A stretch of DNA of 64,000 nt. Source: a virus. The stretch lies in the IMG/VR virus record IMGVR_UViG_3300032164_000006, positions 1-64,000 of that record; one strand, 5' to 3'. Below, in pieces: positions 1 to 64,000 of this stretch. Numbering within the stretch: the first letter of the stretch is position 1; every line of letters begins with the position of its first letter. The notes beneath the pieces are model-generated. The model saw only the letters and a list, made by a program, of their open reading frames with translations. It was not told where the DNA came from and did no database searches. Position numbers and translations under genes: made by a program.

Positions 1-359
1 AGGGTATTGGCGTGTCACGGGCTGATGCAATGGCTGAAGGCTTGCACCAATGGCGTCAAACCATCGACGCTCTACTGAAGCTAGGCATAGAGCCATTGCC
101 AGAGGTACCAGTTGTCGAAGTGCAGTCACCAATCACTGGAAAATCTTTCTGCATCACTGGAACACTATCAAAGGATAGACCTGTATTTGAAGCTGATATA
201 CGAGCGTTGGGTGGAATTGCGAAGAGTGGTGTGAGCAAGAAGCTAGACTACCTTATCATCGGAGATCTTCCTGGGAATACTAAGCTGACGAAAGCAGAAA
301 CACTTGGGATATCGATAATTACTGAAAGTGAATTCAACAAACTATTAGAAGGAGTGTAA
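1..359 (+). CDS. ligA: NAD-dependent DNA ligase, C-terminal part (5' truncated by window)
   Basis: The first complete in-frame codon is at position 3 and the gene is open at the window's left edge. The visible part begins with a helix-hairpin-helix turn (GIGVSRADA), the last HhH of LigA-type ligases, and continues into a BRCT domain (roughly the last 75 residues) with the typical FCITGTL strand and a conserved glycine-rich turn. In the family this enzyme seals nicks using NAD+, and HhH and BRCT bind DNA. The adenylation and OB domains lie outside the window, so a BRCT protein without ligase activity is not strictly excluded. The next gene starts 1 nt after the stop, so the two are probably co-transcribed. 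Confidence 0.8.
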   Translation, partial: GIGVSRADAMAEGLHQWRQTIDALLKLGIEPLPEVPVVEVQSPITGKSFCITGTLSKDRPVFEADIRALGGIAKSGVSKKLDYLIIGDLPGNTKLTKAETLGISIITESEFNKLLEGV

Positions 360-360
360 G

Positions 361-1143
361 ATGGAATTAACTAGAGCCAACAAGATTGATTTGTTTGACC
401 AGTATGGTCGCAAGCTAGAAGGTCATTGTGCAATTGTGGACGACAATGACCACACCAGAATTTTCAGCGTTGCGTCTGACAGATACACCCTCATACAGCA
501 CGAGGAGGCGTGTGACAGTGTAACCAATGCTTTGGACGAAATGGGCTGTAAATTCAAGCAAATTAGGACGACAGACAGGGGACCAACCCTGTTTGCCGAG
601 TACGACTTGCCAACTGTTCGACACGACGTCGGTGGTGTTGGCGACATTATAAATCTCAGGATTGGGGTGTCCAACAGCTACGACTGCAGCTCTGGCCTCC
701 GTACCGAGATCTATGGTCACAGGCTAGTGTGCTCCAACGGAATGTTTGTCTCACACATCCTAAATAAATTCTACAGTCGGCATATCCATGGAATTGACCT
801 AGACTCAATTCGGGAAAATATTGTGACGGGAATTGCTGCATTTCGAAACGAATTCGCTGGAGTTATAGAGACCTACACCAAAGAGTACATGGACCAGCGT
901 GGAGCCTTGGTGTTCCTAGACAAGTGTATTGAGGATAAGGTGATAGCAAAAAAGTACCTTGAAAGCGTCAAGGTACTCGTTGAGGGGGATAGTGGTATCG
1001 AGAGAACACCTGTTCAGAACAAGTGGGGATTATATAACAGAATTACAGAAGTGTTGACACATCAAACAGATGATATTTTTTCGCAACGCAGAAATATCTA
1101 TAAGATGGAAAAATTGCTGTCTAATTACAGTATGGCAGCCTGA
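361..1143 (+). CDS. DUF932 family phage/plasmid protein
   Basis: 260 residues. The central stretch (VSNSYDCSSGLRTEIYGHR followed by a VCSNGM motif, about residues 101-123) matches my knowledge of DUF932 (phage/plasmid-like TIGR03299) proteins, which are common in phages and mobile elements and lack a settled biochemical function. No signal peptide or membrane segment is visible. An AAGGAG-like site just before the ligase stop precedes the ATG. It forms one operon with the ligase fragment and the small gene downstream, which places it in an early or middle DNA metabolism unit rather than the virion module. Confidence 0.75.
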   Translation: MELTRANKIDLFDQYGRKLEGHCAIVDDNDHTRIFSVASDRYTLIQHEEACDSVTNALDEMGCKFKQIRTTDRGPTLFAEYDLPTVRHDVGGVGDIINLRIGVSNSYDCSSGLRTEIYGHRLVCSNGMFVSHILNKFYSRHIHGIDLDSIRENIVTGIAAFRNEFAGVIETYTKEYMDQRGALVFLDKCIEDKVIAKKYLESVKVLVEGDSGIERTPVQNKWGLYNRITEVLTHQTDDIFSQRRNIYKMEKLLSNYSMAA

Positions 1144-1159
1144 GTTAAGGGAGAAGATC

Positions 1160-1390
1160 ATGACAAAAATGAAAACTTTAAACTGGAATCAGGTAGAAGC
1201 AAAAGCAAAAAAAATGTCAGTTGTAGAACTGGAATACTCGGTAAAAGATTGCTGCGAAGCGAGGGACGCATCGCGCGGCTGGAATCCAGAAAACGAGAAC
1301 TATTATCAGGATGAGGCTAGTGTTTATTCGCGGGAGCTACGAAAAAGATTGGACAAATATCTAACATCGAAAAAAAAGTATTTTGAATAA
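1160..1390 (+). CDS. Small hypothetical protein (76 aa)
   Basis: Start set at ATG 1160, preceded by AAGGGAG at good spacing. The open frame extends upstream, but only through the tail of the DUF932 gene. The protein is lysine- and glutamate-rich, predicted mostly helical, and ends in a basic tail (KKKYFE). I recognise no family. It is the last gene before the left repeat array and probably shares the upstream transcript. Confidence 0.6.
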   Translation: MTKMKTLNWNQVEAKAKKMSVVELEYSVKDCCEARDASRGWNPENENYYQDEASVYSRELRKRLDKYLTSKKKYFE

Positions 1391-1411
1391 GAAAGGGCAA
1401 CAAAATGAAGA

Positions 1412-1851
1412 CATTTTTAGAAGACAGTTAGGGTCTTTCCTCTAACTGTCCGCAAACCTCAGTTTCTCCGAAAGTAGAGTGAAGGACAAACTGAAGACAC
1501 TTAAGGTCTTTCCAACCACTGTCCGCAAAAGGTCCTTCATTCTGTCTTTCTAGTCAGTTAAGGTCTTTCCTCTAACTGTCCGCAAACCTCAGTTTCCTCT
1601 AAAGTAGAGTGAAGAACAAACTGAAGACAGTTAGGGTCTTTCCCTCAACTGTCCGCGAAAGGTCCTTCATTCTGTAGTTCTAGTCAGTTAGGGTCTTTCC
1701 AACCACTGTCCGCAAACCTCAGTTTCCTCTAAAGTGGAGTGAAGAACAAACTGAAGACACTTAGGGTCTTTTTCTCAACTGTCCGCAAACCTCAGTTTCT
1801 CCGAAAGTAGAGTGAAGAACAAACTGAAGACACTTAGGGTCTTTCACTCAA
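1412..1851 (+). repeat. Left hairpin-repeat array (direct repeats, inverted copy at 52001-52427)
   Basis: Three modules alternate. H (about 34 nt: GAAGACAGTTAGGGTCTTTC, a variable part, then AACTGTCCGC) starts near 1420, 1493, 1555, 1623, 1685, 1753 and, partial, 1826. X (39 nt, containing AAACCTCAGTTT and ending GAAGAACAAACT) starts at 1454, 1584, 1714 and 1787. Y (28 nt, containing GGTCCTTCATTCTGT) starts at 1527 and 1657. Order is H-X-H-Y-H-X-H-Y-H-X-H-X-H. The first H folds into an 8-bp stem (ACAGTTAG with CTAACTGT, 10-nt loop). X can pair CAGTTT with AAACTG. There is no coding potential. The array runs directly into an intrinsic terminator. The spacers are themselves repeated, so it is not a CRISPR array. 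Confidence 0.95.
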
Positions 1852-2174
1852 GGGTATTCTACTCGTTTAGAATACCCTTTTTTTATGATTAATTCTGCAA
1901 TTGAAACTCCATCCACAATCACGTCCGCTAGTATTCTAAAATACTTGCACCGACCAGCGTTCATTAGATCAATCCTCTTCGCACGAGAGAGGATACCATG
2001 GACGTAGATTTGAGCATCTAGTGCCGACTTGGTCTTGTCTCGCATTTCGTCTGTGTCTATCCCACGCACCCTTACTGGTATGCGGAGGCCTAGTAGTGGG
2101 TGGACTTCAGTTATGTTAACAGTTATGGTATCACCATCATAATTCTTGACATATTCTACATTCTCAAATTCCAT
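1848..2174 (-). CDS. Staphylococcal nuclease-like (thermonuclease, SNase/OB-fold) protein
   Basis: 108 residues, close to a minimal SNase domain. Features seen: DGDT (residues 13-16), VRVRGIDTDE with candidate catalytic Arg37, Asp40 and Glu43, then KYFRILADV with candidate Arg80, and a C-terminal GVSIAELII segment typical of the family. SNase proteins cleave DNA and RNA with Ca2+. No signal peptide is visible, so it probably acts in the host cytoplasm or is packaged; host DNA breakdown or recombination are plausible roles. It is the only clear minus-strand gene in the window. Its last codons overlap a terminator for the opposite strand, and its start faces a divergent region holding a palindrome. 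A GGGG stretch lies about 5 nt before the ATG. Confidence 0.8.
   Translation of the reverse strand: MEFENVEYVKNYDGDTITVNITEVHPLLGLRIPVRVRGIDTDEMRDKTKSALDAQIYVHGILSRAKRIDLMNAGRCKYFRILADVIVDGVSIAELIIKKGYSKRVEYP
1850..1884 (+). terminator. Strong intrinsic terminator after the left repeat array
   Basis: A perfect 12-bp stem (AAGGGTATTCTA 1850-1861 with TAGAATACCCTT 1868-1879), a 6-nt loop, and a T run through 1884. The T run lies on the + strand side, so it stops transcripts coming from the ligase/DUF932/array side before they enter the convergent nuclease gene. The stem also encodes the last codons of that minus-strand gene. Confidence 0.9.
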
Positions 2175-2190
2175 TTGAACCCCATTCTGT

Positions 2191-2204
2191 TATTTCTAGA
2201 AATA
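2191..2204. promoter_or_regulatory. Perfect 14-bp palindrome between divergent genes (operator candidate)
   Basis: TATTTCTAGAAATA is a perfect dyad in the 102-bp AT-rich gap between the minus-strand nuclease and the + strand gene at 2277. Flanking TATATT- and TATTTA-like hexamers could be -10 elements in both directions but are weak. The position suits a repressor site. The neighbouring 63-residue ribbon-helix-helix-like protein is a natural but untested candidate ligand. Confidence 0.4.
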
Positions 2205-2276
2205 GTATTTAATATAATTAGAGTTGTTCATTGGATGCTCATATTGTATTTATATATTTATAATTCTGGAGATGCA

Positions 2277-2468
2277 ATGGGTGGAAAACAGAAGACAATA
2301 GCAACGACTTTCAATATGTCTGTGAAATTAAAAGAAAAAGCACAGATTTATATTGCGTCAACAAACCGAGCTTTCAAGGAGAAGGGTCTTGGGGATAAGA
2401 CCAATCTAGGTATCCTCATAAATAAACTTCTTGAGCAATTCTTAGAGGAACAGGGTACGAATGAGTGA
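2277..2468 (+). CDS. Small ribbon-helix-helix-like protein upstream of terminase
   Basis: 63 residues from ATG 2277, chosen because CTGGAG sits about 6 nt upstream; the frame is open further upstream but only through AT-rich intergenic DNA. The pattern is a short basic N terminus, a possible beta strand (TTFNMSV), a helix with KLKEKAQIYI, and a second helix NLGILINKLLEQFLEE, compatible with an RHH/Arc-like DNA-binding fold. It overlaps the large terminase start by 8 bp, so translation is coupled. It could be a transcription regulator or a small terminase-like DNA-recognition partner; the sequence alone does not decide. Confidence 0.55.
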   Translation: MGGKQKTIATTFNMSVKLKEKAQIYIASTNRAFKEKGLGDKTNLGILINKLLEQFLEEQGTNE

Positions 2469-3867
2469 TAGTGTTCCAGATATTGCAGAAGCCTTAGAGG
2501 TTAGAACAAGGCTAGAGGACCAATACCAGCAAGCTACTCTTGCGTCTTACGACGTAATCAGGGCATCTGTTCTGAAGTATGGCCGTTTGGACTACCTAAT
2601 GGAACACGTACTAGGCTATACTGTCACACCGTGTCACCTGTCAATGCTCATCCATCAGTCATCCAACAACAAGACCTTAACGCTGGCTCCTAGGGGTATC
2701 GGTAAGTCTGTGTGTCTTACCATCATCCGAGCTATCTACGAGATACTTATCAATCCAAACATTCGTATCCTCATTGTCTCGAACACTCAGCTTCAGGCAG
2801 AGATTTTTTTGAGAGAGATCAAAGATCACCTTAAGAGCAATGAGAAGCTGACTTCTATCTTTGGAGAACAGGCTGGGGAGAAGTGGGATAGCAGGGAAAT
2901 TAACGTCAAAAACAGAACAACCTTTGCCAAAGAATCAACCATCAGTTGTTGTGGTGTTGGTGGTGCAATCATCGGGAGACACTATGATCTTATCATCGGT
3001 GATGACTTAGTTGACGAAGAGAACTCTAGGACTGAGATCCAGCGTGAAAAATTTAAGATATGGTACTACAAAGTATTAGACCCAACTCTCGAGCCAGATG
3101 GTCGTTTTTTCATCCACGGAACTAGATACAACCCGTCTGACCACTACGCTCACTTGATGAATATAGATGACGACTACAAGGCTAGGATTTACCCTGCTAT
3201 CAGCAAAGACGGGATCTCCATATGGCCTAGCAAGATGCCTATAGAGTGGCTTGAAAAGAAGCGAAAGGCTATGGGTACAGCCATATTCAACACCCAATAC
3301 CAGAACGACACAACCATGATGGTTGGAAAAATATTCAAGCACGAGTGGATCAAATACTACGACTCCCTTCCAGAAAAATTGTTCATAGTGCAGGGGATAG
3401 ACCTAGCAATTGCACAGAAAAACACGTCTGACTATTTTTGTATTGCGACAGTTGGGAAGGATGAATTTGGTAGAGTTTACTTGATAGACCTATATAAAGA
3501 GCGTCTAACTTTCTTGCAGCAAGCGATGAAGATAATAGAAAAAAACAGCCAGTTTCGACCTAGACGTGTGTTCATCGAAGCCAACGCATATCAAAGTGCT
3601 CAGTCTCAGTTGTTGCAAGTCATTTCTAACGTTCCCGTAAAGCCTGTGATAACATTGAAAGATAAGGTAACACGAGCGTGGACACTGTCTAGTAAGTTCG
3701 AAAACGGAAACGTGTTTTTTCCAAAGTGGGGTGTGCAAGAATTGACAGACAACCTAATTCTATTTCCAGATTGCGAACACGATGATGATTTTGATGCGTT
3801 AGAAATTGCCGTATCCAACTTATTTCGCAAGATAAAAAAAGACAGAAGAGAGTTTGGAGTTATCTAG
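2461..3867 (+). CDS. terL: Terminase large subunit
   Basis: 468 residues. The N-terminal ATPase has a Walker A-like APRGIGKS (76-83) and a Walker B YDLIIGDDLVDEE region (175-187). The C-terminal RNase H-like nuclease has candidate metal ligands Asp314 (VQGIDLA), Glu373 (FIEAN) and the Asp cluster DDDFDALE (441-448). The protein cuts concatemeric DNA and drives it into the prohead through the portal. Length is within the usual range. It opens the morphogenesis block and is followed directly by the portal. No recognisable small terminase precedes it other than the 63-residue protein at 2277. Confidence 0.93.
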   Translation: MSDSVPDIAEALEVRTRLEDQYQQATLASYDVIRASVLKYGRLDYLMEHVLGYTVTPCHLSMLIHQSSNNKTLTLAPRGIGKSVCLTIIRAIYEILINPNIRILIVSNTQLQAEIFLREIKDHLKSNEKLTSIFGEQAGEKWDSREINVKNRTTFAKESTISCCGVGGAIIGRHYDLIIGDDLVDEENSRTEIQREKFKIWYYKVLDPTLEPDGRFFIHGTRYNPSDHYAHLMNIDDDYKARIYPAISKDGISIWPSKMPIEWLEKKRKAMGTAIFNTQYQNDTTMMVGKIFKHEWIKYYDSLPEKLFIVQGIDLAIAQKNTSDYFCIATVGKDEFGRVYLIDLYKERLTFLQQAMKIIEKNSQFRPRRVFIEANAYQSAQSQLLQVISNVPVKPVITLKDKVTRAWTLSSKFENGNVFFPKWGVQELTDNLILFPDCEHDDDFDALEIAVSNLFRKIKKDRREFGVI

Positions 3868-3907
3868 TTTTGGTGATAAAATCTGCCCGTCAGAAAGGTG
3901 AAAATAT

Positions 3908-5569
3908 ATGCAAAGACAAGCTCAAGCTATTGAAATTAACAAGAGTCAAGACAAGGATAAAACCAATAAACGGGTTCTCCGATCCATAGTTGTGAAAGCT
4001 GTGGGGGAAGAAGAATCTAATGCTATCATGGAAGACCCTTTCGAGGGTATTGACGGAATCATACAGCCTCCTTATCCGCTATTAGTTCTCTCCATGTTGA
4101 AAGAAAACTCGACCGAGCTTCGTCAATGTATAGACGCTATGTCTACAAATATTGATAGCTTTGGGTACAGACTTGTTGAGAAAAATGTTGAGGGAGATGA
4201 GCTTAAAAAAGCTGTTGTTGCAGAAAAAAACACACTCAAGCAATTTCTAGAGAACGTCAATTTCGAGGATGATATTACATCACTTCGCAGGGAGACGAGA
4301 AACGAATTGGAAGAGTGCGGTAACGCCTATTGGGAACTCGTTCCTTATCTACATAAGGAAGGCATTAGTTCTATCGAAAGACTACATGCTCACACTATGA
4401 GATTAGTCGCACTAGACGAAGAATCTATTAAGGTGGAGTTGGTGTATTACAATGAATATACACAGGCGACAGAGAAGAAAGTAATACGAAAAAAATTCAG
4501 AAGATTTGTGCAGAGCGTAGGTACAAAGAAGGTGTATTTTAAAGAGTGGGGTGACCCACGAAACATATCATCATTTGATGGGAAGGTTATCCCTGACAGC
4601 GAGCTACTTTCAAAGAAAAATGAGCTAGCAAATCCAGTATATCATTTTAGAATAAAATCAAACCGAAGCGTGTATGGCGTTCCAAGATACGTAGGCAATC
4701 TGTTCTCAATATATGGTTCTAGGGCATCTGAAGAAATAAATTTCGTGACGTTCCAAAATAACAATATACCAAGCATGATTGTAATGGTTTCAAATGGCCA
4801 GCTAACGGATGGATCAATCAAACGGATAGAAGAGTTTGTTGAGACGAAGGTCAAGGGTGAAAATAACCGCTCTAGTTTTCTAATTATAGAGGCAGAGCCA
4901 GCAGACGAAACACAGATAAATCCAGGTACCATGAAGATGGAAATCAAGGATCTATCTAGCGTCCAAAAGGACGACCAGTTGTTTCAAAACTATGACAAGA
5001 ATAATTCAGATAAGATACGCAGAAGCTGGAGGCTTCCTCCAATCTTCGTAGGTAAATCTGATGACTATAATAGGTCTACGGCACAAGAGTCTAGAAAGTT
5101 AGCAGACGAGCAGGTATTCGCACCGGAAAGAAAAGAGTTCGACAGAATAATGAACCGCATTCTCATCAAGGAATTTGGAGTAAAATATCACACCTTCGTG
5201 TCAAATTCAGCTAACGTCACAAACGACGAAGACTTGGTCAAAGTATTATCTGGTTCAGAGAAAACTGGTGGAGTTACACCGAACCTAGCTAGGCAAATCC
5301 TTTCTGACATCCTTAACAGGGAACTCCCATTATACGACAAAGATAAGATTGATTTTGATCCAGACATTCCAATGTCTATGACTCTGGTTGGCCTATCCAA
5401 GACTGTTGGTGGCAATGCTGCGACAGGTGTTATCGCTCCAAACCAGAATCAATTTCCGCTTGAAAAAGAAGACGAAGATGTAGCGGAAGAGATTACGAAA
5501 CGTGCATTGACTGACATTAGAAAGGCTCTATACAAAGAGATCTATAGTGAAATAATGTACGAGGTTTGA
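3908..5569 (+). CDS. Portal protein (PBSX/XkdE-like)
   Basis: 553 residues, starting at ATG 3908 after AAAGGTG. The order IIQPPYPLLVLSML, ELRQCIDAMSTNIDSFGYR and later LPPIFVGKSDDYNRSTAQES is typical of PBSX-family portals as I know them. The dodecameric portal forms the DNA channel at one vertex and is the docking site for the terminase. An acidic, variable C terminus follows. The position between terminase and MuF-like protein supports the call. Confidence 0.88.
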   Translation: MQRQAQAIEINKSQDKDKTNKRVLRSIVVKAVGEEESNAIMEDPFEGIDGIIQPPYPLLVLSMLKENSTELRQCIDAMSTNIDSFGYRLVEKNVEGDELKKAVVAEKNTLKQFLENVNFEDDITSLRRETRNELEECGNAYWELVPYLHKEGISSIERLHAHTMRLVALDEESIKVELVYYNEYTQATEKKVIRKKFRRFVQSVGTKKVYFKEWGDPRNISSFDGKVIPDSELLSKKNELANPVYHFRIKSNRSVYGVPRYVGNLFSIYGSRASEEINFVTFQNNNIPSMIVMVSNGQLTDGSIKRIEEFVETKVKGENNRSSFLIIEAEPADETQINPGTMKMEIKDLSSVQKDDQLFQNYDKNNSDKIRRSWRLPPIFVGKSDDYNRSTAQESRKLADEQVFAPERKEFDRIMNRILIKEFGVKYHTFVSNSANVTNDEDLVKVLSGSEKTGGVTPNLARQILSDILNRELPLYDKDKIDFDPDIPMSMTLVGLSKTVGGNAATGVIAPNQNQFPLEKEDEDVAEEITKRALTDIRKALYKEIYSEIMYEV

Positions 5570-5570
5570 G

Positions 5571-5756
5571 ATGGACAAGGAAGTAGAAGAGGAGCGTAGG
5601 AAAAGAAAGAATGCAGACGTCATTAGCAGAATGCGAAGTGGTGATCCGCTCGTCCTAATCCCTATTTCCGATACATGGTTTCCACCTAGACCTTTGGTTA
5701 CGAAAGATAGAGAGAGCATAAAAAAACTCTATGGTACAAAAGATGATGATGAATAA
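5571..5756 (+). CDS. Small hypothetical protein (61 aa)
   Basis: Begins immediately after the portal stop and overlaps the start of the minor head protein gene. It is highly charged at both ends (EEERRKRKN at the start, KDDDE at the end) with a short hydrophobic middle containing LVLIPISDTWFPPRP. No family is recognised. The tight packing between portal and MuF genes suggests translation coupling and a possible head assembly role. Confidence 0.55.
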   Translation: MDKEVEEERRKRKNADVISRMRSGDPLVLIPISDTWFPPRPLVTKDRESIKKLYGTKDDDE

Positions 5757-6735
5757 GAAATTTGCAGTATTTAAAGCAACGTCGATAGCACTAGACAAGG
5801 CTCTAAAGAGTCCGACTAGCATCAACACTGTTGCCTCGTTTGGTCTATACCTGTTCACCGAGTGGGCGAAGCTGGCAAAGCCTCTTATAAAAGAAGCCGG
5901 ATCCAAGTCCACAACTAGCGATAAGTGGGTAGAGTCGTTCATAAAAGAAATAGACTCGAAAATGGGGGAGTACCAAGACAATATTGCCAAGAACCAAGAA
6001 GAGTACATCGACTATCTTTACAAGTATTACAAGAACGAGTTTATAAAGACCAACAAGATAAAGATTGTCCAGAAGGCAAAGCTTCCCGATGTCAGTCCGG
6101 TACTCTGGCTGGATAAGGACGACGAGGCTCTGGCAGGTATCAAGAAGATGATGTCTAGGTCTACTGGTCAGTTCTATAAGGGGAACGTACAGAGGACTGT
6201 TGCGGAGAGCGTCCGTAAGAACATCTTAGAGAGTAATGAACCCCTAGACGTTGCAATACCAAAGATGCAAGCGGACCTAGCAAAAGCCTTGAAAATAGAG
6301 GCTGGTTCACTGGCATCTGAGGTCGTACCAGTAGGGTACAGAGGGACAGCCGAGAGCTACTTCTCCGGTCTAGCCGACCATACGGCTTCCATGGCTAGGA
6401 CCTCTGGAGCCTTAACAACCCTCACCGAAATTGACGCAAAGCAATTTGTCATCCGTTCAATCAAGTCTAGCAGAACCTGCCTAGGGTGTCTGGCTATGGA
6501 CGGGCAGACCTATAGCGTCGAGGTTGGTACTAAGCACATGAGCGAGATACTAGCTGCAAATAATGTCGAAGATCTCAAGGACATACAACCTTTCTTCCAC
6601 TTCAAAGCACCTAGTGATTACACCAAAGAGGGGTTGAAGGAAGCCAAGGTCAGTGCCGACGAGCTTGCCAAACAGAGTGGAGTCCAGATCCCTCCGTTTC
6701 ATTTTCGTTGCGAATGTTTTGTAGACATGGCTTAA
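5731..6735 (+). CDS. Minor head protein, MuF / SPP1 gp7-like
   Basis: 334 residues from ATG 5731; ATGs at 5743, 5746 and 5749 are alternative starts, since none has a strong Shine-Dalgarno site. The C-terminal domain carries the MuF signature: TCLGCLAMDGQTYSV near residues 249-263 and a final IPPFHFRCECFVDM. Family members are minor capsid proteins bound at the portal, involved in DNA delivery or head assembly. The N-terminal half is helical and lysine-rich. Its place after the portal is canonical. Confidence 0.82.
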   Translation: MVQKMMMNKKFAVFKATSIALDKALKSPTSINTVASFGLYLFTEWAKLAKPLIKEAGSKSTTSDKWVESFIKEIDSKMGEYQDNIAKNQEEYIDYLYKYYKNEFIKTNKIKIVQKAKLPDVSPVLWLDKDDEALAGIKKMMSRSTGQFYKGNVQRTVAESVRKNILESNEPLDVAIPKMQADLAKALKIEAGSLASEVVPVGYRGTAESYFSGLADHTASMARTSGALTTLTEIDAKQFVIRSIKSSRTCLGCLAMDGQTYSVEVGTKHMSEILAANNVEDLKDIQPFFHFKAPSDYTKEGLKEAKVSADELAKQSGVQIPPFHFRCECFVDMA

Positions 6736-6750
6736 TAATATATTCTAGAC

Positions 6751-6779
6751 TTGAACTTATATTCATCTAAACTTATAAT
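6751..6779 (+). promoter_or_regulatory. Sigma70-type promoter upstream of the capsid operon
   Basis: TTGAAC (6751-6756), a 17-bp spacer, then a perfect TATAAT (6774-6779), in the 81-bp AT-rich gap before the gene at 6817. This is the best consensus promoter I found in the window. It would boost transcription of decoration, protease, scaffold and capsid genes. It suggests that host RNA polymerase transcribes structural genes. Confidence 0.7.
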
Positions 6780-6816
6780 TATAACCATCCATGATATTTG
6801 AAAAAGGAGTCACGCA

Positions 6817-7122
6817 ATGTCAAGTGGATCTCATAAAAAAGTTGGTTCGTTTATTGGAACAGGAGCAGCATTAACTATCGCTCTTGATTTTACCCCACGT
6901 TATGTCCGTTTATTGAACTTGACTGATCTTGCTTCAGCCGAGAAATTTGCAGACTCAGATCTTACTGGGAAAGAGGGTGGAGTGAAGCGTATTCTTGCTG
7001 GCGACATGTCGGCTCTCACAGCCGTTCAGGGTATCACCCTAGGCAAGCGTAGTTTCACCGTAGGAACAGACGCTGTTTGTAACGGTACAGGCGACCACGT
7101 TTCTTACGTTTGCGAAGAGTAA
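6817..7122 (+). CDS. Small structural protein, decoration-like (101 aa)
   Basis: Strong AAAAAGGAG site before the ATG. The N-terminal run GSFIGTGAALTIALDFTPRYV is a pattern I have seen in many small phage virion proteins of unknown role. The rest is beta-rich with many Gly, Thr and Ala residues. It is the first gene after the strong promoter and precedes the protease, which fits a highly expressed head decoration or stabilisation protein. That role is inferred from context, not from a named domain. Confidence 0.55.
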   Translation: MSSGSHKKVGSFIGTGAALTIALDFTPRYVRLLNLTDLASAEKFADSDLTGKEGGVKRILAGDMSALTAVQGITLGKRSFTVGTDAVCNGTGDHVSYVCEE

Positions 7123-7125
7123 TTC

Positions 7126-8013
7126 ATGCAGATCAAGATTCAGACAATTAGGTTTTCTAAAGATTACTTTTCTAGCTACGAGAAATGTGCAGCGTGGTTG
7201 GAAAAGTTTTCTGTGCAGAATCTTGGTTATGAAGAACTGGAAAAGTTCTTCGTCTTCGAGCAAGTATCGAAAGAGAAATTCAACGATGCCTCTTTGCAGG
7301 AGATTACTCTTGGAAGCGGTGTTTCAGGTGTGGTTGGTGTTGCAATCTGCTGTGAGAATACCCTAGAAAACATAGTAGATGCGGACACAATAGTACCAAC
7401 CGAAATTGGTGTACCATCTAGTGGTACATTAGAGACAGAAGAGGATATGAAAGCGAAAGTGCTTTCTACATTCACTTCTGCATTGGACGCTCTGAAAGAA
7501 TACTTTGCAGCTGAGAGCGAAGAAGAAGACGAAGATGAGGGTGAGGGTGGAGGCGGGGGTGAAGATACTATGGCAGAAAAAAACATAGTATCCACGTCTA
7601 TCATAAAGGATTCATCCGCAGAGCCTAGAATGAAATTTAGAGTTCCCATCATTAAAAAGACAGCTCAGCGTATTGTTTTTGGTGAGGTTCTTGTTCCAGA
7701 TACAGTAGACGCACAAGGTCATATCTACTCCGAACTGGAGGTAGAAAAAGCGGCTCACTACTGGATGAAGGAATTCCAACAACTCGGTGAGATGCACAGT
7801 AAGATGCTTGTCGACAAGCAGTCGACAGTTTTAGAAAGTTATGTAGCTCCAGTTGATTTCGAAGTCGATGGTGGAACTCTGGTAAAGAAGGGTACATGGC
7901 TCTTAAAACTCTATGTCGATAACGATGACCTGTGGGACAAAGTATCGAGTGGCGAATACACTGGCTTCTCAATTCAAGGTCTAGCGGACGCAGAAAATCT
8001 AACGGGAGAATAA
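7126..8013 (+). CDS. Prohead protease, XkdF-type, with acidic N-terminal extension
   Basis: 295 residues. Residues about 170-290 match the XkdF putative serine protease family: GEVLVPDTVDAQGHIYS, MHSKM with candidate His224, KKGTWLLKLYV and EYTGFSIQG with candidate Ser282. Such proteases process scaffold and capsid during head maturation. Residues 1-125 form an unknown domain. Residues 130-147 are an extreme linker (EEEDEDEGEGGGGGED). An in-frame ATG at 7570 lies right after the linker and could start a protease-only form. The gene sits directly upstream of the scaffold-like gene, as expected. Confidence 0.75.
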   Translation: MQIKIQTIRFSKDYFSSYEKCAAWLEKFSVQNLGYEELEKFFVFEQVSKEKFNDASLQEITLGSGVSGVVGVAICCENTLENIVDADTIVPTEIGVPSSGTLETEEDMKAKVLSTFTSALDALKEYFAAESEEEDEDEGEGGGGGEDTMAEKNIVSTSIIKDSSAEPRMKFRVPIIKKTAQRIVFGEVLVPDTVDAQGHIYSELEVEKAAHYWMKEFQQLGEMHSKMLVDKQSTVLESYVAPVDFEVDGGTLVKKGTWLLKLYVDNDDLWDKVSSGEYTGFSIQGLADAENLTGE

Positions 8014-8017
8014 CACA

Positions 8018-8866
8018 ATGGCCGACGCATCGAAGAGATTGAGTAACATTAGACCTAGAGAAGTTTCGTTTGTAGATTTAGCCGCAAACGAGAAGGATTT
8101 TCTCGTGGTCAAAAATAAATTAGGTGCAAAAGATATTGGTGTCCTCAAGAAACTTGAGGTTGCAATTCATTCTATCAATTTCTGGAAATATGATTACCCA
8201 GATGTCCAATCTGTCAAAGATTTTTTAATCAAACAGGGAATTGATCCAGAGTCTGGAACAATTGTGGATAAGGACTACGAAATAAGGTTCGTCGTAAACG
8301 ACGCATCTTTGTTCGAAGGTACCTCACTAGCTGCATCAATGTATGTGCCAATGAACAAGGGTGTAGACTCTCTCATCGGAGTTGTGAAAAGCCTCAGTGG
8401 GATGGTTGACGTTGAGAAGAAGGGTGCAAAGCTTTCTTCCAAGTCGCTAGAGAAAATCAAGGGTGCATTCAATTCTTTAAAATCTTTACTAGAAGAAGTG
8501 GAGGACAAGGTAGTGGAAAAAACAGAAGTGAAAAAGTCTGAAGGGGAAGCTGTTGTTGAAACGACAGAAGCCGTAGTTGAGACTGTAGAAGAAAAAGTTG
8601 AACCAGTTGTTGAGCCAGTTGTTGAACCAGTTAAGACAGAAGCTACCGAAGCGGCTGTTGAGAAGGATAGCGAAGTCAGCAAAAGACTAGAAATCCTTGA
8701 GAAAAAATTCGACGACAAACTCAAAGAAAAAGACGAAGAGATTGCTGTTCTTAAAAGCAAACTAACTGAACTAGAGAACACACCATCTGAGAAGAAGGGT
8801 GCGTCTGTAGACGGAACAGTTGAAGTTAAGAAGAGTGTTGGAAACGTGTGGGGTGGTATCCTTTAA
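8018..8866 (+). CDS. Scaffold-like head assembly protein
   Basis: 282 residues. The N terminus (RLSNIRPREVSFVDLAANEK) resembles the start of proteins coded next to XkdF proteases. Residues about 175-215 are a degenerate Glu/Val/Pro repeat (VEPVVEPVVEP). Residues about 215-255 are a predicted coiled coil rich in KLKEKDEEI. An acidic helical protein between protease and capsid is the normal place and composition for a scaffolding protein. Whether it is fully cleaved cannot be told here. Confidence 0.65.
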   Translation: MADASKRLSNIRPREVSFVDLAANEKDFLVVKNKLGAKDIGVLKKLEVAIHSINFWKYDYPDVQSVKDFLIKQGIDPESGTIVDKDYEIRFVVNDASLFEGTSLAASMYVPMNKGVDSLIGVVKSLSGMVDVEKKGAKLSSKSLEKIKGAFNSLKSLLEEVEDKVVEKTEVKKSEGEAVVETTEAVVETVEEKVEPVVEPVVEPVKTEATEAAVEKDSEVSKRLEILEKKFDDKLKEKDEEIAVLKSKLTELENTPSEKKGASVDGTVEVKKSVGNVWGGIL

Positions 8867-8880
8867 AACATTGGTATCTT

Positions 8881-8904
8881 CGAAGGGTATTTGTATCCCC
8901 TTCG
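8881..8904 (+). promoter_or_regulatory. Stem-loop in the leader of the capsid gene
   Basis: CGAAGGG (8881-8887) pairs with CCCTTCG (8898-8904) across a 10-nt loop, in the 76-bp gap before the capsid start. No convincing T tract follows, so it is more likely an mRNA processing or stabilising hairpin, or a weak attenuator, than a full terminator. Confidence 0.45.
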
Positions 8905-8942
8905 GGTAATTTAATTTATAGCATTTGGGAGGAGAATTTCAG

Positions 8943-10148
8943 ATGGGTATGTCAAACAAAGAGATCATCAGCAAGGCACAGATCACTACAGATGCTATCG
9001 CCTCCGCTGGTAAACTCAATCCACAGCAAGCAGATAAGTTCATCGACTATGTTTACGACTTAACAGGTCTCAAAAACAAAGTTAGGACAGTTCGGTTCAG
9101 ACCAGACCAACTGGATATCGACAAGATCAATATTGGTCAACGTGCGGCTGTTGCGAAATCAGAAGCAACAGATCCACAGGTTCGTCGTGGCGTTACAACT
9201 TCTAAGGTGACTTTGTCTCCTTTCGAAATCATGGTTCCTTTTGAAATCTCTGATGATTTCATGGAATACAACATCGAAGGCGATGGCATTGAAGATCATG
9301 TTATCCGCATGATGGCAACTCAGCTCGGCAACGACATGGAAGAGCTCTACATCGATGGTGAGAAGCTTGGTCCAGCTAGATTCCAAGGCGACTTGTTTGC
9401 CAACGGATCTTTAGCTCACGCTGTAAAAGATACCTACATGGGTCTTGGCGACGGCTGGCTGAAAAAGGCACGAGGCGGGAACGTTGTTGACGTAGCAGGT
9501 GCAAACATCACTTCTACTGTATTCAGCAACATGATTAACGCGATGCCAGAAAAATACAAAAGAAACAAAGCGAACCTTCGTTTCTTCTGTTCAACAAACA
9601 TCGAACAGAACTACCGTCAAGCAATTGCTTCTCGTATAACTTCTGCTGGTGACAACGCTCTTTCTAGCGAAAGCCGCTTGACTCCATTCGGTATCCCGTT
9701 AGATCCATTCTCCCTCTGGGCATCTACCCCACGAGTTACTGAGCATGTGACCTTAACCGGAACAACTCCAACTTCATTGCTCTTCAAGAACATTGTTGTG
9801 GACAGCGAAGTGGTTGTGCTTTCTAGTCTTGGCGGAACACCGACTGCACCATTTGTTGAAGGTGCACCTGCCGACTATGTTATGGACTACGTCAATGGTA
9901 CAATATCTAGATCAGCAACATCTGGGATTTCTAGTGGTGCTGTCGTTAAGATTACTTATCAGTCTGAAGCACAAATCATGCTTACTGAGTACCGAAACCT
10001 TATCGCAGGTATCGGCCGTGAGATCCGCATCGAAAAAGATAGAGATATCTTCCGTGGTGTGAATCAGTATGCTATTACAGCCAAGGTCTGCATGGAAATT
10101 GAGAACCTAGAAGCTGTAGTTTGGGCAAAGAACATTGGCCTGAAATAA
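8943..10148 (+). CDS. Major capsid protein, HK97 fold with inserted beta domain
   Basis: 401 residues from ATG 8943, preceded by GGGAGGAG at 7-8 nt; the open frame includes a TTG at 8925 that lies before this site and is unlikely. The order of an N-terminal helical arm, strand-rich E-loop region (VRTVRFRPDQ), the long P-domain and a C-terminal IRIEKDRDIFRGVNQYAIT strand matches HK97-type capsid proteins. Residues about 264-340 look like an inserted beta domain (LTGTTPTSLLF to VVKITY) with a DYVMDYVNGTI hairpin. Position after protease and scaffold supports the call. Confidence 0.85.
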   Translation: MGMSNKEIISKAQITTDAIASAGKLNPQQADKFIDYVYDLTGLKNKVRTVRFRPDQLDIDKINIGQRAAVAKSEATDPQVRRGVTTSKVTLSPFEIMVPFEISDDFMEYNIEGDGIEDHVIRMMATQLGNDMEELYIDGEKLGPARFQGDLFANGSLAHAVKDTYMGLGDGWLKKARGGNVVDVAGANITSTVFSNMINAMPEKYKRNKANLRFFCSTNIEQNYRQAIASRITSAGDNALSSESRLTPFGIPLDPFSLWASTPRVTEHVTLTGTTPTSLLFKNIVVDSEVVVLSSLGGTPTAPFVEGAPADYVMDYVNGTISRSATSGISSGAVVKITYQSEAQIMLTEYRNLIAGIGREIRIEKDRDIFRGVNQYAITAKVCMEIENLEAVVWAKNIGLK

Positions 10149-10180
10149 ATTTGGCCTGAAATAAATTTGGACTGAAATGA
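10137..10180 (+). repeat. 16-bp tandem duplication spanning the capsid stop codon
   Basis: GGCCTGAAATAAATTT occurs at 10137-10152 and again at 10153-10168, followed by a diverged third copy beginning GGACTGAAATGA. The first copy contains the capsid gene's TAA. It is probably replication slippage at the gene end; each unit carries its own stop in the same phase of the repeat. Confidence 0.85.
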
Positions 10181-10205
10181 GATTGTTCACAATTGGGGAT
10201 AAATA

Positions 10206-10490
10206 ATGAAGCGTTACAATGTAACATTAGATCCTAGCAAGTGTGTTAGCTACACTCTTCCTGATGGTCGGAAGTTTTTACCGAATAGGACTCGGAGTAT
10301 GGACGAGAAGGACATAGAGCCTTTCGTTAAGTCTGGGGTTTTCCACGTCGAATTAGTAGAAGACGACGAAAGAAAAACTCAGGCAAAAAATGCTGGTTTT
10401 CGTAGAAAGAAACCAGCCAACACTGAGGTCAACCACGAGGAAAAACAGACTACCAGTGAGGAGTCGAGAGAAGAAGTAACGGAAGACTAA
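10206..10490 (+). CDS. Small hypothetical protein (94 aa)
   Basis: ATG 10206 with GGGGATAA just upstream. The N-terminal half could be a small beta domain (YNVTLDPSKCVSYTLPDGRKF). The C-terminal third is a charged, probably disordered tail rich in Glu, Lys and Thr. It follows the major capsid gene, where head-completion or decoration factors often sit. No family is recognised. Confidence 0.6.
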   Translation: MKRYNVTLDPSKCVSYTLPDGRKFLPNRTRSMDEKDIEPFVKSGVFHVELVEDDERKTQAKNAGFRRKKPANTEVNHEEKQTTSEESREEVTED

Positions 10491-10515
10491 CATTTTTCTC
10501 GATAAGGAGACACAA

Positions 10516-10704
10516 ATGAGGGTTCAATACTTGGGTTCGTCTCCCGAAGATGTTGACGGGTTCCCTTCGAATATCGAAAGGACCTTCACAGGTGCTTTAT
10601 ACCTGAAGCCTGGACGAGTATATCTCCTCTCGGCAGCAGAGTATGCGTACATCAAGAAAGTGCGTCCAGAACTTAGATTCGTAGAATTTAAATCTGGTCG
10701 TTAA
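10516..10704 (+). CDS. Small hypothetical protein (62 aa)
   Basis: ATG 10516 follows AAGGAGACAC, a strong Shine-Dalgarno site. The sequence is compact and beta-rich, with ALYLKPGRVYLLSAAEYAYI in the middle, and no signal or membrane segment. It belongs to the row of small proteins between capsid and connectors. Its role is unknown. Confidence 0.6.
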   Translation: MRVQYLGSSPEDVDGFPSNIERTFTGALYLKPGRVYLLSAAEYAYIKKVRPELRFVEFKSGR

Positions 10705-10775
10705 TTTTGGTCATCGAGTAGCACACATCTGGGGTCTAGGTTCCTTATTTGGTCATACAAAAGGAGCTAAATACC

Positions 10776-11177
10776 TTGATAAAGGTAAACAGAAAAGATG
10801 GAAAGACACTATCATTTGATTTATGTAGGGATGAGGAATACTCCGACATCCAAGCAAAATTGGATGACGTATCTTTCTCAAAAGATGTCACTGGGATAAA
10901 CTGTCTATTCAATGCCTTCTGGCATGCGATAACAGTTCCGGTGAATTTTCGTAACATCAAATATGATGTTGAGAAAGTAAAGTTCTCGAAGGGTGGCGTC
11001 GAGAAGATAGTTGGAGAGAAGATAATTTGCCATGCGGACGACGTCCGCTTAACTGTTCTCGTCTACTACAATACGTGTCCAAAGATTGCGAGAATAGAGC
11101 TTAAGAAGATTGGTAAACAAAGATACGTTCCAGTGAGGGGTAAGACCAATGGCACTAACAGAGAAGAAGACATCTAA
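10776..11177 (+). CDS. Hypothetical structural-region protein, TTG start
   Basis: 133 residues. I choose TTG 10776 because AAGGAG (10761-10766) lies 9 nt upstream; a further in-frame TTG at 10749 precedes that site. Seen: basic N terminus (IKVNRKDGKTLSFDLC), mixed alpha/beta body, basic C terminus. No family is recognised. The end overlaps the next gene by 29 bp, indicating coupled translation within the head/neck cluster. Confidence 0.6.
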   Translation: MIKVNRKDGKTLSFDLCRDEEYSDIQAKLDDVSFSKDVTGINCLFNAFWHAITVPVNFRNIKYDVEKVKFSKGGVEKIVGEKIICHADDVRLTVLVYYNTCPKIARIELKKIGKQRYVPVRGKTNGTNREEDI

Positions 11178-11451
11178 CTTTGCGAGCTATAGGGGAGCAC
11201 CCTCTAGTGACACAAACTGGGATAGGGTTTCTTGGGATTTTGATGCACGACACGTTAAGGTTGTGGTGCTTCCGACGTCAACGGTAAACCCCGAGATGTC
11301 TATAGACGGAGCGGACGTTCACGCTAGTTTACAGCGTCCTTCTGCGAGTCAGAACCCGATGGTTTATGAATTCAACGACATAGGCGTTAGTCGGCTTTCC
11401 TTTAGAAAGGTTGGAGCCGTCATTGAAGTCTACGCTTATGGAACGCACTAA
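11149..11451 (+). CDS. Small beta-rich structural-region protein (100 aa)
   Basis: Overlaps the previous gene by 29 bp. The ATG is preceded by a GGGGTAAG stretch. The protein is beta-strand-rich (ARHVKVVVLPTSTVNPEMSI; RLSFRKVGAVIEVYAYG) without charge clusters. With the genes at 11469 and 13223 it forms a group of about 100-residue beta proteins that look like decoration or fibre subunits. I know of no specific family. Confidence 0.55.
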   Translation: MALTEKKTSNFASYRGAPSSDTNWDRVSWDFDARHVKVVVLPTSTVNPEMSIDGADVHASLQRPSASQNPMVYEFNDIGVSRLSFRKVGAVIEVYAYGTH

Positions 11452-11468
11452 GATAAGCGAGAACAAGA

Positions 11469-11750
11469 ATGGCAGTTGGCTCAAATAGTTTTTATTCTAT
11501 TACTGTATCCAACTTGACGTTCGAGCAGATCCCCACAATTGACTTCCCATTTATTTGTCGCACAATCCTCATAGTTCCTGATACCCTAACAGATGGTATA
11601 GAGTATTCGTTTAATGGACGGGAAGTTTGTGGCGTCATCCACTGGGATGACGAAAAATTGGTTATATCTGATACAGAGACAGGACGGATATGGTTCAAAA
11701 CAAACAATCCTAATGGTACAAAGGTAAGGGTTTTCGTGGAGGCTTATTGA
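11469..11750 (+). CDS. Small beta-rich structural-region protein (93 aa)
   Basis: A GCGAGAACAAG stretch precedes the ATG. It is beta-rich (FYSITVSNLTFEQIP; RTILIVPDTL; TKVRVFVEAY) and resembles its upstream neighbour in composition. The stop TGA overlaps the next ATG (TGATG), so the two are translationally coupled. The function is unknown; a small virion protein is likely from context. Confidence 0.55.
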   Translation: MAVGSNSFYSITVSNLTFEQIPTIDFPFICRTILIVPDTLTDGIEYSFNGREVCGVIHWDDEKLVISDTETGRIWFKTNNPNGTKVRVFVEAY

Positions 11751-12214
11751 TGAATCTTGACCTGACCAAGAAAACCAAAATTATTCAGGGAACCAGCGGA
11801 CACACCCTAGCTGTCAACGCCGACCAATCAATCAACGTCAACGCTGTAAATTCTGCTGGAGTCAACACTCCCATCGACGTGCGTCCACCGACTAGTGTTG
11901 CACTGGTTGAGACAGGCTACACCGAGATTGTGAAATATCCACACATAGATCCAGCCAAGATATTTCAACTTCTACAAATAATGGTTTCTTTTGTTGGGTT
12001 TTCATCCCACTTTGTTGTCGAGCACTATGATGGTGTAACGACAAGAGTGCTTAGAGAATATTGGTTGAATGTCCAAATCCCTTTCTCAGAAAATCTTGGC
12101 GTTCCCATCCCAATTGCAGGGTCTACCGGAGGCTATATTAGGGTGATTGCCAAGATGAATGGTGTCAACCAAACTGGGAAAGGTTATGCTATTATTAACG
12201 GATATCACAACTGA
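11750..12214 (+). CDS. Hypothetical structural-region protein (154 aa)
   Basis: ATG 11750 overlaps the preceding stop by 1 nt; a TTG 3 nt upstream is less likely. The N-terminal part (TSGHTLAVNADQSINVNAV) resembles oligomerising beta segments of phage fibre-like proteins. The remainder is a beta domain. It sits in the run of small genes between capsid and connectors, so a head fibre or neck decoration role is plausible but inferred. Confidence 0.5.
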   Translation: MNLDLTKKTKIIQGTSGHTLAVNADQSINVNAVNSAGVNTPIDVRPPTSVALVETGYTEIVKYPHIDPAKIFQLLQIMVSFVGFSSHFVVEHYDGVTTRVLREYWLNVQIPFSENLGVPIPIAGSTGGYIRVIAKMNGVNQTGKGYAIINGYHN

Positions 12215-12224
12215 GGATGAAGGT

Positions 12225-12482
12225 ATGGCACTACTAGTCTGGGATGAAAAAACATATAAGCTTTACGTCAGATGTAGAACAGATGAGACCTACATTCCGT
12301 CAGAAGACGTTACCGAGTTAGTGGCAGAGGCAAATTCCATATCTGACGAGTATGGTGTTCTTGCTTCCAAACTGACGAAGCTGTTTGATGAGTGCAATAG
12401 GTGGAATGCGGAAAACGACAAAATTTTCGCAAAGAACCTAAGGACACAGAACACTAAAAGTAGATTTGTGAAAAAATCATAA
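12225..12482 (+). CDS. Small hypothetical protein (85 aa)
   Basis: Start ATG 12225 is preferred because GAGG and GAAGG lie just upstream; the open frame begins earlier inside the previous gene. Residues 1-25 look like a short beta hairpin (ALLVWDEKTYKLYVRC). The rest is helical and heptad-like (VTELVAEANSISDEYGVLA), ending in a basic tail. No family is recognised. Confidence 0.5.
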   Translation: MALLVWDEKTYKLYVRCRTDETYIPSEDVTELVAEANSISDEYGVLASKLTKLFDECNRWNAENDKIFAKNLRTQNTKSRFVKKS

Positions 12483-12500
12483 CATTTTTGGAGGTGTTCT

Positions 12501-13208
12501 ATGCAAAGTTTTTCCACCATAGTCGGCCAATATAACTTAACGCTTCTCGGTCTAGCCGACAAGCAACACAGCATCCTAGCGTTGGACATAAAGTCGCGGC
12601 TCATAATAGACCACACAACCTCCTCGACAAAAATTGGTGACGGGACAGATATTGTGCGAGTGCTCACGCACGATGCGGCTGCGAGCGTACCAATAGGTGA
12701 GACTGGATTTGGTATTCTTGCCGTTAGAAATGACGATGAGGGAACCCTTGTGTCGCACGACAAGGATTTCACATTTCTCCAAGTGGACAACCTAGGGAGA
12801 TTGCGTGTGTCGTCGACGGCTCCTGGAGCACAAGGGGACACGTGTGCTGCCGCGACTGGTATCGGTGAAATCCCAGCTGTGGGATTGACTACTTGGGTAG
12901 ACGTTGTCACTATTCCTGTTCCAGTTGGACAACTATACCAGATGGAGGCTTTTGATGCCTCTGCGGATAAGTTATGCCAGTTCCGTGTTATTGAATGGGA
13001 TAGTTCTCAGCTTCCGGGAGCTGAGGTTGTCAAGTATATCCGGAAAATACTCTTGACAGAAAACTTGGGAACTATCCAAATTGTGTTCCCTAGAACTGTT
13101 CAGATCACAGGCGGTGCAACAATCTCGTTGAAGGTACAGGCTTTGAGGTTACGAGGTGGGAGTGTGGATGCGAACGTGTCCGGTGCAGTGAACGGATATT
13201 GGACCTAA
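12501..13208 (+). CDS. Virion structural protein, beta-rich (235 aa)
   Basis: Strong TTTGGAGG site before the ATG. The segment FLQVDNLGRLRVS (about residues 90-102) is a phrase typical of phage structural proteins in head-fibre and decoration clusters. The C-terminal half is beta-sandwich-like (IPVPVGQLYQMEAFDASAD; GGATISLKVQALRLRGG). It is a probable decoration or fibre component, with no enzymatic motif. Confidence 0.55.
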   Translation: MQSFSTIVGQYNLTLLGLADKQHSILALDIKSRLIIDHTTSSTKIGDGTDIVRVLTHDAAASVPIGETGFGILAVRNDDEGTLVSHDKDFTFLQVDNLGRLRVSSTAPGAQGDTCAAATGIGEIPAVGLTTWVDVVTIPVPVGQLYQMEAFDASADKLCQFRVIEWDSSQLPGAEVVKYIRKILLTENLGTIQIVFPRTVQITGGATISLKVQALRLRGGSVDANVSGAVNGYWT

Positions 13209-13222
13209 TATTGAGGGTGTAG

Positions 13223-13552
13223 ATGAAAGAGATTCAAACCGAGATTCAGAACAATCAGGAACGTACAACCGACCAGTGGGAGTCAGCCATTCCCTCGCTT
13301 ACACCTATCGAAGTTGCGACAAGCACTGGTCGGGCAATCCAACTCCTCTACATCTACAGTCCAACAATTGGCGTGAATAGGAACGCTAGCAGCGTGATCA
13401 TCTACATTTCTTGGGATGGGGTGAACTACACGACCATCCAAAGGGGGACATCTTTTTTCTGGACAGGAAAAGGCTATGGACCAAACGGAGATAGGATCAA
13501 GTTGAAGGCGAGTGAGGCTGGAGCAAAATTTGAACTAATGATGGTGAGCTAA
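13223..13552 (+). CDS. Small beta-rich structural-region protein (109 aa)
   Basis: GAGGGTGTAG precedes the ATG. The N-terminal 20 residues are Gln/Glu-rich and probably flexible. The rest is a compact beta domain (RAIQLLYIYSP; SSVIIYISWDGVNYTTIQRG). The stop lies 2 nt before the next ATG, so expression is linked to the 358-residue protein downstream. Decoration or fibre role inferred. Confidence 0.5.
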   Translation: MKEIQTEIQNNQERTTDQWESAIPSLTPIEVATSTGRAIQLLYIYSPTIGVNRNASSVIIYISWDGVNYTTIQRGTSFFWTGKGYGPNGDRIKLKASEAGAKFELMMVS

Positions 13553-13554
13553 GT

Positions 13555-14631
13555 ATGTTAAGTGGACACAGAAGCGATAACGAATTAGTGAAGTTCAGTC
13601 CGAGATATGACGACATGAGTTTGTCTCATGGCGGTGTGCTTCGGAACACGCTTATTGGTGAAACTGCCTTTGTGGCTGTGTATGAATATCTCGGTTCGGG
13701 CTATGTCCATGGGTGGAATTTAAACCTAGAAACAAAGGATGGGTGGATAATACAGTTCATTATTGACGGTGAGAATTTGTTCTTGGGATATGATAGGAAC
13801 TACCTACAACCCCAATCAATAAACGTCACACCAACGTCTTTTCTAGTGGCAACGTTCATGACAGTTCAGTTCAATCCAACCAAAGCCAACAACACGCTCT
13901 ATACAATCACAGTCAACGGAACTCCATACAACTACACTTCGGATGCGAACGCTACAGATGCCGAGATTGGGAATGGCTTGGCGAACGCAATCAACGCAAA
14001 TCCAAACGTGGCTGTGATTGCGACAGTTGTTGGTGGACCTGCGAATGATGTTCTATTGACGTCAAAATTCCTAGGTGTTGCGTTCACCTATTCCAACTCG
14101 ACAACCATTGTTGCAACTCCGGGAACAGCCAACGTCCCGATAGAGGTCTATACAGTCACCATCGCAGGTGTTCCATATACTTTCACCTCGGACGGTACAC
14201 CGACAGCGGCTGAGGTTGTTACAGGTCTCACGAACCTTATCAACGCAGATCCACTCTGTCCGGCAATTGCTAGTGGAACCACGGTGCTGAACCTATTTGG
14301 GAAAGTGGGTGGAACGTGGACACATTCTGTGTCAGCAAACATGACGACAGCGGATTTAACCCCGAACCCTTTCCAATATGACTATGATGGTTTATCCATG
14401 ACGGAAATGGGTAATGATGCTTTATATGACTTAGATGGTTATGTGACAGGACTACCCGAGGATTACAGTTGTATTGGATTACACCTTGGAGCCAACGGAA
14501 AAATACTTTGGGGGTTCGGTGGTACTCCACTCCGGTTCCTTCGTTCTGTCAAGATAACGTGTAAAAGACACGTTGCAATGGGAGCGAAAAAGTTCAACGC
14601 TGGATTGATTGCAATCACAAAGGAAACATAG
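13555..14631 (+). CDS. Virion fibre-like protein with two tandem inserted repeats
   Basis: 358 residues. Residues about 115-200 and 202-280 are tandem copies of one domain: YTITVNGTPYNYTSDANATD and YTVTIAGVPYTFTSDGTPTA, each followed by a helix with GLANAINAN or GLTNLINAD. This repeat type is widespread in phage and adhesin structural proteins. The flanking N and C parts form one split domain. A related fold seems present in the tail sheath insertion (residues about 480-660 of that protein). Probably a surface-exposed head or neck fibre. Confidence 0.6.
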   Translation: MLSGHRSDNELVKFSPRYDDMSLSHGGVLRNTLIGETAFVAVYEYLGSGYVHGWNLNLETKDGWIIQFIIDGENLFLGYDRNYLQPQSINVTPTSFLVATFMTVQFNPTKANNTLYTITVNGTPYNYTSDANATDAEIGNGLANAINANPNVAVIATVVGGPANDVLLTSKFLGVAFTYSNSTTIVATPGTANVPIEVYTVTIAGVPYTFTSDGTPTAAEVVTGLTNLINADPLCPAIASGTTVLNLFGKVGGTWTHSVSANMTTADLTPNPFQYDYDGLSMTEMGNDALYDLDGYVTGLPEDYSCIGLHLGANGKILWGFGGTPLRFLRSVKITCKRHVAMGAKKFNAGLIAITKET

Positions 14632-15417
14632 ATGAGACTAGATTGGGTCAAATTTAAAGAGCAAGTCATAGCAAGGAACGGCATTATCCAGTGCGTTGAA
14701 ACGCTAGACAGCTACAGGTTATCGACATTCGATGGTGGATTGAGTCACTCTTGTTTGCTTGTAAAAAACCCGACAGATTCAACTGACCTCGATGACTTTG
14801 TAAATAATTTCAAAGCAGGGATAAATCAACCAATCAACCCTAGACCTCTGTTCAATGACGAAAAGAAACAAATTGTATCCATCTCGATGTCCAGCGAGGA
14901 TGCACATTATGAACCTCGCTCCCTAGATTTTTACACAGCCAAGGTTGGCAGTCTGTACAACAGAAAACCCGATGGGATTGGCATAGATGACGGAACAGAC
15001 TACGGAGATGGTTGGCTTGAATTTTTTGATGCTAGTGGGAACGTAATAGACCAAACAAACCAGCAAGCAATTACTGAAAATTGCACAATCACGAAAATGC
15101 AGTTTGAACCAAAGTTTGTCTTCGATATTTTCAGCGGTATTCTGTTCCTAGAAAAGACACCCATAGGGCGAGCATACCTTTGGGTGACGGTGGCTCCCGA
15201 CATACCAGAATCATATGGTGGAAGCGTTCCGTTTATGGCTGGAGGGCTGAACCTGAAAATGCTCTCCGACTATTCTACAGTCAGGTTCGATGCAAAAACA
15301 TCTAAGCAGATTAGTTACAACGAAGATTACCACACTGGTAAGATTGAGATGAAAGTGAAACATGCAGTAGGAGAACAGATTGGTATTCAGATGCTCTATG
15401 AATTCTATAGGCACTGA
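14632..15417 (+). CDS. Hypothetical structural-region protein (261 aa)
   Basis: Starts directly at the preceding stop, so it is translationally coupled. The body is mixed with acidic loops (DGIGIDDGTDYGDGW) and several aromatic strands (KFVFDIFSGILFLEKTP; AYLWVTVAPDIP). No catalytic signature or membrane segment is seen. Position suggests a neck or head-associated virion protein. I do not recognise a family. Confidence 0.55.
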   Translation: MRLDWVKFKEQVIARNGIIQCVETLDSYRLSTFDGGLSHSCLLVKNPTDSTDLDDFVNNFKAGINQPINPRPLFNDEKKQIVSISMSSEDAHYEPRSLDFYTAKVGSLYNRKPDGIGIDDGTDYGDGWLEFFDASGNVIDQTNQQAITENCTITKMQFEPKFVFDIFSGILFLEKTPIGRAYLWVTVAPDIPESYGGSVPFMAGGLNLKMLSDYSTVRFDAKTSKQISYNEDYHTGKIEMKVKHAVGEQIGIQMLYEFYRH

Positions 15418-15419
15418 GT

Positions 15420-15935
15420 ATGAAGATATATTTTTCGACGAACGAGAAGTGGTACTCGAAGCTGATGAGATTTGCAGAAGGATCAGACGTTACACACGTT
15501 GGTCTAGGGTTCTTTGACGACCTCCAGCTTGTCATCGACTGCACAATTCCAAAGGGGTCTTTGTACCACTACAGATATTGGAAGGACAAGTATGAGGTTG
15601 TCCACACGCTAGACATTCCGATGAGTCGGGAGGACGAGGAGTTAGCATATAAGTTAACTCTGGAGATGTGCCTTCTAGTGGAGTACGACAGAAGTGCGTA
15701 TATTTTTGGCCTATACTGGTTGGTGCGGAACAAGATAACTGGCGAAAGGTTTCCAACTAAGAACGTTGGGAACAGAGGCGACAAGTTGATGTGTAGCGAG
15801 GTTTTCATACCAGTGGTTGAAGTTCTTAAGAAGTATGGAATTGACTTGGAGTGTATAGATTTTTCGGTGAAATCTCCGAGAATGCTATATGACCGAATTG
15901 TTGAAGAAATGAGAGATAGCGAACTGTGGAGATAA
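15420..15935 (+). CDS. Permuted NlpC/P60 (YiiX-like) papain-fold hydrolase
   Basis: 171 residues. The order His (SDVTHVGLGFF, about residues 22-32) first and Cys (KLMCSEVFIPV, about residues 121-131) later is that of circularly permuted NlpC/P60 (LRAT-like, YiiX/YaeF) enzymes, which hydrolyse amide or ester bonds in peptidoglycan or lipids. No signal peptide is present. It lies among virion genes, so it could be a virion-carried hydrolase acting at infection, or a cargo gene. The Cys and His pair is intact in appearance. The substrate is unknown. Confidence 0.65.
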   Translation: MKIYFSTNEKWYSKLMRFAEGSDVTHVGLGFFDDLQLVIDCTIPKGSLYHYRYWKDKYEVVHTLDIPMSREDEELAYKLTLEMCLLVEYDRSAYIFGLYWLVRNKITGERFPTKNVGNRGDKLMCSEVFIPVVEVLKKYGIDLECIDFSVKSPRMLYDRIVEEMRDSELWR

Positions 15936-15938
15936 CGT

Positions 15939-16457
15939 ATGAAAGTGGTTAGGATTTTGAATAAAGAGTACGCAAAGAAATTTGCCAATGGCTTTCATTC
16001 CAAATCTGGCTATCTGCTTCCATACATGACCTTCCTAGAAAATGCTACCTTCGCAGTCAAAAAGTTTGACAACACCCTCCACGGTGGGATGTGCTTTATT
16101 GAGGACAAGAGCAAGTTTAGAGTACTCAGGCAGATTCCACCCGACTCAAAGATAACATGGATAAACGAAAATATTATCTGTGAGTTAACTGCATTCTGGG
16201 TAGACAACAAAGCTGCATATATCCCAATCCTATCCAAGATTACTTGGTATGTGCTGTGGAGCAAGAAGAAATATTTTGTCTATTCTTACGCAACAGACTG
16301 TCGTAAATTACAGGATTACTACTCTAGAGGCAAACCAGTCCTTCTCTATTCTGGACAGATGACGACGGGATCTGAGGAGAACGTCGAGTGCTTGAGCAAG
16401 CTAGGGATTGTTAGAATATTTGTGAGTAACATTTTAAAATCAATGAGGTTCTGGTAA
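15939..16457 (+). CDS. Hypothetical protein, possible GNAT-like fold
   Basis: 172 residues, beginning 3 nt after the hydrolase stop. Strands such as ICELTAFWVDNKAAYIPIL and ITWYVLWSKKKYFVYSY followed by a helix and a GKPVLLYSGQ turn recall acetyltransferase-like proteins found in phages, but the acetyl-CoA loop is not convincing. It forms a pair with the papain-fold hydrolase. The role is unknown; the GNAT idea is tentative. Confidence 0.45.
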   Translation: MKVVRILNKEYAKKFANGFHSKSGYLLPYMTFLENATFAVKKFDNTLHGGMCFIEDKSKFRVLRQIPPDSKITWINENIICELTAFWVDNKAAYIPILSKITWYVLWSKKKYFVYSYATDCRKLQDYYSRGKPVLLYSGQMTTGSEENVECLSKLGIVRIFVSNILKSMRFW

Positions 16458-16855
16458 TGTGGGAAAGCGTACTGAAAATTGAGAAAGCAACATGGTCTAC
16501 CGCTTATGTAAACTCTCTTCCAGATACTGCCTTTGCGTATATTGAGGCTGATGGAGAGAAGGACGAAGAGGGGAAAACCAAGCCAAGGTCGCTCAGGCAT
16601 CTACCACACCACAACGCAAGTGTAAAGTTTGGATCTGAGAAGGAATCTGTTGACCTTCCCCATCTACGGAACGCAATGGCTAGGCTGGAGCAAACTAACA
16701 TTTCAGATGAAGCGAAGAGAGAAGCAAAAAATCATTTGGAAATGCACGAAAAACAGTGGGACGTTGGTGAGGCTGGAAATGCTGATGATGTGGAGATGGG
16801 TTGCGGTGGAAAAGACAAGAAGACCAAAAAATCACTATGGGGAGATTTGATATAA
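16457..16855 (+). CDS. Small head-region protein with LPDTAF / RSLRHLPHH domain
   Basis: 132 residues, starting at ATG 16457 which overlaps the upstream stop. The series LPDTAFAYIE, KPRSLRHLPHHN and DLPHLRNAMARLEQTNIS is a module I recognise from many phage portal- or protease-adjacent proteins (DUF6582-like). Its function is undescribed to my knowledge. The C terminus is lysine-rich after a CGGKDKK stretch. It overlaps the connector gene start by 1 nt. Confidence 0.6.
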   Translation: MWESVLKIEKATWSTAYVNSLPDTAFAYIEADGEKDEEGKTKPRSLRHLPHHNASVKFGSEKESVDLPHLRNAMARLEQTNISDEAKREAKNHLEMHEKQWDVGEAGNADDVEMGCGGKDKKTKKSLWGDLI

Positions 16856-17781
16856 TGGATAACATTGGAAATTATGTTACACCACAGGAGCTATTCGACA
16901 GACTGTATCCGTCTCCGTATGTCTCTTATCGAAGTAAAGTTGTGCTCGCGGATAAGAACATCGACGAGTTTACCTACGCTGGAAGCACGTTCGTTCTGGC
17001 TGTCGGAGACATAATTTGCCAAGGTGAGTACTCGGCTGAAGTTACAAAAATACTGGCTGGAGTGATAACTCTGTCTGACGCAGAAGATATTTTAGATGGT
17101 TCAGCCGTTGCCTATAGAACAACACAGAGCCTAGCAACGTGGGATGCAATGATTTTGCGGAACATGCAGATCATTGATTTCCACACTGGCCAGTGGTTCA
17201 ACAAGAGAGAATTCACTGGAGATGGCAAGCTACAAGTAGAGGGTAATGGTTCGTATCTACTCCATTTTTCTGTTCCAATAATTTCTATCTCCACAATCAA
17301 GCACTCCAATGAGTACGACGTGGTTGATCCGAAGGAATACATGGTATTTCGTTCTAGGGTTATCCCAGACGACAGACGCAATCCAAAGGTCAAGCTTCTG
17401 CGTGGTTCGTTTTATAAGCACAGTTTCACCGAGATAGAGGGTGCCTTTGGCTGGCTAGAGCAGGATGGGACCACACCACAGCTCATAAAAGATGCAGTCT
17501 CTAGGTTGATAATGCTTGGATTGACGAAAGACCCAATGCAGACGGCATCCAACCCAATCAAGTCTGAGAAGACTGACCTCCATGAAATCCAGTACGCTGT
17601 TTCCGCGACATCACTCGCTAGCGACCAAAATTCAGGTAGGACTGGAGATCCAGAGGTAGACAGAATAATCCAACTGTATAAGTCCCCATTCTCTATAGGT
17701 GGAACAGAAGCAAGTGTTAAGTTGAACAATTCAACATACTATGATTACGAGGATTCCCTATGGTCAAGCCGAACTTATTGA
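16855..17781 (+). CDS. Head-tail connector (adaptor) protein
   Basis: 308 residues from ATG 16855, preceded by GGGGAG at 9 nt and overlapping the previous TAA; the frame is open further upstream inside the preceding gene, but that part reads as shadow. The N terminus (MDNIGNYVTPQELFDRLYP) and the late helix (LIKDAVSRLIMLGLTKDP) fit phage head-tail adaptor proteins that bind below the portal. It is followed by two further neck proteins in the canonical order. Named by context and resemblance, not by a firm signature. Confidence 0.6.
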   Translation: MDNIGNYVTPQELFDRLYPSPYVSYRSKVVLADKNIDEFTYAGSTFVLAVGDIICQGEYSAEVTKILAGVITLSDAEDILDGSAVAYRTTQSLATWDAMILRNMQIIDFHTGQWFNKREFTGDGKLQVEGNGSYLLHFSVPIISISTIKHSNEYDVVDPKEYMVFRSRVIPDDRRNPKVKLLRGSFYKHSFTEIEGAFGWLEQDGTTPQLIKDAVSRLIMLGLTKDPMQTASNPIKSEKTDLHEIQYAVSATSLASDQNSGRTGDPEVDRIIQLYKSPFSIGGTEASVKLNNSTYYDYEDSLWSSRTY

Positions 17782-18185
17782 ACGCAATTCTGGTTGAGTT
17801 CAAGCAGATAAACAGAAAAGACACAGTATGGGATGACAAAAAGAAACAACCCTCTGGTGTCATCGTGTGGGAAAAACCATTCAAGACCAATGCTCAAATA
17901 TATTTTGGAAAAGATAAATACTGGAGTGCCGCGACAGCAACACCAGACCCTAGGTCCATGGGTGGAATTGTCCAAGAGTCAGATGGGTATGTCATGGTCC
18001 GCAAGTTTGATTTACAGAGCATTGGAAAAGAGCTGAAAGCTGGGGATGTTATCACCGGATATGGCAGGACAGGCGAAAATGTGAAGTGCGAGCTCCTACT
18101 CATCGGGATGAAAAATGCAGCACACTACGCAGACATGGGACAGTGTACGTTAGAGAGATGGTACTTTAGGGAGAGGAATGGCTGA
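17760..18185 (+). CDS. Neck / head-closure protein
   Basis: 141 residues, overlapping the connector gene by 22 bp and the next gene by 8 bp. It is beta-rich with VKPNLLNAILVEFKQINR at the start and LKAGDVITGYGR later. Small beta-barrel head-closure (stopper) proteins occupy this slot between adaptor and tail-completion genes. The call is mainly positional. Confidence 0.5.
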   Translation: MVKPNLLNAILVEFKQINRKDTVWDDKKKQPSGVIVWEKPFKTNAQIYFGKDKYWSAATATPDPRSMGGIVQESDGYVMVRKFDLQSIGKELKAGDVITGYGRTGENVKCELLLIGMKNAAHYADMGQCTLERWYFRERNG

Positions 18186-18735
18186 TAACACCTTCAACTC
18201 TGGAACTGGGATAACCATTGGGGGAGCCGACCTAGCCAAGTGGGAATACTTCATTGGATCCAAATGGGTTGATGAGTTCGAGCGAGAGATGGACAAGGCT
18301 ACTGGGAGGTCTGCAAAATATATTCTCTCCCAAATCCGAGCCAGAATTCTTTCCAAATCATATGTTCCCAACTCTCTGTGGACAGCCAAGCGAAAGGGAT
18401 TCAACAGTGTTGCGGAGGCAATCCCCCTTGTTGAAACAGGTGGACTTATTCGAGAGGCAATTGCTGCAAAAAGAAAGTCAATTGGCGTGTGGGAAGTTGG
18501 TGTGATAGAGGATAAGACAAGCAGACGAACAGGTGCAAAGGCTTCTAAGTACGTTAGAGCTCTCCACGAGGGTGTGACCATCACGTCAACCATCAAAGGT
18601 GTGCGTCGCACGTTTAGAATTCCACCTAGGCCATTCCTGCGAAGCGTGTGGGAAGATATGGCTGTTCGGGGTAGAGTACATAAAGATTGGTCAGATACTA
18701 TTGAAATGACTTTAAGAAAGCATGGGAAGTTATGA
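18178..18735 (+). CDS. Tail completion / virion morphogenesis protein (HK97 gp10-like)
   Basis: 185 residues. The central helix (ATGRSAKYILSQIRARI), the loop VETGGLIREAI and the C-terminal signature RALHEGVTIT followed by IPPRPFLRSVWED match HK97 gp10 / phage morphogenesis proteins, which cap the tail or join it to the head. Its stop overlaps the next ATG (ATGA). The position after the connectors is canonical. Confidence 0.72.
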   Translation: MADNTFNSGTGITIGGADLAKWEYFIGSKWVDEFEREMDKATGRSAKYILSQIRARILSKSYVPNSLWTAKRKGFNSVAEAIPLVETGGLIREAIAAKRKSIGVWEVGVIEDKTSRRTGAKASKYVRALHEGVTITSTIKGVRRTFRIPPRPFLRSVWEDMAVRGRVHKDWSDTIEMTLRKHGKL

Positions 18736-19229
18736 AAAATATAGAAGTGTTAATGATGCGGGAAAGCCTTTCTAAAATAAATAATAGAAAGAATACAAAG
18801 TTCAGTTATCTTATATTGCGAAATAAGAAAGCTATTAAAGATACTGTGGATGCACTGAGGGAAGTCCAGCTACAAAAAATTGAAGGTCAGGATGCCTTTG
18901 ATAAGGATAGAATGGAACTATGTCGAAAATTCTCTAAGAAAGATGAGAAGGGAAATCCAAGATTCATTCAGATCCCTAGCATCAGTGCTAAGTCTTTTGA
19001 TATTGAGAACATAGAGCAATTCAACTTGGAAATGGCTGAATTATTGGCAGCAGAACGACACGCTGGTTACAGGGAAAATCTTGAGAGAAAGACAAAGGAA
19101 TTCGATGGATTGCTGGCATGTGATGCCGTAGGCATTGGATGCTTTGCAAAAATAGCTCTAACTGACCTGCCGAATGATTTGACTGTCGAGGAACTAGAAG
19201 TGATTGAACAATTCATAGAGGAAACGTAA
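18732..19229 (+). CDS. Hypothetical phage protein (165 aa, helical)
   Basis: Starts in an ATGA overlap with the upstream gene. It is mostly helical and charged (SLSKINNRKNTKFSYLILRN; FRKDRMELCRKF-type segments; acidic C terminus VEELEVIEQFIEET). It resembles small helical phage proteins such as DUF1617 in pattern, but I cannot confirm this. The slot between tail completion and a 492-residue neck/tail protein suggests an assembly factor. Confidence 0.55.
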   Translation: MKNIEVLMMRESLSKINNRKNTKFSYLILRNKKAIKDTVDALREVQLQKIEGQDAFDKDRMELCRKFSKKDEKGNPRFIQIPSISAKSFDIENIEQFNLEMAELLAAERHAGYRENLERKTKEFDGLLACDAVGIGCFAKIALTDLPNDLTVEELEVIEQFIEET

Positions 19230-19260
19230 ACTGGAAGCTCGCCTTAAAAAGAAGAGAAGT

Positions 19261-20739
19261 ATGATAACTAGAATTATTAAAACATGGGAATTCACAAACT
19301 CGGAGAGAGAACTCACCGAGTTGTTTGGCGTTAGACTGAACGCAGAAGACCTAGCACATTCTAGATTACAACTGATTGCAGATCCACAGTACAGTACAGA
19401 GACAACAAACTACGCCAAGACCAGAAAAGACACACCCCATAGCGTGTTGAGCTGGTCAATGTTTGAAGTGATATGGGGAACAACGGAGCCTGATTTTACT
19501 GAGTATTCTTTGCTTCTTACTGGAAAATCCGGAAACAATTTTGAGTTCTACGCAAGGTCCGCAATCCCAAGGGTTGGCGACCACGTTTATCAAGGCGACA
19601 GTAGAACAAAAATTGCTGGCATCAGTGGATCTACTCTTACTCTTGAGGACGCTGCAGGAATCACGGATGGCATATCGTACGCAAATAGAACAAGATGCGA
19701 CGTGCTTATCAAGGTGCTAGACAAGAACGACACAGCCTATTTCTACAATGTTGTAACGTCAGCTTGGGAAGAGGCCGGACCAGACGACTGGAGCACAATG
19801 TACGTCGTCAACAGCCATATTGGGGAAATCAAACTAAAGGAATTCGGAAAGACAATTGGTTTCAGTGTCAACCTTAGAACCTCCGATCCCATCTACACCC
19901 CTCAAGTCTTTTCTATCTTTCTACTTGGAACATTTGATATAGAGTTTACAGAAGACATTCTTTTCGACTCTTTGATCCCCATTCTCGAAGCAAACTTATC
20001 CGTCACAACGCAAATAAATATCAAGCTGGTTGAAGACACAGATGTGGTGGACTTTGCGAACCAATATGTTCTTGATTGTGTTGGATATAATATCACAGAC
20101 GTTGAGATTGCATACAACGTGACGCAAGATCCAACAAAGACTGAAAATATAGCCACAACCTACACGCTAGGTGAACCAAAGGAAAGAAACGGGAACCTTC
20201 CTGGATCTCTCAAATTGAATTCTATTCAGAGTGCTGGCGACATTCTTGAAATCAAGCTAAAATATTATCCAGAGATAGCTATCAATACTGCGAAAGAATA
20301 CTACGAGATCACAAAGCATCCTCTGATTGTGTTAGAGCACATCACAAAAAAGGGTTCTGTGACTTCGCCGAATTCAGACATAGGTAGAAGCTATATTAGG
20401 AATAAGTTGACTTTAACAGGGGTAAAGGAAAACAGCCCTGAGCAATATGATTTAATAGTTGAGTATGTTGTCTTTACGGGTAATCAAACAGACCAATATA
20501 GATTGGGAGAAGCTCTTCACCGCTTCTTTAATTCGACTAGCGAGATTAGGTCATGGGGGTTGGACGAGCCTTATCCACTGATTGTTGGCACTATCTTTAG
20601 GAGTGAAAATACTCCTGGAATTGCAGACATCAGCACTCATGTCGGGCAATTTAGGATTGCAAATCTTGTTGAAGTAATTAGAGATCCATTGGATGTAGCT
20701 CTGGTTGAATACCTTAACGGAAGCATGACTACAAATTAA
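19261..20739 (+). CDS. Neck or tail-associated virion protein (492 aa)
   Basis: An AGAAGAGAAGT site precedes the ATG. Alternating beta-rich blocks are visible, among them ARSAIPRVGDHVYQGDSRTK followed by LTLEDAAGITDG, a pattern of small beta insert domains also present in the connector gene (GDIICQGEYSAE, LSDAEDILDG). The rest is unassigned. It lies just before the sheath gene, where tail terminator or neck whisker proteins are found. No catalytic motif is seen. Confidence 0.55.
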   Translation: MITRIIKTWEFTNSERELTELFGVRLNAEDLAHSRLQLIADPQYSTETTNYAKTRKDTPHSVLSWSMFEVIWGTTEPDFTEYSLLLTGKSGNNFEFYARSAIPRVGDHVYQGDSRTKIAGISGSTLTLEDAAGITDGISYANRTRCDVLIKVLDKNDTAYFYNVVTSAWEEAGPDDWSTMYVVNSHIGEIKLKEFGKTIGFSVNLRTSDPIYTPQVFSIFLLGTFDIEFTEDILFDSLIPILEANLSVTTQINIKLVEDTDVVDFANQYVLDCVGYNITDVEIAYNVTQDPTKTENIATTYTLGEPKERNGNLPGSLKLNSIQSAGDILEIKLKYYPEIAINTAKEYYEITKHPLIVLEHITKKGSVTSPNSDIGRSYIRNKLTLTGVKENSPEQYDLIVEYVVFTGNQTDQYRLGEALHRFFNSTSEIRSWGLDEPYPLIVGTIFRSENTPGIADISTHVGQFRIANLVEVIRDPLDVALVEYLNGSMTTN

Positions 20740-20779
20740 AAAAACAGTGTTCATCAATTAATCTCTAAGGAGGATTCAG

Positions 20780-23700
20780 ATGGCAGAACGAAGGTATGGT
20801 CCGACAAACGGAGCGGGAACAGTAATCATAGAAAAAGATGCGGAAAAGCAAATTGAGAAGGGAGCATTAGGAACTACAGTTTATCTTGGAATTTTAGAAA
20901 AAGGTCCAGTTGGACAGTTGTTCAAGTGTTCTACGAAAGCAGACTTTCTAGCGAAGGCTGGAAACTTCATCAAGGAATCCACACTTCCAGATGCAGCGTT
21001 TGATTTCTTTAATCTTGGCAGGGCATCCGGTGACCTCTACTGCGTTCGTCTTACAGACGGGACAGAAGTGCAATCAGAAGTGACGTTATATGGCAGAAAA
21101 AATGTTGGATTTGAGAAAACAATTTCAGCAGATTGTTCTAGTCACTATGCGTTCGTATCCCAAGCAGACTATCTAGCTCTTGGTTCCCCAAAGGTTTCTA
21201 GCCAACTCGTGTTGTCTAGCGATACCCTTGGCGACAGTCCAGTACTCCAAGTCACAGCTGTAGACTTCGCTAGTCCATCTGTCGGCACTGTTCGGTTAAC
21301 CCTCAGTGGCTCTGTGTTGTATCTCTCCGGAGACAAGATCACAGCCTACAGTTCAGCAATCCGTCCCGCTGTTATGAAATTTAAAGCGGCAAACGGTGGA
21401 CGTTGGGGTGGAAAGAAAGACATAATTTTTGGAACAGAATTTGGTCCTGGAGGTCTTACAGAATTTTCTTTCGATACTGGCAAACCAGCACTCGTAGATT
21501 ATTTTGCTGACGCTCTTGTTCGCTTTGCTGCGATGCCCGGAAAATCATATCGAGTTGTTTCTAACGACGAGAATGGTTTGCTCTACGTTTCGGCAGATTC
21601 GAAGATGGCTTCTGACTACGCATCTAGCGGAAGTGCAGACACAACATGGTCTGTTCAGCTAGAAAACAACGGCAAAGCACTCGCTGTTAAGATTGTAGAT
21701 GGTGTGTCTTATCCATCCACAAGATTTGGCGTTGAAGTGTATTGCGACGGAATCAGATGCTTGGTTTATGACGACCTCACGTTAGATCCAAAAGACAAGA
21801 CATACTACAGGGATCTCATCAATGATGACGATGCCAACGTGTACGTCGAAGTGGAAGATCTATGGTTTGGTGACTACATCCCAGAAATCAGACCAGCCAA
21901 CGTGTTTGGTCAAAACTTTGGTGTGACCAACACTGTTCTCACTGGTAGAGCTGTCGCAGCTTCTTTCCAAGGTGTGGGCAATGGCATCATCGACGCTTTC
22001 ACCTACGGTGGAACTGTCCAAGAAGACACACTAGAAGTTGAATGTACCGATGCAGGTGCGTTGGCTTCTGGTCTCGTCCAGATTGCCAGCAATGCGTTCG
22101 ACCTAACATCCCCAGAGGTTGTTGGTTCTGACGTTTCTGTTGCTTATCTTCTAGGCGACTACTCTGCGTGTGTTCACAACAAACTTCTTGTAGCGTTGTA
22201 TGGCCAAACTCCAGCAGAGGTTGTCCTCAACTTGGCATCGTGCATTGACGGAGCTGCAACAGCAACTGAACTCACCGCTAAAATCAACTCTGCGTTGGCT
22301 TCTGCTGGCAAGGTTGGAACTGTTCTAGCTGTTTACGACACAGATCACTTCGTGGTCACTGGTGATGCGGAAGGTAAAGATCTTGATCTTGTCCTCACCG
22401 ACACTGGCTTAACTGGTGGATCTCTAGCTTCTGAACTGAAAGTGTCACCATCTACTTTCGCTAACCATACTTTAGGAACAGGCGACTATCTGCGCTTCTC
22501 CTTTGGTGCTACTGTAGCGGATTTCGTGTTCGTCAGTGGTGTAACTCCAGCCTCAGTTGGCAAGGTTCTTGTCGGTGGAAGCGTAGCTCTCACAGCTGAA
22601 GCGTTGCTCCAAGCACTCTTAAGCTACTCGGCAATTGCTGGTCTTGTGACCGCTGCTCGCACAAACGACATTGTGTCTCTTCTTGCTACTAAGCCTCATG
22701 CTGCTGTGGGTTGGTCAATTGTAGAATTTGACGGCACGACAGACAACCTAACTGTAGTGAGTTTCAGTGGTGGAGCTGAACAACTTTGGAGCTATCAAAG
22801 CTCTGAACTCGGCCTCCTAGCTGGATCCGTTCCAGTGACAGACGTAGCTTTCGCAACTCCAAATGACTTTGGCGTTGGCTTCAAAATCTCAAGCGGTTCA
22901 TCTCTGTTTGCTCTAGGCGACAGATTCACATTGGTTGTTCGTCCATGGGCGACAAACTCAATGGTTCGTGGTTGGTTGTATCCAGACGTGTTGAACGCAC
23001 CTCGTAGCAAGTACGAGATCATTTCAAACACCGCAAACACAATCACAGTTAAGCCGACATCCGCAATGAAAGACGTTGCTCGTTTAGGAAGCACCTATCG
23101 AGTTGAATTTCTAGAAGAGATGTCTGCTGGCTACGACGGGTTGGTTGGTGTAACTGATTCCGACTATCTCAATCTTTTGGACTCGTCCACATCACCAATC
23201 AACTCATTGTTTGGTGAGATGAAAGGTCTTGTTAAGGTTGGTATTCCCGGAGTTACAGCGACAGCGGTTCAAAAGGCTGGACTAGCCTACGCAGAAGCAA
23301 GGAACTATCAGTTCAGGGTACAAATCCCATCGAACATAGTTTCTGAAGATTCGGCTGAATCCTACATCAACGACACCATTGGTAGAAATGACTTCGGTGT
23401 TGTTTCGTTCCCATCTTGGATGTACGTTCCACATCCCACAGCAAGTGGTTTGAAGCTAGTTCCTAACATCGGTGCTATCCAAGGTAGAGAAGCACTATGG
23501 GCAAAGAACTATAGTGGATATCACAAGGCAGCGGCTGGAGTGGATTGTACAATTCCAAATTGCGTTCGACTTCCTACTGGTGACAGGGTTCTCGACGAAG
23601 AGCTTCTAAACAAGCATGGTATCGGTGTAGTCAAGTCCAAATCCGGTAACTTCATAATTTGGGGTGATAGAACAATTTCTATCGATCCATCATGGAAATG

Positions 23701-24019
23701 GAAACATCAAAGAGAGATGATGTCGTTCTATGAAAATGATCTGAGAGAAGCATTTGATTGGATCATCTTTGCAATCAACGACAAGATAGAGCAAAAGAAA
23801 GCTCTGTCTGCTCTGTATTCTTACTTCATTCCAGAATTTCAGAAACGAGCATTGCGTGGTGACACGTTCGAAGATGCAGTTTCTATAAAACTGGATGACG
23901 AGAATAACACCAATTTGTCAATGGCAAATGGCGACATGAATGCGGAAATCTCCCTGAGATTGGCAGACACTGTTGAGCGTTTCATCATCACCATGAGCAA
24001 GCGTGGAATCTTTGATTAA
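20780..24019 (+). CDS. Contractile tail sheath protein, unusually long (1079 aa)
   Basis: TAAGGAGG site before the ATG. The N terminus (RYGPTNGAGTVIIEKD) and especially the C-terminal third (about 780-1079: NYSGYHKAAAG, GIGVVKSKSGNFIIWGDRT, RRxx-type WKHQREMMSFYENDLREA and the closing DTVERFIITMSKRGIFD) are sheath-like. Sheath subunits polymerise around the tube and contract at infection. Typical lengths are about 350-700 residues. The excess lies in residues about 100-780, a chain of beta domains; about 480-550 and 565-670 look like repeats of the domain seen in the 13555 protein. The inserts probably decorate the sheath surface. Confidence 0.85.
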   Translation: MAERRYGPTNGAGTVIIEKDAEKQIEKGALGTTVYLGILEKGPVGQLFKCSTKADFLAKAGNFIKESTLPDAAFDFFNLGRASGDLYCVRLTDGTEVQSEVTLYGRKNVGFEKTISADCSSHYAFVSQADYLALGSPKVSSQLVLSSDTLGDSPVLQVTAVDFASPSVGTVRLTLSGSVLYLSGDKITAYSSAIRPAVMKFKAANGGRWGGKKDIIFGTEFGPGGLTEFSFDTGKPALVDYFADALVRFAAMPGKSYRVVSNDENGLLYVSADSKMASDYASSGSADTTWSVQLENNGKALAVKIVDGVSYPSTRFGVEVYCDGIRCLVYDDLTLDPKDKTYYRDLINDDDANVYVEVEDLWFGDYIPEIRPANVFGQNFGVTNTVLTGRAVAASFQGVGNGIIDAFTYGGTVQEDTLEVECTDAGALASGLVQIASNAFDLTSPEVVGSDVSVAYLLGDYSACVHNKLLVALYGQTPAEVVLNLASCIDGAATATELTAKINSALASAGKVGTVLAVYDTDHFVVTGDAEGKDLDLVLTDTGLTGGSLASELKVSPSTFANHTLGTGDYLRFSFGATVADFVFVSGVTPASVGKVLVGGSVALTAEALLQALLSYSAIAGLVTAARTNDIVSLLATKPHAAVGWSIVEFDGTTDNLTVVSFSGGAEQLWSYQSSELGLLAGSVPVTDVAFATPNDFGVGFKISSGSSLFALGDRFTLVVRPWATNSMVRGWLYPDVLNAPRSKYEIISNTANTITVKPTSAMKDVARLGSTYRVEFLEEMSAGYDGLVGVTDSDYLNLLDSSTSPINSLFGEMKGLVKVGIPGVTATAVQKAGLAYAEARNYQFRVQIPSNIVSEDSAESYINDTIGRNDFGVVSFPSWMYVPHPTASGLKLVPNIGAIQGREALWAKNYSGYHKAAAGVDCTIPNCVRLPTGDRVLDEELLNKHGIGVVKSKSGNFIIWGDRTISIDPSWKWKHQREMMSFYENDLREAFDWIIFAINDKIEQKKALSALYSYFIPEFQKRALRGDTFEDAVSIKLDDENNTNLSMANGDMNAEISLRLADTVERFIITMSKRGIFD

Positions 24020-24027
24020 CCAACTGT

Positions 24028-24050
24028 AGGACCACCCTAGGGGTGGTCTT
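24028..24050 (+). terminator. Hairpin after the sheath gene (terminator or attenuator)
   Basis: GACCACCC (24030-24037) pairs with GGGTGGTC (24041-24048) around a TAG loop, extended by one G-T and one A-T pair. Only TT follows before ATATC, so termination may be partial. That would lower tail gene expression relative to the sheath, or protect the sheath mRNA 3' end. Confidence 0.6.
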
Positions 24051-24076
24051 ATATCAACAAAATTAGGGGAATAATT

Positions 24077-24523
24077 ATGACGCTAAAGGGAACAATTGCA
24101 TCGAACCATATACCAATCAACAAGTACACTTTGTCTGTTGCTACTCAGCCAACATTCATTTTTACGACTGTTAGTGGTGTGGAGCAAGAAACAGCCGGAA
24201 CAGTATTGCCAGACAATACGAAAGCATCCGGTGGGGAACAACAACCATTCGAACTGACCTGCGAGATTCCGTTGCACCATGCAGCTGAAGTCGTGGCTCT
24301 AGAAGCATGGTTCACAGAAGGAAAAGATCCAGTCACAGTAACCTACAAAAAAACTGGAACCATGATCTACAAAAACATTGCTGGAGTAGTCAGCAAGTCC
24401 CTTCAGCTCACAGGCATGTGGATAACCAAACTCAAGTATCCAGATACCGACATGAGCAATGAAGAAGGCGAAATGGCCGTTCTAGAAGTCACATTCTCCA
24501 TAGACAACTACAAAGTTATCTAA
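24077..24523 (+). CDS. Tail tube protein
   Basis: 148 residues, immediately after the sheath, the invariant place of the tube gene in myoviruses. The sequence is beta-rich (LKGTIASNHIPINKYTLSV; PVTVTYKKTGTMIYKNI; MAVLEVTFSIDNYKVI) without a signal or membrane segment, and its length is as expected for a gp19-like tube subunit. GGGGAATAATT precedes the ATG. Confidence 0.78.
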   Translation: MTLKGTIASNHIPINKYTLSVATQPTFIFTTVSGVEQETAGTVLPDNTKASGGEQQPFELTCEIPLHHAAEVVALEAWFTEGKDPVTVTYKKTGTMIYKNIAGVVSKSLQLTGMWITKLKYPDTDMSNEEGEMAVLEVTFSIDNYKVI

Positions 24524-24541
24524 GGGATTTTGACTGGACCT

Positions 24542-24566
24542 TGGGATATGTCTAAAAACTATCCCA
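24542..24566 (+). other. Stem-loop in the gap between tube and chaperone genes
   Basis: TGGGATA (24542-24548) pairs with TATCCCA (24560-24566) over an 11-nt loop, in a 131-bp AT-rich gap. No T tract follows. It may be an mRNA end-protecting hairpin. No convincing promoter is visible in the rest of the gap, only AT-rich sequence and a TTGGAGAA site for the next gene. Confidence 0.35.
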
Positions 24567-24654
24567 CCAAATCTTGATGGTTTAGGTGAATTAGTTTACT
24601 TATTCATCAATACATTTTTAAGAATTCTAACAATGCTCTAATTGGAGAATTACA

Positions 24655-25476
24655 ATGGGCGAAGCTACATCAAAACTACAATCTATCCCTCTAAAAGAAC
24701 TCAAAAACAGATTACCAATTGAAGTAGATGGCAAGGTGAACCAGTTCTTTACGTTCAGAGATTGGACGTTCAAAGAGGAAGAGTACATTGCAAAGGCAAA
24801 AACAAAAACAGCCACAATGGGAAGGTTCATTGGCGACATCCTAGCCATGATGCTTACTTCTGTTGGCGGTGAAGATTTCACAAAGAAAGAACACGGAGAA
24901 AAAATCCTGTTCATGAATAGACAGCCTGTCGGCAATGTTCTGTACATGTACATCTATCTGCGTTACGACCAGCTAGGTGAAGAGCTTCGCCTCACATTCA
25001 AATGTCCATTCTGCAACGCTGAAATAAATAATTTCATAGCAAACATTGGCGACCTAGATGTGGATTGCAAGTTTGGTGAATTCAGCGACGTTATTGACTA
25101 CCATCTTAAGAAGCCTGTTTCCCTAGATGCTGGCGACCAACTCATCGAGACCTTGCGTATTGGTATGGCTAGATGGGACGTGATGGAAAAAGCACAGAAC
25201 ACGTCAGATGCAAACGAAGCCACAATGAAAAAATATTCCTACAGGAATAGCATTGTGGGTGCGAGCAACGTGACGGGTTATCTTGATCCAGAAGAAGTTA
25301 TTCAAAAACTACGCAAGCAAGATATAGAACGACTTGGTACTGTTATCGCAGCACACAACGGAGGTCCGTCTATCCAAGCAGAAGTTATCTGTAGCAAGTG
25401 CAACAATATGTTCTGGAAGCAGATAGACTGGAGTTACGACCATTTTTTCGGGAATGGCTCTTTACCTCAGACCTAG
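24655..25476 (+). CDS. Tail assembly chaperone, short (zero-frame) form
   Basis: 273 residues with a zinc-ribbon-like pair CPFC (about residues 122-125) and CSKC (about 246-249). The start follows TTGGAGAA. It sits between tube and tape measure, the place of tail assembly chaperones (lambda gpG equivalent), which bind the tape measure before tube polymerisation. The zero frame ends only 8 codons after a T TTT TTC slip site, and an open -1 frame continues for 65 codons. The zinc-ribbon pairing is unusual for this role. A baseplate-hub chaperone is an alternative. Confidence 0.7.
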   Translation: MGEATSKLQSIPLKELKNRLPIEVDGKVNQFFTFRDWTFKEEEYIAKAKTKTATMGRFIGDILAMMLTSVGGEDFTKKEHGEKILFMNRQPVGNVLYMYIYLRYDQLGEELRLTFKCPFCNAEINNFIANIGDLDVDCKFGEFSDVIDYHLKKPVSLDAGDQLIETLRIGMARWDVMEKAQNTSDANEATMKKYSYRNSIVGASNVTGYLDPEEVIQKLRKQDIERLGTVIAAHNGGPSIQAEVICSKCNNMFWKQIDWSYDHFFGNGSLPQT

Positions 25477-25483
25477 AAGGTCT
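25443..25483 (+). promoter_or_regulatory. Programmed -1 ribosomal frameshift signal
   Basis: The zero-frame codons CAT TTT TTC contain the canonical slippery heptamer T TTT TTC at 25443-25449. A stem-loop AGACCT (25469-25474), loop AGA, AGGTCT (25478-25483) lies 19 nt downstream and includes the zero-frame stop TAG. Slipping back one base joins the chaperone to the -1 frame. Spacing to the stem is longer than usual, so its stimulating role is uncertain. Confidence 0.75.
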
Positions 25484-25646
25484 ATGGGAAGAGTCGTTCA
25501 CATTAGTCTATAGAATCAAGGGTATGACTCCTGAGAAGATTGAGAGGATGACGCACAAGGAACGCAAGTGGTGGCTCAACAGACTTATGAAGCAGTTGAA
25601 AGCCGAACGAGAAATGATGGAGAGTGCGTCTAAGAGAAGAAAATAA
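25449..25646 (+). CDS. Tail assembly chaperone, -1 frameshift extension (gpGT-like)
   Basis: Reads in the -1 frame from the slip site and adds 65 residues (REWLFTSDLEGLWEESFTLV onward) to the first 265 of the upstream protein, giving a predicted 330-residue fusion. The extension is helical and ends in a basic KAEREMMESASKRRK tail, as expected for the T part of G-T chaperones that contacts the tape measure. No good Shine-Dalgarno/ATG pair exists at the junction, so an independent gene is less likely. It ends 12 nt before the tape measure gene. Confidence 0.7.
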   Translation, partial: REWLFTSDLEGLWEESFTLVYRIKGMTPEKIERMTHKERKWWLNRLMKQLKAEREMMESASKRRK

Positions 25647-25658
25647 CAGGGAGTTTCT

Positions 25659-28600
25659 ATGTCTTTTAATCTATCTGCGATACTTAATTTCAAGGCTCCG
25701 GGAGTCAAAGATGAACTGGACAAGGTAAACCAGTCGTTCAGTAATTTGAAGACAAGCGGACAGCGTGTAACGCAAGGAACGAATCAAGTAGCAGGAGGAA
25801 TGAAGGCTGTTGGACTAGCTGGAGCTGGACTAGCGGCTGGAGTTTCGTACTCTGTGAACGAGCACATTGCCTTTGAAAAGCAGATGAGTTCTGTTATCGC
25901 AAAGATGGATGATGGGAAAGAGAACTTCAGTAATCTAGAGTTGGTTGCAAAGCAATTGGGAGCATCGACAGTCTACTCGGCAACTGAAGCCGCTGCTGGA
26001 CTCGACTTCCTAGCGACCGCTGGATACAGTGCAAAAGAAGCCATTGGTGTCCTTCCAACTGTTTTAAAGACAGCCGCTGCATCCAACATGGGTCTAGCTC
26101 AGACTACGAGCATTGTTGCAGATAGCTTGGCGAACCTTTCGCCTGTCATGGGTATCTATGGAGACAAGACACAACAGGCTGTCGTTCTATCAGATATGCT
26201 TGCAATGGCTGGAGCAAAAACAAACTCTGAGGTCTCGGATCTCGGAGAAGCAATCACATACGGAGGTGGTGCTCTAGCCAACCTAGGCATTCCGCTCGAA
26301 GAAATCATCGGAAGTTTGGGTCTTCTCGCCAACGCTGGTATCAAGGGTTCGTCTGCTGGTACTGCTATGGTCAATATGTTCGCCAAACTGCAAGATCCAA
26401 CTGAGGATGCTCATAAGTGGTTGGCGGCAATGGGTATAGCCTACAAGGACTTTATAGATCAAGACACTGGCAAGCTCCTACGGATGGACAAGATAATAGG
26501 AATGGTTGGCGAAAAAGCATCTGGCCTTGGCGACAGCTTTGACGTCGGTGCTGCTCTAGCTGAGATCTTTGGTCTCAGAGGGCAGAAGGCTTTCTTTGCG
26601 ATGAACAACACGCTCAAACAAGCTCCGGATCTGTTTGATTCTCTCAGAAATTCCCTTGGCGAATCAGACAAGATGTACAAGATAATGACGGACAACCTTT
26701 GGGGTATGACGCAGAACTTCCAGAGTGCTGCCGAGGGTGTGCGTTTAGAGTTGGGTAAGATGGTAGCCGAACAGGGTGGACTCCTACAGATGGGGAACTC
26801 TGTTATAGATCCAATCCAGAACCTAGCCAACGCTTTCATGGCTTTGAACATTCCGGTAGAGCAGTATGCGACACTGGAACAGCAGATGGGCAAAGAAAAA
26901 TTCGGAGAGTTATTCAAAGTACTCACAACGGACGTTGGACAGTTTGCCGTTGGTGTTCGAGATGGATTCCTATCCGCCAAAAAAGGAATAGGGGAGTTTG
27001 CTACTAGTCTTTGGACGACTATGGGATTAACCAGCGGAACAGCCGAAAGCTACAAACAGCTAGGTGAGAAGATAGGAAAATTTGCGACATGGCTTGCCGT
27101 CATTGGTCCAGTTATTCTTGGCGTTGGAGCTGCATTCATGTTCATCGCTCCAATCATAACCAGCGTTGTTGGTATTGTTAATCTGTTTGTTGGAGCCTGT
27201 ACACTTGTGACCAGCGTTGTGACAGGGGTTGTGAGTGGCCTCGCCGTCCTGCGTACAGCGTTCATGGGTTCCGCTCTACAGATACAGCTCACAACGTGGT
27301 GGACAAATGCTTTCGGTGTATCTACCACTAGGTCAACAGCGGCTACAATACTTTCTTCAGCCGCAACACGAGTCGCAGCAATAGCTCAAGGAACATACAA
27401 CGTCGTAATGCTGGTCGGCCTCAACATTATGAATCTCCTCAAGTGGGCTTTCCTAGGAACGGCATCTGCAATCAGTTCAACAACTCTTGCGACAAAATTA
27501 ATCACAGTCGCAACACGGACAGCGGCAATTGCGACCGCTGCATGGACTGCAGTCGTAGCCTTTGGTACGGCAATTATGACTGCAATTCGAGCAAGAATCA
27601 TGGGAACAATTGTTGCAACATGGTTGTCCGTCGCAGCATCTAGAGCCGCGACTATCGCACAAGCAATCTGGAGTGCGGCGACAGTAGTCGGAACGGGAAT
27701 ATTAACAGCGTTTAGAAGCGGAACTCTGCTCGTTAGAGCTGCTCAATTGGCTGGAGTTGCCGTTATGTATGTAATGACAGCCGCTCAGTGGGCGTTCAAC
27801 GTCGCACTGAATGCGAATCCAATTGGACTTGTGGTCCTAGGGATTGCTGCTCTAATTGGAGTTGGTTATCTGCTCTACAAAAACTGGGATACAATTACTT
27901 CTGGCCTACAGAGAGCGTGGACGTGGTTCAAAAACCTTCTCGCACCAATTGGCGAGCTGTGGAATAAAATGAATGTTGGCGAGAACCTGATGTACGCTTT
28001 ATCCAACCCAATGGAGGTTCTAAAGGCAGGTGTGACCGCTCTAGGAAATGGCTGGGATTACGTTATAACCAAGATCACGGCAGCGTGGGATTGGATAAAG
28101 CGTATCATGTCTTCTGGCATGGAAAAAGTCGCTGGTTGGTTTGGGTTCGGTGACACCGAAATGACAATGACACAGAACATGGAACCAGCCTATATGTCTG
28201 GTCCACAAGTGATGGCTCCACCACAAGAGAAGCCAAAAGAAAAAGGTGTCTGGGATAAGATGAAGAGTTGGGTTGGTCTTGGTGACACACAACCAACACC
28301 ACAACAACTAGCACAACAACAGCCACAACAGGGCAAACAGCCAACACAGACTCCACAAACCATTGCGGCCGAGGCTGGCAAACCAGTAGGACAACAACCG
28401 ACTGTTCAGACCAACAAGCCATTTAAAGGGTCTATGCCGAATTTACCCAACGTGTGGAAACCTAAAGGAGAAAAGAAGAAGGGAACTGGTAAAGGCGGAG
28501 GTGGAAACAAGGATTTAGAAGAAGAAAACAGAATGCTAGATCAGATGTTGAATAGGCTGATGATGCCTACAGTCAGCGAAGATCAGCCAATTGTTTCCAA

Positions 28601-28976
28601 CATAGTGAACCAGACAAATCCACAGGCTATGCCTTCTAAAGATGGCACAATCACAGTTCCGTCTATAACTCCACCTCCATCTCTAACCAAGCCAGAGGGT
28701 GGGAAAAAGCCGACAGCAGAAGCACAAGCCGCTAGAAACTATGGATCAGAAGTGGCAATGAAGACTGGCGGTGGACCGCAGATTCTTGTCAACATTCCTG
28801 CTCCACAGGTTCAGCTAGGCGATATCATTGTTGATCTAAAAGTAGCACAGAGTGCAGACGGAACGTACTCGCTAGTTAAGAAGGCAATCAGACACGAAGC
28901 AAACAAAGCAGGAACCCAACTAGATTTAACAGCACAAGAGGGTATCTCTCAATCTGGTCACAAAGCTGCAAACTAG
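25659..28976 (+). CDS. Tape measure protein
   Basis: 1105 residues. The N-terminal third matches the TP901-type tape measure core: FEKQMSSVIAKMDDG, VYSATEAAAGLDFLATAGYS, AAASNMGLAQTTSIVADSLA and LGLLANAGIKGSSAGTA. Hydrophobic segments lie at about 465-735 (several possible membrane-spanning helices such as VVTGVVSGLAVL), typical of proteins that may enter the host envelope. A Pro/Gln-rich linker follows at about 870-960. By the family rule that length sets tail length, a tail in the range of 150-170 nm is expected (inference). GGGAG precedes the ATG. Confidence 0.9.
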   Translation: MSFNLSAILNFKAPGVKDELDKVNQSFSNLKTSGQRVTQGTNQVAGGMKAVGLAGAGLAAGVSYSVNEHIAFEKQMSSVIAKMDDGKENFSNLELVAKQLGASTVYSATEAAAGLDFLATAGYSAKEAIGVLPTVLKTAAASNMGLAQTTSIVADSLANLSPVMGIYGDKTQQAVVLSDMLAMAGAKTNSEVSDLGEAITYGGGALANLGIPLEEIIGSLGLLANAGIKGSSAGTAMVNMFAKLQDPTEDAHKWLAAMGIAYKDFIDQDTGKLLRMDKIIGMVGEKASGLGDSFDVGAALAEIFGLRGQKAFFAMNNTLKQAPDLFDSLRNSLGESDKMYKIMTDNLWGMTQNFQSAAEGVRLELGKMVAEQGGLLQMGNSVIDPIQNLANAFMALNIPVEQYATLEQQMGKEKFGELFKVLTTDVGQFAVGVRDGFLSAKKGIGEFATSLWTTMGLTSGTAESYKQLGEKIGKFATWLAVIGPVILGVGAAFMFIAPIITSVVGIVNLFVGACTLVTSVVTGVVSGLAVLRTAFMGSALQIQLTTWWTNAFGVSTTRSTAATILSSAATRVAAIAQGTYNVVMLVGLNIMNLLKWAFLGTASAISSTTLATKLITVATRTAAIATAAWTAVVAFGTAIMTAIRARIMGTIVATWLSVAASRAATIAQAIWSAATVVGTGILTAFRSGTLLVRAAQLAGVAVMYVMTAAQWAFNVALNANPIGLVVLGIAALIGVGYLLYKNWDTITSGLQRAWTWFKNLLAPIGELWNKMNVGENLMYALSNPMEVLKAGVTALGNGWDYVITKITAAWDWIKRIMSSGMEKVAGWFGFGDTEMTMTQNMEPAYMSGPQVMAPPQEKPKEKGVWDKMKSWVGLGDTQPTPQQLAQQQPQQGKQPTQTPQTIAAEAGKPVGQQPTVQTNKPFKGSMPNLPNVWKPKGEKKKGTGKGGGGNKDLEEENRMLDQMLNRLMMPTVSEDQPIVSNIVNQTNPQAMPSKDGTITVPSITPPPSLTKPEGGKKPTAEAQAARNYGSEVAMKTGGGPQILVNIPAPQVQLGDIIVDLKVAQSADGTYSLVKKAIRHEANKAGTQLDLTAQEGISQSGHKAAN

Positions 28977-28985
28977 GAGGCACGA

Positions 28986-30014
28986 ATGGGATATGATCTT
29001 AAGAAAATAAATAGAACAAGCAAGACTACGAAGTCTTTGATTAAGAAGACTTCAATAAATGCTGCGAAAAAGACGATATCTGAGTTCAGTGCGAAATACG
29101 ATGCACAGATACGAGCAAAGGCAGCACGTTCGGGCATGAGTGACTTCCTAGGCTTGACTCCGGCGAATACGTGGCGTCTAAAGATGATTGATCCACCCTA
29201 CTCGTCTTTTGTTGGTCAGCATCGAGCAGAAAATTTACTGGAAGCCATAGGTGCCAGAATTGGAGACAAGGGAGCTTTAAATAAGCAAGATACAGATAAG
29301 ACTTGGCTTGGAGGAGAACCAGGAACTGTCCAGTTTTCTACAAGAGTTTGGGCAACAGATTCGACCAAGAGTGTTAGGGCTTCTGTTGAAACGCTGAGAG
29401 AATTTACCAAGCGAGATCCAACGCTCAAACGTGCTCCTCTTTTCGTCTTTACATCTGGTATCGACCTACGTTTCAACGTCTTTGTCAAATCCATAGGTGG
29501 AGTCGAGTACGACAACCCACGCCAAGATGGAACAATCCGAGGAGCGACATTCAAGGTCACGCTTGTTATTGTGGACGAAGTGCCTACAGAACAAACAACA
29601 ATGTCGCTGTCTAGCCTTTGTAAGACGGGACTAGGCATCATTAGTTCGGCGGCTGTTTCTGCATGGGGATCAGTTTCTAAATGGATGAACGTTCCGGGAG
29701 GATCCCTCCACGTCAAAGGCAAGCAAATCATTATCAAGGATGGGCAGACCTTTGAGCATATAGCACAGCAAGAGTATGGAGACGCAAGAGCTGGAGATAT
29801 ACTCAGAAGGGTACATTACGACAACCCTAGAAATATCATCAAGAATTCACTAGAGGTTGGAGACTACATTGACCTTGTGGCAAACGAAGACATATCAAAA
29901 ATAAGTGTGACACCACAGTCGATAGCTTTGAAAGAAACCACTGCGAACCTGCAAAATATACGAGATCATTTTCAGATGAGAAGCGAAGAAAGGAAGTTAT
30001 ATTCAGGTGGCTAA
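28986..30014 (+). CDS. LysM-containing tail/baseplate protein
   Basis: 342 residues, starting after a CTAGGAGG site. The first 60 residues are basic and flexible. The C-terminal region (about 245-305) is LysM-like: IIIKDGQTFEHIAQQEYGDA followed by a GDYIDLV end. In contractile tails such proteins (gpX / gp53-like) sit at the tube-baseplate junction and help assembly. It lies between tape measure and the hub gene, which it overlaps by 8 bp. Confidence 0.72.
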   Translation: MGYDLKKINRTSKTTKSLIKKTSINAAKKTISEFSAKYDAQIRAKAARSGMSDFLGLTPANTWRLKMIDPPYSSFVGQHRAENLLEAIGARIGDKGALNKQDTDKTWLGGEPGTVQFSTRVWATDSTKSVRASVETLREFTKRDPTLKRAPLFVFTSGIDLRFNVFVKSIGGVEYDNPRQDGTIRGATFKVTLVIVDEVPTEQTTMSLSSLCKTGLGIISSAAVSAWGSVSKWMNVPGGSLHVKGKQIIIKDGQTFEHIAQQEYGDARAGDILRRVHYDNPRNIIKNSLEVGDYIDLVANEDISKISVTPQSIALKETTANLQNIRDHFQMRSEERKLYSGG

Positions 30015-31248
30015 CTATATAAACGACCCATTCGCACCCAATTGCGTTCTACTTATCAACGACATAGAGTTGGAAGATAGGTTGATGAACTGCATTTCGG
30101 ATATCACATTTGAGGACGAGAGCGACAGTGCTTCTTCTCTGACATTCAATGTAGCATACCAGATGAACATCATAGGCGGGATATCGACAGACATACTCAG
30201 GTCAAAGCTATTTGCTCCGGGAAATAAGATTGTTCTCAGAGGTGGGTATGGTATCGACGTTATAGAAATAGGTGCGGGATACATCTCGGAGATAGAGCCA
30301 AACTTTGCAGAAGATTCTCCACCATCTTTTCGAGTTATTTGCTACGACAAACTCCACACGCTATCGCTAATGAAATCAGAGACTGGGAGGTCATGGATAT
30401 CATCATGGCGAGACAGCCAGATAGCAACATTCATAGGATCAGAAGCTGGTTTCTCAATCTCGCAAACTGATTCCGCTTCCCTAGAGGGTATCCGTAAGAC
30501 TCGAAGTAGATATGGAGAACAGCCTAGGGTGCAGAAAAGAGGAGAAAGTCATTACAACTTTCTGCGTAGCCTTGCAGACCAAAACGGATTTGAGTTGGCT
30601 TGTAGATGGGATGGAAAAGAAGACAAATTTAGACTGTATGTTGAACCAGCCAAGGATCAAACCAAGCCTCTTTTTATATTTGAATATGGCCAGAATTCCA
30701 CGTATCCGATATCTGATGTGGACGGAGAACTTATCGGTAGTCTTCTGTCATTCTCGCCACGCTTTTCTGTAACTTCGCAGTTCACAAAGTACAGAGCGTA
30801 TTCTGTAAACTCGCAGGGAGAAGAAATAGCACACACGATGACGCTAGATGAGTTTGTAGAAAAGAAAGATATGAAGTTTGGTGGTCTGTTTGCCGAGGAA
30901 CTAGCCTCGTTTACAAAGGGTTCAACTGGAGGTGGAGCCGACACAATGGCCAATGCCTTTGGGGAGCTTGTAGAAATTGTCTCTACGAAAATTTTCGATA
31001 ACAGACAGCAAGCAAATGAATATTTGAAGATGCACATGAGGAAGCTGGCTAGGGATTTCCTCTCTGGTCCAGCAACAATCAAAGGCAACCAATACGTTCA
31101 GTCTAGACAGGTACATGAATTTAGGGGTCTCGGTCCACTGTTCGATGGGAAATACTACGTCAAAACTGCAAAGCATACTTTCACGGATAGTGGATACACG
31201 ACAGTGATGGAAGTTAGAAAAACAACACCAGAAGAGAAGACACAATGA
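30007..31248 (+). CDS. Baseplate hub protein (gpD / gp27-like), GTG start
   Basis: 413 residues. GTG 30007 follows AAGGAAG at about 10 nt and overlaps the upstream stop. The pattern of late-control-D type hub proteins is visible: an early beta domain (GNKIVLRGGYGIDVIEIG), the conserved LRSLADQNGFELACRWDG segment (about 180-200), and a closing beta part (KYYVKTAKHTFTDSGYTT). The trimeric hub links tube and spike. Followed directly by the spike gene. Confidence 0.78.
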   Translation: MANYINDPFAPNCVLLINDIELEDRLMNCISDITFEDESDSASSLTFNVAYQMNIIGGISTDILRSKLFAPGNKIVLRGGYGIDVIEIGAGYISEIEPNFAEDSPPSFRVICYDKLHTLSLMKSETGRSWISSWRDSQIATFIGSEAGFSISQTDSASLEGIRKTRSRYGEQPRVQKRGESHYNFLRSLADQNGFELACRWDGKEDKFRLYVEPAKDQTKPLFIFEYGQNSTYPISDVDGELIGSLLSFSPRFSVTSQFTKYRAYSVNSQGEEIAHTMTLDEFVEKKDMKFGGLFAEELASFTKGSTGGGADTMANAFGELVEIVSTKIFDNRQQANEYLKMHMRKLARDFLSGPATIKGNQYVQSRQVHEFRGLGPLFDGKYYVKTAKHTFTDSGYTTVMEVRKTTPEEKTQ

Positions 31249-32708
31249 GTAAAGAATTCTACATGGCAGTTGTTACCAGAAATGTTGAGAAGGCTTCTGG
31301 GAAAACTGATGCAGCACAGACAGCAGACGTCAGTTCCAAAACCCTAATGGGTGCTGTCTACTTTCAGTGCAGCAATATCAGCAACGGAGAATACCCAATA
31401 CCAGCTAGACCAACCTTCGGGTTCGCGGGTTCAAACGGTGGAGGCCTGTTTTGGGTTCCAAAAGTTGGTGACCATATTTTGGTTATGCTCGACACTCAGC
31501 TAGACCAGCCACAACCATTCTACATCTGCTCGGTGTACACCATCCCAAACAACCCAATCCACGAGGAGTGGGAAACGAACTATCCAAACAGGATGGGGTG
31601 GATAAGCAACATTGGACACCAATTTATTTTTGACGATACAGATTACGACGAGCTCATAAGAATCCAACACGCCTTTGGTGGAATGATTGAGATGGATTCT
31701 GGTGGGAACTACTATGAGAAGGTTCTCTCGAACAGGTTCTCGGAGGTTGCTGCTCACTCGGAACACGAGGTGAGGAAGGACCTGATATATACGGTGATTG
31801 GTAATCACCTAATGGATATCCGCAAAGACTACAATCTAAAAGTCAAGGGTAACAACACCACGACAATTCAAGGAGATTATACCCTAGAGGTTCTTGGAAA
31901 TTTTGTTTTCAAACAGAAAGAAATGATCCAAGAGTTTGGCTCCGTAACAGAGGTTACAAAAGGAGCCAAAAATGTGTCTGTAGATGGCGGTATGAACGAA
32001 ACAGTTGGCGGCTGTCTTGGTCATGCTATTGTGTCCAACTACTCTAGAACTATTGGTGGAAACGAAGCCATTCTTGTTTCTGGAAGCACCTCACGAACAT
32101 TCGGCCTAGGGTACACAGAAACAGTCGCACTTGGAAACAAAGACGTCGTAATGTTGCTAGGCAATTACACGCTGATGATAACAGCCGGAAACATTGACCT
32201 AACGACAGTAGCTGGAACGACAAATATTGGGAACCTGCTAGGTGCTCTGGCTGTGGATATTGCAGGTGCAATTGAAGCCGGAAACTTTCTAGGTAGTCTG
32301 TCTATCGACGCTGTGGGAGCAATCACTCTGTCTGGTCCAATTGGTAGTATCTCGATAGATGTTACCGGAGCCATTGACGTGAGCAACGCTGTCGGTGGAG
32401 TTAGTATAGACGCAACGGGAGCAATTGATGCGAGCAACGCTGTCGGTGGTTTGAGTATAGATGCAACAGGATCAATCATGCTCAGTAATCCAATGGGTGA
32501 GTTCAGTATGGACCCGACTGGTACTGGAAAATTCGGGGGAGCTACAGGCTATGTCCAGATTGATCCAGCTGGGAACATAACAATCTTTGGAACGACGACG
32601 ACAGTTGGAGCTGGTGGAGGCTCTGTTCTTACAAACTTGACAGATCCAGTTGTGGACACCATCACAGGTGCTCCACATATTGGTCTACCTACATTTACAG
32701 CGGGATAA
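31245..32708 (+). CDS. Baseplate spike protein (gpV / VgrG-like) with beta-helix
   Basis: 487 residues. The N-terminal OB-like domain (about 1-125) includes the phrase FWVPKVGDHILVMLD. The middle and C terminus form a repetitive beta-helix (NVxG-type turns; then SIDATGAIDASNAVGG-like repeats at about 340-430). The last residues (DTITGAPHIGLPTFTAG) look like a tip able to bind a PAAR-like protein. It pierces the outer envelope during contraction. The start ATGA overlaps the hub stop. Confidence 0.82.
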   Translation: MSKEFYMAVVTRNVEKASGKTDAAQTADVSSKTLMGAVYFQCSNISNGEYPIPARPTFGFAGSNGGGLFWVPKVGDHILVMLDTQLDQPQPFYICSVYTIPNNPIHEEWETNYPNRMGWISNIGHQFIFDDTDYDELIRIQHAFGGMIEMDSGGNYYEKVLSNRFSEVAAHSEHEVRKDLIYTVIGNHLMDIRKDYNLKVKGNNTTTIQGDYTLEVLGNFVFKQKEMIQEFGSVTEVTKGAKNVSVDGGMNETVGGCLGHAIVSNYSRTIGGNEAILVSGSTSRTFGLGYTETVALGNKDVVMLLGNYTLMITAGNIDLTTVAGTTNIGNLLGALAVDIAGAIEAGNFLGSLSIDAVGAITLSGPIGSISIDVTGAIDVSNAVGGVSIDATGAIDASNAVGGLSIDATGSIMLSNPMGEFSMDPTGTGKFGGATGYVQIDPAGNITIFGTTTTVGAGGGSVLTNLTDPVVDTITGAPHIGLPTFTAG

Positions 32709-32712
32709 TGCT

Positions 32713-32994
32713 ATGGCTTGGAAACAGCTAACGGAGCGTGGAAAACCAGACGTAGAAAGGCTTATCAGCATAGCCAAAAAACTGGAAGCCATACGGGACT
32801 TAGAGATAGAAGACGCAAAAGACAAGCTGAAAAAGATTGCAGACGTTATGAAAATTCACGTTGAAGTGAGCAAAAATTTGGAGACGAGAAATGCCTTGGC
32901 AAAACAAACCACTACTCCCACCATTACATCCAAAACTCCTGACTCTCGCAAACGACATCAGTGGAGTCGCCTCCGCCGTGGGTGCAGTTCTTGA
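32713..32994 (+). CDS. Small helical protein (93 aa) overlapping the next gene
   Basis: ATG 32713 is chosen because the frame upstream of it is the spike gene's shadow. Residues 1-60 are a charged helix (RLISIAKKLEAIRDLEIEDA). The last 34 residues are read in the region that overlaps the next gene by 104 bp and look less protein-like. An assembly chaperone or linker role in the baseplate is possible. The long overlap is unusual. Confidence 0.5.
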   Translation: MAWKQLTERGKPDVERLISIAKKLEAIRDLEIEDAKDKLKKIADVMKIHVEVSKNLETRNALAKQTTTPTITSKTPDSRKRHQWSRLRRGCSS

Positions 32995-33847
32995 AGTGGT
33001 TGGTGAGCTGCTAGAGGTTGCAAAGATATTCTATCTCCTAGTGACAGACCCATATAAGGCTCTTGTTGCTGCTCTAATAACTGAGTTGGAAGACTTAGTT
33101 AACGACATGTTTTCGACTGGAGTTTACCAGCTAGTAATAGATCCATTCCAAGTGTTTTCTGCTGGAACAAAAAAAGACAGGTGGGGTATTCCGCTTCTAA
33201 CTCCAGCCGACGCAATCAACGCTGCAATCAAATCTTTCGATGATTTGGCAGATGAGAATAGGCCAATATTTTCACCAGACTCGAAAATTGCTGCTCTAGG
33301 CATCATGGTAACGTCACCTAGCTACGGAGAATTGGTTAGTCTACTTCAGTCGCTGTGGAACGTGTTGGGTGTGGATGATATCAAATGGCTACTGGACAAA
33401 CTTGAGAGGGAGAAATACGGGAGACCAAAGTTTTCTCGACCTCCAGATTGGCAGTCTTTGCGTCTTAACGAAATCAAGGTCATGGGTGACGTCCAACAAT
33501 ATCTTTTGGATACCCTTGCCACAACCAAAGGGTACTTGACGACGACAGATGAAATCATTCAGAAAATGATTGATTCTCTAGCTCGCAAGGTTCAAGTGTG
33601 GCAAGATGCAGCAGATATGATTAACATGATTGTCTTAAATATTCAGAACATAGCCAATATGAATCAAGCGTATATTATGGATTTACCAGAAACCTATGGC
33701 GGAGTTGAGCGTATCAAGCAGGAGTTGATGCATCCAGAATTGATGTACAACAAAGTGAATAAATACACTTTCATGTATCTGTGTGTTGGAGGGGGACCAA
33801 GCCTAAAGACGTGCGAGCTACTGAGGCAATTGATGACGGGACATTAA
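32891..33847 (+). CDS. Baseplate-region virion protein (318 aa)
   Basis: ATG 32891 follows TTGGAGACG. The N-terminal part has a hydrophobic amphipathic stretch (GVASAVGAVLEVVGELLEVA), followed by a helical body (QQYLLDTLATTKGYLTTTD; MINMIVLNIQNIANM). No family is recognised. Its place between spike and gp25-like genes suggests a tail tip or baseplate component. It is not a clear membrane protein, although residues about 20-50 could insert in a membrane. Confidence 0.6.
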   Translation: MPWQNKPLLPPLHPKLLTLANDISGVASAVGAVLEVVGELLEVAKIFYLLVTDPYKALVAALITELEDLVNDMFSTGVYQLVIDPFQVFSAGTKKDRWGIPLLTPADAINAAIKSFDDLADENRPIFSPDSKIAALGIMVTSPSYGELVSLLQSLWNVLGVDDIKWLLDKLEREKYGRPKFSRPPDWQSLRLNEIKVMGDVQQYLLDTLATTKGYLTTTDEIIQKMIDSLARKVQVWQDAADMINMIVLNIQNIANMNQAYIMDLPETYGGVERIKQELMHPELMYNKVNKYTFMYLCVGGGPSLKTCELLRQLMTGH

Positions 33848-33848
33848 G

Positions 33849-34064
33849 ATGAATAATAGTGAATTGATAGAGTTTACTCAGGCTTCATATTTGGATTGCG
33901 AGAAGTATGATGCTCTATACCGAGAGATGCAACAACTTACGATGAAATATAATTGCGACCTAGGTGGTCTTTCGCTTGTGAAACTTGAGGGTGCAAAAAT
34001 ATATTTCCAAAGTGCTGTTTACCATTGGGCAGAAAAATCTAAAGCGGAGGATAGACGTGATTAA
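33849..34064 (+). CDS. Small hypothetical protein (71 aa)
   Basis: The ATG lies 1 nt after the upstream stop. It is probably helical (YLDCEKYDALYREMQQL) with a charged C terminus (EKSKAEDRRD). It overlaps the next gene by 8 bp. An assembly chaperone for neighbouring baseplate proteins is conceivable; no family is recognised. Confidence 0.55.
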   Translation: MNNSELIEFTQASYLDCEKYDALYREMQQLTMKYNCDLGGLSLVKLEGAKIYFQSAVYHWAEKSKAEDRRD

Positions 34065-34431
34065 GTTTAATTGTGATATTTGTGGAAAAGAAACATTTAT
34101 AAATCCACCAACAGAGCAGGTCTTTGTGGAGCAGGAATTCGAGTACGACGTACCAGATCCAGAGAACCCTGCAAAGCTAAAGAAAGAAAAGAAGCTGGTG
34201 AAGGTACCAGAAATGACTGTCATGCGTGTGCAGCATCCAAACGACCCGAACCAAGTGCTGGAGCAGAAGATCCCAAAGCTGAAGGATCTCAAACCTAGAA
34301 TGTGGCGTGTGCAGTTGAGGGTTGGACAGGAAAGCGTGGATAGAGATTTTTGTAAAGAATGTTTGGATAAAGAACTCAAAAGTGATTTAGCTTGTCTGCG
34401 AGATAAACTAGAATCTATAGAGAGGAAATAA
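34057..34431 (+). CDS. Zinc-ribbon small protein in baseplate operon, GTG start
   Basis: 124 residues from GTG 34057, preceded by GCGGAGG at 6 nt; this start is far better than in-frame codons further upstream. The N-terminal CDIC and C-terminal CKEC pairs could bind one zinc. Between them is a charged region (VPDPENPAKLKKEKK). No family is recognised. A folding factor for the neighbouring baseplate proteins is possible by position. Confidence 0.55.
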   Translation: MIKFNCDICGKETFINPPTEQVFVEQEFEYDVPDPENPAKLKKEKKLVKVPEMTVMRVQHPNDPNQVLEQKIPKLKDLKPRMWRVQLRVGQESVDRDFCKECLDKELKSDLACLRDKLESIERK

Positions 34432-35045
34432 TGCCGATAGTTGGTGCAACAATGGTTTCTGAGATGCAGTCGTTCTGGGCTGGAAAAGGCTGGATGGGTG
34501 CAGACTTGGTAAATTTGGCAACGGCGATAGGAAATGGAGCCGCTGCTGGAATGATTGGTGCAACATTTACGACAATGGATACGGGATCTGGACCAACTCC
34601 AGGAACTGGAACAGGTGTTGGAATCACAATAGTTCCAGCCGCTCTTTCGTCTGCAATTCTAGCTGGTCTGATGTCTCAGTTCCCTCCCGGAGGGAAAGAC
34701 CTACCAGATCTGTGCGACGGGATTGCAAACGCAATAGCGAATGGACTGATGATGGCAACTCTAACTTCTATGCACCCTCTATGCTTTCTGGGTGCTGGAA
34801 TGATATCCACAGCTAGTGGAGGCGTAGCGTTTATCGGTGCTGGAATAACCAGCAATATTCAAAGCATGGCTCCAACTTTCCTTGGGGAAAATTGGCCTGC
34901 GATATGTGATGTGGTTGGCAAGGAAATAGAGAACGCTGGAAAGATGGCGACAGGGCAAACTGTAATTACAGGTGCTCCGCCTCCACCTCCAGCAACTCCA
35001 ATACCTTGTCCTCCGGGAACGAGTGGAACAGGAACAGTAGCCTAG
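34431..35045 (+). CDS. Gly/Ala-rich baseplate-region protein (204 aa)
   Basis: The ATG overlaps the upstream TAA by one base. The sequence is Gly-, Ala- and Met-rich with several moderately hydrophobic stretches (LATAIGNGAAAGMIGATF; SSAILAGLMSQFPPGG; FLGAGMISTASGGVAFIGAG) and a Pro-rich tail (APPPPPATPIPCPPG). It could be a tail-tip or membrane-active virion protein. No signal peptide is present and I recognise no family. Confidence 0.5.
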   Translation: MPIVGATMVSEMQSFWAGKGWMGADLVNLATAIGNGAAAGMIGATFTTMDTGSGPTPGTGTGVGITIVPAALSSAILAGLMSQFPPGGKDLPDLCDGIANAIANGLMMATLTSMHPLCFLGAGMISTASGGVAFIGAGITSNIQSMAPTFLGENWPAICDVVGKEIENAGKMATGQTVITGAPPPPPATPIPCPPGTSGTGTVA

Positions 35046-35055
35046 GAGGGTGAAC

Positions 35056-35448
35056 ATGGCGACGGGACTAAAGGTGCCTCTTGTAGCAAGTAAGTCTGGT
35101 GGAGCCGCAATCCAAGACGAGGAAACCCAGCTAGATAAGCTGGTCGTATTGTCGCTGTTAGAGGGTGGGGACGACAATCCATTTCAAGACATAGGGTTAT
35201 CGCCAACTGTTCTGTATAGAGACAATTCTGATTCGGCTAAAGCAGATATGCGGACAGAAATTGAACAAAAACTGAAGTCGTTCAGAGGCAGATTGCAGTT
35301 GACCGACGAAGGAATTGTAATAGAAGAAAAGCAGAATCCAGAAGCAATGAACGAGTATTCGTCGTTCGTTAGGTTCGACTATGTTAATCTTGACGTAAAC
35401 GATGCCCGTGAATTTGCTTCCGCATTTTCTACACTCGGGGATAATTGA
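35056..35448 (+). CDS. Baseplate wedge protein, gp25-like
   Basis: 130 residues from ATG 35056, six nt after AGGAGG; a GTG at 35050 is within the ribosome site. It shows the gp25-like order: an N-terminal arm, a helix-turn NPFQDIGLSPTVLYRD, then the AKADMRTEIEQKL helix and a beta strand near RLQLTDEG. In T4 and P2 this protein joins sheath and baseplate wedge. It lies directly before the J-like gene, as usual. Confidence 0.68.
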   Translation: MATGLKVPLVASKSGGAAIQDEETQLDKLVVLSLLEGGDDNPFQDIGLSPTVLYRDNSDSAKADMRTEIEQKLKSFRGRLQLTDEGIVIEEKQNPEAMNEYSSFVRFDYVNLDVNDAREFASAFSTLGDN

Positions 35449-35463
35449 TAGGGGGATAGGCCG

Positions 35464-37929
35464 ATGGCTGGAACAGTTATTACAGTACCAACAATTGATT
35501 TTTCTAAGATGTACTATGCTGATATTGTTAAGCTGCTGACACAATACAGAAGGAAGAATGTTCCGGCTATTACAGACGAAAGCGAGTATGAACCATACAT
35601 TCAGCTGGAACGTGCCTTCGCCCTAGTCGGACATTTGAACAACGTGCTTTTAGACGTTGTGGCAAACGAGAGTTTGTTGCCGACAGCCAAACTTCTTGAG
35701 AGTGTGCGGAACCACTTGAAATTGATTGGCTACGAAATGTCGCAAGCGTCGCCAGCCACAACTGAAGTCATATACGAATTGTCGAAGGTGTTAACCACAA
35801 CTGTTCAGTTCATTCCACAGTACACACAGGTTGGAACAGCCGAGACAGAATCAAGAGCAGCCATTATTTTCGAGGCGTTGCAGAGTCAGATTGTAGAAAG
35901 AACGGACAGGGTAAGCTACGTCTACACTTGGAACAGTGCGACCATTGATATCATAGACAATGACTTTGAAGTTGGAGACTATGTTTCTATCAATAGCGTT
36001 ACATTTGTTGCCGACACAAACTTCATTGTTGGTTCCACTAGGGAAGAGACTGCCGAGTATCTGCTCAAGGCGATAAACACTTCTGGAGCGGATAACATCA
36101 AGAACAAGATTATGGGTAGACGTGTTGGAACCAAACTCTATCTTTTCAACATGGATGAATTCACACAGATACGGATAGTTAAGTGGGATAACGGAACGTC
36201 TAACTTTGCGATATCTGATGGCTTTTATTCCGCTGAATTCTCTCCTGACGCAAACACAGATGGAACCTACTTTACACCGCTTCCACTTCCGAAGCCAAAC
36301 GACGCAATCTATTTTGGACACAAGAACATTCAGTTCGACAAACTGCAATTCAAAATAGACACCTTCGCCGTTGGCATCACAGGGGTGTGGGAATACTTTG
36401 ACGGAGAGTTGGAGGATGCCAACCCTACGTCTGTTCAGAACCTTGGCTCCAGTCTTAAGATTGATATCTCTAGCATTTTTCAAGCTGGGATAGATTACAG
36501 TGGTGCTCTTGTTAGGGTGAAGCTAGAGGAGACTGCAGTCATCGAGGATGCTGTGTCTTTCTACGAGGGTGGTATCAACTACATCCAAACGTCTGTTCTA
36601 GGCCAAACTAGTCCGGCTATTGCTGCCAACGCCTATGTGATTGGTGCGTATTGGCAAGCACTCCCAGACATTATAGACGACACTCTTAACTTCATTGAGA
36701 ATGGGGATGTTTCGTACACCCTACCAGAAAACGTGACAAGGACATGGAAGAAGCGTGTTCTTATGGCTCTGTACGAAGGCTATTATGTTCGCTATAGGGT
36801 TATCAACACGCTTCCAACATACACAACCCCAATCATGGAGCGTGTCCGTATAGACCAAGGTGGACAGTACGTCAAGGTCAGCGTATCTCAAGGCGAAACA
36901 AGGTCGGAGGATCCACTTGGAAGCTCCAACGGAACACCAAAGCAAGCCTTCACGCTAGTCTACGCACCTCTGATTGTCGGATCTCTAGTGGTAGAGGTGA
37001 ACGAGGGAACTGGCTTCCAGTCGTGGAACAACATATCCAACTTCCTTTCGTCAGATGCAAACTCCAAAGATTACTTTGTAGAGATCAGGGCCGACGACAC
37101 CATCATTGTTTCGTTTGGCGATGGCATCCAAGGGAAGATTCCAGCTCCTGGAGTGGACAACATAAGATGCCGATATAGGATTGGTGCAAGCGAAGATGGG
37201 AACGTTGGTTCTAGTGTAATTACGGATAACGTGAGTGGCATTTCGTTTGTGAATAGGCTGTGGAACCCACGTCAAGCGTTTGGATGGGTACAGAAAGAAG
37301 GTTCGACAAAAGAAAGTTTAGAAAAAGCAAAAATAGAAGGTCCAGCCTCTATCAGGGTTCTTAGTAGAGGTATCACTTCATCCGACATTGAGTATCTAGC
37401 CAAAAAATACAAAGATCCAAACGGCTCGTCAATTGTGACGAGAGCACAGACCTTTGAAGAAACATTTGGCATCAAGACAGTAGAGCTCATTGTTGTGGGT
37501 GTTGGCGGGAACCTTCTTTCTGTCGGCCAGCGTACAGAACTACAAGACTACTACAACGGAAGCAAGGCACGAGGCATAGAAGGCTGTTTGGTTGTGAACC
37601 ATGAAGTGACAGCGGTAAACTACACGAAGAGAATAGTTAACGTAGATGTGACAGTGTATGGTGGAGATCCAATTAAAATTGAGAATGCGTTGCGAGAGTT
37701 CTTGCACCCTGAAGCACTATTTACAGATGGGATAACCTACAGATGGCCATTCAGTACGCTGGAAGTGAAAACATTCCTGCGGCTATCCCTACTCTACTCT
37801 GTCATATACGAAACTGACCCTGCGAATATTAAGAACGTAGTCATAACGAATCCAGTTGAAGACATTGGGTTTGAGTTAAGGGAGCTTCCGTTTTCTGGTG
37901 AAATTAACGTGACTGTCGTAGACATTTGA
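35464..37929 (+). CDS. Baseplate wedge protein J-like (gp6-like)
   Basis: 821 residues. The N terminus (TIDFSKMYYADIVKLLTQY) and the C-terminal half are those of baseplate J proteins: IIVSFGDGIQGKIPAPG, CRYRIGASEDGNVGS, RVLSRGITSSDIEYLAKKY and VNVDVTVYGGDPIKIENAL. These form the wedge ring that triggers sheath contraction. An extra beta-rich region (about 120-430) enlarges it compared with P2 gpJ. Followed 11 nt later by the I-like gene. Confidence 0.82.
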   Translation: MAGTVITVPTIDFSKMYYADIVKLLTQYRRKNVPAITDESEYEPYIQLERAFALVGHLNNVLLDVVANESLLPTAKLLESVRNHLKLIGYEMSQASPATTEVIYELSKVLTTTVQFIPQYTQVGTAETESRAAIIFEALQSQIVERTDRVSYVYTWNSATIDIIDNDFEVGDYVSINSVTFVADTNFIVGSTREETAEYLLKAINTSGADNIKNKIMGRRVGTKLYLFNMDEFTQIRIVKWDNGTSNFAISDGFYSAEFSPDANTDGTYFTPLPLPKPNDAIYFGHKNIQFDKLQFKIDTFAVGITGVWEYFDGELEDANPTSVQNLGSSLKIDISSIFQAGIDYSGALVRVKLEETAVIEDAVSFYEGGINYIQTSVLGQTSPAIAANAYVIGAYWQALPDIIDDTLNFIENGDVSYTLPENVTRTWKKRVLMALYEGYYVRYRVINTLPTYTTPIMERVRIDQGGQYVKVSVSQGETRSEDPLGSSNGTPKQAFTLVYAPLIVGSLVVEVNEGTGFQSWNNISNFLSSDANSKDYFVEIRADDTIIVSFGDGIQGKIPAPGVDNIRCRYRIGASEDGNVGSSVITDNVSGISFVNRLWNPRQAFGWVQKEGSTKESLEKAKIEGPASIRVLSRGITSSDIEYLAKKYKDPNGSSIVTRAQTFEETFGIKTVELIVVGVGGNLLSVGQRTELQDYYNGSKARGIEGCLVVNHEVTAVNYTKRIVNVDVTVYGGDPIKIENALREFLHPEALFTDGITYRWPFSTLEVKTFLRLSLLYSVIYETDPANIKNVVITNPVEDIGFELRELPFSGEINVTVVDI

Positions 37930-37940
37930 TGGAGTGGTAG

Positions 37941-39821
37941 ATGGCAAAGGTAAATCCAAAATTTGAATTCGATATGTTCCGTTTCGTCCATAGACCACTT
38001 CGGATGGAGGACGTAAAGAACGACAATTTCCTAGAAAAATATATGCTTGGAATGCAGAATGTTTGGGAGCAAGTAAACGGAAAAATATTTAACCTAGCTC
38101 TCATTAACGAGCCTAGTACATGCAGTCCAGATGCACTCCAATATCTCAAAGATATTGTTGGATTTACAAAAGAGTTAGACTATATTACTAGGAACCTTTC
38201 TGAGACAGACTTGAGAAAGGTTATCCTTCTGGGTGTCCCTCTTTGGAAAACAAAGGGTTTAGAACTCGGATTCAGAACAATTATAAAATTATTCACTGGC
38301 TTCGACGCTAGAGTTTTCATCTGGTTTGACTACCGAATGATAGTTGGCGAAAAAGCTATTGGAGAAGAGCAGCTAGGCGAAGACGCTTGGATTATTTCTC
38401 TTCCCGGAGTTGGCTACAAAGAGACTCTTGGGGATGTTTTTCTGTTGCTACAGTTTGATAAGAAAACTTTGAAAGATGGATCTCGATACCAAAATAACAT
38501 TCAGACATATGGAACCTTCTTCTACGAGGACGGTGGACCTATTGGTCAGAGCAGTTTCTATCCTATTGGCAGTGATTGGTGTATCAAGTCCACTGCTAGA
38601 CCTCATTTTACGTTTTCCAAAGGAATGACATTTGAGTGCTTCTTTAAGACAGACACCCAACAAATCTTCCCTCTGATTTCTCACTTAGATGAAAATGGGA
38701 AAGGTATCGAGCTGATCCTAGACACAGCCGGAAAAAAATTCATTTTCACAATTAGCGATGGAATCATATCCGAGACACGAGAGTGGTCTGTTGTAGAAGA
38801 TCTTGCCGATAACAACTGGCATCACGTTGCGTGGGTGTTTGATTGGCTTAGATTTGTAGATCCACTTAATGACGACATTACTGCGATGTGGGTGGATGGA
38901 ATAAGGATTGGAAGGGAAGTCCTAAGCGAACTGTTTACACCAAGCGAAGTGCGTTCCCTAGATGACATCAAAATAGGCTCCAAAACAGAGTTTGGTGCTA
39001 GGTACAGAGGAGCCTTCGATATCATAAGGTTGGCAGGAGATCCGAGGTATAGTGTAGACCTAGCGACAATCACACTTCCAGCAACAAGATATGTAGAGTA
39101 CCAAAAAGAAGAGCTTGATGAGTTCCAGATTGACGTTAGGGTTGTGGATGACGGAACGCTGGACAGGCTCCAGCTAAAACGCATCATAAATCTTATGCGT
39201 CCAGTTGGAGAGAGGGTGAATATTAACTACATTGATTTCTATGATGCTTTCGAGAGTGGGAAAGGCAAGCTAGAAACAATTAGTGGGGATTCATACGTAG
39301 AAGTTACAGACTACATTGCATATCTAAAATTACAGCCAAACTCGCTAGAGCATATAAATGTCACGGGATGCAAAGACTGGACGAACTACATTGCACAGTT
39401 TCGAGCGGACATCTATAGCGGCAAGGAATTCGAAATAAGATGGCTAGTGCAGGATGAAAATAACTACTATGCTTTCAGGGTAAACGCAGATACTAAGTTA
39501 GCAACATTAGACGCTTGCGTTGCTGGAGTAAGGTCGCCAATTGCTGCTCCCGTTATTATAGACATTGAAATTGCCAAGCCAACTTTATATTATTCATTTT
39601 ATATTTTCACTGTTAGTTGTTACCGAGACCAAGAAAACGGCAACACGACTATTAGAGCCTTCTTAGATTCTAATAGAATATTTGAAGTTGATGACCACAA
39701 TTTTAATAAAGGAACTTTTGGTCTATACTGTCCTGCTGAAAGTGTGTGTTGGTGTAGTGAGATAGAAATGTTTCAACACCCATTAGATAGAGAACGTATC
39801 AATCCAAATGATAAATTTTAA
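37941..39821 (+). CDS. Tail protein I-like wedge protein fused to LamG-like domains
   Basis: 626 residues. Residues 1-130 (EFDMFRFVHRPLRMED; LDYITRNLSETDLRKVIL) fit the gpI / gp7-like wedge family that holds tail fibres. Residues about 215-380 look like a concanavalin/LamG domain: MTFECFFKTDTQQIFPLIS, DNNWHHVAWVFDW, DDIKIGSKTEFGARYRG. A second sugar-binding-like beta sandwich lies at about 470-610 (YYAFRVNADTKLATLDA). The fusion suggests cell-surface glycan contact by the baseplate itself. Confidence 0.65.
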   Translation: MAKVNPKFEFDMFRFVHRPLRMEDVKNDNFLEKYMLGMQNVWEQVNGKIFNLALINEPSTCSPDALQYLKDIVGFTKELDYITRNLSETDLRKVILLGVPLWKTKGLELGFRTIIKLFTGFDARVFIWFDYRMIVGEKAIGEEQLGEDAWIISLPGVGYKETLGDVFLLLQFDKKTLKDGSRYQNNIQTYGTFFYEDGGPIGQSSFYPIGSDWCIKSTARPHFTFSKGMTFECFFKTDTQQIFPLISHLDENGKGIELILDTAGKKFIFTISDGIISETREWSVVEDLADNNWHHVAWVFDWLRFVDPLNDDITAMWVDGIRIGREVLSELFTPSEVRSLDDIKIGSKTEFGARYRGAFDIIRLAGDPRYSVDLATITLPATRYVEYQKEELDEFQIDVRVVDDGTLDRLQLKRIINLMRPVGERVNINYIDFYDAFESGKGKLETISGDSYVEVTDYIAYLKLQPNSLEHINVTGCKDWTNYIAQFRADIYSGKEFEIRWLVQDENNYYAFRVNADTKLATLDACVAGVRSPIAAPVIIDIEIAKPTLYYSFYIFTVSCYRDQENGNTTIRAFLDSNRIFEVDDHNFNKGTFGLYCPAESVCWCSEIEMFQHPLDRERINPNDKF

Positions 39822-39832
39822 GGAGTAATATA

Positions 39833-42800
39833 ATGTCTACTGGTCAGGAAAAAGTAAATATATTCTTAAAGAAGTTTCTAACACAACAACACATCACAAC
39901 AAACTTTTTGGATTATCTACATAACCTGATCCTTGAAGACCACGTTGCTCTAGTTGGAGTGAATGGAGTTTACAGCTATCCAATCACGGGATTGTCTACG
40001 CTTCCAGACTCAATCACAGTTCTAACTCCGGGCGAAACAACTCCCGGAGATCTCAATGGACCTCTGGCAAAGATGGATGACGGACTAGGTCACACCATGG
40101 GTCTAACAACCCTACAGCGGACAAACATTGCTGTTCCAAACGAACTGGGAGTCAAATACAACGTAGGAACAAAATTCTGTTGGCTTCCTTCGTCAACAGA
40201 AATCAACGTTCGTACAGGCTTGATTATGTGGTCGCTCAATGCGGAGGCAGTCGGCGAGCTGAACAAGCCGAACGCTGTTTCTTACCACAACAATATTTTC
40301 ACGCTACAGGTAGACAACATCTGCTCAGACATGCATCAGTATGGTCGCAAGGCGAAAGTGTATCTCGAAACCCCTGTATCTCAGTCATCTGGAGACTTGT
40401 CTGAAGAAGTAATTGTTGTTCCACATTCTATGGCAGTAGAGAAGAATGGTGAGCTAGGATACATAGACATACCGACAGGTCAGATTCAGTTTTTCGTTCT
40501 TGGCAAGCAATACACCATCGATACCGCAACACCAAATCCAACTGTCTTTACAGTAACAGCCATTGGTGAAGTAAACTCTGGCGGGACAGGCTATACAAGA
40601 GTGAGCGTGGATCAGGACTTACGAGCATATCTGGTTGTTGACGAACCATTTATAACGACAGGATATAACGTAGTCCATCTGTCTGGTACTCTAGGCCAGT
40701 CCTTAACACCTTCGCTCGATCCATTAGATTACAACATCTACATGGGTGGAGTTACCGTTACGTCGAACAATCTACAGAACGACAAGAACTACGTTTATCT
40801 GTTCTCGTACATTGGAACTGGAGTTGGAAATATGCCAGCTCAGTTCAACTGGGTTTTCCAACAACAACTGCCAGAAAACGTGATGCAGATGCTCTTGAAT
40901 CTAAAGAGATGGCAAGAGTATGTGAAGCAACGTGATGGATTTATTTTGCGTGGTGGAGGTCAGTTTACCTTTGCAGGCGGAACGTTGGATTGGAACGACG
41001 ACTTCTATATTGTCAACCCATATCGCGGTGCTTATAAGATACCAGCTTCCACAATTACATCTATCATTAACGACGATGTTCTCTACGTGAAGCTACCAAA
41101 CGAGCAAGATGTAATTGTAGATGGAACAGTGGTTGGTGAGATTTGGGTAAAAGACAACTCCAGATTTAATTTGGAAGACACAGTCTTGGTTGGCGACGTC
41201 AACAGTCCTAGAATTCCGGGAGTTGTGAAAGAAGTTGGAGCTGCTGGAAAACTCTATTTAGAAGATGGATTGGGGAACCCACTGGACCTCTCCATGTTTC
41301 TAGCAACAACTGGCTCATGGGTACAGCCTACTCTTCTCGAACTGCTGAAAGAACAGGTAAACACAGGCGACCTCCGTCCTTCTGGGCAAAGGGTTATCGA
41401 TGAGGAAGTCATTGTAATTGCAATGGCACACAGCAACTCCCTTATCTTTAAGAATGGCGTTCTTGTTCTTGAGGATGGAGATACAGGTGAGATTGGAAAT
41501 CTACCTAGTGGTGTGAATTGGGTGAGCAACATTACAGAACTACGCAACTCTGTAATCAACACATCCGACGACAACGTAGCTCTTATTTCTCCAAAGGTGT
41601 ACTCGATAGCAACTGACCTAGCTGTGAACAAGAACCTGACGTGGGCTGGACTTAGCGACAGGGTGATTGTGGAGATTGCCGAAGCAATACAGCTATCAGT
41701 CAAGTGGGACGCAACAACATCTAGCATCCATCAGAATACTGAATTTAAAAATATTAGATTTGTTGGTCTTGGAAGCGGTGCTTCAATACTGATAGATAAC
41801 ACAGGAGCAACAAAGCCAATCCTCGTCAACTTCACAGATTGCGTGTTCACTAACCTACAGATTAGTGTGACAAAGGGAGCGACGACACAACCTGTTATCC
41901 TCAAATTTTCTGGATGCAGGGACATAGAGTCAAATTGCAATATGGTTTTTCCAGCCACACACGCCGATGACTTGCTGGATCTAAAGGAATTCAAGTTTGA
42001 TCCACAATCTGGATGCTACATTCATTTTGGAGCTCCATCGACAAATCCAGGAGCAAAGGCCAGTCTAGAAGAGGTATCGGGTATTGAATACTTTGAGGCA
42101 CTGTCTTCTGGACGCTCGAATACAGTAGAATTGAGAAACTGCAAAGGGACATTGTTGGGTCTTAGCAGAATTGAAATACTGAACCCAGAGCAAGCAATAT
42201 TTTTGGAGACATCGACAGATGTTGACCTGTCTGATGAGAAGCAATATTTAAAGCACTCGGCTATGACACGTCTACATGGTGGAGGCCTCCTAGATTACAG
42301 GGGTGGAGCCTTCAGTTGGAGCGAGGACTTCAGCATAATAGATCCAATCTACGGTGTGTCAAAACTGACTGCCGGAAGCTTGTCTGGCATGGTGGCTGGA
42401 TCTATCCTCTACGCAAAATTCTATCGGCCACAACGCCTCTGGTCTAGTGGAACAGTCGATGGTAAAGCCTATGTGAAGGAAACATCCCAGTTTAATCAAG
42501 ACGATAGCGTGTTGGTTGGCGACCACGACTCTCGAGTATCTGGGTTTATCCTGTCTGCTCCGGTGGAAGACAAGCTGGTTGTTGTGGATGACGGAAGCGG
42601 CAACGTGCTTGATCTAAGTCAATACCTACTGATGGGTGGGAGCTGGATCAAGCGGCTCAATACTGTTCTTGTGGTTGGAACAATTGGTGTGGGGGACCTA
42701 GCAAGAGATGCTGATGGTTTGTTTAGCGACGACATTTTCATTGTGGGTGTTGTGGACTCCAAAGGGATCCGACTGACCAATGGGGTTCTTGTTGAGAGGT

Positions 42801-43330
42801 GGTGGATTTACGAAGAATCTCTCCTGTCCACTGGACTTACTTATGGATCTGTGGTCACACTTCCGTTGGACTCAAAAAACGGTAACTCTGTGAAACAATA
42901 CCAGAATGGAGCAGGACACCTACAGGTAGAGGAAAATGGAGTCGTATTAAATTCGAGTCCAGTCGATGTATGTGGTGGGCTGTTTGATCCTTTGTCGTAT
43001 AATGGCTCCACTGGATTTGTTTCCCTAGCCGATGGCGTAGACATGAGTGCAGTATTGCACCAAGACACGTTTGTTGACGCCACTGGAACAGAGTTTGAGA
43101 TACTAGGTGGGCTCAGCGACGTTGACGGAAGCAAGGGATTTAAGATTGGACTTGCACTGACACCTGACTTGGGTTCCGGTGCTAGTATTGTGAGGAAGCA
43201 ATATGAGGAAGACGGTGCAGAATATTCGTGGCAATCTTCAATAACACTTAAGAAAAGGGTTCCAGCTGGTTCGGTCCTTAGATTTAGGATCTTACCAAAG
43301 GGGAACGCTGGAAGAACAGTTGACGCTTAA
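39833..43330 (+). CDS. Tail fibre / baseplate fibre protein with internal duplication (1165 aa)
   Basis: AAGGAGTAATATA precedes the ATG. The N-terminal about 350 residues probably attach to the baseplate. A duplicated module occurs at about 376-537 (GGGQFTFAGGTLDWNDDFYI to LIFKNGVLV) and about 815-986 (GGGLLDYRGGAFSWSEDFSI to RLTNGVLV). Between them lies a beta-helix-like segment (about 555-760). A Gly-rich beta end closes it. Related GGG-turn modules occur in the 2882-residue fibre downstream. Receptor contact or fibre attachment is the likely role. Confidence 0.68.
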   Translation: MSTGQEKVNIFLKKFLTQQHITTNFLDYLHNLILEDHVALVGVNGVYSYPITGLSTLPDSITVLTPGETTPGDLNGPLAKMDDGLGHTMGLTTLQRTNIAVPNELGVKYNVGTKFCWLPSSTEINVRTGLIMWSLNAEAVGELNKPNAVSYHNNIFTLQVDNICSDMHQYGRKAKVYLETPVSQSSGDLSEEVIVVPHSMAVEKNGELGYIDIPTGQIQFFVLGKQYTIDTATPNPTVFTVTAIGEVNSGGTGYTRVSVDQDLRAYLVVDEPFITTGYNVVHLSGTLGQSLTPSLDPLDYNIYMGGVTVTSNNLQNDKNYVYLFSYIGTGVGNMPAQFNWVFQQQLPENVMQMLLNLKRWQEYVKQRDGFILRGGGQFTFAGGTLDWNDDFYIVNPYRGAYKIPASTITSIINDDVLYVKLPNEQDVIVDGTVVGEIWVKDNSRFNLEDTVLVGDVNSPRIPGVVKEVGAAGKLYLEDGLGNPLDLSMFLATTGSWVQPTLLELLKEQVNTGDLRPSGQRVIDEEVIVIAMAHSNSLIFKNGVLVLEDGDTGEIGNLPSGVNWVSNITELRNSVINTSDDNVALISPKVYSIATDLAVNKNLTWAGLSDRVIVEIAEAIQLSVKWDATTSSIHQNTEFKNIRFVGLGSGASILIDNTGATKPILVNFTDCVFTNLQISVTKGATTQPVILKFSGCRDIESNCNMVFPATHADDLLDLKEFKFDPQSGCYIHFGAPSTNPGAKASLEEVSGIEYFEALSSGRSNTVELRNCKGTLLGLSRIEILNPEQAIFLETSTDVDLSDEKQYLKHSAMTRLHGGGLLDYRGGAFSWSEDFSIIDPIYGVSKLTAGSLSGMVAGSILYAKFYRPQRLWSSGTVDGKAYVKETSQFNQDDSVLVGDHDSRVSGFILSAPVEDKLVVVDDGSGNVLDLSQYLLMGGSWIKRLNTVLVVGTIGVGDLARDADGLFSDDIFIVGVVDSKGIRLTNGVLVERWWIYEESLLSTGLTYGSVVTLPLDSKNGNSVKQYQNGAGHLQVEENGVVLNSSPVDVCGGLFDPLSYNGSTGFVSLADGVDMSAVLHQDTFVDATGTEFEILGGLSDVDGSKGFKIGLALTPDLGSGASIVRKQYEEDGAEYSWQSSITLKKRVPAGSVLRFRILPKGNAGRTVDA

Positions 43331-43356
43331 AATGAACACTCTCGAAGGAGCAGGTA

Positions 43357-46300
43357 ATGACACATTCTAATCAAATATTGGACAGGAAAAACAGAGCACA
43401 CGTTCGGTCAACTGTTGGAGAAAATCTGGAGAATATTCTAGATTTGGTTGATGACAGATTGTCGTATCCAATGGAAGTTTCCATCGGCGGCTATACCATC
43501 ACAATTGGGAGTGGACTCCTGCAGTCCGCGGAATCAAACAGCCTAGATGGTAAATCCGACTCATATAGGGTTGGCGTTCCACCTCTAGCTGGACTTGAAA
43601 CGAAGCCAGTTGTGTCCAGTCTTGTGCTGAACACAGGAGCATACGACGGTGACTTTGAAGTACCAACCAATCCAACTCTAACTCCAAACCAATACATTAG
43701 AATGGGTATTGAGCTGCGACCAGATGGAAAATACTACGCTGTTTTTGGAACGCCGAGTGCGTTGCTGACAGGGTGTGGATATCCTCCATTTGCCATTGGT
43801 GCCTCAATCCAAATTATGGTCATCGACCTGCAAGATAGTGGTTCTGGTGGGAACTGGAGCTACAAGGTTCCAGCAAAAAAAGACGTCATAGTGTTCAACA
43901 ACCCTAGTGCTGGAGGCGGTGGAACACCCAACGCAAAGCTGATGGGTGGAGGCGTGTGGGCTGCATCAAATAATCTTGGTGACACACAATTAGAGTGGAA
44001 TGGTGTTGCGTATGTTTCTCTTCCGGGATTACAGAAAGAGCGAAACACAATACAGCCGGACATCATATCTTTGGCAGAAGACGAAGCTGCCTACGTTATC
44101 TTGAACAAGTTGGCTGGTCCAAACGAGGATCTCGTCGTTCAGAAAGACCTGTTCGTCAACATATTCCCATACAATCCAAATCTATTTTTAATAGCAAGGG
44201 GATTTGCTGGGGGAGTGCTGGTTGGTAACTCTTGCTTCAGCTTAATTCATGGAGAATCAAAAGAGCTGGACACTGGCATGTCTATCCAAAACAGGCAGCT
44301 ATTGGGGTCTGACGTAGATGAGACAACGTCTGTACCAGAATACTCTTTGCGTGGTGCTCCAGAAAGAACACTGGACGACACACAACCCGTCCTAGAAGCA
44401 TTGTCTAGCGTGGATGCAGAGATAGATAAGTTTTTTGGACAGCTGAGAATAATCCCACACGAAAGCGACACAAACAAAATAAGAATAACAGGGGTTGATT
44501 TCACCATGAAGGATGGCTCTATATTGAGCCAAGAGATTGCAAGTCTTCTTCTGAAATTCGACGGAGCAGTAGTAAACCTGACAACTGGTGGAGTGTTCGC
44601 CTCGAATGGGACAACCCCAATTGGAATAAACTTTACTCCAGCCACAATCCCTCTTTCGTCTTATAACTGGTATTCCATAGGTCTTGTCGCAAACACCATA
44701 ACAGCAAACGGAGCAATGACAGCTCAGTTGATTGTGCTGTCTGGTGGTCCAAACACATCGTCTTCGGCCACAACAATCCCTAGCTTTGCTGGCTCTAAAA
44801 AGGTTGGTCTGGTTCAGGTTCAAAACTCTGGCGGGAGCATTGTACGCACAGCCATACGACAGCTAGGTGCTGGAACTGGAAGCGGAGGCGGTATATCCAA
44901 CGCCAAGTTAATCAATGGTGGGAAATTCTACTGGACAGGAGAAATAGAATCTGTTTCCAGTAACTCTGTATCTCCAAACAGCGTCAACATCAACAATATG
45001 TTCTCGGATTGGAATGCTTGGCAGACCTTTGTTGCTGTCGGCTCTGGCTTGACAAAGTTCTCATCTACCGCTTTTTCTAGGTCTAACTCTGGGGTAACAG
45101 GTGTTCTTCGTGGCTATCTGTATGCTGTAAACCAAAGCACAGGTCTTCCAATTGCTACGCTCCTCGCTACGTCTATAAACACAGTACCAATTGAGACTCT
45201 GGAAACACAATCTTCCGTTAAGCAGTACACCCCCGTGACGTTCAATTTTTCTGGCGAAACTCTTGTTCCAGGAACCAGATATTGTGTTCTAGTCAAGGTT
45301 GTTTCTATCAGCGGTGGATGGATTGCACCCTACATAAACAACACGAACCCACTTCCAAACGAAAAGGCTGGCATACAATTTTCTGGGTTGAGTGAGACAG
45401 TTGGAATGGACATCAATATGTCTGTTGGTCAGCTAGGTGTTGGAACCCTCAGCTGGGATTCCGCTGCATACGTTTCAATGCCCGGACTAGACTTTGCAAG
45501 AAACACAATCCCAGTTGGATCTTCATCCCTAGGGTTGGACGAGGCTCTGTACGTCAAGGTATCCACACTCGACGGAGTCGCTGCAAACCTAACTGTAGAG
45601 CGAGGGAACATAACAGACATTTCGCCCTACGACTCAAGCATATTCATCTTTGCTGTTAAGACTGCCGAAGGTGTTGTTGTTGGCGACACGTTGCTTGCTG
45701 CTGGACAGTCGAGGAAGCTAGACGACAACAGAGTGTTTACGTTCAACAGTTCTTCTCCTGCAACTCTGACAACCCTAACGTCTACGAAATACGTTGGTGG
45801 ATATTATTTTCCACTTGGTGGGAGAATTAAGAGTGGGGTTGTAATCTACGGGAACGTGGTTTCTGATGGAAACCTAACTATCGAAACCAACGTCACAATC
45901 TTTGGAAGTGTCACTACAAACGGAAACAACTTAGAGTTTGATTCGACCTATGCTTCGGCAAACGAAACAATCAAAATCTACGGAGATTTACTTTCCGGAT
46001 GGACTTACTTCACGTCCGCAACAAACAGCCGACAACACACGCTAACAGTTTACGGAAGTGTCACAGCTGGATCATTCTATCTGGACACTCTAAACTCCAC
46101 ATCCGATATGCTCAGCATCGAAGTGAAAAGAAGTTTTATAACTTCGGAATTCAGTGCCTACACAAAAACAAACAACTCTGTAACTGTTGCGGCAATCACA
46201 GTCCGAGGCGACCTAATTTGCTCGCAAGGTTTGACAATCAAGCACCTAGAAACTTCAACAGCACAAGGATACAGAACAACCATCGGCGGGAACCTAATAG

Positions 46301-49300
46301 TTCAGGGTTCTCTGGTCTATGGCTTCTACGACTCGGCTACAGGAAACTCTAGCAGTTCGTCTCTAGGATACCTAGACGTTAGGGGTGTCACAAAAATAAG
46401 TGGAAACGCATCGTTCAACGCTAGGTCTGAACACGTCTTCTATGGTGAGACATACATCGGTGGAAACCTATTTGTCTATAGTGCTGTAAACAACGTCACC
46501 GAGACAAAAATAAAGTTCCGTGGAAATGTTTCTGTAAACGGAGAGGTCACCCTAGCTGCTCCAACTGGAACCTCAGTTGTTGGTCAATACACTATAGAGG
46601 CGTATTCTGAATTTAGAGCTAGAGCTTTGAAGAAGGTATATTCCAACACCTACGCTTCGGTACGAGGGTACGGAAAAACAGATTACAGGATACCCAAAAT
46701 CTACGCCGACGGAGTTCTGGCAGATAAGCAAGTTTACTTTCTAATGTCTGATTCTGCTGGCCAAATGTCGTTGGAAACATATAAGAACACCAACGTAGAT
46801 GTGAAGCTGGCGAACGTTGGATTTACAGTTCTCAAGACGCTGACAGACGGACTAGCGTTAATGAGAAAATACAACTGGAATAACGACCAAGCCTATGTTG
46901 TGCAGTATGGTAGAGACGACTCGATGTACGACATAGTCGTAGATGCTTCTGGGAAAGGAGACTACACCTCCCTTCGTCTTGCGTTGTTGGCGGCTGGAGA
47001 AAACGACACAATATTCATTCGCAATGGTGTCTATAACGAAACAACTGATTCCCTGTACCTGAAGTCAGGACAATCAATCATAGGTGAATCTAGAGACGGA
47101 GTTATCCTTACCACTAGCACGACAAGTTGGTTTTTCAGTGCATATAACAGAATTGGTGGACTCTACTCGACATATCCAGCAACAAGCAACCTAGGCTTCG
47201 ACTCTGCTACTGGCATCGGTACTGTATCCATAACTAACGGATCAAGACTTGTAACATACACTGGAACAACACACCCATCCGACGGAAAAATAGCCTACAT
47301 CCTAGGTGACTGGTACACAATCAGCAACACCGACACAGTGAACAAGACGTTCAACGTGGATAGGGATATTTTCAAGAGAACACAGACGGGTCTACCTTGG
47401 AGATTTGCGACAACACAAGGAGGGGTAGACTACTCGGTCACACCAAACCAATTCCTGAGAATAAAGAACCTAACCTACAAAGCAACAACAGCGGCTTCAT
47501 TCTTGTATGCGAATGCGTGTGCAAACATTGAAGTAGAAAACGTAGATGTTATTTCTACAGCATGGAACAGCTCGTCAAACGCAATAATCTACGGACAAAA
47601 CATGACGAACGTTAGTGCTAGAAATATCCGCTTCTACAACAAGAACACAACTGCCGGAGCCGACGAACCGAACGTGCTCTATGTCTATGCTGCGTGGGAT
47701 TGCTCGTTTACGGAATGGGAAGTCTACGGTGGAAAATACATGAGAATGGATGGTTCCGCTGGAGCCGCGATGAACTACCACTGTAAGGTCCACTTCAGTA
47801 GATTCGAAAGCGACGCTCTAATGTGGCTGTCTCTAGGCTTCTGTCAGGAATGTGATTTTTCGTTTGGCGTTATAAATTGCAATCAGTTCTGTCAGAGCGA
47901 ATTCAACTTCCACAAGTGTCGGCTAGATTTCTTCGAAACAAGAATGTTTGGGGGTAGCTCATATATCCGAGGACAAGACAACATAGTCAACTTTGGGAAT
48001 ATGTATCTCGACGGTGCTTCTTTCTACGTTAATAAGGCTCAAGCATCTGGGTATCTTTCCAAAAACATTCTTGTATCTGGAAACGTCATTGGAACTGGAA
48101 CACTCTATCTAGACGACAGCGTGTACCTAGGAGACAGCGTCTACGTCCAAACTTTGGGTGGAACAGCTCCAGCACGAACACCAACACCAAGAACAAGTGC
48201 TGTTGTTTTGGATGCTGCTGGAGGAGGCGACGCAACAACGCTCGCAGCTGCGATAACCAAGGCTGGAAACTACGGATCAATCTTTGTTAGAAACGGAACG
48301 TACACCATGTCTAGTGGTGTCAGCTTATCTATTGGCCAAACAATCTTAGGTGAGTCCAAGAACGGAGTTATCCTAGAGTTTACTGGTGGATATATCTCAA
48401 TGCCATATCCAGTTTCATACAACATAGGAACTAGCTTCACAAACGGAGATCCAAGAACACCGAGCACAACCTACGCTTGCGGATTTCTGACGCTAACCAC
48501 AAGTTCCAGAACCATTGCATACTCTGGAGACATCGCTCCAACTGTAGGCAATATTCTACGAGTACAGGGCGAATGGTTCGAGGTCATGACTGTAGATAGT
48601 GGTGCGAAAACATTCACAGTAGACAAAGACGTTCGTCACGCTCCGTTCTCCAATGTTTGGTGTAAATTCTACCAAAAACAATATGGAGTAAACATATCCC
48701 AAAATCCATCTATCAGGTCTTCTATTAAAAACCTGACAGTGAAAATGACGTCAGGAAACATGGCGATAAACGTGGGTTCTTGCTGCGACGTAGAGGACGT
48801 TGACATTATAGACGTTGCAGCTAGTGGATACGGTGGAATGTTGCAAGGTGGGCAAGGGATTTGCGACACGAACGTGCGTAGGGTAAAAATCATAAACGCA
48901 AACATCAACTCTGGTGCAACAACAACATATCTGCGAGCAATATATTTGAGTGGAGCACAAGATTGTACCTTCGAGAACATAGAGTGTCACCACACCAACA
49001 ATGACATGATAGGTGGAGCTAGTTTCAACAATCCAGTGATAAACTGTAAATTCCACTTTCTGCGTAAAGTTGGATCAGGTCCAGCGTTCCAACCACTCGG
49101 CTACATGACAGAGTGTGACCTGACAATAGACTTCATGGAACACACCAACCTCCAAGACGTCAGCGCCTCTTGCTGCCTATATAACTGTCGGGTTAAGTTT
49201 GGCCAATCCAGATTCACTGGAAACGTCTATATGTATTCCCTAGGCTCTACATTCGACCTAGGTCATATGTGGAACGTCGGCTACGCTTATGTCATTAGTG

Positions 49301-52005
49301 GTTCACCAACAAAGACCCCACTCAACAAAGTAAACTCTGGACGGCTATATGGCTCCACAGCTTTAGAAGGTCTACTCAGCGTCGATGCATCTGTTATCCT
49401 AACCGACAACATCCAAGTAAACCAACTTTCTGGAGCACCATACTCGTCCCCAACAAAAAAGATGTGGACTATTGTTGCTGCAGACGGAACTGGCGACTAC
49501 ACGAGCATCAGCTCTGCTTGTTCTAACATGCCAGAGGGAACTACATTTTTCATAAGAAACGGAGCCTACACCGAAGGTGTAATTTCTGCAAAAGCAGGAC
49601 AGAAATTCATAGGGGAATCAAAGGCTGGAGTCCGAATAACGGCTTCTAGTGGTGTGCTGTTCCAGCCAACTGGATACTATGCTGGTGGATGGCGTTCGTC
49701 TCTCAACTCGACAACATACGAAGAATTTTCATCGACAGAAAACCTCGGTCTAGCTTCGACAACCCACAACAGTACGACAGTCTCGTACAGCGGAACAGGT
49801 TCGAACCCATCTGCGAACCAGTATGTAAGGATGTGCGGAGAGTGGTACAAGTTAATCAGCGTAGACACGGGTCTAAAAACATTCGTAATAGACAGAGCGT
49901 TTACAAAAGGAACCTACACCCAAATTCCAGTGCTTATGATGTCATTAAATACCGGATTCTACGAACTCCACACTTATCAAAGTGGTGGAATGGAATTCAA
50001 AAACATGACCATACTTTCTGGAACGCAAACCAACTTCCAAGGCTTCAACATCACATCGCAGGTTGGTCTTGTTATAGAAAACATAGACGTCATCGGTGAG
50101 AACGCCTCGGCTGGTTTCACTCCATTCTACCTGTACTCTTGCGTAGGGATGAGAATGAGAGATTGCGGACAGTACGCTATGGGAACAACAACACTCAACT
50201 CAAAGTCTCAGATAACATCTGGATGGGAAAACGTAATAGAAAATCACGTTATCTTTGGTGGATACCAAACAGAGATCTACGGCTCTGCACAGTCTCCAGC
50301 ATATAGGTGCAAGTATCACTTCAGAAACATCACTTGCACCGATGCAATGTTCCAATTCTTTAGGGCAATGTATGAGTGCGAGATTGAAGTTGAGCGTGGA
50401 CAAGCCGAAAGAGTTACATCTCAGACAGGAGACGCTCCATCTAGGTGTGTATTCCGCTTTGGAAAGATACGCACAACCCAAGGAAGCATAATCAAGAGTA
50501 TAGGCTGTCAGTTCCATATTGGAGATTGGATTGATAGTGCTGGATCTACGTTATCGCTCGGAAAAGGTTCTAACGGAGTCAGCTTTACTCCATACAACAA
50601 GTTGATGTCTGGAAACTTTGGCGGAGCGTTGTCAGTTGACGGAAGTGTTGTAATAACAGATGGATTCCAATACACCGGAACTCTAACCGGAACTCCAGCC
50701 TACAAACCTATTCTTAGTGCTGCTCCAAAACAATATGACTATGTTGTAGATCCTGCTGGAGGGGGAAGCCACACAACAATCCAAGCTGCTGTCGCCGCTG
50801 CTATAGACGGGAAAACCATATACGTTAGGAACGGGAACTACGACATGCTAGGTGTTTCCGCATCGGCAGCTAATGGCTTGTCTATTATCGGTGAAACAAT
50901 GGACGGTGTGAGAATCTCATCTAGTTCGGATATGTTCGGTGTTTCTGGGGGAGGCCTCATGATGCGAGCTAGAACACAGCTGATAGCAAACCAGACAACC
51001 TTTGATACCACAACCAATATTGGAACTGTGACTGTAACGAACGGGAGTACAGCCGTTGTTTACACTGGAGATCTTACTGGAATTAGCGGCTCAATCACAA
51101 TAGGGGATGCTATTGCTCTAGGCTCGTCTGAGTTGTATTCTGTTGCTGGAATAAACACAGGAACAAAAACAATCACACTCAATACGGCATACATTGGAGC
51201 CTCTGGTGCTGGACTACCATGTTTCATAACATTCGGTACTCCTACAAACTTAACGAGATCATGTTTCACTCTGAAAAATGTAACTCTCATTTTGACTGCA
51301 GGAAACCAATGTATCCAAGCAAATAATGCCTACAAATTGCATCTCGAAAACATCACATGTTTCCATGCAAACACAGGCGGATCTGGTCTTGTTACGATGC
51401 AAAGTGGATTCAGAAACAAATTAATCAACGTCAGGACAATTTCAACATCTGCTGCTGGATATGCTGCTTTCAATTGCACCGGAGCGTGGGGACTAGAATT
51501 TGTGAACGTTGAATGTGAAAGATCAAAATACAACTATTGGGGTGGTGGAACAACAATTCCTAGTCTGTATTGTGACCTCCACTTCAAGAGGATTACAGAA
51601 TCACCTGCTCTATTTTTCCTAGGATGGGGTGGTCAAGCATTCTGTTCACTTGTGATAGACCATATTGAGGGGTGTCGTGGTGGGTTCATGCAAGATGGCG
51701 GTGGAACAGCTGAAGACCTATGGCATTTTTATGTGGAAATAAAACGTATGTCGAATTGTGCTGGACAGATATCTCTGTTCGGTAGGAATGTAACATTCGT
51801 TGGTGGGCATCTACATCATGCTGGTTATTTCAGGCTTAAATCTAGGCAGGGTTCGACAAACAACGTGATGATGAGTGGGATGTTTACATCAATCCCAGCC
51901 AGCAATTTGGAGGTGGATAGCTCCACAATTATTTGTTCGGCTGTTAACTATCCGACAGGTGCTCTGTCTGGTAGTCCAAAACGCAACGATGGTTTCGCGT
52001 TCTAA
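43357..52005 (+). CDS. Giant tail fibre with four tandem pectin-lyase-like modules (2882 aa)
   Basis: The largest gene in the window, preceded by GAAGGAGCAGG. Residues 1-800 hold beta modules, two related to each other (WNGVAYVSLPGLQKERNTI and WDSAAYVSMPGLDFARNTI). Residues about 810-1150 form a Gly/Asn-turn beta-helix. Four modules of about 420 residues begin near 1190, 1612, 2034 and 2460, each starting VVDASGKGDYTSL-like, then TIFIRNGVYN-like, GQSIIGESRDGVIL-like, followed by a small insert ending KTFNVDRDI-like, then the beta-helix rungs. The pectin-lyase-like fold is common in capsule or LPS depolymerases; catalytic residues cannot be assigned here. Probably receptor-binding or glycan-degrading. 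Confidence 0.75.
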   Translation: MTHSNQILDRKNRAHVRSTVGENLENILDLVDDRLSYPMEVSIGGYTITIGSGLLQSAESNSLDGKSDSYRVGVPPLAGLETKPVVSSLVLNTGAYDGDFEVPTNPTLTPNQYIRMGIELRPDGKYYAVFGTPSALLTGCGYPPFAIGASIQIMVIDLQDSGSGGNWSYKVPAKKDVIVFNNPSAGGGGTPNAKLMGGGVWAASNNLGDTQLEWNGVAYVSLPGLQKERNTIQPDIISLAEDEAAYVILNKLAGPNEDLVVQKDLFVNIFPYNPNLFLIARGFAGGVLVGNSCFSLIHGESKELDTGMSIQNRQLLGSDVDETTSVPEYSLRGAPERTLDDTQPVLEALSSVDAEIDKFFGQLRIIPHESDTNKIRITGVDFTMKDGSILSQEIASLLLKFDGAVVNLTTGGVFASNGTTPIGINFTPATIPLSSYNWYSIGLVANTITANGAMTAQLIVLSGGPNTSSSATTIPSFAGSKKVGLVQVQNSGGSIVRTAIRQLGAGTGSGGGISNAKLINGGKFYWTGEIESVSSNSVSPNSVNINNMFSDWNAWQTFVAVGSGLTKFSSTAFSRSNSGVTGVLRGYLYAVNQSTGLPIATLLATSINTVPIETLETQSSVKQYTPVTFNFSGETLVPGTRYCVLVKVVSISGGWIAPYINNTNPLPNEKAGIQFSGLSETVGMDINMSVGQLGVGTLSWDSAAYVSMPGLDFARNTIPVGSSSLGLDEALYVKVSTLDGVAANLTVERGNITDISPYDSSIFIFAVKTAEGVVVGDTLLAAGQSRKLDDNRVFTFNSSSPATLTTLTSTKYVGGYYFPLGGRIKSGVVIYGNVVSDGNLTIETNVTIFGSVTTNGNNLEFDSTYASANETIKIYGDLLSGWTYFTSATNSRQHTLTVYGSVTAGSFYLDTLNSTSDMLSIEVKRSFITSEFSAYTKTNNSVTVAAITVRGDLICSQGLTIKHLETSTAQGYRTTIGGNLIVQGSLVYGFYDSATGNSSSSSLGYLDVRGVTKISGNASFNARSEHVFYGETYIGGNLFVYSAVNNVTETKIKFRGNVSVNGEVTLAAPTGTSVVGQYTIEAYSEFRARALKKVYSNTYASVRGYGKTDYRIPKIYADGVLADKQVYFLMSDSAGQMSLETYKNTNVDVKLANVGFTVLKTLTDGLALMRKYNWNNDQAYVVQYGRDDSMYDIVVDASGKGDYTSLRLALLAAGENDTIFIRNGVYNETTDSLYLKSGQSIIGESRDGVILTTSTTSWFFSAYNRIGGLYSTYPATSNLGFDSATGIGTVSITNGSRLVTYTGTTHPSDGKIAYILGDWYTISNTDTVNKTFNVDRDIFKRTQTGLPWRFATTQGGVDYSVTPNQFLRIKNLTYKATTAASFLYANACANIEVENVDVISTAWNSSSNAIIYGQNMTNVSARNIRFYNKNTTAGADEPNVLYVYAAWDCSFTEWEVYGGKYMRMDGSAGAAMNYHCKVHFSRFESDALMWLSLGFCQECDFSFGVINCNQFCQSEFNFHKCRLDFFETRMFGGSSYIRGQDNIVNFGNMYLDGASFYVNKAQASGYLSKNILVSGNVIGTGTLYLDDSVYLGDSVYVQTLGGTAPARTPTPRTSAVVLDAAGGGDATTLAAAITKAGNYGSIFVRNGTYTMSSGVSLSIGQTILGESKNGVILEFTGGYISMPYPVSYNIGTSFTNGDPRTPSTTYACGFLTLTTSSRTIAYSGDIAPTVGNILRVQGEWFEVMTVDSGAKTFTVDKDVRHAPFSNVWCKFYQKQYGVNISQNPSIRSSIKNLTVKMTSGNMAINVGSCCDVEDVDIIDVAASGYGGMLQGGQGICDTNVRRVKIINANINSGATTTYLRAIYLSGAQDCTFENIECHHTNNDMIGGASFNNPVINCKFHFLRKVGSGPAFQPLGYMTECDLTIDFMEHTNLQDVSASCCLYNCRVKFGQSRFTGNVYMYSLGSTFDLGHMWNVGYAYVISGSPTKTPLNKVNSGRLYGSTALEGLLSVDASVILTDNIQVNQLSGAPYSSPTKKMWTIVAADGTGDYTSISSACSNMPEGTTFFIRNGAYTEGVISAKAGQKFIGESKAGVRITASSGVLFQPTGYYAGGWRSSLNSTTYEEFSSTENLGLASTTHNSTTVSYSGTGSNPSANQYVRMCGEWYKLISVDTGLKTFVIDRAFTKGTYTQIPVLMMSLNTGFYELHTYQSGGMEFKNMTILSGTQTNFQGFNITSQVGLVIENIDVIGENASAGFTPFYLYSCVGMRMRDCGQYAMGTTTLNSKSQITSGWENVIENHVIFGGYQTEIYGSAQSPAYRCKYHFRNITCTDAMFQFFRAMYECEIEVERGQAERVTSQTGDAPSRCVFRFGKIRTTQGSIIKSIGCQFHIGDWIDSAGSTLSLGKGSNGVSFTPYNKLMSGNFGGALSVDGSVVITDGFQYTGTLTGTPAYKPILSAAPKQYDYVVDPAGGGSHTTIQAAVAAAIDGKTIYVRNGNYDMLGVSASAANGLSIIGETMDGVRISSSSDMFGVSGGGLMMRARTQLIANQTTFDTTTNIGTVTVTNGSTAVVYTGDLTGISGSITIGDAIALGSSELYSVAGINTGTKTITLNTAYIGASGAGLPCFITFGTPTNLTRSCFTLKNVTLILTAGNQCIQANNAYKLHLENITCFHANTGGSGLVTMQSGFRNKLINVRTISTSAAGYAAFNCTGAWGLEFVNVECERSKYNYWGGGTTIPSLYCDLHFKRITESPALFFLGWGGQAFCSLVIDHIEGCRGGFMQDGGGTAEDLWHFYVEIKRMSNCAGQISLFGRNVTFVGGHLHHAGYFRLKSRQGSTNNVMMSGMFTSIPASNLEVDSSTIICSAVNYPTGALSGSPKRNDGFAF

Positions 52006-52427
52006 CTGTCTTCAGTTTGTTCTTCACTCTACTTTCGGAGAAACTGAGGTTTGCCGACAGTTAGAGGAAAGACCCTAACTGTCTTCAGTTTGTTCTTCAC
52101 TCTACTTTCGGAGAAACTGAGGTTTGCGGACAGTGGTTGGAAAGACCCTAACTGACTAGAACTACAGAATGAAGGACCTTTTGCGGACAGTTAAGAAAAA
52201 GACCCTAACTGTCTTCAGTTTGTTCTTCACTCCACTTTAGAGGAAACTGAGGTTTGCCGACAGTTGAGTGAAAGACCTTAACTGACTAGAACTACAGAAT
52301 GAAGGACCTTTTGCGGACAGTTAGAGGAAAGACCCTAAGTGTCTTCAGTTTGTTCTTCACTCTACTTTGAGTGAAATTGGCGTTTGCCGACAGTTGAGAA
52401 AAAGACCCTAACTGTCTTCTAAAAATG
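52001..52427 (-). repeat. Right hairpin-repeat array (inverted copy of 1412-1851)
   Basis: Read on the minus strand from 52427 inward, the modules are H-X-H-Y-H-X-H-Y-H-X-H-X-partial H, the same order as the left array. X units lie at 52014-52052, 52087-52125, 52217-52255 and 52347-52385; Y units at 52155-52182 and 52285-52312; H units fill the gaps. The outer edges are identical for 27 nt (52401-52427 against 1412-1438). One X (52347-52385) has a perfect 7-bp inner stem, TTCACTC with GAGTGAA on the minus strand. The array begins at the stop of the giant fibre gene. No open reading frame of interest is inside. Confidence 0.95.
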
Positions 52428-52429
52428 CT

Positions 52430-52449
52430 TTACCATTCTAACTTGGTAA
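52430..52449 (+). other. Small stem-loop beyond the right array
   Basis: TTACCA (52430-52435) pairs with TGGTAA (52444-52449) across 8 nt, just outside the array edge. No T tract follows. It may be part of the array's folded border or a weak attenuator. The rest of the gap to 52568 is AT-rich and holds the promoter candidate listed next. Confidence 0.4.
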
Positions 52450-52508
52450 TGGCTTCCAAACTCACCAAAAAGCACATCCTATTCAACATCTACATTCTTC
52501 CTCTAGAT

Positions 52509-52537
52509 TTTTTAAAACAATTTGGTTAAGATATACT
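52509..52537 (+). promoter_or_regulatory. Promoter candidate for the lysis/host-interaction unit
   Basis: TATACT (52532-52537) is a good -10 element. At 17 bp spacing the -35 position reads TTTTTA (52509-52514), which is weak. It lies 31 bp upstream of the start of the 52569 gene, after the right array, so it could restart transcription there. A proper test needs transcription start data. Confidence 0.4.
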
Positions 52538-52568
52538 CACACCCAATCAGAACTTTGCGAGGACGCAG

Positions 52569-53483
52569 ATGTTGGATCTTATCAAGGCTAGAATTAGCAG
52601 ACTTGAAGAGGTATGTCCGACTATAGAAGTTGGAAACGCCTCGTATCCAACAAAGGGTGGTGACGACGACTGCCTATGGCTTGGTCTACTTGCATCGGTT
52701 GGCTATCAACCAGCAATGGACGGTGTGTTTGAATGCCAGAAGAGAGTTGGGGAGCAAGAAGGTTTATTCCTTGGAAATCCAAAGCTGGCAGCAAACGAAA
52801 AACAAGATCAATCAATCTTCTCTAGCGACATGGCTCTAGGCGTGTTGTGTTGGCTTGTGTCGTCGGAATACTCTGGTCGGAGTGTTCTTGCGGCTGAATT
52901 GTGGCTGAAATGGATAAATAAGAACAGACGGTGTTTGATACCAAATCCAAAAATTTTTGGAGGCGGCTGTCTGCTCCACGGTGGGTACAGATACGCACCA
53001 AGCAAAGACAAACGCTCTAACATCACACCTACAATGTGGTCTTTGATGGGTAGAGTTTGGGATCACAGAGGGTTAGAGCCACACAAGATGATGGAATTTG
53101 CCGAAGGGACTTTCGCTATAGTAGAGGATGAAGTTTCTGTTCTAGAAGCAGAATTTTGTGCCCTAGGCTATCAGCTACACCTAAAGGCTGTTCAAGCATA
53201 TATTAAGCTCCAGATTCAACAGTCGACAGAGTGCAGAAAGAAAGTGACAAAAATGTGTCACGCACGTTTACCAGCAAACCTATTCTACAAAGTCCTTTAC
53301 CAAGAAGGTGCATCGAAAGAAGACATGGAAGTTTTCTTGACAATGTTGCCGAACCCAATGACCTTTCGCCCACAGAACTATTGGTTGTGGGAGAGAGAAG
53401 ATTATACGGAAGCGGTAAGACAAGGAAATATGTGTGGATGGGACATGGTGTTCCTAGGGAAGTTAATTCTCCAATTCACATAA
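52569..53483 (+). CDS. Unknown enzyme-like protein (304 aa)
   Basis: TTGCGAGGACG precedes the ATG. The N-terminal GGDDDCLWLGLLASVGYQPA and the later QDQSIFSSDMALGVLCWLV recall a family of helical-toroid proteins seen, from memory, in bacterial and phage genomes, perhaps glycosidase-like, but no function is known to me. Cysteines are frequent. No signal peptide is present. It is placed between the fibre gene and a secreted protease, so a role in lysis or host envelope degradation is possible. Confidence 0.5.
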   Translation: MLDLIKARISRLEEVCPTIEVGNASYPTKGGDDDCLWLGLLASVGYQPAMDGVFECQKRVGEQEGLFLGNPKLAANEKQDQSIFSSDMALGVLCWLVSSEYSGRSVLAAELWLKWINKNRRCLIPNPKIFGGGCLLHGGYRYAPSKDKRSNITPTMWSLMGRVWDHRGLEPHKMMEFAEGTFAIVEDEVSVLEAEFCALGYQLHLKAVQAYIKLQIQQSTECRKKVTKMCHARLPANLFYKVLYQEGASKEDMEVFLTMLPNPMTFRPQNYWLWEREDYTEAVRQGNMCGWDMVFLGKLILQFT

Positions 53484-53577
53484 TAGCCAAAATTTTAAAA
53501 AGATAAATATTGAATTCCCATCCCATGTAGATGGTAAAATTACTCATGACATTACTTTCACCAAGAAGGAGAAGAGT

Positions 53578-54456
53578 ATGTTCAAGTGGATAACAACCCT
53601 AGTGCTGGTTCTGGTCGGGTGTGGTTCGTCAATTGGATTGGCGAAAACCACGTTCATGGAAGAAAACGACCTCTACAGAGAGGACACAATGTTCTTGTCG
53701 AACATGCAAGAAAACGAGTTCTACGACATCTTAAATGAAGTCCAAGGACAGTTTGGGTGGATCTCACAGCAAACTGGAATGAGACTTGAAATTATAGGTG
53801 AATGGGATAACTCGGAAGTGAACGCCTACGCAAACATCGAAGGAAATGTTCGTAAGGTGGTTATCTATGGTGGTCTTGCTAGACGACCAGAAGTAACTCT
53901 CGACGGGCTGTCGCTTGTTGTGTGCCATGAACTCGGGCACCATATCGCAGGATTTCCATTCTACGCTGGACAAGGTCAGTGGGCTTCTAACGAGGGTAAC
54001 AGTGACTATTTTTCAACTCTAGGGTGTGGTCGGATTCTTTGGAACGGAAAAGCAGCTGAAAATGCTGAATTTGCAGCCATTGTTCCACAATATCCGAAAA
54101 GTCTTTGCGACAAGGTATGGTCAGGCGAGGGTGACAGAAATCTTTGCTACAGAGCAATGGTTGCTGGAAAATCTTTGGGGGACCTACTTGCAAGACTTGG
54201 CGGTAGAACTGTGAATTACGAGACACCAGACAGACGCATCGTAGCGAAAACGTCTGACTCACATCCACAGGCTCAGTGTCGCCTTGACACCTACATGCAA
54301 GGAGCACTTTGCACAGGGACATGGAGGCATGGAGCAATCCCTAGAACAGAGCAGCAAGCCTTCGCTAGTTCGTGTCCATCAAACAAATGGTTCGGCTATC
54401 GACCAAAGTGCTGGTTCAAACCATCTTTTGGAGTCAAGAAACCAAAGGCTGACTAA
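53578..54456 (+). CDS. Secreted lipoprotein zinc metalloprotease (HELGHH)
   Basis: 292 residues. It starts with a lipoprotein signal: basic MFKW, hydrophobic core ITTLVLVLVGC with lipobox LVGC and Cys15. VVCHELGHHIAGFP (114-127) contains the zincin motif HExxH (His117, Glu118, His121), and NEGNSDYFSTLGC (138-150) offers Glu139 as third ligand in gluzincin style. The C-terminal part is Cys-rich (HPQAQCRLDTYMQGALC at 229-245). It should act at the cell envelope or outside. GAAGGAGAAG precedes the ATG; TTGAAT and TAAAAT with a 19-bp spacer lie upstream. Host-derived acquisition is plausible. Possible roles are lysis, envelope remodelling or superinfection control. Confidence 0.75.
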   Translation: MFKWITTLVLVLVGCGSSIGLAKTTFMEENDLYREDTMFLSNMQENEFYDILNEVQGQFGWISQQTGMRLEIIGEWDNSEVNAYANIEGNVRKVVIYGGLARRPEVTLDGLSLVVCHELGHHIAGFPFYAGQGQWASNEGNSDYFSTLGCGRILWNGKAAENAEFAAIVPQYPKSLCDKVWSGEGDRNLCYRAMVAGKSLGDLLARLGGRTVNYETPDRRIVAKTSDSHPQAQCRLDTYMQGALCTGTWRHGAIPRTEQQAFASSCPSNKWFGYRPKCWFKPSFGVKKPKAD

Positions 54457-54473
54457 CTTCTGGGGAAACAAAC

Positions 54474-54815
54474 ATGGATAGCCTACTGAATGGTCAGTCT
54501 CTGGTAACAGTCACAATTGTGATTGTGATTGTTACTCTATTAAAAATTATAGAATTTTTAATAGAAAAAATATCGAGTGAGAAATCAAAATTAACAAGGG
54601 TTGAGCAAGAACAATTAAAGGAAATACACTCGCTCGTTTCTGCAAGAGACAACGACGGTATGCCTTTGTTCTACATCCCTAGGTCGTGGGCTGATCTGCA
54701 GCGAATCATGTTAGACAAGATGGAGAAGATAACCCATAGTCAAGAACGCACAACGTATGTGATGGAGACAATTATTAAGTCTCTAGAGAACTTATCTAAA
54801 ACAGGGGGAAGATGA
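54474..54815 (+). CDS. Single-pass membrane protein, lysis candidate (113 aa)
   Basis: GGGGAAACAAAC precedes the ATG. One strong N-terminal membrane segment (about residues 10-32: VTVTIVIVIVTLLKIIEFLI) is followed by a charged, helical domain with heptad-like spacing. It lies between the lipoprotein protease and a small helical protein in the same operon. A holin-like or membrane-tethering role is possible; one transmembrane helix alone does not prove a holin. Confidence 0.6.
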   Translation: MDSLLNGQSLVTVTIVIVIVTLLKIIEFLIEKISSEKSKLTRVEQEQLKEIHSLVSARDNDGMPLFYIPRSWADLQRIMLDKMEKITHSQERTTYVMETIIKSLENLSKTGGR

Positions 54816-54816
54816 T

Positions 54817-55179
54817 ATGGAACATAGTGCAGTAGAAAAAATGAGCATCGACGAACTCAAGGTTCTAGTTGGCTTTATCGCCAAACTTGGAGGCACGACA
54901 TGGGAGATTATGGAAGATGGAAAGGTTGGAATACGCGACCTCCCGCAACTGTGGACCATCCTTCGAGCGGCTCAAGCAATTGTTCAAGTAAACTACGGGA
55001 AAGTGGCTCTTGAACTAGGTGATCTATCTGATGAGGAAAAGGATGAGTTAGGTCAAATTTTCCGTGATGGTTTCAGTGGACCAATAGAGGACATCGAGCG
55101 TACATTAGAATGTGTTGTTACTGTCGCCATTGAGCTATACGACCTCGTCACCCGACTAGTAAAGCTCTTTAAACGATAA
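54817..55179 (+). CDS. Small helical protein in the lysis-like unit (120 aa)
   Basis: Preceded by GGGGGAAGATGAT. Helical with a conserved-looking GDLSDEEKDELGQIF segment and a basic C terminus (RLVKLFKR). Similar small proteins with an acidic DLxxEEK motif occur near holin genes in other phages, from memory. No signal peptide or clear membrane helix is seen. It is the last gene before a strong terminator. Confidence 0.55.
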   Translation: MEHSAVEKMSIDELKVLVGFIAKLGGTTWEIMEDGKVGIRDLPQLWTILRAAQAIVQVNYGKVALELGDLSDEEKDELGQIFRDGFSGPIEDIERTLECVVTVAIELYDLVTRLVKLFKR

Positions 55180-55208
55180 GCTGTATTCGGTCTTTGATCT
55201 CCGAGACT

Positions 55209-55258
55209 GCACACCTATATTTTGGCTGCCATGCCATTCTGTAGGTGTGCTTTTTTTT
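55209..55258 (+). terminator. Strong intrinsic terminator ending the lysis-like unit
   Basis: GCACACCTA (55209-55217) pairs with TAGGTGTGC (55242-55250), followed by eight Ts. The 24-nt loop itself can pair TGGC with GCCA. It separates the late genes from the replication genes downstream. The 98 bp that follow are AT-rich with a TTGCAC hexamer that could be part of a weak promoter; no strong -10 is visible. Confidence 0.92.
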
Positions 55259-55356
55259 AAAAAAAGCCTTGCACTATTTTACCCATTGGTGTAAATAACC
55301 ATAACATACGTTAATACACTTTTCCGCACAGGCGAAAATACGTTTTAGGATTATGG

Positions 55357-56817
55357 ATGTTTATTGAAATCAGAGAACAGTTATTTCTACGTTCAACCAA
55401 TACAGAAATCACAAATGAGATTAAGTCGCTTCTGGACAAGCCAAATCCAGACTACCTAAAGCTCAAGCGTATGGGTTATCCAACAGAAAAAGTACCACCA
55501 AGAATAAGAATGTACGAGATTGACGAAGGTGTCGTTATTGTGCCTAGGGGTGCGTGGCGAACAGTCAACGAGGTATGCAAGAAACATGGTGTGCAGGTCA
55601 GTTACGAGGATAACAGAACAGTAGTTGACGAGATGGAGATTGAGATAAGCGAAGAGTTGACGCCTTTCTGGTATCAAGAAGAAGCCATAAATAAAATGAT
55701 TAAGTTCCAGCAAGGCATGGTCGTAGCACCGTGTGGAGCGGGAAAATCCGTTATAGGATGTGCGTTCATTGCAAGGCTACGCAAGCCAACTATCATAGTT
55801 GTCCACACGCTAGAACTATTCAAACAGTGGGAAGACATGGTGCGTGAGCACCTTAATTTTCCTGGAAAAATAGGAAAGATTGGTGGCGGCACGAAAACCC
55901 TAGGCAACATAACCATAGCAATGATCCAAACGCTAGTGAAGTCATCCCCAAAAGAATGGAGCGAAATACAATCCAAGTTTGAAATTTTCATAGGAGACGA
56001 ATCTCACCACTTCGGTGCCGAGTCTTATATCAAGTGTATGCGGAACATCAGGGCGAAATATGCCATAGGATTGACAGCCACACCAAAACGAAAAGACAAG
56101 AAAGATTTCGTAATCCACAATTATCTAGGCAATGTAATCTACGAGATAACGGACAGTGACCTTGAAATGATGGGACGTTCGCTGACGTGCAAGTGCAAGA
56201 TAGTTGAGACAAAAAGAAATTATAACTACACAAAAATGAATGAGATGCTTCCAGTATTAGGGACAGTGATAGCAAAAGACAAAACAAGAAATGAAATTAT
56301 AGTTGAAAAAATAAAAGAGGATATAGATGACGGTAGGACTGTACTTGTTCTTATCGAGCGTGTTGCCCACGGAAAAATACTATATTCTCTATTAAAACAA
56401 GAACAAATAAAAGTTGAATTGATTTCAGGTGCTGTTGACGCTAATACAAGAAGCAAGATTAAAAGCAAAATGAAAACTGGACAATTAGAGGTGTTAGTAG
56501 CGAACAAGGCAATTGCCGCAGAAGGCTTAGATATACCCATTATAGATTCAGTTCACATATGTTTTTGGACAAGCAACGTATCGCTAGTGAAGCAAATGAT
56601 AGGTAGAGGGAGAAGACCTTACGAGGGTAAGGAATTCTGTAGAGTTTGGTTCTATAAAGACAATGTTTGTAGAACAGAGTTAGATGGTAATTTTCGTGAG
56701 GTGCTTCGTGAAGTGCCAACGTTCAAGTATTCGTTTAGTAGATTAACTTCGTGGTTGGAATCTCAGTCATTTACAGTGGTAAATGACAGAGACCACAACA
56801 TGAAGGAGCTTTTTTAG
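55357..56817 (+). CDS. SF2 DEAD-like helicase (UvsW / XPB-like)
   Basis: 486 residues. Helicase motifs: Walker A APCGAGKS (124-131), DESHH (214-218, DExH type), TATPKR (240-245), AAEGLDIP and QMIGRGRRP in the C-terminal lobe. An N-terminal region of about 100 residues precedes the core. Phage relatives such as UvsW unwind branched DNA in recombination and origin processing. The ATG at 55357 is used; a near ATG at 55353 is out of frame. It opens the replication block. Confidence 0.87.
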   Translation: MFIEIREQLFLRSTNTEITNEIKSLLDKPNPDYLKLKRMGYPTEKVPPRIRMYEIDEGVVIVPRGAWRTVNEVCKKHGVQVSYEDNRTVVDEMEIEISEELTPFWYQEEAINKMIKFQQGMVVAPCGAGKSVIGCAFIARLRKPTIIVVHTLELFKQWEDMVREHLNFPGKIGKIGGGTKTLGNITIAMIQTLVKSSPKEWSEIQSKFEIFIGDESHHFGAESYIKCMRNIRAKYAIGLTATPKRKDKKDFVIHNYLGNVIYEITDSDLEMMGRSLTCKCKIVETKRNYNYTKMNEMLPVLGTVIAKDKTRNEIIVEKIKEDIDDGRTVLVLIERVAHGKILYSLLKQEQIKVELISGAVDANTRSKIKSKMKTGQLEVLVANKAIAAEGLDIPIIDSVHICFWTSNVSLVKQMIGRGRRPYEGKEFCRVWFYKDNVCRTELDGNFREVLREVPTFKYSFSRLTSWLESQSFTVVNDRDHNMKELF

Positions 56818-56830
56818 CAGGTAAAACCAC

Positions 56831-56860
56831 AACATCTTTTTTTACGAAAAGATGTTTTAA
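56831..56860 (+). terminator. AT-rich hairpin after the helicase gene
   Basis: A perfect 10-bp stem, AACATCTTTT (56831-56840) with AAAAGATGTT (56847-56856), a 6-nt loop, then TTAAAA. The T tract after the stem is short, so it may act as a partial terminator or as an mRNA end-protecting hairpin. Confidence 0.6.
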
Positions 56861-56885
56861 AAAAATCATTCTCGGAAGGTAGTTT

Positions 56886-57239
56886 ATGACTTTTTCTAGG
56901 TCCATCTACGGTGCATCCTTTTGTCTAAATAACAAGTTTGGAACAATCCTACAAGGACATTTACGCACCCTGTCTGATTATTCACGGTCCTACATATCTA
57001 CGTTCATACTACTGCGTAGCAGTAGTGTGAACTGTGTAGATATATATGATCCACAAAATATTCCAGCCAGTGTTCAAATCCCCTTGTCGAATAGACCGCT
57101 CGCGTGTGCGTTGATCCACCCAAGGCAACCTAGGGCAATGTACCTTTCGGCACACACTTTCCAAAAGCACAAAACACACCCTAGGCTGTCTGCAAACTGT
57201 TTGGGGTGCGTGGGTATTGGTTCCCTAGTGTGCGGATAA
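56886..57239 (+). CDS. Doubtful ORF (117 aa), possibly non-coding region
   Basis: The ATG has GGAAGG about 7 nt upstream, so translation is possible. The product is atypical: many Ser, Cys, His and Pro residues, no recognisable fold, and a composition unlike the neighbouring proteins. The same DNA contains a very long hairpin and G/C-rich stretches. I list it as a low-confidence gene because the region otherwise has no other + strand gene. A structured RNA is an equally good reading. Confidence 0.3.
   Translation: MTFSRSIYGASFCLNNKFGTILQGHLRTLSDYSRSYISTFILLRSSSVNCVDIYDPQNIPASVQIPLSNRPLACALIHPRQPRAMYLSAHTFQKHKTHPRLSANCLGCVGIGSLVCG
56994..57043 (+). ncRNA. Candidate structured RNA: long hairpin
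   Basis: The 22-nt arm 56994-57015 pairs with 57019-57043 around a GTA loop, with one G-T pair and a 3-nt bulge (TGT). Core of the stem: TACTACTGC with GCAGTAGTG, then GTTCA with TGAAC, then ATATCTAC with GTAGATAT. This is far longer than hairpins elsewhere in the window and is not followed by T residues, so it is not a terminator. It could be the core of an untranslated RNA or an RNase III site. Confidence 0.45.
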
Positions 57240-57266
57240 CTACGTTCCTGTTTTGGAGGTTTTTCT

Positions 57267-57689
57267 ATGGCTACAAAAACAATTTCCAGCCAAGCAACGT
57301 GCAAGGCAATTTGCTTGAAACTGGTTGGTGACATTTCTATTAAAACGAAAATTGCTTCTGAAGATTTGTATGGTTTTTTAAAGATTTTAAAACTGAACTT
57401 AACTTCTCATAAGGCAAAAAGATTTCTAATAATTTTGTCGACAAGTGATCCAGAAACAGTTGTCGATGCCTATTACACCTACGTTGAAACTATGGCGAAA
57501 TATAACCACGACGATACGACTGCAAACGTGCGGAGATTTAGCTCTTATCTGCTTTCTTCTAAAAGCAAATCAATTGACCTAGGTGAGGAACTGAGAACAA
57601 CCTACGGAATGTACGACCACACTGAAAGTGAGGTGAGTGCTTCCGAGTTAGACTACTGCATTGGAGTAATGGAAGATGAGGACTGCTGA
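57267..57689 (+). CDS. Hypothetical protein of replication block (140 aa)
   Basis: TTTTGGAGG gives a strong ribosome site. It is helical with basic N-terminal and acidic C-terminal halves. The end overlaps the start of the DnaC-like loader by 14 bp, indicating coupled translation. It could be a replication accessory factor. I recognise no family. Confidence 0.6.
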   Translation: MATKTISSQATCKAICLKLVGDISIKTKIASEDLYGFLKILKLNLTSHKAKRFLIILSTSDPETVVDAYYTYVETMAKYNHDDTTANVRRFSSYLLSSKSKSIDLGEELRTTYGMYDHTESEVSASELDYCIGVMEDEDC

Positions 57690-58434
57690 AGAGATATATG
57701 AACTGCAAGATTGTCCACGCTGCAACAACACGAGGCGTGTGTCGTATGAAGATCCATGTCTAGGGATGCGTGAAAAACAGTGTCAGTGTGTTGACTACAA
57801 GAAACGAGTGGCAATACTGAAGAGAGCTAGAATACCAAAAACATATTTGTGCTACGAACTAGGCGACTACAAATCTGAGATTGGGGACGAGAGTTGTTGG
57901 GGACCAAACAAAGAAAATTTTCGACGGCTAGTTAAGGCAAGCGACAACCACAAGACAGTGTTGCACGAGGCAATTGACCTTCTGATCTATGGAGGGGTGT
58001 CGTGTGGGAAAACCATGCTTGCGACAATTCTTTTAAAGAACTTGATATTAAAGCATGGCTATACAGGTGTCTTTGTGACAGCCGACGAGCTGGTAACACT
58101 TGCCATGGATAAGACAAGATTTGGGGTTGAAAACGACTTCACGCTAGAAAGTTTATTAGATGTAGATTTTGTTGTTGTGGATAACTTTCATAGGGTTGTG
58201 GATTTAGACGAAGCTAGGGTGAGCGGAACAGTGAAGATTATTTTAAATGACTTCTTCCAGCAAAGAAAACACAATGGGAAATCTTTCATACTGACGTCGC
58301 ATAGTTCTCTGCGTTCTCTGCTACAGAAGCAAAGATTTGTCGATAACCTAGCCTACACAGTTGTCGGGTTCAAGTTTCAGGGAAATTGTGGTGCTGACGT
58401 TAGAAAAAGAAAAGAAGAATCTCTAGGTCTATAA
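57676..58434 (+). CDS. DnaC-like helicase loader ATPase with N-terminal zinc motif
   Basis: 252 residues. CPRC (13-16) and CQC (36-38) form a probable N-terminal zinc site. The AAA+ core has Walker A GGVSCGKT (106-113), Walker B FVVVDNF (165-171) and a sensor-like FILTSHSS segment. Loaders of this DnaC/IstB type place DnaB on DNA. The gene lies just upstream of the DnaB-like helicase, which fits the role. Confidence 0.83.
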   Translation: MRTAEEIYELQDCPRCNNTRRVSYEDPCLGMREKQCQCVDYKKRVAILKRARIPKTYLCYELGDYKSEIGDESCWGPNKENFRRLVKASDNHKTVLHEAIDLLIYGGVSCGKTMLATILLKNLILKHGYTGVFVTADELVTLAMDKTRFGVENDFTLESLLDVDFVVVDNFHRVVDLDEARVSGTVKIILNDFFQQRKHNGKSFILTSHSSLRSLLQKQRFVDNLAYTVVGFKFQGNCGADVRKRKEESLGL

Positions 58435-58443
58435 GGATGGTAT

Positions 58444-59892
58444 ATGGGATTTACAGTTAGGGAAAAGAGGCAAGAAAAACACGTTGAGAATAGTGTTGGA
58501 GACGACAAGGAAGTTAAGCGAATTATTCCTATCGACAGCAACAATGAGCAATTTATTTTAGGACACGCAATTAACGACGGCAAAGTGTTGGAGGTGCTTT
58601 TAAATGAGGTGGATGCCAGTACGTTTCTGTACACCAACCACCGAGCATTGTTCGAGTGTTGCCAGTATCTTTACAATAGCAAGGTGAAGGTGACACCAGA
58701 CTCGATAGACGTTGTAAAGAAAAGATTTAGAGGCGGAGAAACCCTACGACTCGACTATATAACAGAACTTGTGGCTGTTTTTGGCGACAATGTTGCTGAA
58801 GAAAACTACAGGTTCCATGTTTCCAAGTTGAAGGACGACAAGATAAAAGAAACCTTGTCGATGAACCTGTTACCCGAGCTGACTAGGTCGATGCTTAATA
58901 GCAGCACGACCACAGAAAATATTATAGAAAAAATAAATAAAATGATGTCGATGCTGGAGGATGGCAGAACCGACGGAGACTTCAAGTTTATTCCTATGGT
59001 GGACGTAGATGAGATCCACACGAAAGAGAACACAGCTAGGGAAACTGGCAGCTCGTTCGGAACGACAGGCTATGGCAAGCTAGATAGGTTTTTGACGGAT
59101 GGCCTAGGTGCAACAAAAATGACAATTGTAGCGGGACGTCCCGCTATGGGTAAATCTGCGTTGGTCGCAAATATGCTTTTGCGTCTTGGGTTGTTGGGTA
59201 TTCCTGTTGCGGTATTCAACTTTGAGATGGACTGCATAAGCATGTACGACAGGTTTGTTGCTATTAGAGCAAACTTGCCGATAACGAAACTGATACGCAA
59301 TAGAGACAAGATGACGCCAACCGAGCGGATGCAAGAGCAGAAAGCAAAGGATGAAATCAGCAAACTGCCAATCTACTTCTATACGGCGAGTACGCAAAGC
59401 ATGGAAGGAATAAAGCGGGACATTCGCATACTGAAGGAACGCTATGGTGTAAAGATTATAGCCTACGACTTGTTCGATAAAATACGCTTTAAATATAGTG
59501 GTAACAGGAGTACTGCTGACATTCTAAATGAAAGTTTGAAAATAATACAGGGGTTCGGCCGCGACTTCGATATCCACCAGATCCTAGTTGTGCAGATTGG
59601 TCGTAGTGCGGAAAAACGCAAAAATAAACGACCAAAGTTAAGTGAGTTGAAAGACGCTGGAGGATACGAGGAACGTGCCGACAACGTCTTTTTTCTATAC
59701 AGGCCGAGTTACTACGACAGTCCAGAAGAGGAGGGAGATGCAGAATGCGGTATTGAGAAGAGCGAGGATGTGGAGATTATAATTGCAAAGCAAAGGCAGG
59801 GAACGTCGAACGTAAAGGTGACGTTAGATTTCTGGCCAGCGACAACGACTATAGCTGAACCAATTCTTACGAGTTCTGATGGAGCAATGTGA
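58444..59892 (+). CDS. dnaB: Replicative DNA helicase, DnaB-like
   Basis: 482 residues. N-terminal DnaB domain (about 30-130, with EQFILGHAIN and TNHRALFECCQYLY). The RecA-like C-terminal core shows Walker A GRPAMGKS (231-238), the NFEM segment (259-262), and later VVQIGRSAEKR and SELKDAGGYEERAD. It unwinds DNA at the fork. The ATG at 58444 follows AAGGATGG. Its stop overlaps the next start (TGATG). Confidence 0.9.
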   Translation: MGFTVREKRQEKHVENSVGDDKEVKRIIPIDSNNEQFILGHAINDGKVLEVLLNEVDASTFLYTNHRALFECCQYLYNSKVKVTPDSIDVVKKRFRGGETLRLDYITELVAVFGDNVAEENYRFHVSKLKDDKIKETLSMNLLPELTRSMLNSSTTTENIIEKINKMMSMLEDGRTDGDFKFIPMVDVDEIHTKENTARETGSSFGTTGYGKLDRFLTDGLGATKMTIVAGRPAMGKSALVANMLLRLGLLGIPVAVFNFEMDCISMYDRFVAIRANLPITKLIRNRDKMTPTERMQEQKAKDEISKLPIYFYTASTQSMEGIKRDIRILKERYGVKIIAYDLFDKIRFKYSGNRSTADILNESLKIIQGFGRDFDIHQILVVQIGRSAEKRKNKRPKLSELKDAGGYEERADNVFFLYRPSYYDSPEEEGDAECGIEKSEDVEIIIAKQRQGTSNVKVTLDFWPATTTIAEPILTSSDGAM

Positions 59893-60128
59893 TGGGATTT
59901 ATAATTAAAAAAGATGTGATTGACAAGAAAGAGATTGCAGAAAGTTTTATAACTGCATTTGAGTTAATAGGCTTTGCCGACGCAAAGCAAACAACTGTGA
60001 TAACTGACATGGAAAAGTTTTGGAGGCAGAGGAAAACGCTGTCTAGAGCACAGTGTGATTACCTGAATGGGATAGTGCAGAATTTAAGGAAAAAAGTATG
60101 GACTTTGAAACGGTCAGCGAGAATATAG
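59892..60128 (+). CDS. Small hypothetical protein between helicase and primase (78 aa)
   Basis: ATG 59892 overlaps the helicase stop; a GTG at 59889 is an alternative. It is helical with a basic C terminus (NLRKKVWTLKRSAR) and overlaps the primase gene by 31 bp. The tight packing suggests translation coupling and a replication-related role. No family is recognised. Confidence 0.55.
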   Translation: MGFIIKKDVIDKKEIAESFITAFELIGFADAKQTTVITDMEKFWRQRKTLSRAQCDYLNGIVQNLRKKVWTLKRSARI

Positions 60129-61081
60129 ATATACAGAGGTTTCTGTTTACAGACCTTCGTGTAAGGTACATAGGTGTGTCGGGCGACAACTACATTATCG
60201 AGTGTCCAGATCCAACGCACGTCGACAGACACCCTAGCTGTTACTTCCACAAAAAAACACTCGTCTATCATTGTTTTGGGTGTGGTGCTAGAGGCAGTAT
60301 TATTGACCTCGTTTCATATAACAGGGATATAGATAGAGGTGAAGCAACAAAGCTGATACAGAAACACGCTGGCATGGCAATGAACTCCGTATCAAATTCA
60401 TTTAAAGGACGCTACAAACTTAAGGACATACCAGAAGTTAGATTGAGTAGCCAGTATAGAAGGGATTGGGAAAATGCGAGAAGTGAGATCCAGGAATTCG
60501 TTACACGGAGGCGTTTTAGTCTCCCTCTATTCGAGTCTTATTATATTGGTTATAACAATGCTATGGGTTCCATTACTATGCCTATCATTTACCATGCTGA
60601 TCTCATTAATGTCGGTGAAAGGTTTGTACTCGGTGATCAAATCACTAAGATTAAGTATAGGAAGGACGTCCCTCTTTCCATGAGCATCTGGGGAATTTTC
60701 GATGGCTACAATCCTGTAGATCCATACTTTACAGAAGGGATATTTGATGCAGTACGGATGCGTGAGGCTGGACTCAATGCCTACGCTTTGCTGAGTATTG
60801 TGTTACCCAATGCAAAGATACGTTTTATTCAAGACCACTTTGAGGGTGTGTTCACTATTGTTCCAGACCCAGATCAGGGTGGAAGAAAGATGATAGAAAA
60901 CTGGAAAAGGGTGATGCACACAAACGAAGTGAGAATTATGCAACCAACCAAAGGCGACATTGACGAGACACCAATAGATGAGATTAGGGAATTAGTGCAT
61001 CGCACGACACGGATGCAGGACCATATTTTCAAGGGATTTAGAATAAAAAATGAGATTTGTGGAGGTGTAGATGCAAGATAA
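60098..61081 (+). CDS. DNA primase (CHC2 zinc finger plus TOPRIM)
   Basis: 327 residues. The zinc-binding motif has Cys36, His41, Cys59 and Cys62 (CPDPTHVDRHPSC; YHCFGCGARGS). The TOPRIM part shows Glu213 (YFTEGIFDAVRM) and the Asp pair near 257-259 (IVPDPDQGG). It makes RNA primers for the helicase-linked fork. AAGGAAAAAAG precedes the ATG. It is shorter than bacterial DnaG because the helicase-interaction domain is reduced or absent. Confidence 0.88.
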   Translation: MDFETVSENIDIQRFLFTDLRVRYIGVSGDNYIIECPDPTHVDRHPSCYFHKKTLVYHCFGCGARGSIIDLVSYNRDIDRGEATKLIQKHAGMAMNSVSNSFKGRYKLKDIPEVRLSSQYRRDWENARSEIQEFVTRRRFSLPLFESYYIGYNNAMGSITMPIIYHADLINVGERFVLGDQITKIKYRKDVPLSMSIWGIFDGYNPVDPYFTEGIFDAVRMREAGLNAYALLSIVLPNAKIRFIQDHFEGVFTIVPDPDQGGRKMIENWKRVMHTNEVRIMQPTKGDIDETPIDEIRELVHRTTRMQDHIFKGFRIKNEICGGVDAR

Positions 61082-61928
61082 AACAACGTACCTGATTGAC
61101 CTTTCCAACATGGCCTACAGGAACATGTATGGGGTTCGCTTAAAGACAAAAGAAGGGATGCCAAGTGGTCATGTTTTTGGCACCATAAGAAACCTATTGG
61201 CACTGAGAAAGAACACTCACGACTACGAGTTGGTGTTCGCCCTAGACAGCAAACCACGTCGGAAGCTGGAGCTAGACCCAACGTACAAGGCAAATAGGGC
61301 AAGAGCAGACGGGGAGTTCAACCCAACACCCGACATTCGTAAGATGGTGAGGTATCTAAAGTGTACTTGCATTTATAACGAGGATGAGGAAGCAGATGAC
61401 GTGATTGCCTCGTACATTGCCAGAAATCCAAACGAGTCTATCACAATTGTTTCATCGGATGCCGACCTATACCAACTGATAGACAGGGAGCGTGGTGTGC
61501 GACAGTACAATCCACTAGATAATGCTTTCATAACGTCGGACGACCTCCACAGAAAGTTCGGGCTATCGCAGTTTAGGAAAGTAGCACTATGGAAAGCACT
61601 GTTTGGCGACAGCGGCGACAACGTGAAACCACCAATACCAAGATTAAAGAAAGCGGATTTGATAGAGGCGATAGAGCTATGCGACTGCACTGTGGATATG
61701 TTCATGGATATATTGGAACGGTGTGATGGGAAGACAGTGGAAAAGATACAGAGTGATCCACAGTTTAGAGCCAAACTACAAAAGAATCTGGAATTGGTGG
61801 AACTGAAGCGGGACCTAGAATACGTGGTCGAGGAGCACAGCGGAAACGCAAACTTCTTGAATTGTTTTTTAAGAAAATTTGAGTGTGAGAGTCTGATTAA
61901 CGCAGATTTAGAAAGGATACTGGTTTGA
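61071..61928 (+). CDS. 5'-3' exonuclease (FEN / T4 RNase H-like)
   Basis: 285 residues. FEN-type metal ligands: Asp10 (YLIDLSNMAYR), Asp59 (FALDSKPRRK), the acid cluster NEDEEADD (103-110), and Asp130 and Asp132 (SSDADLYQL). The helix-3-turn-helix region (GDSGDNVKPPIP) is also present. It removes RNA primers and flaps during lagging-strand synthesis. Overlaps the primase gene by 11 bp. Confidence 0.87.
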   Translation: MQDKTTYLIDLSNMAYRNMYGVRLKTKEGMPSGHVFGTIRNLLALRKNTHDYELVFALDSKPRRKLELDPTYKANRARADGEFNPTPDIRKMVRYLKCTCIYNEDEEADDVIASYIARNPNESITIVSSDADLYQLIDRERGVRQYNPLDNAFITSDDLHRKFGLSQFRKVALWKALFGDSGDNVKPPIPRLKKADLIEAIELCDCTVDMFMDILERCDGKTVEKIQSDPQFRAKLQKNLELVELKRDLEYVVEEHSGNANFLNCFLRKFECESLINADLERILV

Positions 61929-62248
61929 GTAATTCATTTTATGACCAAGAAAATTTGTCGAAGTTTACGCTTAATTTAGACTTCTCGTCTATTGTTCGCC
62001 TTGAGGAGATTGCCCTATCTTTAAGACGCTTAGGATACACGAGAATGAGCCGTGGATTTCTTATCTCCGCTGCATCTAATCACATTGTGAATGTGTACGA
62101 GCGTGGTGGAATGGAAGCGGTGATGGAAATAATACAGGTACACCTTGATAAGTTTTCCGAGCTGAAGGGGTTGACGAAAAAGGAAGATAAGAAGGACGAG
62201 GAGAAGCCGCAAACAGTATTGAGGCGAAGGAAAGACGATGTTATATAG
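61925..62248 (+). CDS. Hypothetical protein, TTG start (107 aa)
   Basis: TTG 61925 overlaps the exonuclease stop and follows AAAGGA at 8 nt, so it is the probable start. The protein has a helical middle (RLEEIALSLRRLGYTRMSR) and a very charged C terminus (KKEDKKDEEKPQ). It overlaps the next gene by 11 bp. The role is unknown; its context is replication. Confidence 0.55.
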   Translation: MSNSFYDQENLSKFTLNLDFSSIVRLEEIALSLRRLGYTRMSRGFLISAASNHIVNVYERGGMEAVMEIIQVHLDKFSELKGLTKKEDKKDEEKPQTVLRRRKDDVI

Positions 62249-62786
62249 TTGCCCTAGGTGCGACAAGGTTGTATCTCGTGTTGAGAAGAATGGGAATGTG
62301 TGTACTGGATGCGGGTTAGAGTTCTCTATCTCCGACCAGACAGACGTTACCAAGATACAAACTGACCTACTAATCAAGCGTTTTTCTGATGAAATAATGC
62401 GGGGCAAAAGAAATATAGATTACCTAGAAACGGCTATCAATATTATCAAGGCTTCTTTGGTAAATGTTGTTATGCTACGCAAAATTGAGAAGTGTATGTT
62501 TTATAGAGTGGAAGATATGGAGATAAGTTGTTATCTGTTTAGTCTCAAAAAGAGGAAATTATATGTGGAATTTCTTTTCGACACCAATCCAAGATACGAT
62601 GGGTGTGTTCCCATATCTGAGGAGAAAAGACTGAAATGCAAGCTAGGGACTGCGACTGCCTACTTGCGGACAACAAACTTTGAGAAAGTGGCAAACGTGG
62701 CGATGGCAGTTTATAAGATTAAAGCTGAGAGGTACATGGACAGGAAAAAGGTAGATAAAAACGCCAATCTATACATATTTAGGTAG
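62238..62786 (+). CDS. Zinc-ribbon protein of replication block (182 aa)
   Basis: The N-terminal CPRC and CTGC pairs (residues 5-8 and 22-25) make a classical zinc ribbon, as in late transcription factors and small DNA- or RNA-binding proteins. The rest is a mixed domain with basic helices. It could act in transcription or in replication; position between exonuclease and polymerase does not decide. AGGCGAAGG precedes the ATG. Confidence 0.6.
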   Translation: MLYSCPRCDKVVSRVEKNGNVCTGCGLEFSISDQTDVTKIQTDLLIKRFSDEIMRGKRNIDYLETAINIIKASLVNVVMLRKIEKCMFYRVEDMEISCYLFSLKKRKLYVEFLFDTNPRYDGCVPISEEKRLKCKLGTATAYLRTTNFEKVANVAMAVYKIKAERYMDRKKVDKNANLYIFR

Positions 62787-62791
62787 AACAA

Positions 62792-64000
62792 ATGAGTATT
62801 AAAAAAATTGTAGATGATGTGATTGCAAAGGATAAGACAAACAGAATTACAACGCACGAGTGGAAGGGTATGTTTTTCAACGTGGTGTTGTTAGAGCGAG
62901 AGGGTGGAACTGTAATTCCCCTCCGGTTTATCCGCAAAGGGTTCACGGAACCAACGCTATTTATTTTTAAAACACGGAAGCGTGGAACGGTATATGGCTG
63001 GTACGACATACTAGAGTTTGAGATTATAAGTAGAAAGACAATTTACGAAAGTGAAGAGCTTATTATAGACAAGTCTGCACTGATGGACATAGCCGACTTT
63101 AGTGAGCAACAGGCTAGGTCGATGATAGATGGAACATACAGGGAGATGCACGACAAGTATTTAGACATCTACTCTGTTGGCGAAATTGTAATTTCCATAT
63201 ACCGAGACAAGTTTACTGGTATGCGATGTAGAAGAACCATTAGGGGATTTAAGTGGTATTTCTATGTTAAGAAAATTGAATACAACAAAATGATTGAGGT
63301 TCTGTCGGAGTCCAACCTAGACAGGCTCATAACGGAGACGGAGGTATCTGGAGAGTTCTTGCGTGTCTACTGCAAGAATTTCAGCACAACACAGTGGTCG
63401 AAGGATAAGGACGGAGATCCTGCGTACATTATCAAGCAGAAGCTGCAAAACAGGGTGAAAACCTATGAGGCAGATATTTCGTTATCCGAACGCTACATGA
63501 TTGACAACCACATGAAGGTGGATACGGATGTAAAGATTCTGTACTACGACATTGAAACTGACGACAGTACGGTGCAAATAGATATGGAGAAAAATGCCAT
63601 ACTGTCGATAGGTGCTGTGGATAGCGACGGCAATGAGTTTTTCAAGGCATCTTCTGACGAGGAGGAACTCATAAAGTGGTGGATGTTACTGAGCAAGGGT
63701 TACGACATCTACATGGGATATAACTGCTACAACTTTGACGCTCCATACATAGAAACGCGAGCAAAGCTCTACAAGTGTTTCTGGTCGCCAACGTACAAGC
63801 CTTGGCGAGCTGGACATATAGACATGATGCGTAGAATCATCGGCTCCTATGGTAAATTCAGCGACATACGAAGCTTCTCACTGGAGAACGTATCGCAACA
63901 CTTCCTAGGCAGAGGCAAGGTGAAGCACGAGGAAAAGATTATCGAGTTGTTCAAGCACAACCGAGGCAAGCTGAAGCAATACAACTTGATGGACTGCAAA
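62792..64000 (+). CDS. Family B DNA polymerase, N-terminal part (runs off the window)
   Basis: Starts at ATG 62792 and stays open to the window's right edge (403 codons seen). The 3'-5' exonuclease domain is visible: Exo I YYDIETDD near residue 250, and Exo II GYNCYNFDAPYI near 311-322. The polymerase palm is beyond the window. The N-terminal 200 residues are a typical uracil-recognition-like or NTD region. It is the phage's replicative polymerase, consistent with the adjacent primase, helicase and loader genes. Confidence 0.87.
   Translation, partial: MSIKKIVDDVIAKDKTNRITTHEWKGMFFNVVLLEREGGTVIPLRFIRKGFTEPTLFIFKTRKRGTVYGWYDILEFEIISRKTIYESEELIIDKSALMDIADFSEQQARSMIDGTYREMHDKYLDIYSVGEIVISIYRDKFTGMRCRRTIRGFKWYFYVKKIEYNKMIEVLSESNLDRLITETEVSGEFLRVYCKNFSTTQWSKDKDGDPAYIIKQKLQNRVKTYEADISLSERYMIDNHMKVDTDVKILYYDIETDDSTVQIDMEKNAILSIGAVDSDGNEFFKASSDEEELIKWWMLLSKGYDIYMGYNCYNFDAPYIETRAKLYKCFWSPTYKPWRAGHIDMMRRIIGSYGKFSDIRSFSLENVSQHFLGRGKVKHEEKIIELFKHNRGKLKQYNLMDCK

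Follow-up and report, generated by a model that had tools for sequence, protein, structure and literature searches.

Two inverted copies of a non-coding mosaic repeat at the edges of the late module of a contractile-tailed phage

The arrays and their gene neighbourhood

In this study, we examined a window of 64,000 nucleotides that makes up most of a viral record of 72,056 bases. The gene content, as named by PHROG and Pfam scans, is that of a contractile-tailed phage. The record is incomplete: a gene runs past its right end, its left end holds the apparent C-terminal part of a ligase gene, and contigs of relatives reach beyond it at both sides. Two repeat arrays lie at module boundaries, each with replication genes on one side and terminase and structural genes on the other. 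The features of the two loci are the following (window coordinates, except for the last line, which extends into the rest of the record).

361..1143, + strand: DUF932 gene, upstream of the left array and in the same direction
1160..1390, + strand: ORF of 76 aa between the DUF932 gene and the left array
1412..1837, + strand: left array, a mosaic of 28-nt dyad cores and S/S' linkers with 73/57-nt spacing
1826..1851, + strand: seventh core, truncated
1848..2174, - strand: endonuclease gene, 108 aa, phrog_452
1850..1879, + strand: intrinsic terminator of the ligase/DUF932 operon, a hairpin plus T-run conserved in relatives without the array
2247..2262, - strand: two adjacent TATAAATA motifs, T4-late-promoter-like, facing the endonuclease gene
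about 2.4-52 kb: terminase, portal, head protease, tail sheath, baseplate and giant fibre-like genes (PHROG/Pfam scans)
43357..52005, + strand: giant fibre-like gene, 2882 aa
52002..52427, - strand: right array, an inverted copy of the left array with the same unit order
55204..55250, + strand: next strong terminator downstream of the right array (-25 kcal/mol, T8), also present in the relative L010
55-72 kb: helicases, primase, PolB, SSB-like, UvsX and SbcCD-like genes (PHROG/Pfam scans)

Positions and unit order can be read directly from the DNA. The left array and the reverse complement of the right one align over 426 nt, ungapped and 90% identical. Cores follow the pattern GACAGTTAG GGTCTTT N6 ACTGTC SGCAAA and iterate a dyad, GACAGT-N16-ACTGTC, whose half-sites stand 22 bp apart; within each array all cores share one orientation, at spacings of 73, 57, 73, 57 and 73 nt, to which the left array adds one more 73. 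Two sorts of linker join the cores, S and the shorter S'; being partly complementary, they make up a long stem in the computed fold. At the inner edge of the left array, the 3' part of the truncated core continues into sequence common to the array-less relative L005 (TTTCACT..GGGTATTC). Neither array stays open in any of the frames checked; both are thus non-coding, and a coding role was discarded. A possible 8-codon ORF (ATGAAGACATTTTTAGAAGACAGTTAG) at window positions 1405-1431 has its stop codon within the first core of the left array.

Each array has a constant frame into which variable blocks are set. All 12 complete cores carry ACTGTC unchanged, and 24 of the 41 core columns do not vary. 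When the 6-nt blocks after GGTCTTT in the cores and after TTT in S are counted as variable (60 positions), they hold 27 of the 42 left/right differences, the remaining 366 positions holding 15; the frame is about 96% identical between the copies, whereas these fixed blocks differ at 45% of positions. The enrichment (hypergeometric p 6e-16) is overstated, since changes spanning several bases are not independent events and the blocks were delimited only once the data had been inspected. The set of blocks is small (CCTCTA, CCAACC, CCCTCA, TTCTCA, CACTCA, TTCTTA and CTCCGA), and some are common to cores and S. Quasipalindrome template switching is not supported as their general source, the reverse complements of most blocks being absent from the same strand. 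In permutation tests the observed blocks showed no consistent tendency to stabilise the hairpin; CCAACC abolishes most of it, and several cores are unable to form the full stem. For the core stem, pair counts over the 11 distinct cores revealed no compensatory change and did not exceed those of shuffles; pairing capacity was nearly equal on the two strands (101 vs 97 of 121 cells). Because covariation is lacking and changes of the CCAACC type break the hairpin, what is conserved appears to be sequence rather than pairing. Both array strands nonetheless fold better than shuffles (z -2.9 to -4.7), as expected for a palindromic element. Conservation of the frame between copies may instead reflect recent tandem expansion or gene conversion.

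A conserved terminator and a lineage-specific array

The terminator of the ligase/DUF932 operon (AAGGGTATTCTACTCGTTTAGAATACCCTT followed by TTTTT) has 12 pairs and a 6-nt loop and folds at -15.3 kcal/mol, an energy matched by 0 of 200 shuffles (z -5.9). A consensus terminator scanner alone would not establish it (4 found vs 3.3 expected); we regard the terminator as real because hairpin and T-run are conserved in three relatives, L005 (93% DNA identity), L006 (83%) and L007 (about 71%), all without the array there and all with the terminator a short distance after the last gene. A stable hairpin, a direct T-run and a position at the end of an operon, as in rho-independent terminators, are thus combined in four phages; the 12-bp hairpin and T-run here close a + strand operon from within the 3' end of an opposite gene, the one respect in which they depart from an ordinary terminator of this class. 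A strong terminator at the inner edge of the left array had been proposed in a sequence-only reading of this DNA, and the proposal is borne out, the hairpin directly adjoining the last, truncated core (1826-1851). What precedes the terminator varies: L005 has a different small ORF at the position of the 76-aa ORF, L006 has no ORF there and almost nothing before the hairpin, and in L007 the ligase gene comes before it. Since these relatives keep the terminator without the array, a variable gap before a shared terminator has either gained the array or lost it. What stands firm is an ordinary operon terminator, older than the repeat block and no part of it, and an array that either entered this lineage by insertion or was lost by the relatives.

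These observations also qualify the earlier claim that the left array is transcribed and terminated as a unit. The operon transcript on the + strand should indeed cross the array into the terminator, the scan having found no other + terminator between the ligase/DUF932 operon and 1850-1879; yet a terminator that exists without the array in relatives does not make a unit with it. Likewise, array RNA was expected to be the + strand 3' end of the ligase/DUF932 transcript, which fits the genes on that side but overlooks the endonuclease gene on the minus strand. This gene is conserved at 63-84% identity in L005, L006 and L007, and its last codons (KGYSKRVEYP*) contain the + strand terminator, a double-use coding/terminator segment that is kept in the phage and its relatives. 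Two convergent reading frames thus have their stop codons on either side of the left array, and it may be transcribed on either strand. The TATAAATA pair, located between the endonuclease gene and the terminase operon, provides the sole exact matches to this motif in the 72-kb record, and one copy is kept in L007; the motifs are putative promoters.

Among viral contigs the array was found here and in a single near-identical IMG/VR contig (L008), in which the left array is 100% identical; the left site has none in L005, L006 and L007. No match was obtained in phage and plasmid databases, and a core profile search over 203 kb of the phage and its relatives gave neither a match outside the arrays nor a diverged copy. 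Arrays could exist elsewhere in unsequenced parts of the relatives. Pattern matches in Bacteroidales MAGs and in two viral contigs were single sites, which on reading them we judged to be chance. No Rfam covariance model matched at the gathering score (only a sub-threshold mir-46, E 0.32), and our literature search found no direct precedent for the arrays.

At the right locus, the stop codon of the giant fibre-like gene (TAA, 52003-52005), itself without a Pfam or PHROG match, is inside the array. The following gene in the direction of the fibre gene begins at 52569. From the fibre gene to 55250 the scan found no strong conventional + terminator before that at 55204-55250. With the array downstream and in the same direction, the readthrough from the fibre gene that had been foreseen agrees with the layout, and it is plausible that late transcripts pass through the right array, although hairpins within the array are themselves called terminator-like by the scan. 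Contigs of relatives spanning the right boundary were not found, and the sign of the GC skew does not change at the array. Within the giant fibre gene (window 44001-52000) the skew drops to about zero, being clearly positive elsewhere in the window; recent acquisition or a composition effect would be possible causes. Two further observations concern other genes. A tandem 16-mer (TTGGCCTGAAATAAAT, 2.8 copies, window 10135-10178) lies where the putative major head protein gene ends. L010 carries an insertion of about 0.8 kb in its helicase gene (between 2483 and 3301, corresponding to window 55732/55733), absent from the window copy, which by eye looks like an intein with an HNH-type endonuclease.

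Interpretation of the paired arrays

Overall, we suggest, with a probability of about one half, that the arrays are one non-coding, lineage-specific, cis-acting mosaic repeat, present as two inverted copies that bound the late module, the complementarity of their RNAs being a by-product of inverted duplication. Such an element would act in cis, whichever strand is read, through its iterated dyad; recognition might be of the DNA itself or of short hairpins where transcription units end. Placed after the genes of the ligase/DUF932 operon and before the conserved terminator, the left copy would be carried as a long 3' UTR, and the right copy comes after the fibre gene; that the two + strand RNAs are 90% complementary would then follow from the duplication itself. 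Transcription, action in cis and a binding factor are what we infer; no binding protein or function was identified for the array. Put otherwise, strand-indifferent action in cis, or no action, at the ends of two transcription modules is the better-supported judgement.

The sequence-only reading had gone further, proposing that the two RNAs pair in trans as an early/late switch or decoy: the left array RNA would end the early or replication transcript, its complement would lie in the late transcript, and the duplex would be cleaved by RNase III. The orientation is correct, and the inverted arrays (1412-1837 vs 52002-52427) do specify complementary + strand RNAs, as had been claimed, with exact runs of up to 69 nt within the 426 nt. 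Nothing in the scan interposes a strong conventional terminator between the fibre gene and the right array, and the co-fold reaches -697 kcal/mol against -120 and -140 for each RNA alone, an outcome expected for any complementary pair. However, inverted placement makes complementary RNAs unavoidable if both arrays are transcribed. As any inverted duplication yields such transcripts, orientation is no evidence of function. In the one left/right pair compared, no sign of selection for complementarity was seen, the mismatches being concentrated in the variable blocks. Each array folds strongly on itself, the left one also faces the conserved convergent endonuclease gene, and the element is missing from the left site of relatives at 93% and 83% identity, which argues against a part in any conserved switch. 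A trans-RNA switch is thus possible but unsupported, and we consider it very improbable, although, were it true, phages would have a temporal switch of a new kind. We think as little of the chance that the arrays are recognition sites with swappable 6-nt blocks, mirrored at the edges of the late module, whose two transcripts or DNA sites communicate and so couple the shut-off of replication genes to late expression. Two other regulatory roles were examined and rejected. One is a CsrA/RsmA sponge: the left array's minus strand is enriched in GGA (17 vs 10.7, p 0.006) but not in ANGGA (3 vs 2.9). The other is antisense action on the phage's own mRNAs: the arrays have no more 11-mers in common with the remainder of the genome than shuffled arrays do.

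Two other explanations carry more weight than the switch. The arrays may be selfish or neutral, a palindromic sequence that grew in tandem and reached two intergenic gaps through recombinational copying, without a function. Its restriction to one lineage, the want of an ORF and its location at a site where relatives vary in length and carry other small sequence would all fit; on the other hand, neutral drift without conversion does not give the contrast between frame and blocks (15/366 vs 27/60), and the two copies sit at the two module boundaries, so that we hold this as a minority possibility. Larger in scope, a giant transposon made of the late module with the arrays as its ends was dismissed, array-less relatives having the same genes at the left boundary. 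A second minority possibility is a 3' UTR element whose hairpins shield the fibre and ligase/DUF932 mRNAs from 3' exonucleases or work in series as weak terminators; such a role would require no pairing between RNAs. In its favour, the fibre stop codon marks the start of the right array, the left one lies between convergent stop codons, and both strands surpass shuffles in folding. In the direction of the right array, T-rich DNA comes after the core hairpins, which the scan calls terminator-like at 52089, 52219 and 52349 (and at 1750 on the minus strand at the left array), but interruptions break up the T-tracts, and the scan is noisy and makes many such calls inside genes. Moreover, + strand transcription meets opposite strands of the element at the two loci, the stems lack covariation, and a full stem is beyond several cores.

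Comparison with known repeat systems

Tandem short dyads with an invariant half-site recall the iteron or dyad protein-binding arrays of phage and plasmid origins, partition sites and operators, from which the present arrays differ in a spacing that alternates between 73 and 57 bp and lacks uniform helical phasing. Among the genes scanned, none was identified as a replication initiator or as ParB-like. A second likeness is to REP/BIME, described as extragenic palindromic units, regularly spaced, alternating in orientation and exceeding 100 copies per genome (PMC2817692). The arrays resemble these elements as an extragenic palindromic mosaic, in their regular spacing and in their position at transcription-unit ends and between convergent genes. 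By the same description they fall short of the REP/BIME copy number, with two loci in a 72-kb phage record vs more than 100 copies; their cores run one way within an array, whereas BIME units alternate, at a regular 73/57 spacing and with partly complementary S and S'. PHROG and Pfam scans covering part of the phage genes named no transposase. The arrays also contain 6-nt variable blocks, and the likeness is one of arrangement, without a demonstrated sequence relation. If the repeat does act in cis, it would represent a BIME-like mosaic at the two module boundaries of a contractile-tailed phage, unusual in that its frame is fixed while blocks of 6 nt vary.

Follow-up and report, generated by a model that had tools for sequence, protein, structure and literature searches.

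The window, by which we mean the whole 64,000-base stretch of DNA analysed here (bases 1–64000 of a 72,056-base virus record), contains a gene for a putative exported zinc metalloprotease located 3′ of an orphan 304-aa gene, which itself follows the tail fibre gene. The genome is that of a contractile-tailed phage, as it includes genes for a tail sheath, baseplate, tape measure, portal and large terminase; a gp5-like spike, DnaB and primase are also encoded, together with RecA/UvsX-like and DNA polymerase genes that were read by eye. The tail fibre-like ORF (43357–52005) specifies 2882 aa with several internal repeats of a beta-helix-like block (VVDxxGxGDYTSL...IFIRNGxYxE), and a DUF932 protein is encoded at the contig start (361–1143). 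The features of the protease locus are as follows.

52569–53483, forward strand: 304-aa protein, encoded after the tail fibre gene and before the protease (ORF).
53566–53571, forward strand: Shine-Dalgarno sequence AAGGAG, 6 nt 5′ of the ATG start codon of the protease (read in the sequence).
53578–54456, forward strand: predicted exported zinc metalloprotease of divergent M48 HP-plug type, 292 aa (ORF, motifs, homologues and AF2 model).
53578–53652, forward strand: signal region with lipobox LVG-C15 (Cys codon 53620–53622) and an alternative signal-peptidase-I (SPI) site after GLA (sequence and PROSITE-like scan).
53926–53943, forward strand: HELGHH (H117–H122), putative active-site helix (HExxH in 101 of 101 homologues; a helix in the model).
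53989–54012, forward strand: NEGNSDYF (138–145), with E139 as predicted third zinc ligand and D143, in the next helix (101 of 101 homologues).
54262–54282, forward strand: HPQAQCR (229–235), the HPx4R motif of the M48 active-site plug (pattern of PMC7950410; 72 of 77 homologues).
54474–54815, forward strand: 113-aa protein with a soluble tail and a single membrane helix at its N terminus, 17 nt downstream of the protease (ORF).
54817–55179, forward strand: 120-aa conserved small protein in the same direction as the protease (ORF and sister-phage comparison).

A sister phage (L002/G011) has the protease gene in an identical gene order. The two proteases share 92.8% amino acid identity with a dN/dS of about 0.135, comparable to that of the adjoining genes, and the gene is under purifying selection. 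The 113-aa protein, with a dN/dS of 0.07, is a candidate holin- or i-spanin-like partner, although neither it nor the 120-aa protein matches any family; nothing in Pfam, PHROGs, NCBIfam, INPHARED or IMG/VR patterns matches the 304-aa protein. Elsewhere in the sister genome the helicase gene (L002:2107–4392) specifies 761 aa, as against 486 aa in the window (55357–56817), the difference being a 275-aa intein-like insertion (CLVGSTVI...VCHN before Cys) placed exactly within the Walker A motif (PCGAGKS); the window allele has no such insertion.

There are several prominent features of the protease. First, the ORF, the lipobox and the HELGHH and NEGNSDYF segments, all picked out in an initial annotation made without database searches, are present in the sequence as described, and the motifs are not fortuitous because H117, E118, H121, E139 and D143 do not vary in any of the 101 homologues aligned, a set that includes 30 phage copies; R235 is also invariant across this set. 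Second, the cysteine-rich character of the C terminus, remarked on at the same time, is real, in that C116, C150, C177, C190, C234, C245, C266 and C278 are each kept in between 94 and 101 of the 101 homologues, and these eight mature cysteines would fit a disulfide-bonded extracytoplasmic protein. Third, residues H229-P230-x4-R235, a feature missed in the earlier annotation, complete H-E-x-x-H-x(30,140)-H-P-x(4)-R, the defining pattern of the HP-plug proteases of family M48 (PMC7950410), with a gap of 107. The full pattern is found in 72 of 77 homologues, and arises by chance in 0.7% of cases when the tail of the window protein is shuffled. The earlier proposal of a secreted gluzincin-like zinc protease is thus well founded, and motifs, invariance and pattern refine it to the M48 HP-plug type.

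Database comparisons show how divergent this member is. M48 (PF01435) is the only Pfam family matched by the window protein, but at 16.7 bits it falls below the cut-off of 20.3, so that the Pfam search recommended at the outset found the family without reaching its threshold; the alignment covers the active-site stretch only. A phage homologue in G010 exceeds the same cut-off (21.6 versus 20.3 bits), again over the active-site stretch only. Searches of PHROGs, NCBIfam and PDB sequences return no real family, the closest PDB sequence match being an HtpX fragment (E 0.65), and nothing comparable to the C-terminal part, with its eight conserved cysteines and its CRLDTY and RPxCWF motifs, turns up when Pfam, NCBIfam and PDB sequences are searched. 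An AF2 model built on 64 sequences (pLDDT 89.9) arranges its strands, HExxH helix and Glu helix in gluzincin order, with the Glu helix spanning residues 139–155 and including E139. When the model is used in a fold search of the PDB the top match is the M48 protease ZMPSTE24, weakly (E 0.0099, TM 0.28), with M61 and other gluzincins mixed in. Some homologues give sub-threshold matches to M12B, M6 and metzincin families; an invariant Glu as third ligand, together with HPx4R, led us to discount these labels. Since HExxH and E139xxxD143 are invariant, the HPx4R pattern is present, and the G010 homologue passes the Pfam cut-off, the protein can be classed from its sequence as a divergent gluzincin of M48 type, and no solved counterpart exists for its C-terminal half with the RPxCWF end; it is predicted to be catalytically intact. 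The Escherichia coli proteins BepA, LoiP, YcaL and HtpX have HExxH, the next-helix Glu ligand and HPx4R in the same order (PMC7950410). The window protein differs from this set in its sub-cut-off Pfam score and in having its own C-terminal cysteine part with CRLDTY and RPxCWF.

The N terminus has a short hydrophobic signal followed by a lipobox (LVG|C15) that satisfies a PROSITE-like rule, and an SPI reading (...GLA|K) is also possible. Lipidation is likely in the window phage but is not a family-wide trait, because the lipobox is retained in the sister phage yet present in only about one third of phage copies. By the same rule it occurs in 12 of 33 phage copies, several unrelated phages among them, and in 12 of 71 cellular ones (Fisher p 0.04, the rows not being independent); in most cellular relatives the corresponding place holds an SPI-type signal, and several of the cellular lipobox cases read equally well as SPI sites. 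The initial description of a lipoprotein is therefore partly supported, by a lipobox in the window protein, its sister and some other phages, but does not extend to the family. There are outer-membrane lipoproteins among the E. coli M48 HP-plug proteases, namely LoiP and YcaL (PMC7950410), and we predict that the window protein is probably lipid-anchored in the outer membrane.

The initial annotation called the gene rare in tailed phages, which is not borne out: tblastn searches of INPHARED with three different family members as queries find no copy in 50,697 catalogued phages, but 35 viral contigs in IMG/VR, a few of them near-duplicates, carry it. Phage hallmark genes are present in G007, G008, G009 and G010. 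Between the window phage and either G009 or G010 the protease is the sole shared protein, and with G007 and G008 (the latter compared in part) a remote helicase is shared as well; G008 and G009 are themselves relatives. In the tree, the phage copies form several clades among cellular protease homologues. A quick tree has seven changes between phage and cell, at least five of them forced by well-supported branches, and a test weakly rejects one common origin for the first six phage copies (p-AU 0.04). Because of this interleaving, and the weak rejection of a single origin, the tree indicates that hosts and phages have exchanged the gene on more than one occasion, in keeping with the lateral transfer originally surmised, and it has probably also passed between unrelated phages.

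Scanning GTDB genomes with the window sequence gives matches only in Bdellovibrionota and Oligoflexia-type MAGs, so that the resemblance to Bdellovibrio-like proteins noted in the initial annotation is substantiated; the nearest bacterial relatives of the window copy are in Pseudobacteriovorax, Oligoflexaceae and Silvanigrella MAGs. Profile searches covering two Bdellovibrionota-group phyla found homologues, often several to a genome, in 20 of 58 genomes of the Pseudobacteriovorax-group phylum; for the Bacteriovoracaceae-group phylum the figure is 199 of 291, with up to nine copies each. This secreted family is homologous to the window protein over its full length (29–48% identity) and has the identical invariant residues. 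The bacterial copies mostly have SPI signals and some have a C-terminal P-domain, typical of secreted proteases, whereas the phage copies are short and often lipobox-bearing. At the DNA level, all matches better than E 0.002 between window positions 44001–64000 and Bdellovibrionota_B genomes lie inside the protease gene. Host prediction, proposed earlier by way of spacers, was run by DNA comparison of two 20-kb parts of the window (the positions outside 20001–44000) with 56 Bdellovibrionota_B genomes and yielded no spacer- or prophage-like match, the protease gene alone matching apart from marginal matches. A plasmid search gave one partial Streptomyces match, annotated as M48. To judge from these sequence affinities, the hosts of the carrier phages are probably Bdellovibrionota.

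The gene neighbourhoods in other phages are informative as to function. Operon-like arrays of these genes occur in L126, L127, L135 and L140. In L126, L127 and L140 a T7-lysozyme-like amidase gene is followed by a papain-type protease gene and then by the M48 gene, with gaps of no more than 60 nt, and in L123 the amidase, which matches the T7 lysozyme family (E 8e-22), is directly upstream of the M48 gene; an endolysin gene thus lies with the M48 gene in four contigs (L123, L126, L127 and L140). The papain-type proteases of L127 and L140 have a lipobox. After the M48 gene there is a Staphylococcus-nuclease-like gene in L127, L135 and L140 and a second HExxH lipoprotein gene in L126; L135 carries a second full M48 copy, and nuclease-like genes lie near it in L120, L122 and G007. 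Other arrangements are also seen. In the G010 group the M48 gene is alone and reversed beside tail genes and a gene for a small one-helix membrane protein, which has no sequence likeness to the 113-aa protein of the window, and in G009 too it stands by itself in reverse orientation, with tail or terminase genes next to it. In L143 a polysaccharide-deacetylase-like gene (5686–6351, identified by eye) is directly 3′ of the phage M48 protease gene, and a papain-family (C1) protease is encoded elsewhere in the G009 genome (L045:12363–13172). We found no description of this recurrent M48 phage cassette in the open-access literature.

Because the gene adjoins that of a cell-bursting enzyme in some phages, the protein probably helps to break open the host, and we propose, at about even confidence, that it is a host-derived exported M48 HP-plug protease that degrades the envelope or lysate at lysis. 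Under this proposal the gene would have been captured from a Bdellovibrionota host and retained by the phage. The protease would be made during infection, cross the inner membrane by Sec, fold with disulfides in the periplasm and, in the window phage, probably become anchored in the outer membrane, where it would degrade envelope proteins such as outer-membrane barrels, lipoproteins, protein layers or debris. The outer layers would then yield along with the peptidoglycan at lysis and so release the progeny; in other phages of a probably shared host group it would act beside the amidase endolysin, papain-type protease and nuclease. The export signal, the catalytic set, the disulfide-type cysteines, purifying selection, recurrence in unrelated phages and the endolysin neighbourhood in other phages can be read from the sequences, whereas when the protease would act, on what substrate and at which step is inferred.

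There are precedents for parts of this scheme. The secreted protease Bd2269 of Bdellovibrio bacteriovorus lyses E. coli, a Gram-negative cell, from within and speeds exit from the prey (PMC12546842), the likeness being one of functional analogy only. In Listeria, a secreted metzincin pair derived from a phage (Mtz/Tim) confers greater sensitivity to phage lysis and more virion release (PMC8235301), so that an exported metalloprotease of phage origin boosts phage lysis there, as proposed here; it differs in being described as a metzincin rather than M48, in its Gram-positive host and in requiring a partner TIMP-like lipoprotein. The E. coli M48 HP-plug proteases serve in protein quality control, in contrast to the role in phage release that we suggest. 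A contribution to lysis was among the first suggestions for this gene, and it gains support from the endolysin adjacency in other phages, although no endolysin is recognised among the scanned genes of the window (small ORFs scanned in part); for the window gene we infer a lysis neighbourhood from those other phages. Two arrangements count against a lysis role: the gene follows one resembling a major capsid protein gene in the L137–L142 group, and the lone reversed genes of G009 and the G010 group look more like independently expressed cargo.

The main rival is a lipid-anchored protease for receptor removal or superinfection exclusion, which would act in the outer membrane to remove the surface protein serving as receptor, thereby preventing re-infection of the infected cell and keeping progeny from sticking to debris. 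The lipobox in the window phage, its sister and several unrelated phages would suit this, as would the often solitary gene in the opposite orientation beside tail-fibre genes (the G010 group). Surface lipoproteins that phages use for exclusion form an established class (Ltp, PMC3952083); its members are small lipoproteins that phages encode and that sit on the cell surface, as this protease would, but they are not described as proteases. We consider this explanation rather unlikely, in that known exclusion lipoproteins block and do not cleave, many phage copies have no lipobox, and cassettes with amidase and nuclease fit lysis better.

Alternatively, a secreted host protease could be carried as neutral or nutritional cargo, an accessory gene providing peptides to the infected cell with no role in release. 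It is of a host-type family with multiple chromosomal paralogues, and in several phages its position is solitary; we nonetheless regard this as improbable, since purifying selection, recurrence in unrelated phages and, in some, coupling to an endolysin argue for a phage-specific benefit. The initial annotation also raised action on a second cell, in which the host would be a predator and the phage protease would degrade the prey envelope or bdelloplast contents. Homologues are abundant in Bdellovibrionota, some of which are predators, and sets of protease and nuclease genes would suit digestion, but the closest relatives are the Pseudobacteriovorax, Oligoflexaceae and Silvanigrella MAGs, groups not known as established obligate predators, and neither spacer nor prophage matches were found in the comparison described above. 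As nothing found points to predation, this idea is without support and appears very unlikely. Finally, a virion-associated protease that aids entry deserves hardly any credence: in its favour, the window gene comes soon after that of the tail fibre and the G010 copy has tail genes as neighbours, but an export signal together with conserved cysteines suggests a periplasmic location and not assembly in the cytoplasm.

Returning to the preferred lysis role, we can extend it to a tentative and somewhat doubtful generalization, that proteolysis of the outer envelope is a general lysis step among phages of Bdellovibrionota, with a protease-based disruptor of the outer membrane replacing spanins or acting beside them, and with a host M48-type protease acquired repeatedly by unrelated phages, often lipid-anchored and in cassettes with an endolysin, papain-type protease and nuclease.

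The window protein is a divergent member of a known protease type in a proposed phage use that is undescribed in the open-access literature. The gene is recurrent in phages and linked to a phylum, while being found in none of the 50,697 catalogued phages, and as an exported protease adjoining an endolysin it is a candidate new component of lysis. Little is known about the phages of Bdellovibrionota, and the gene can serve as a marker in sequence data for phages probably infecting this group; it also opens to direct test the way in which phages get through the outer layers of such unusual cells.
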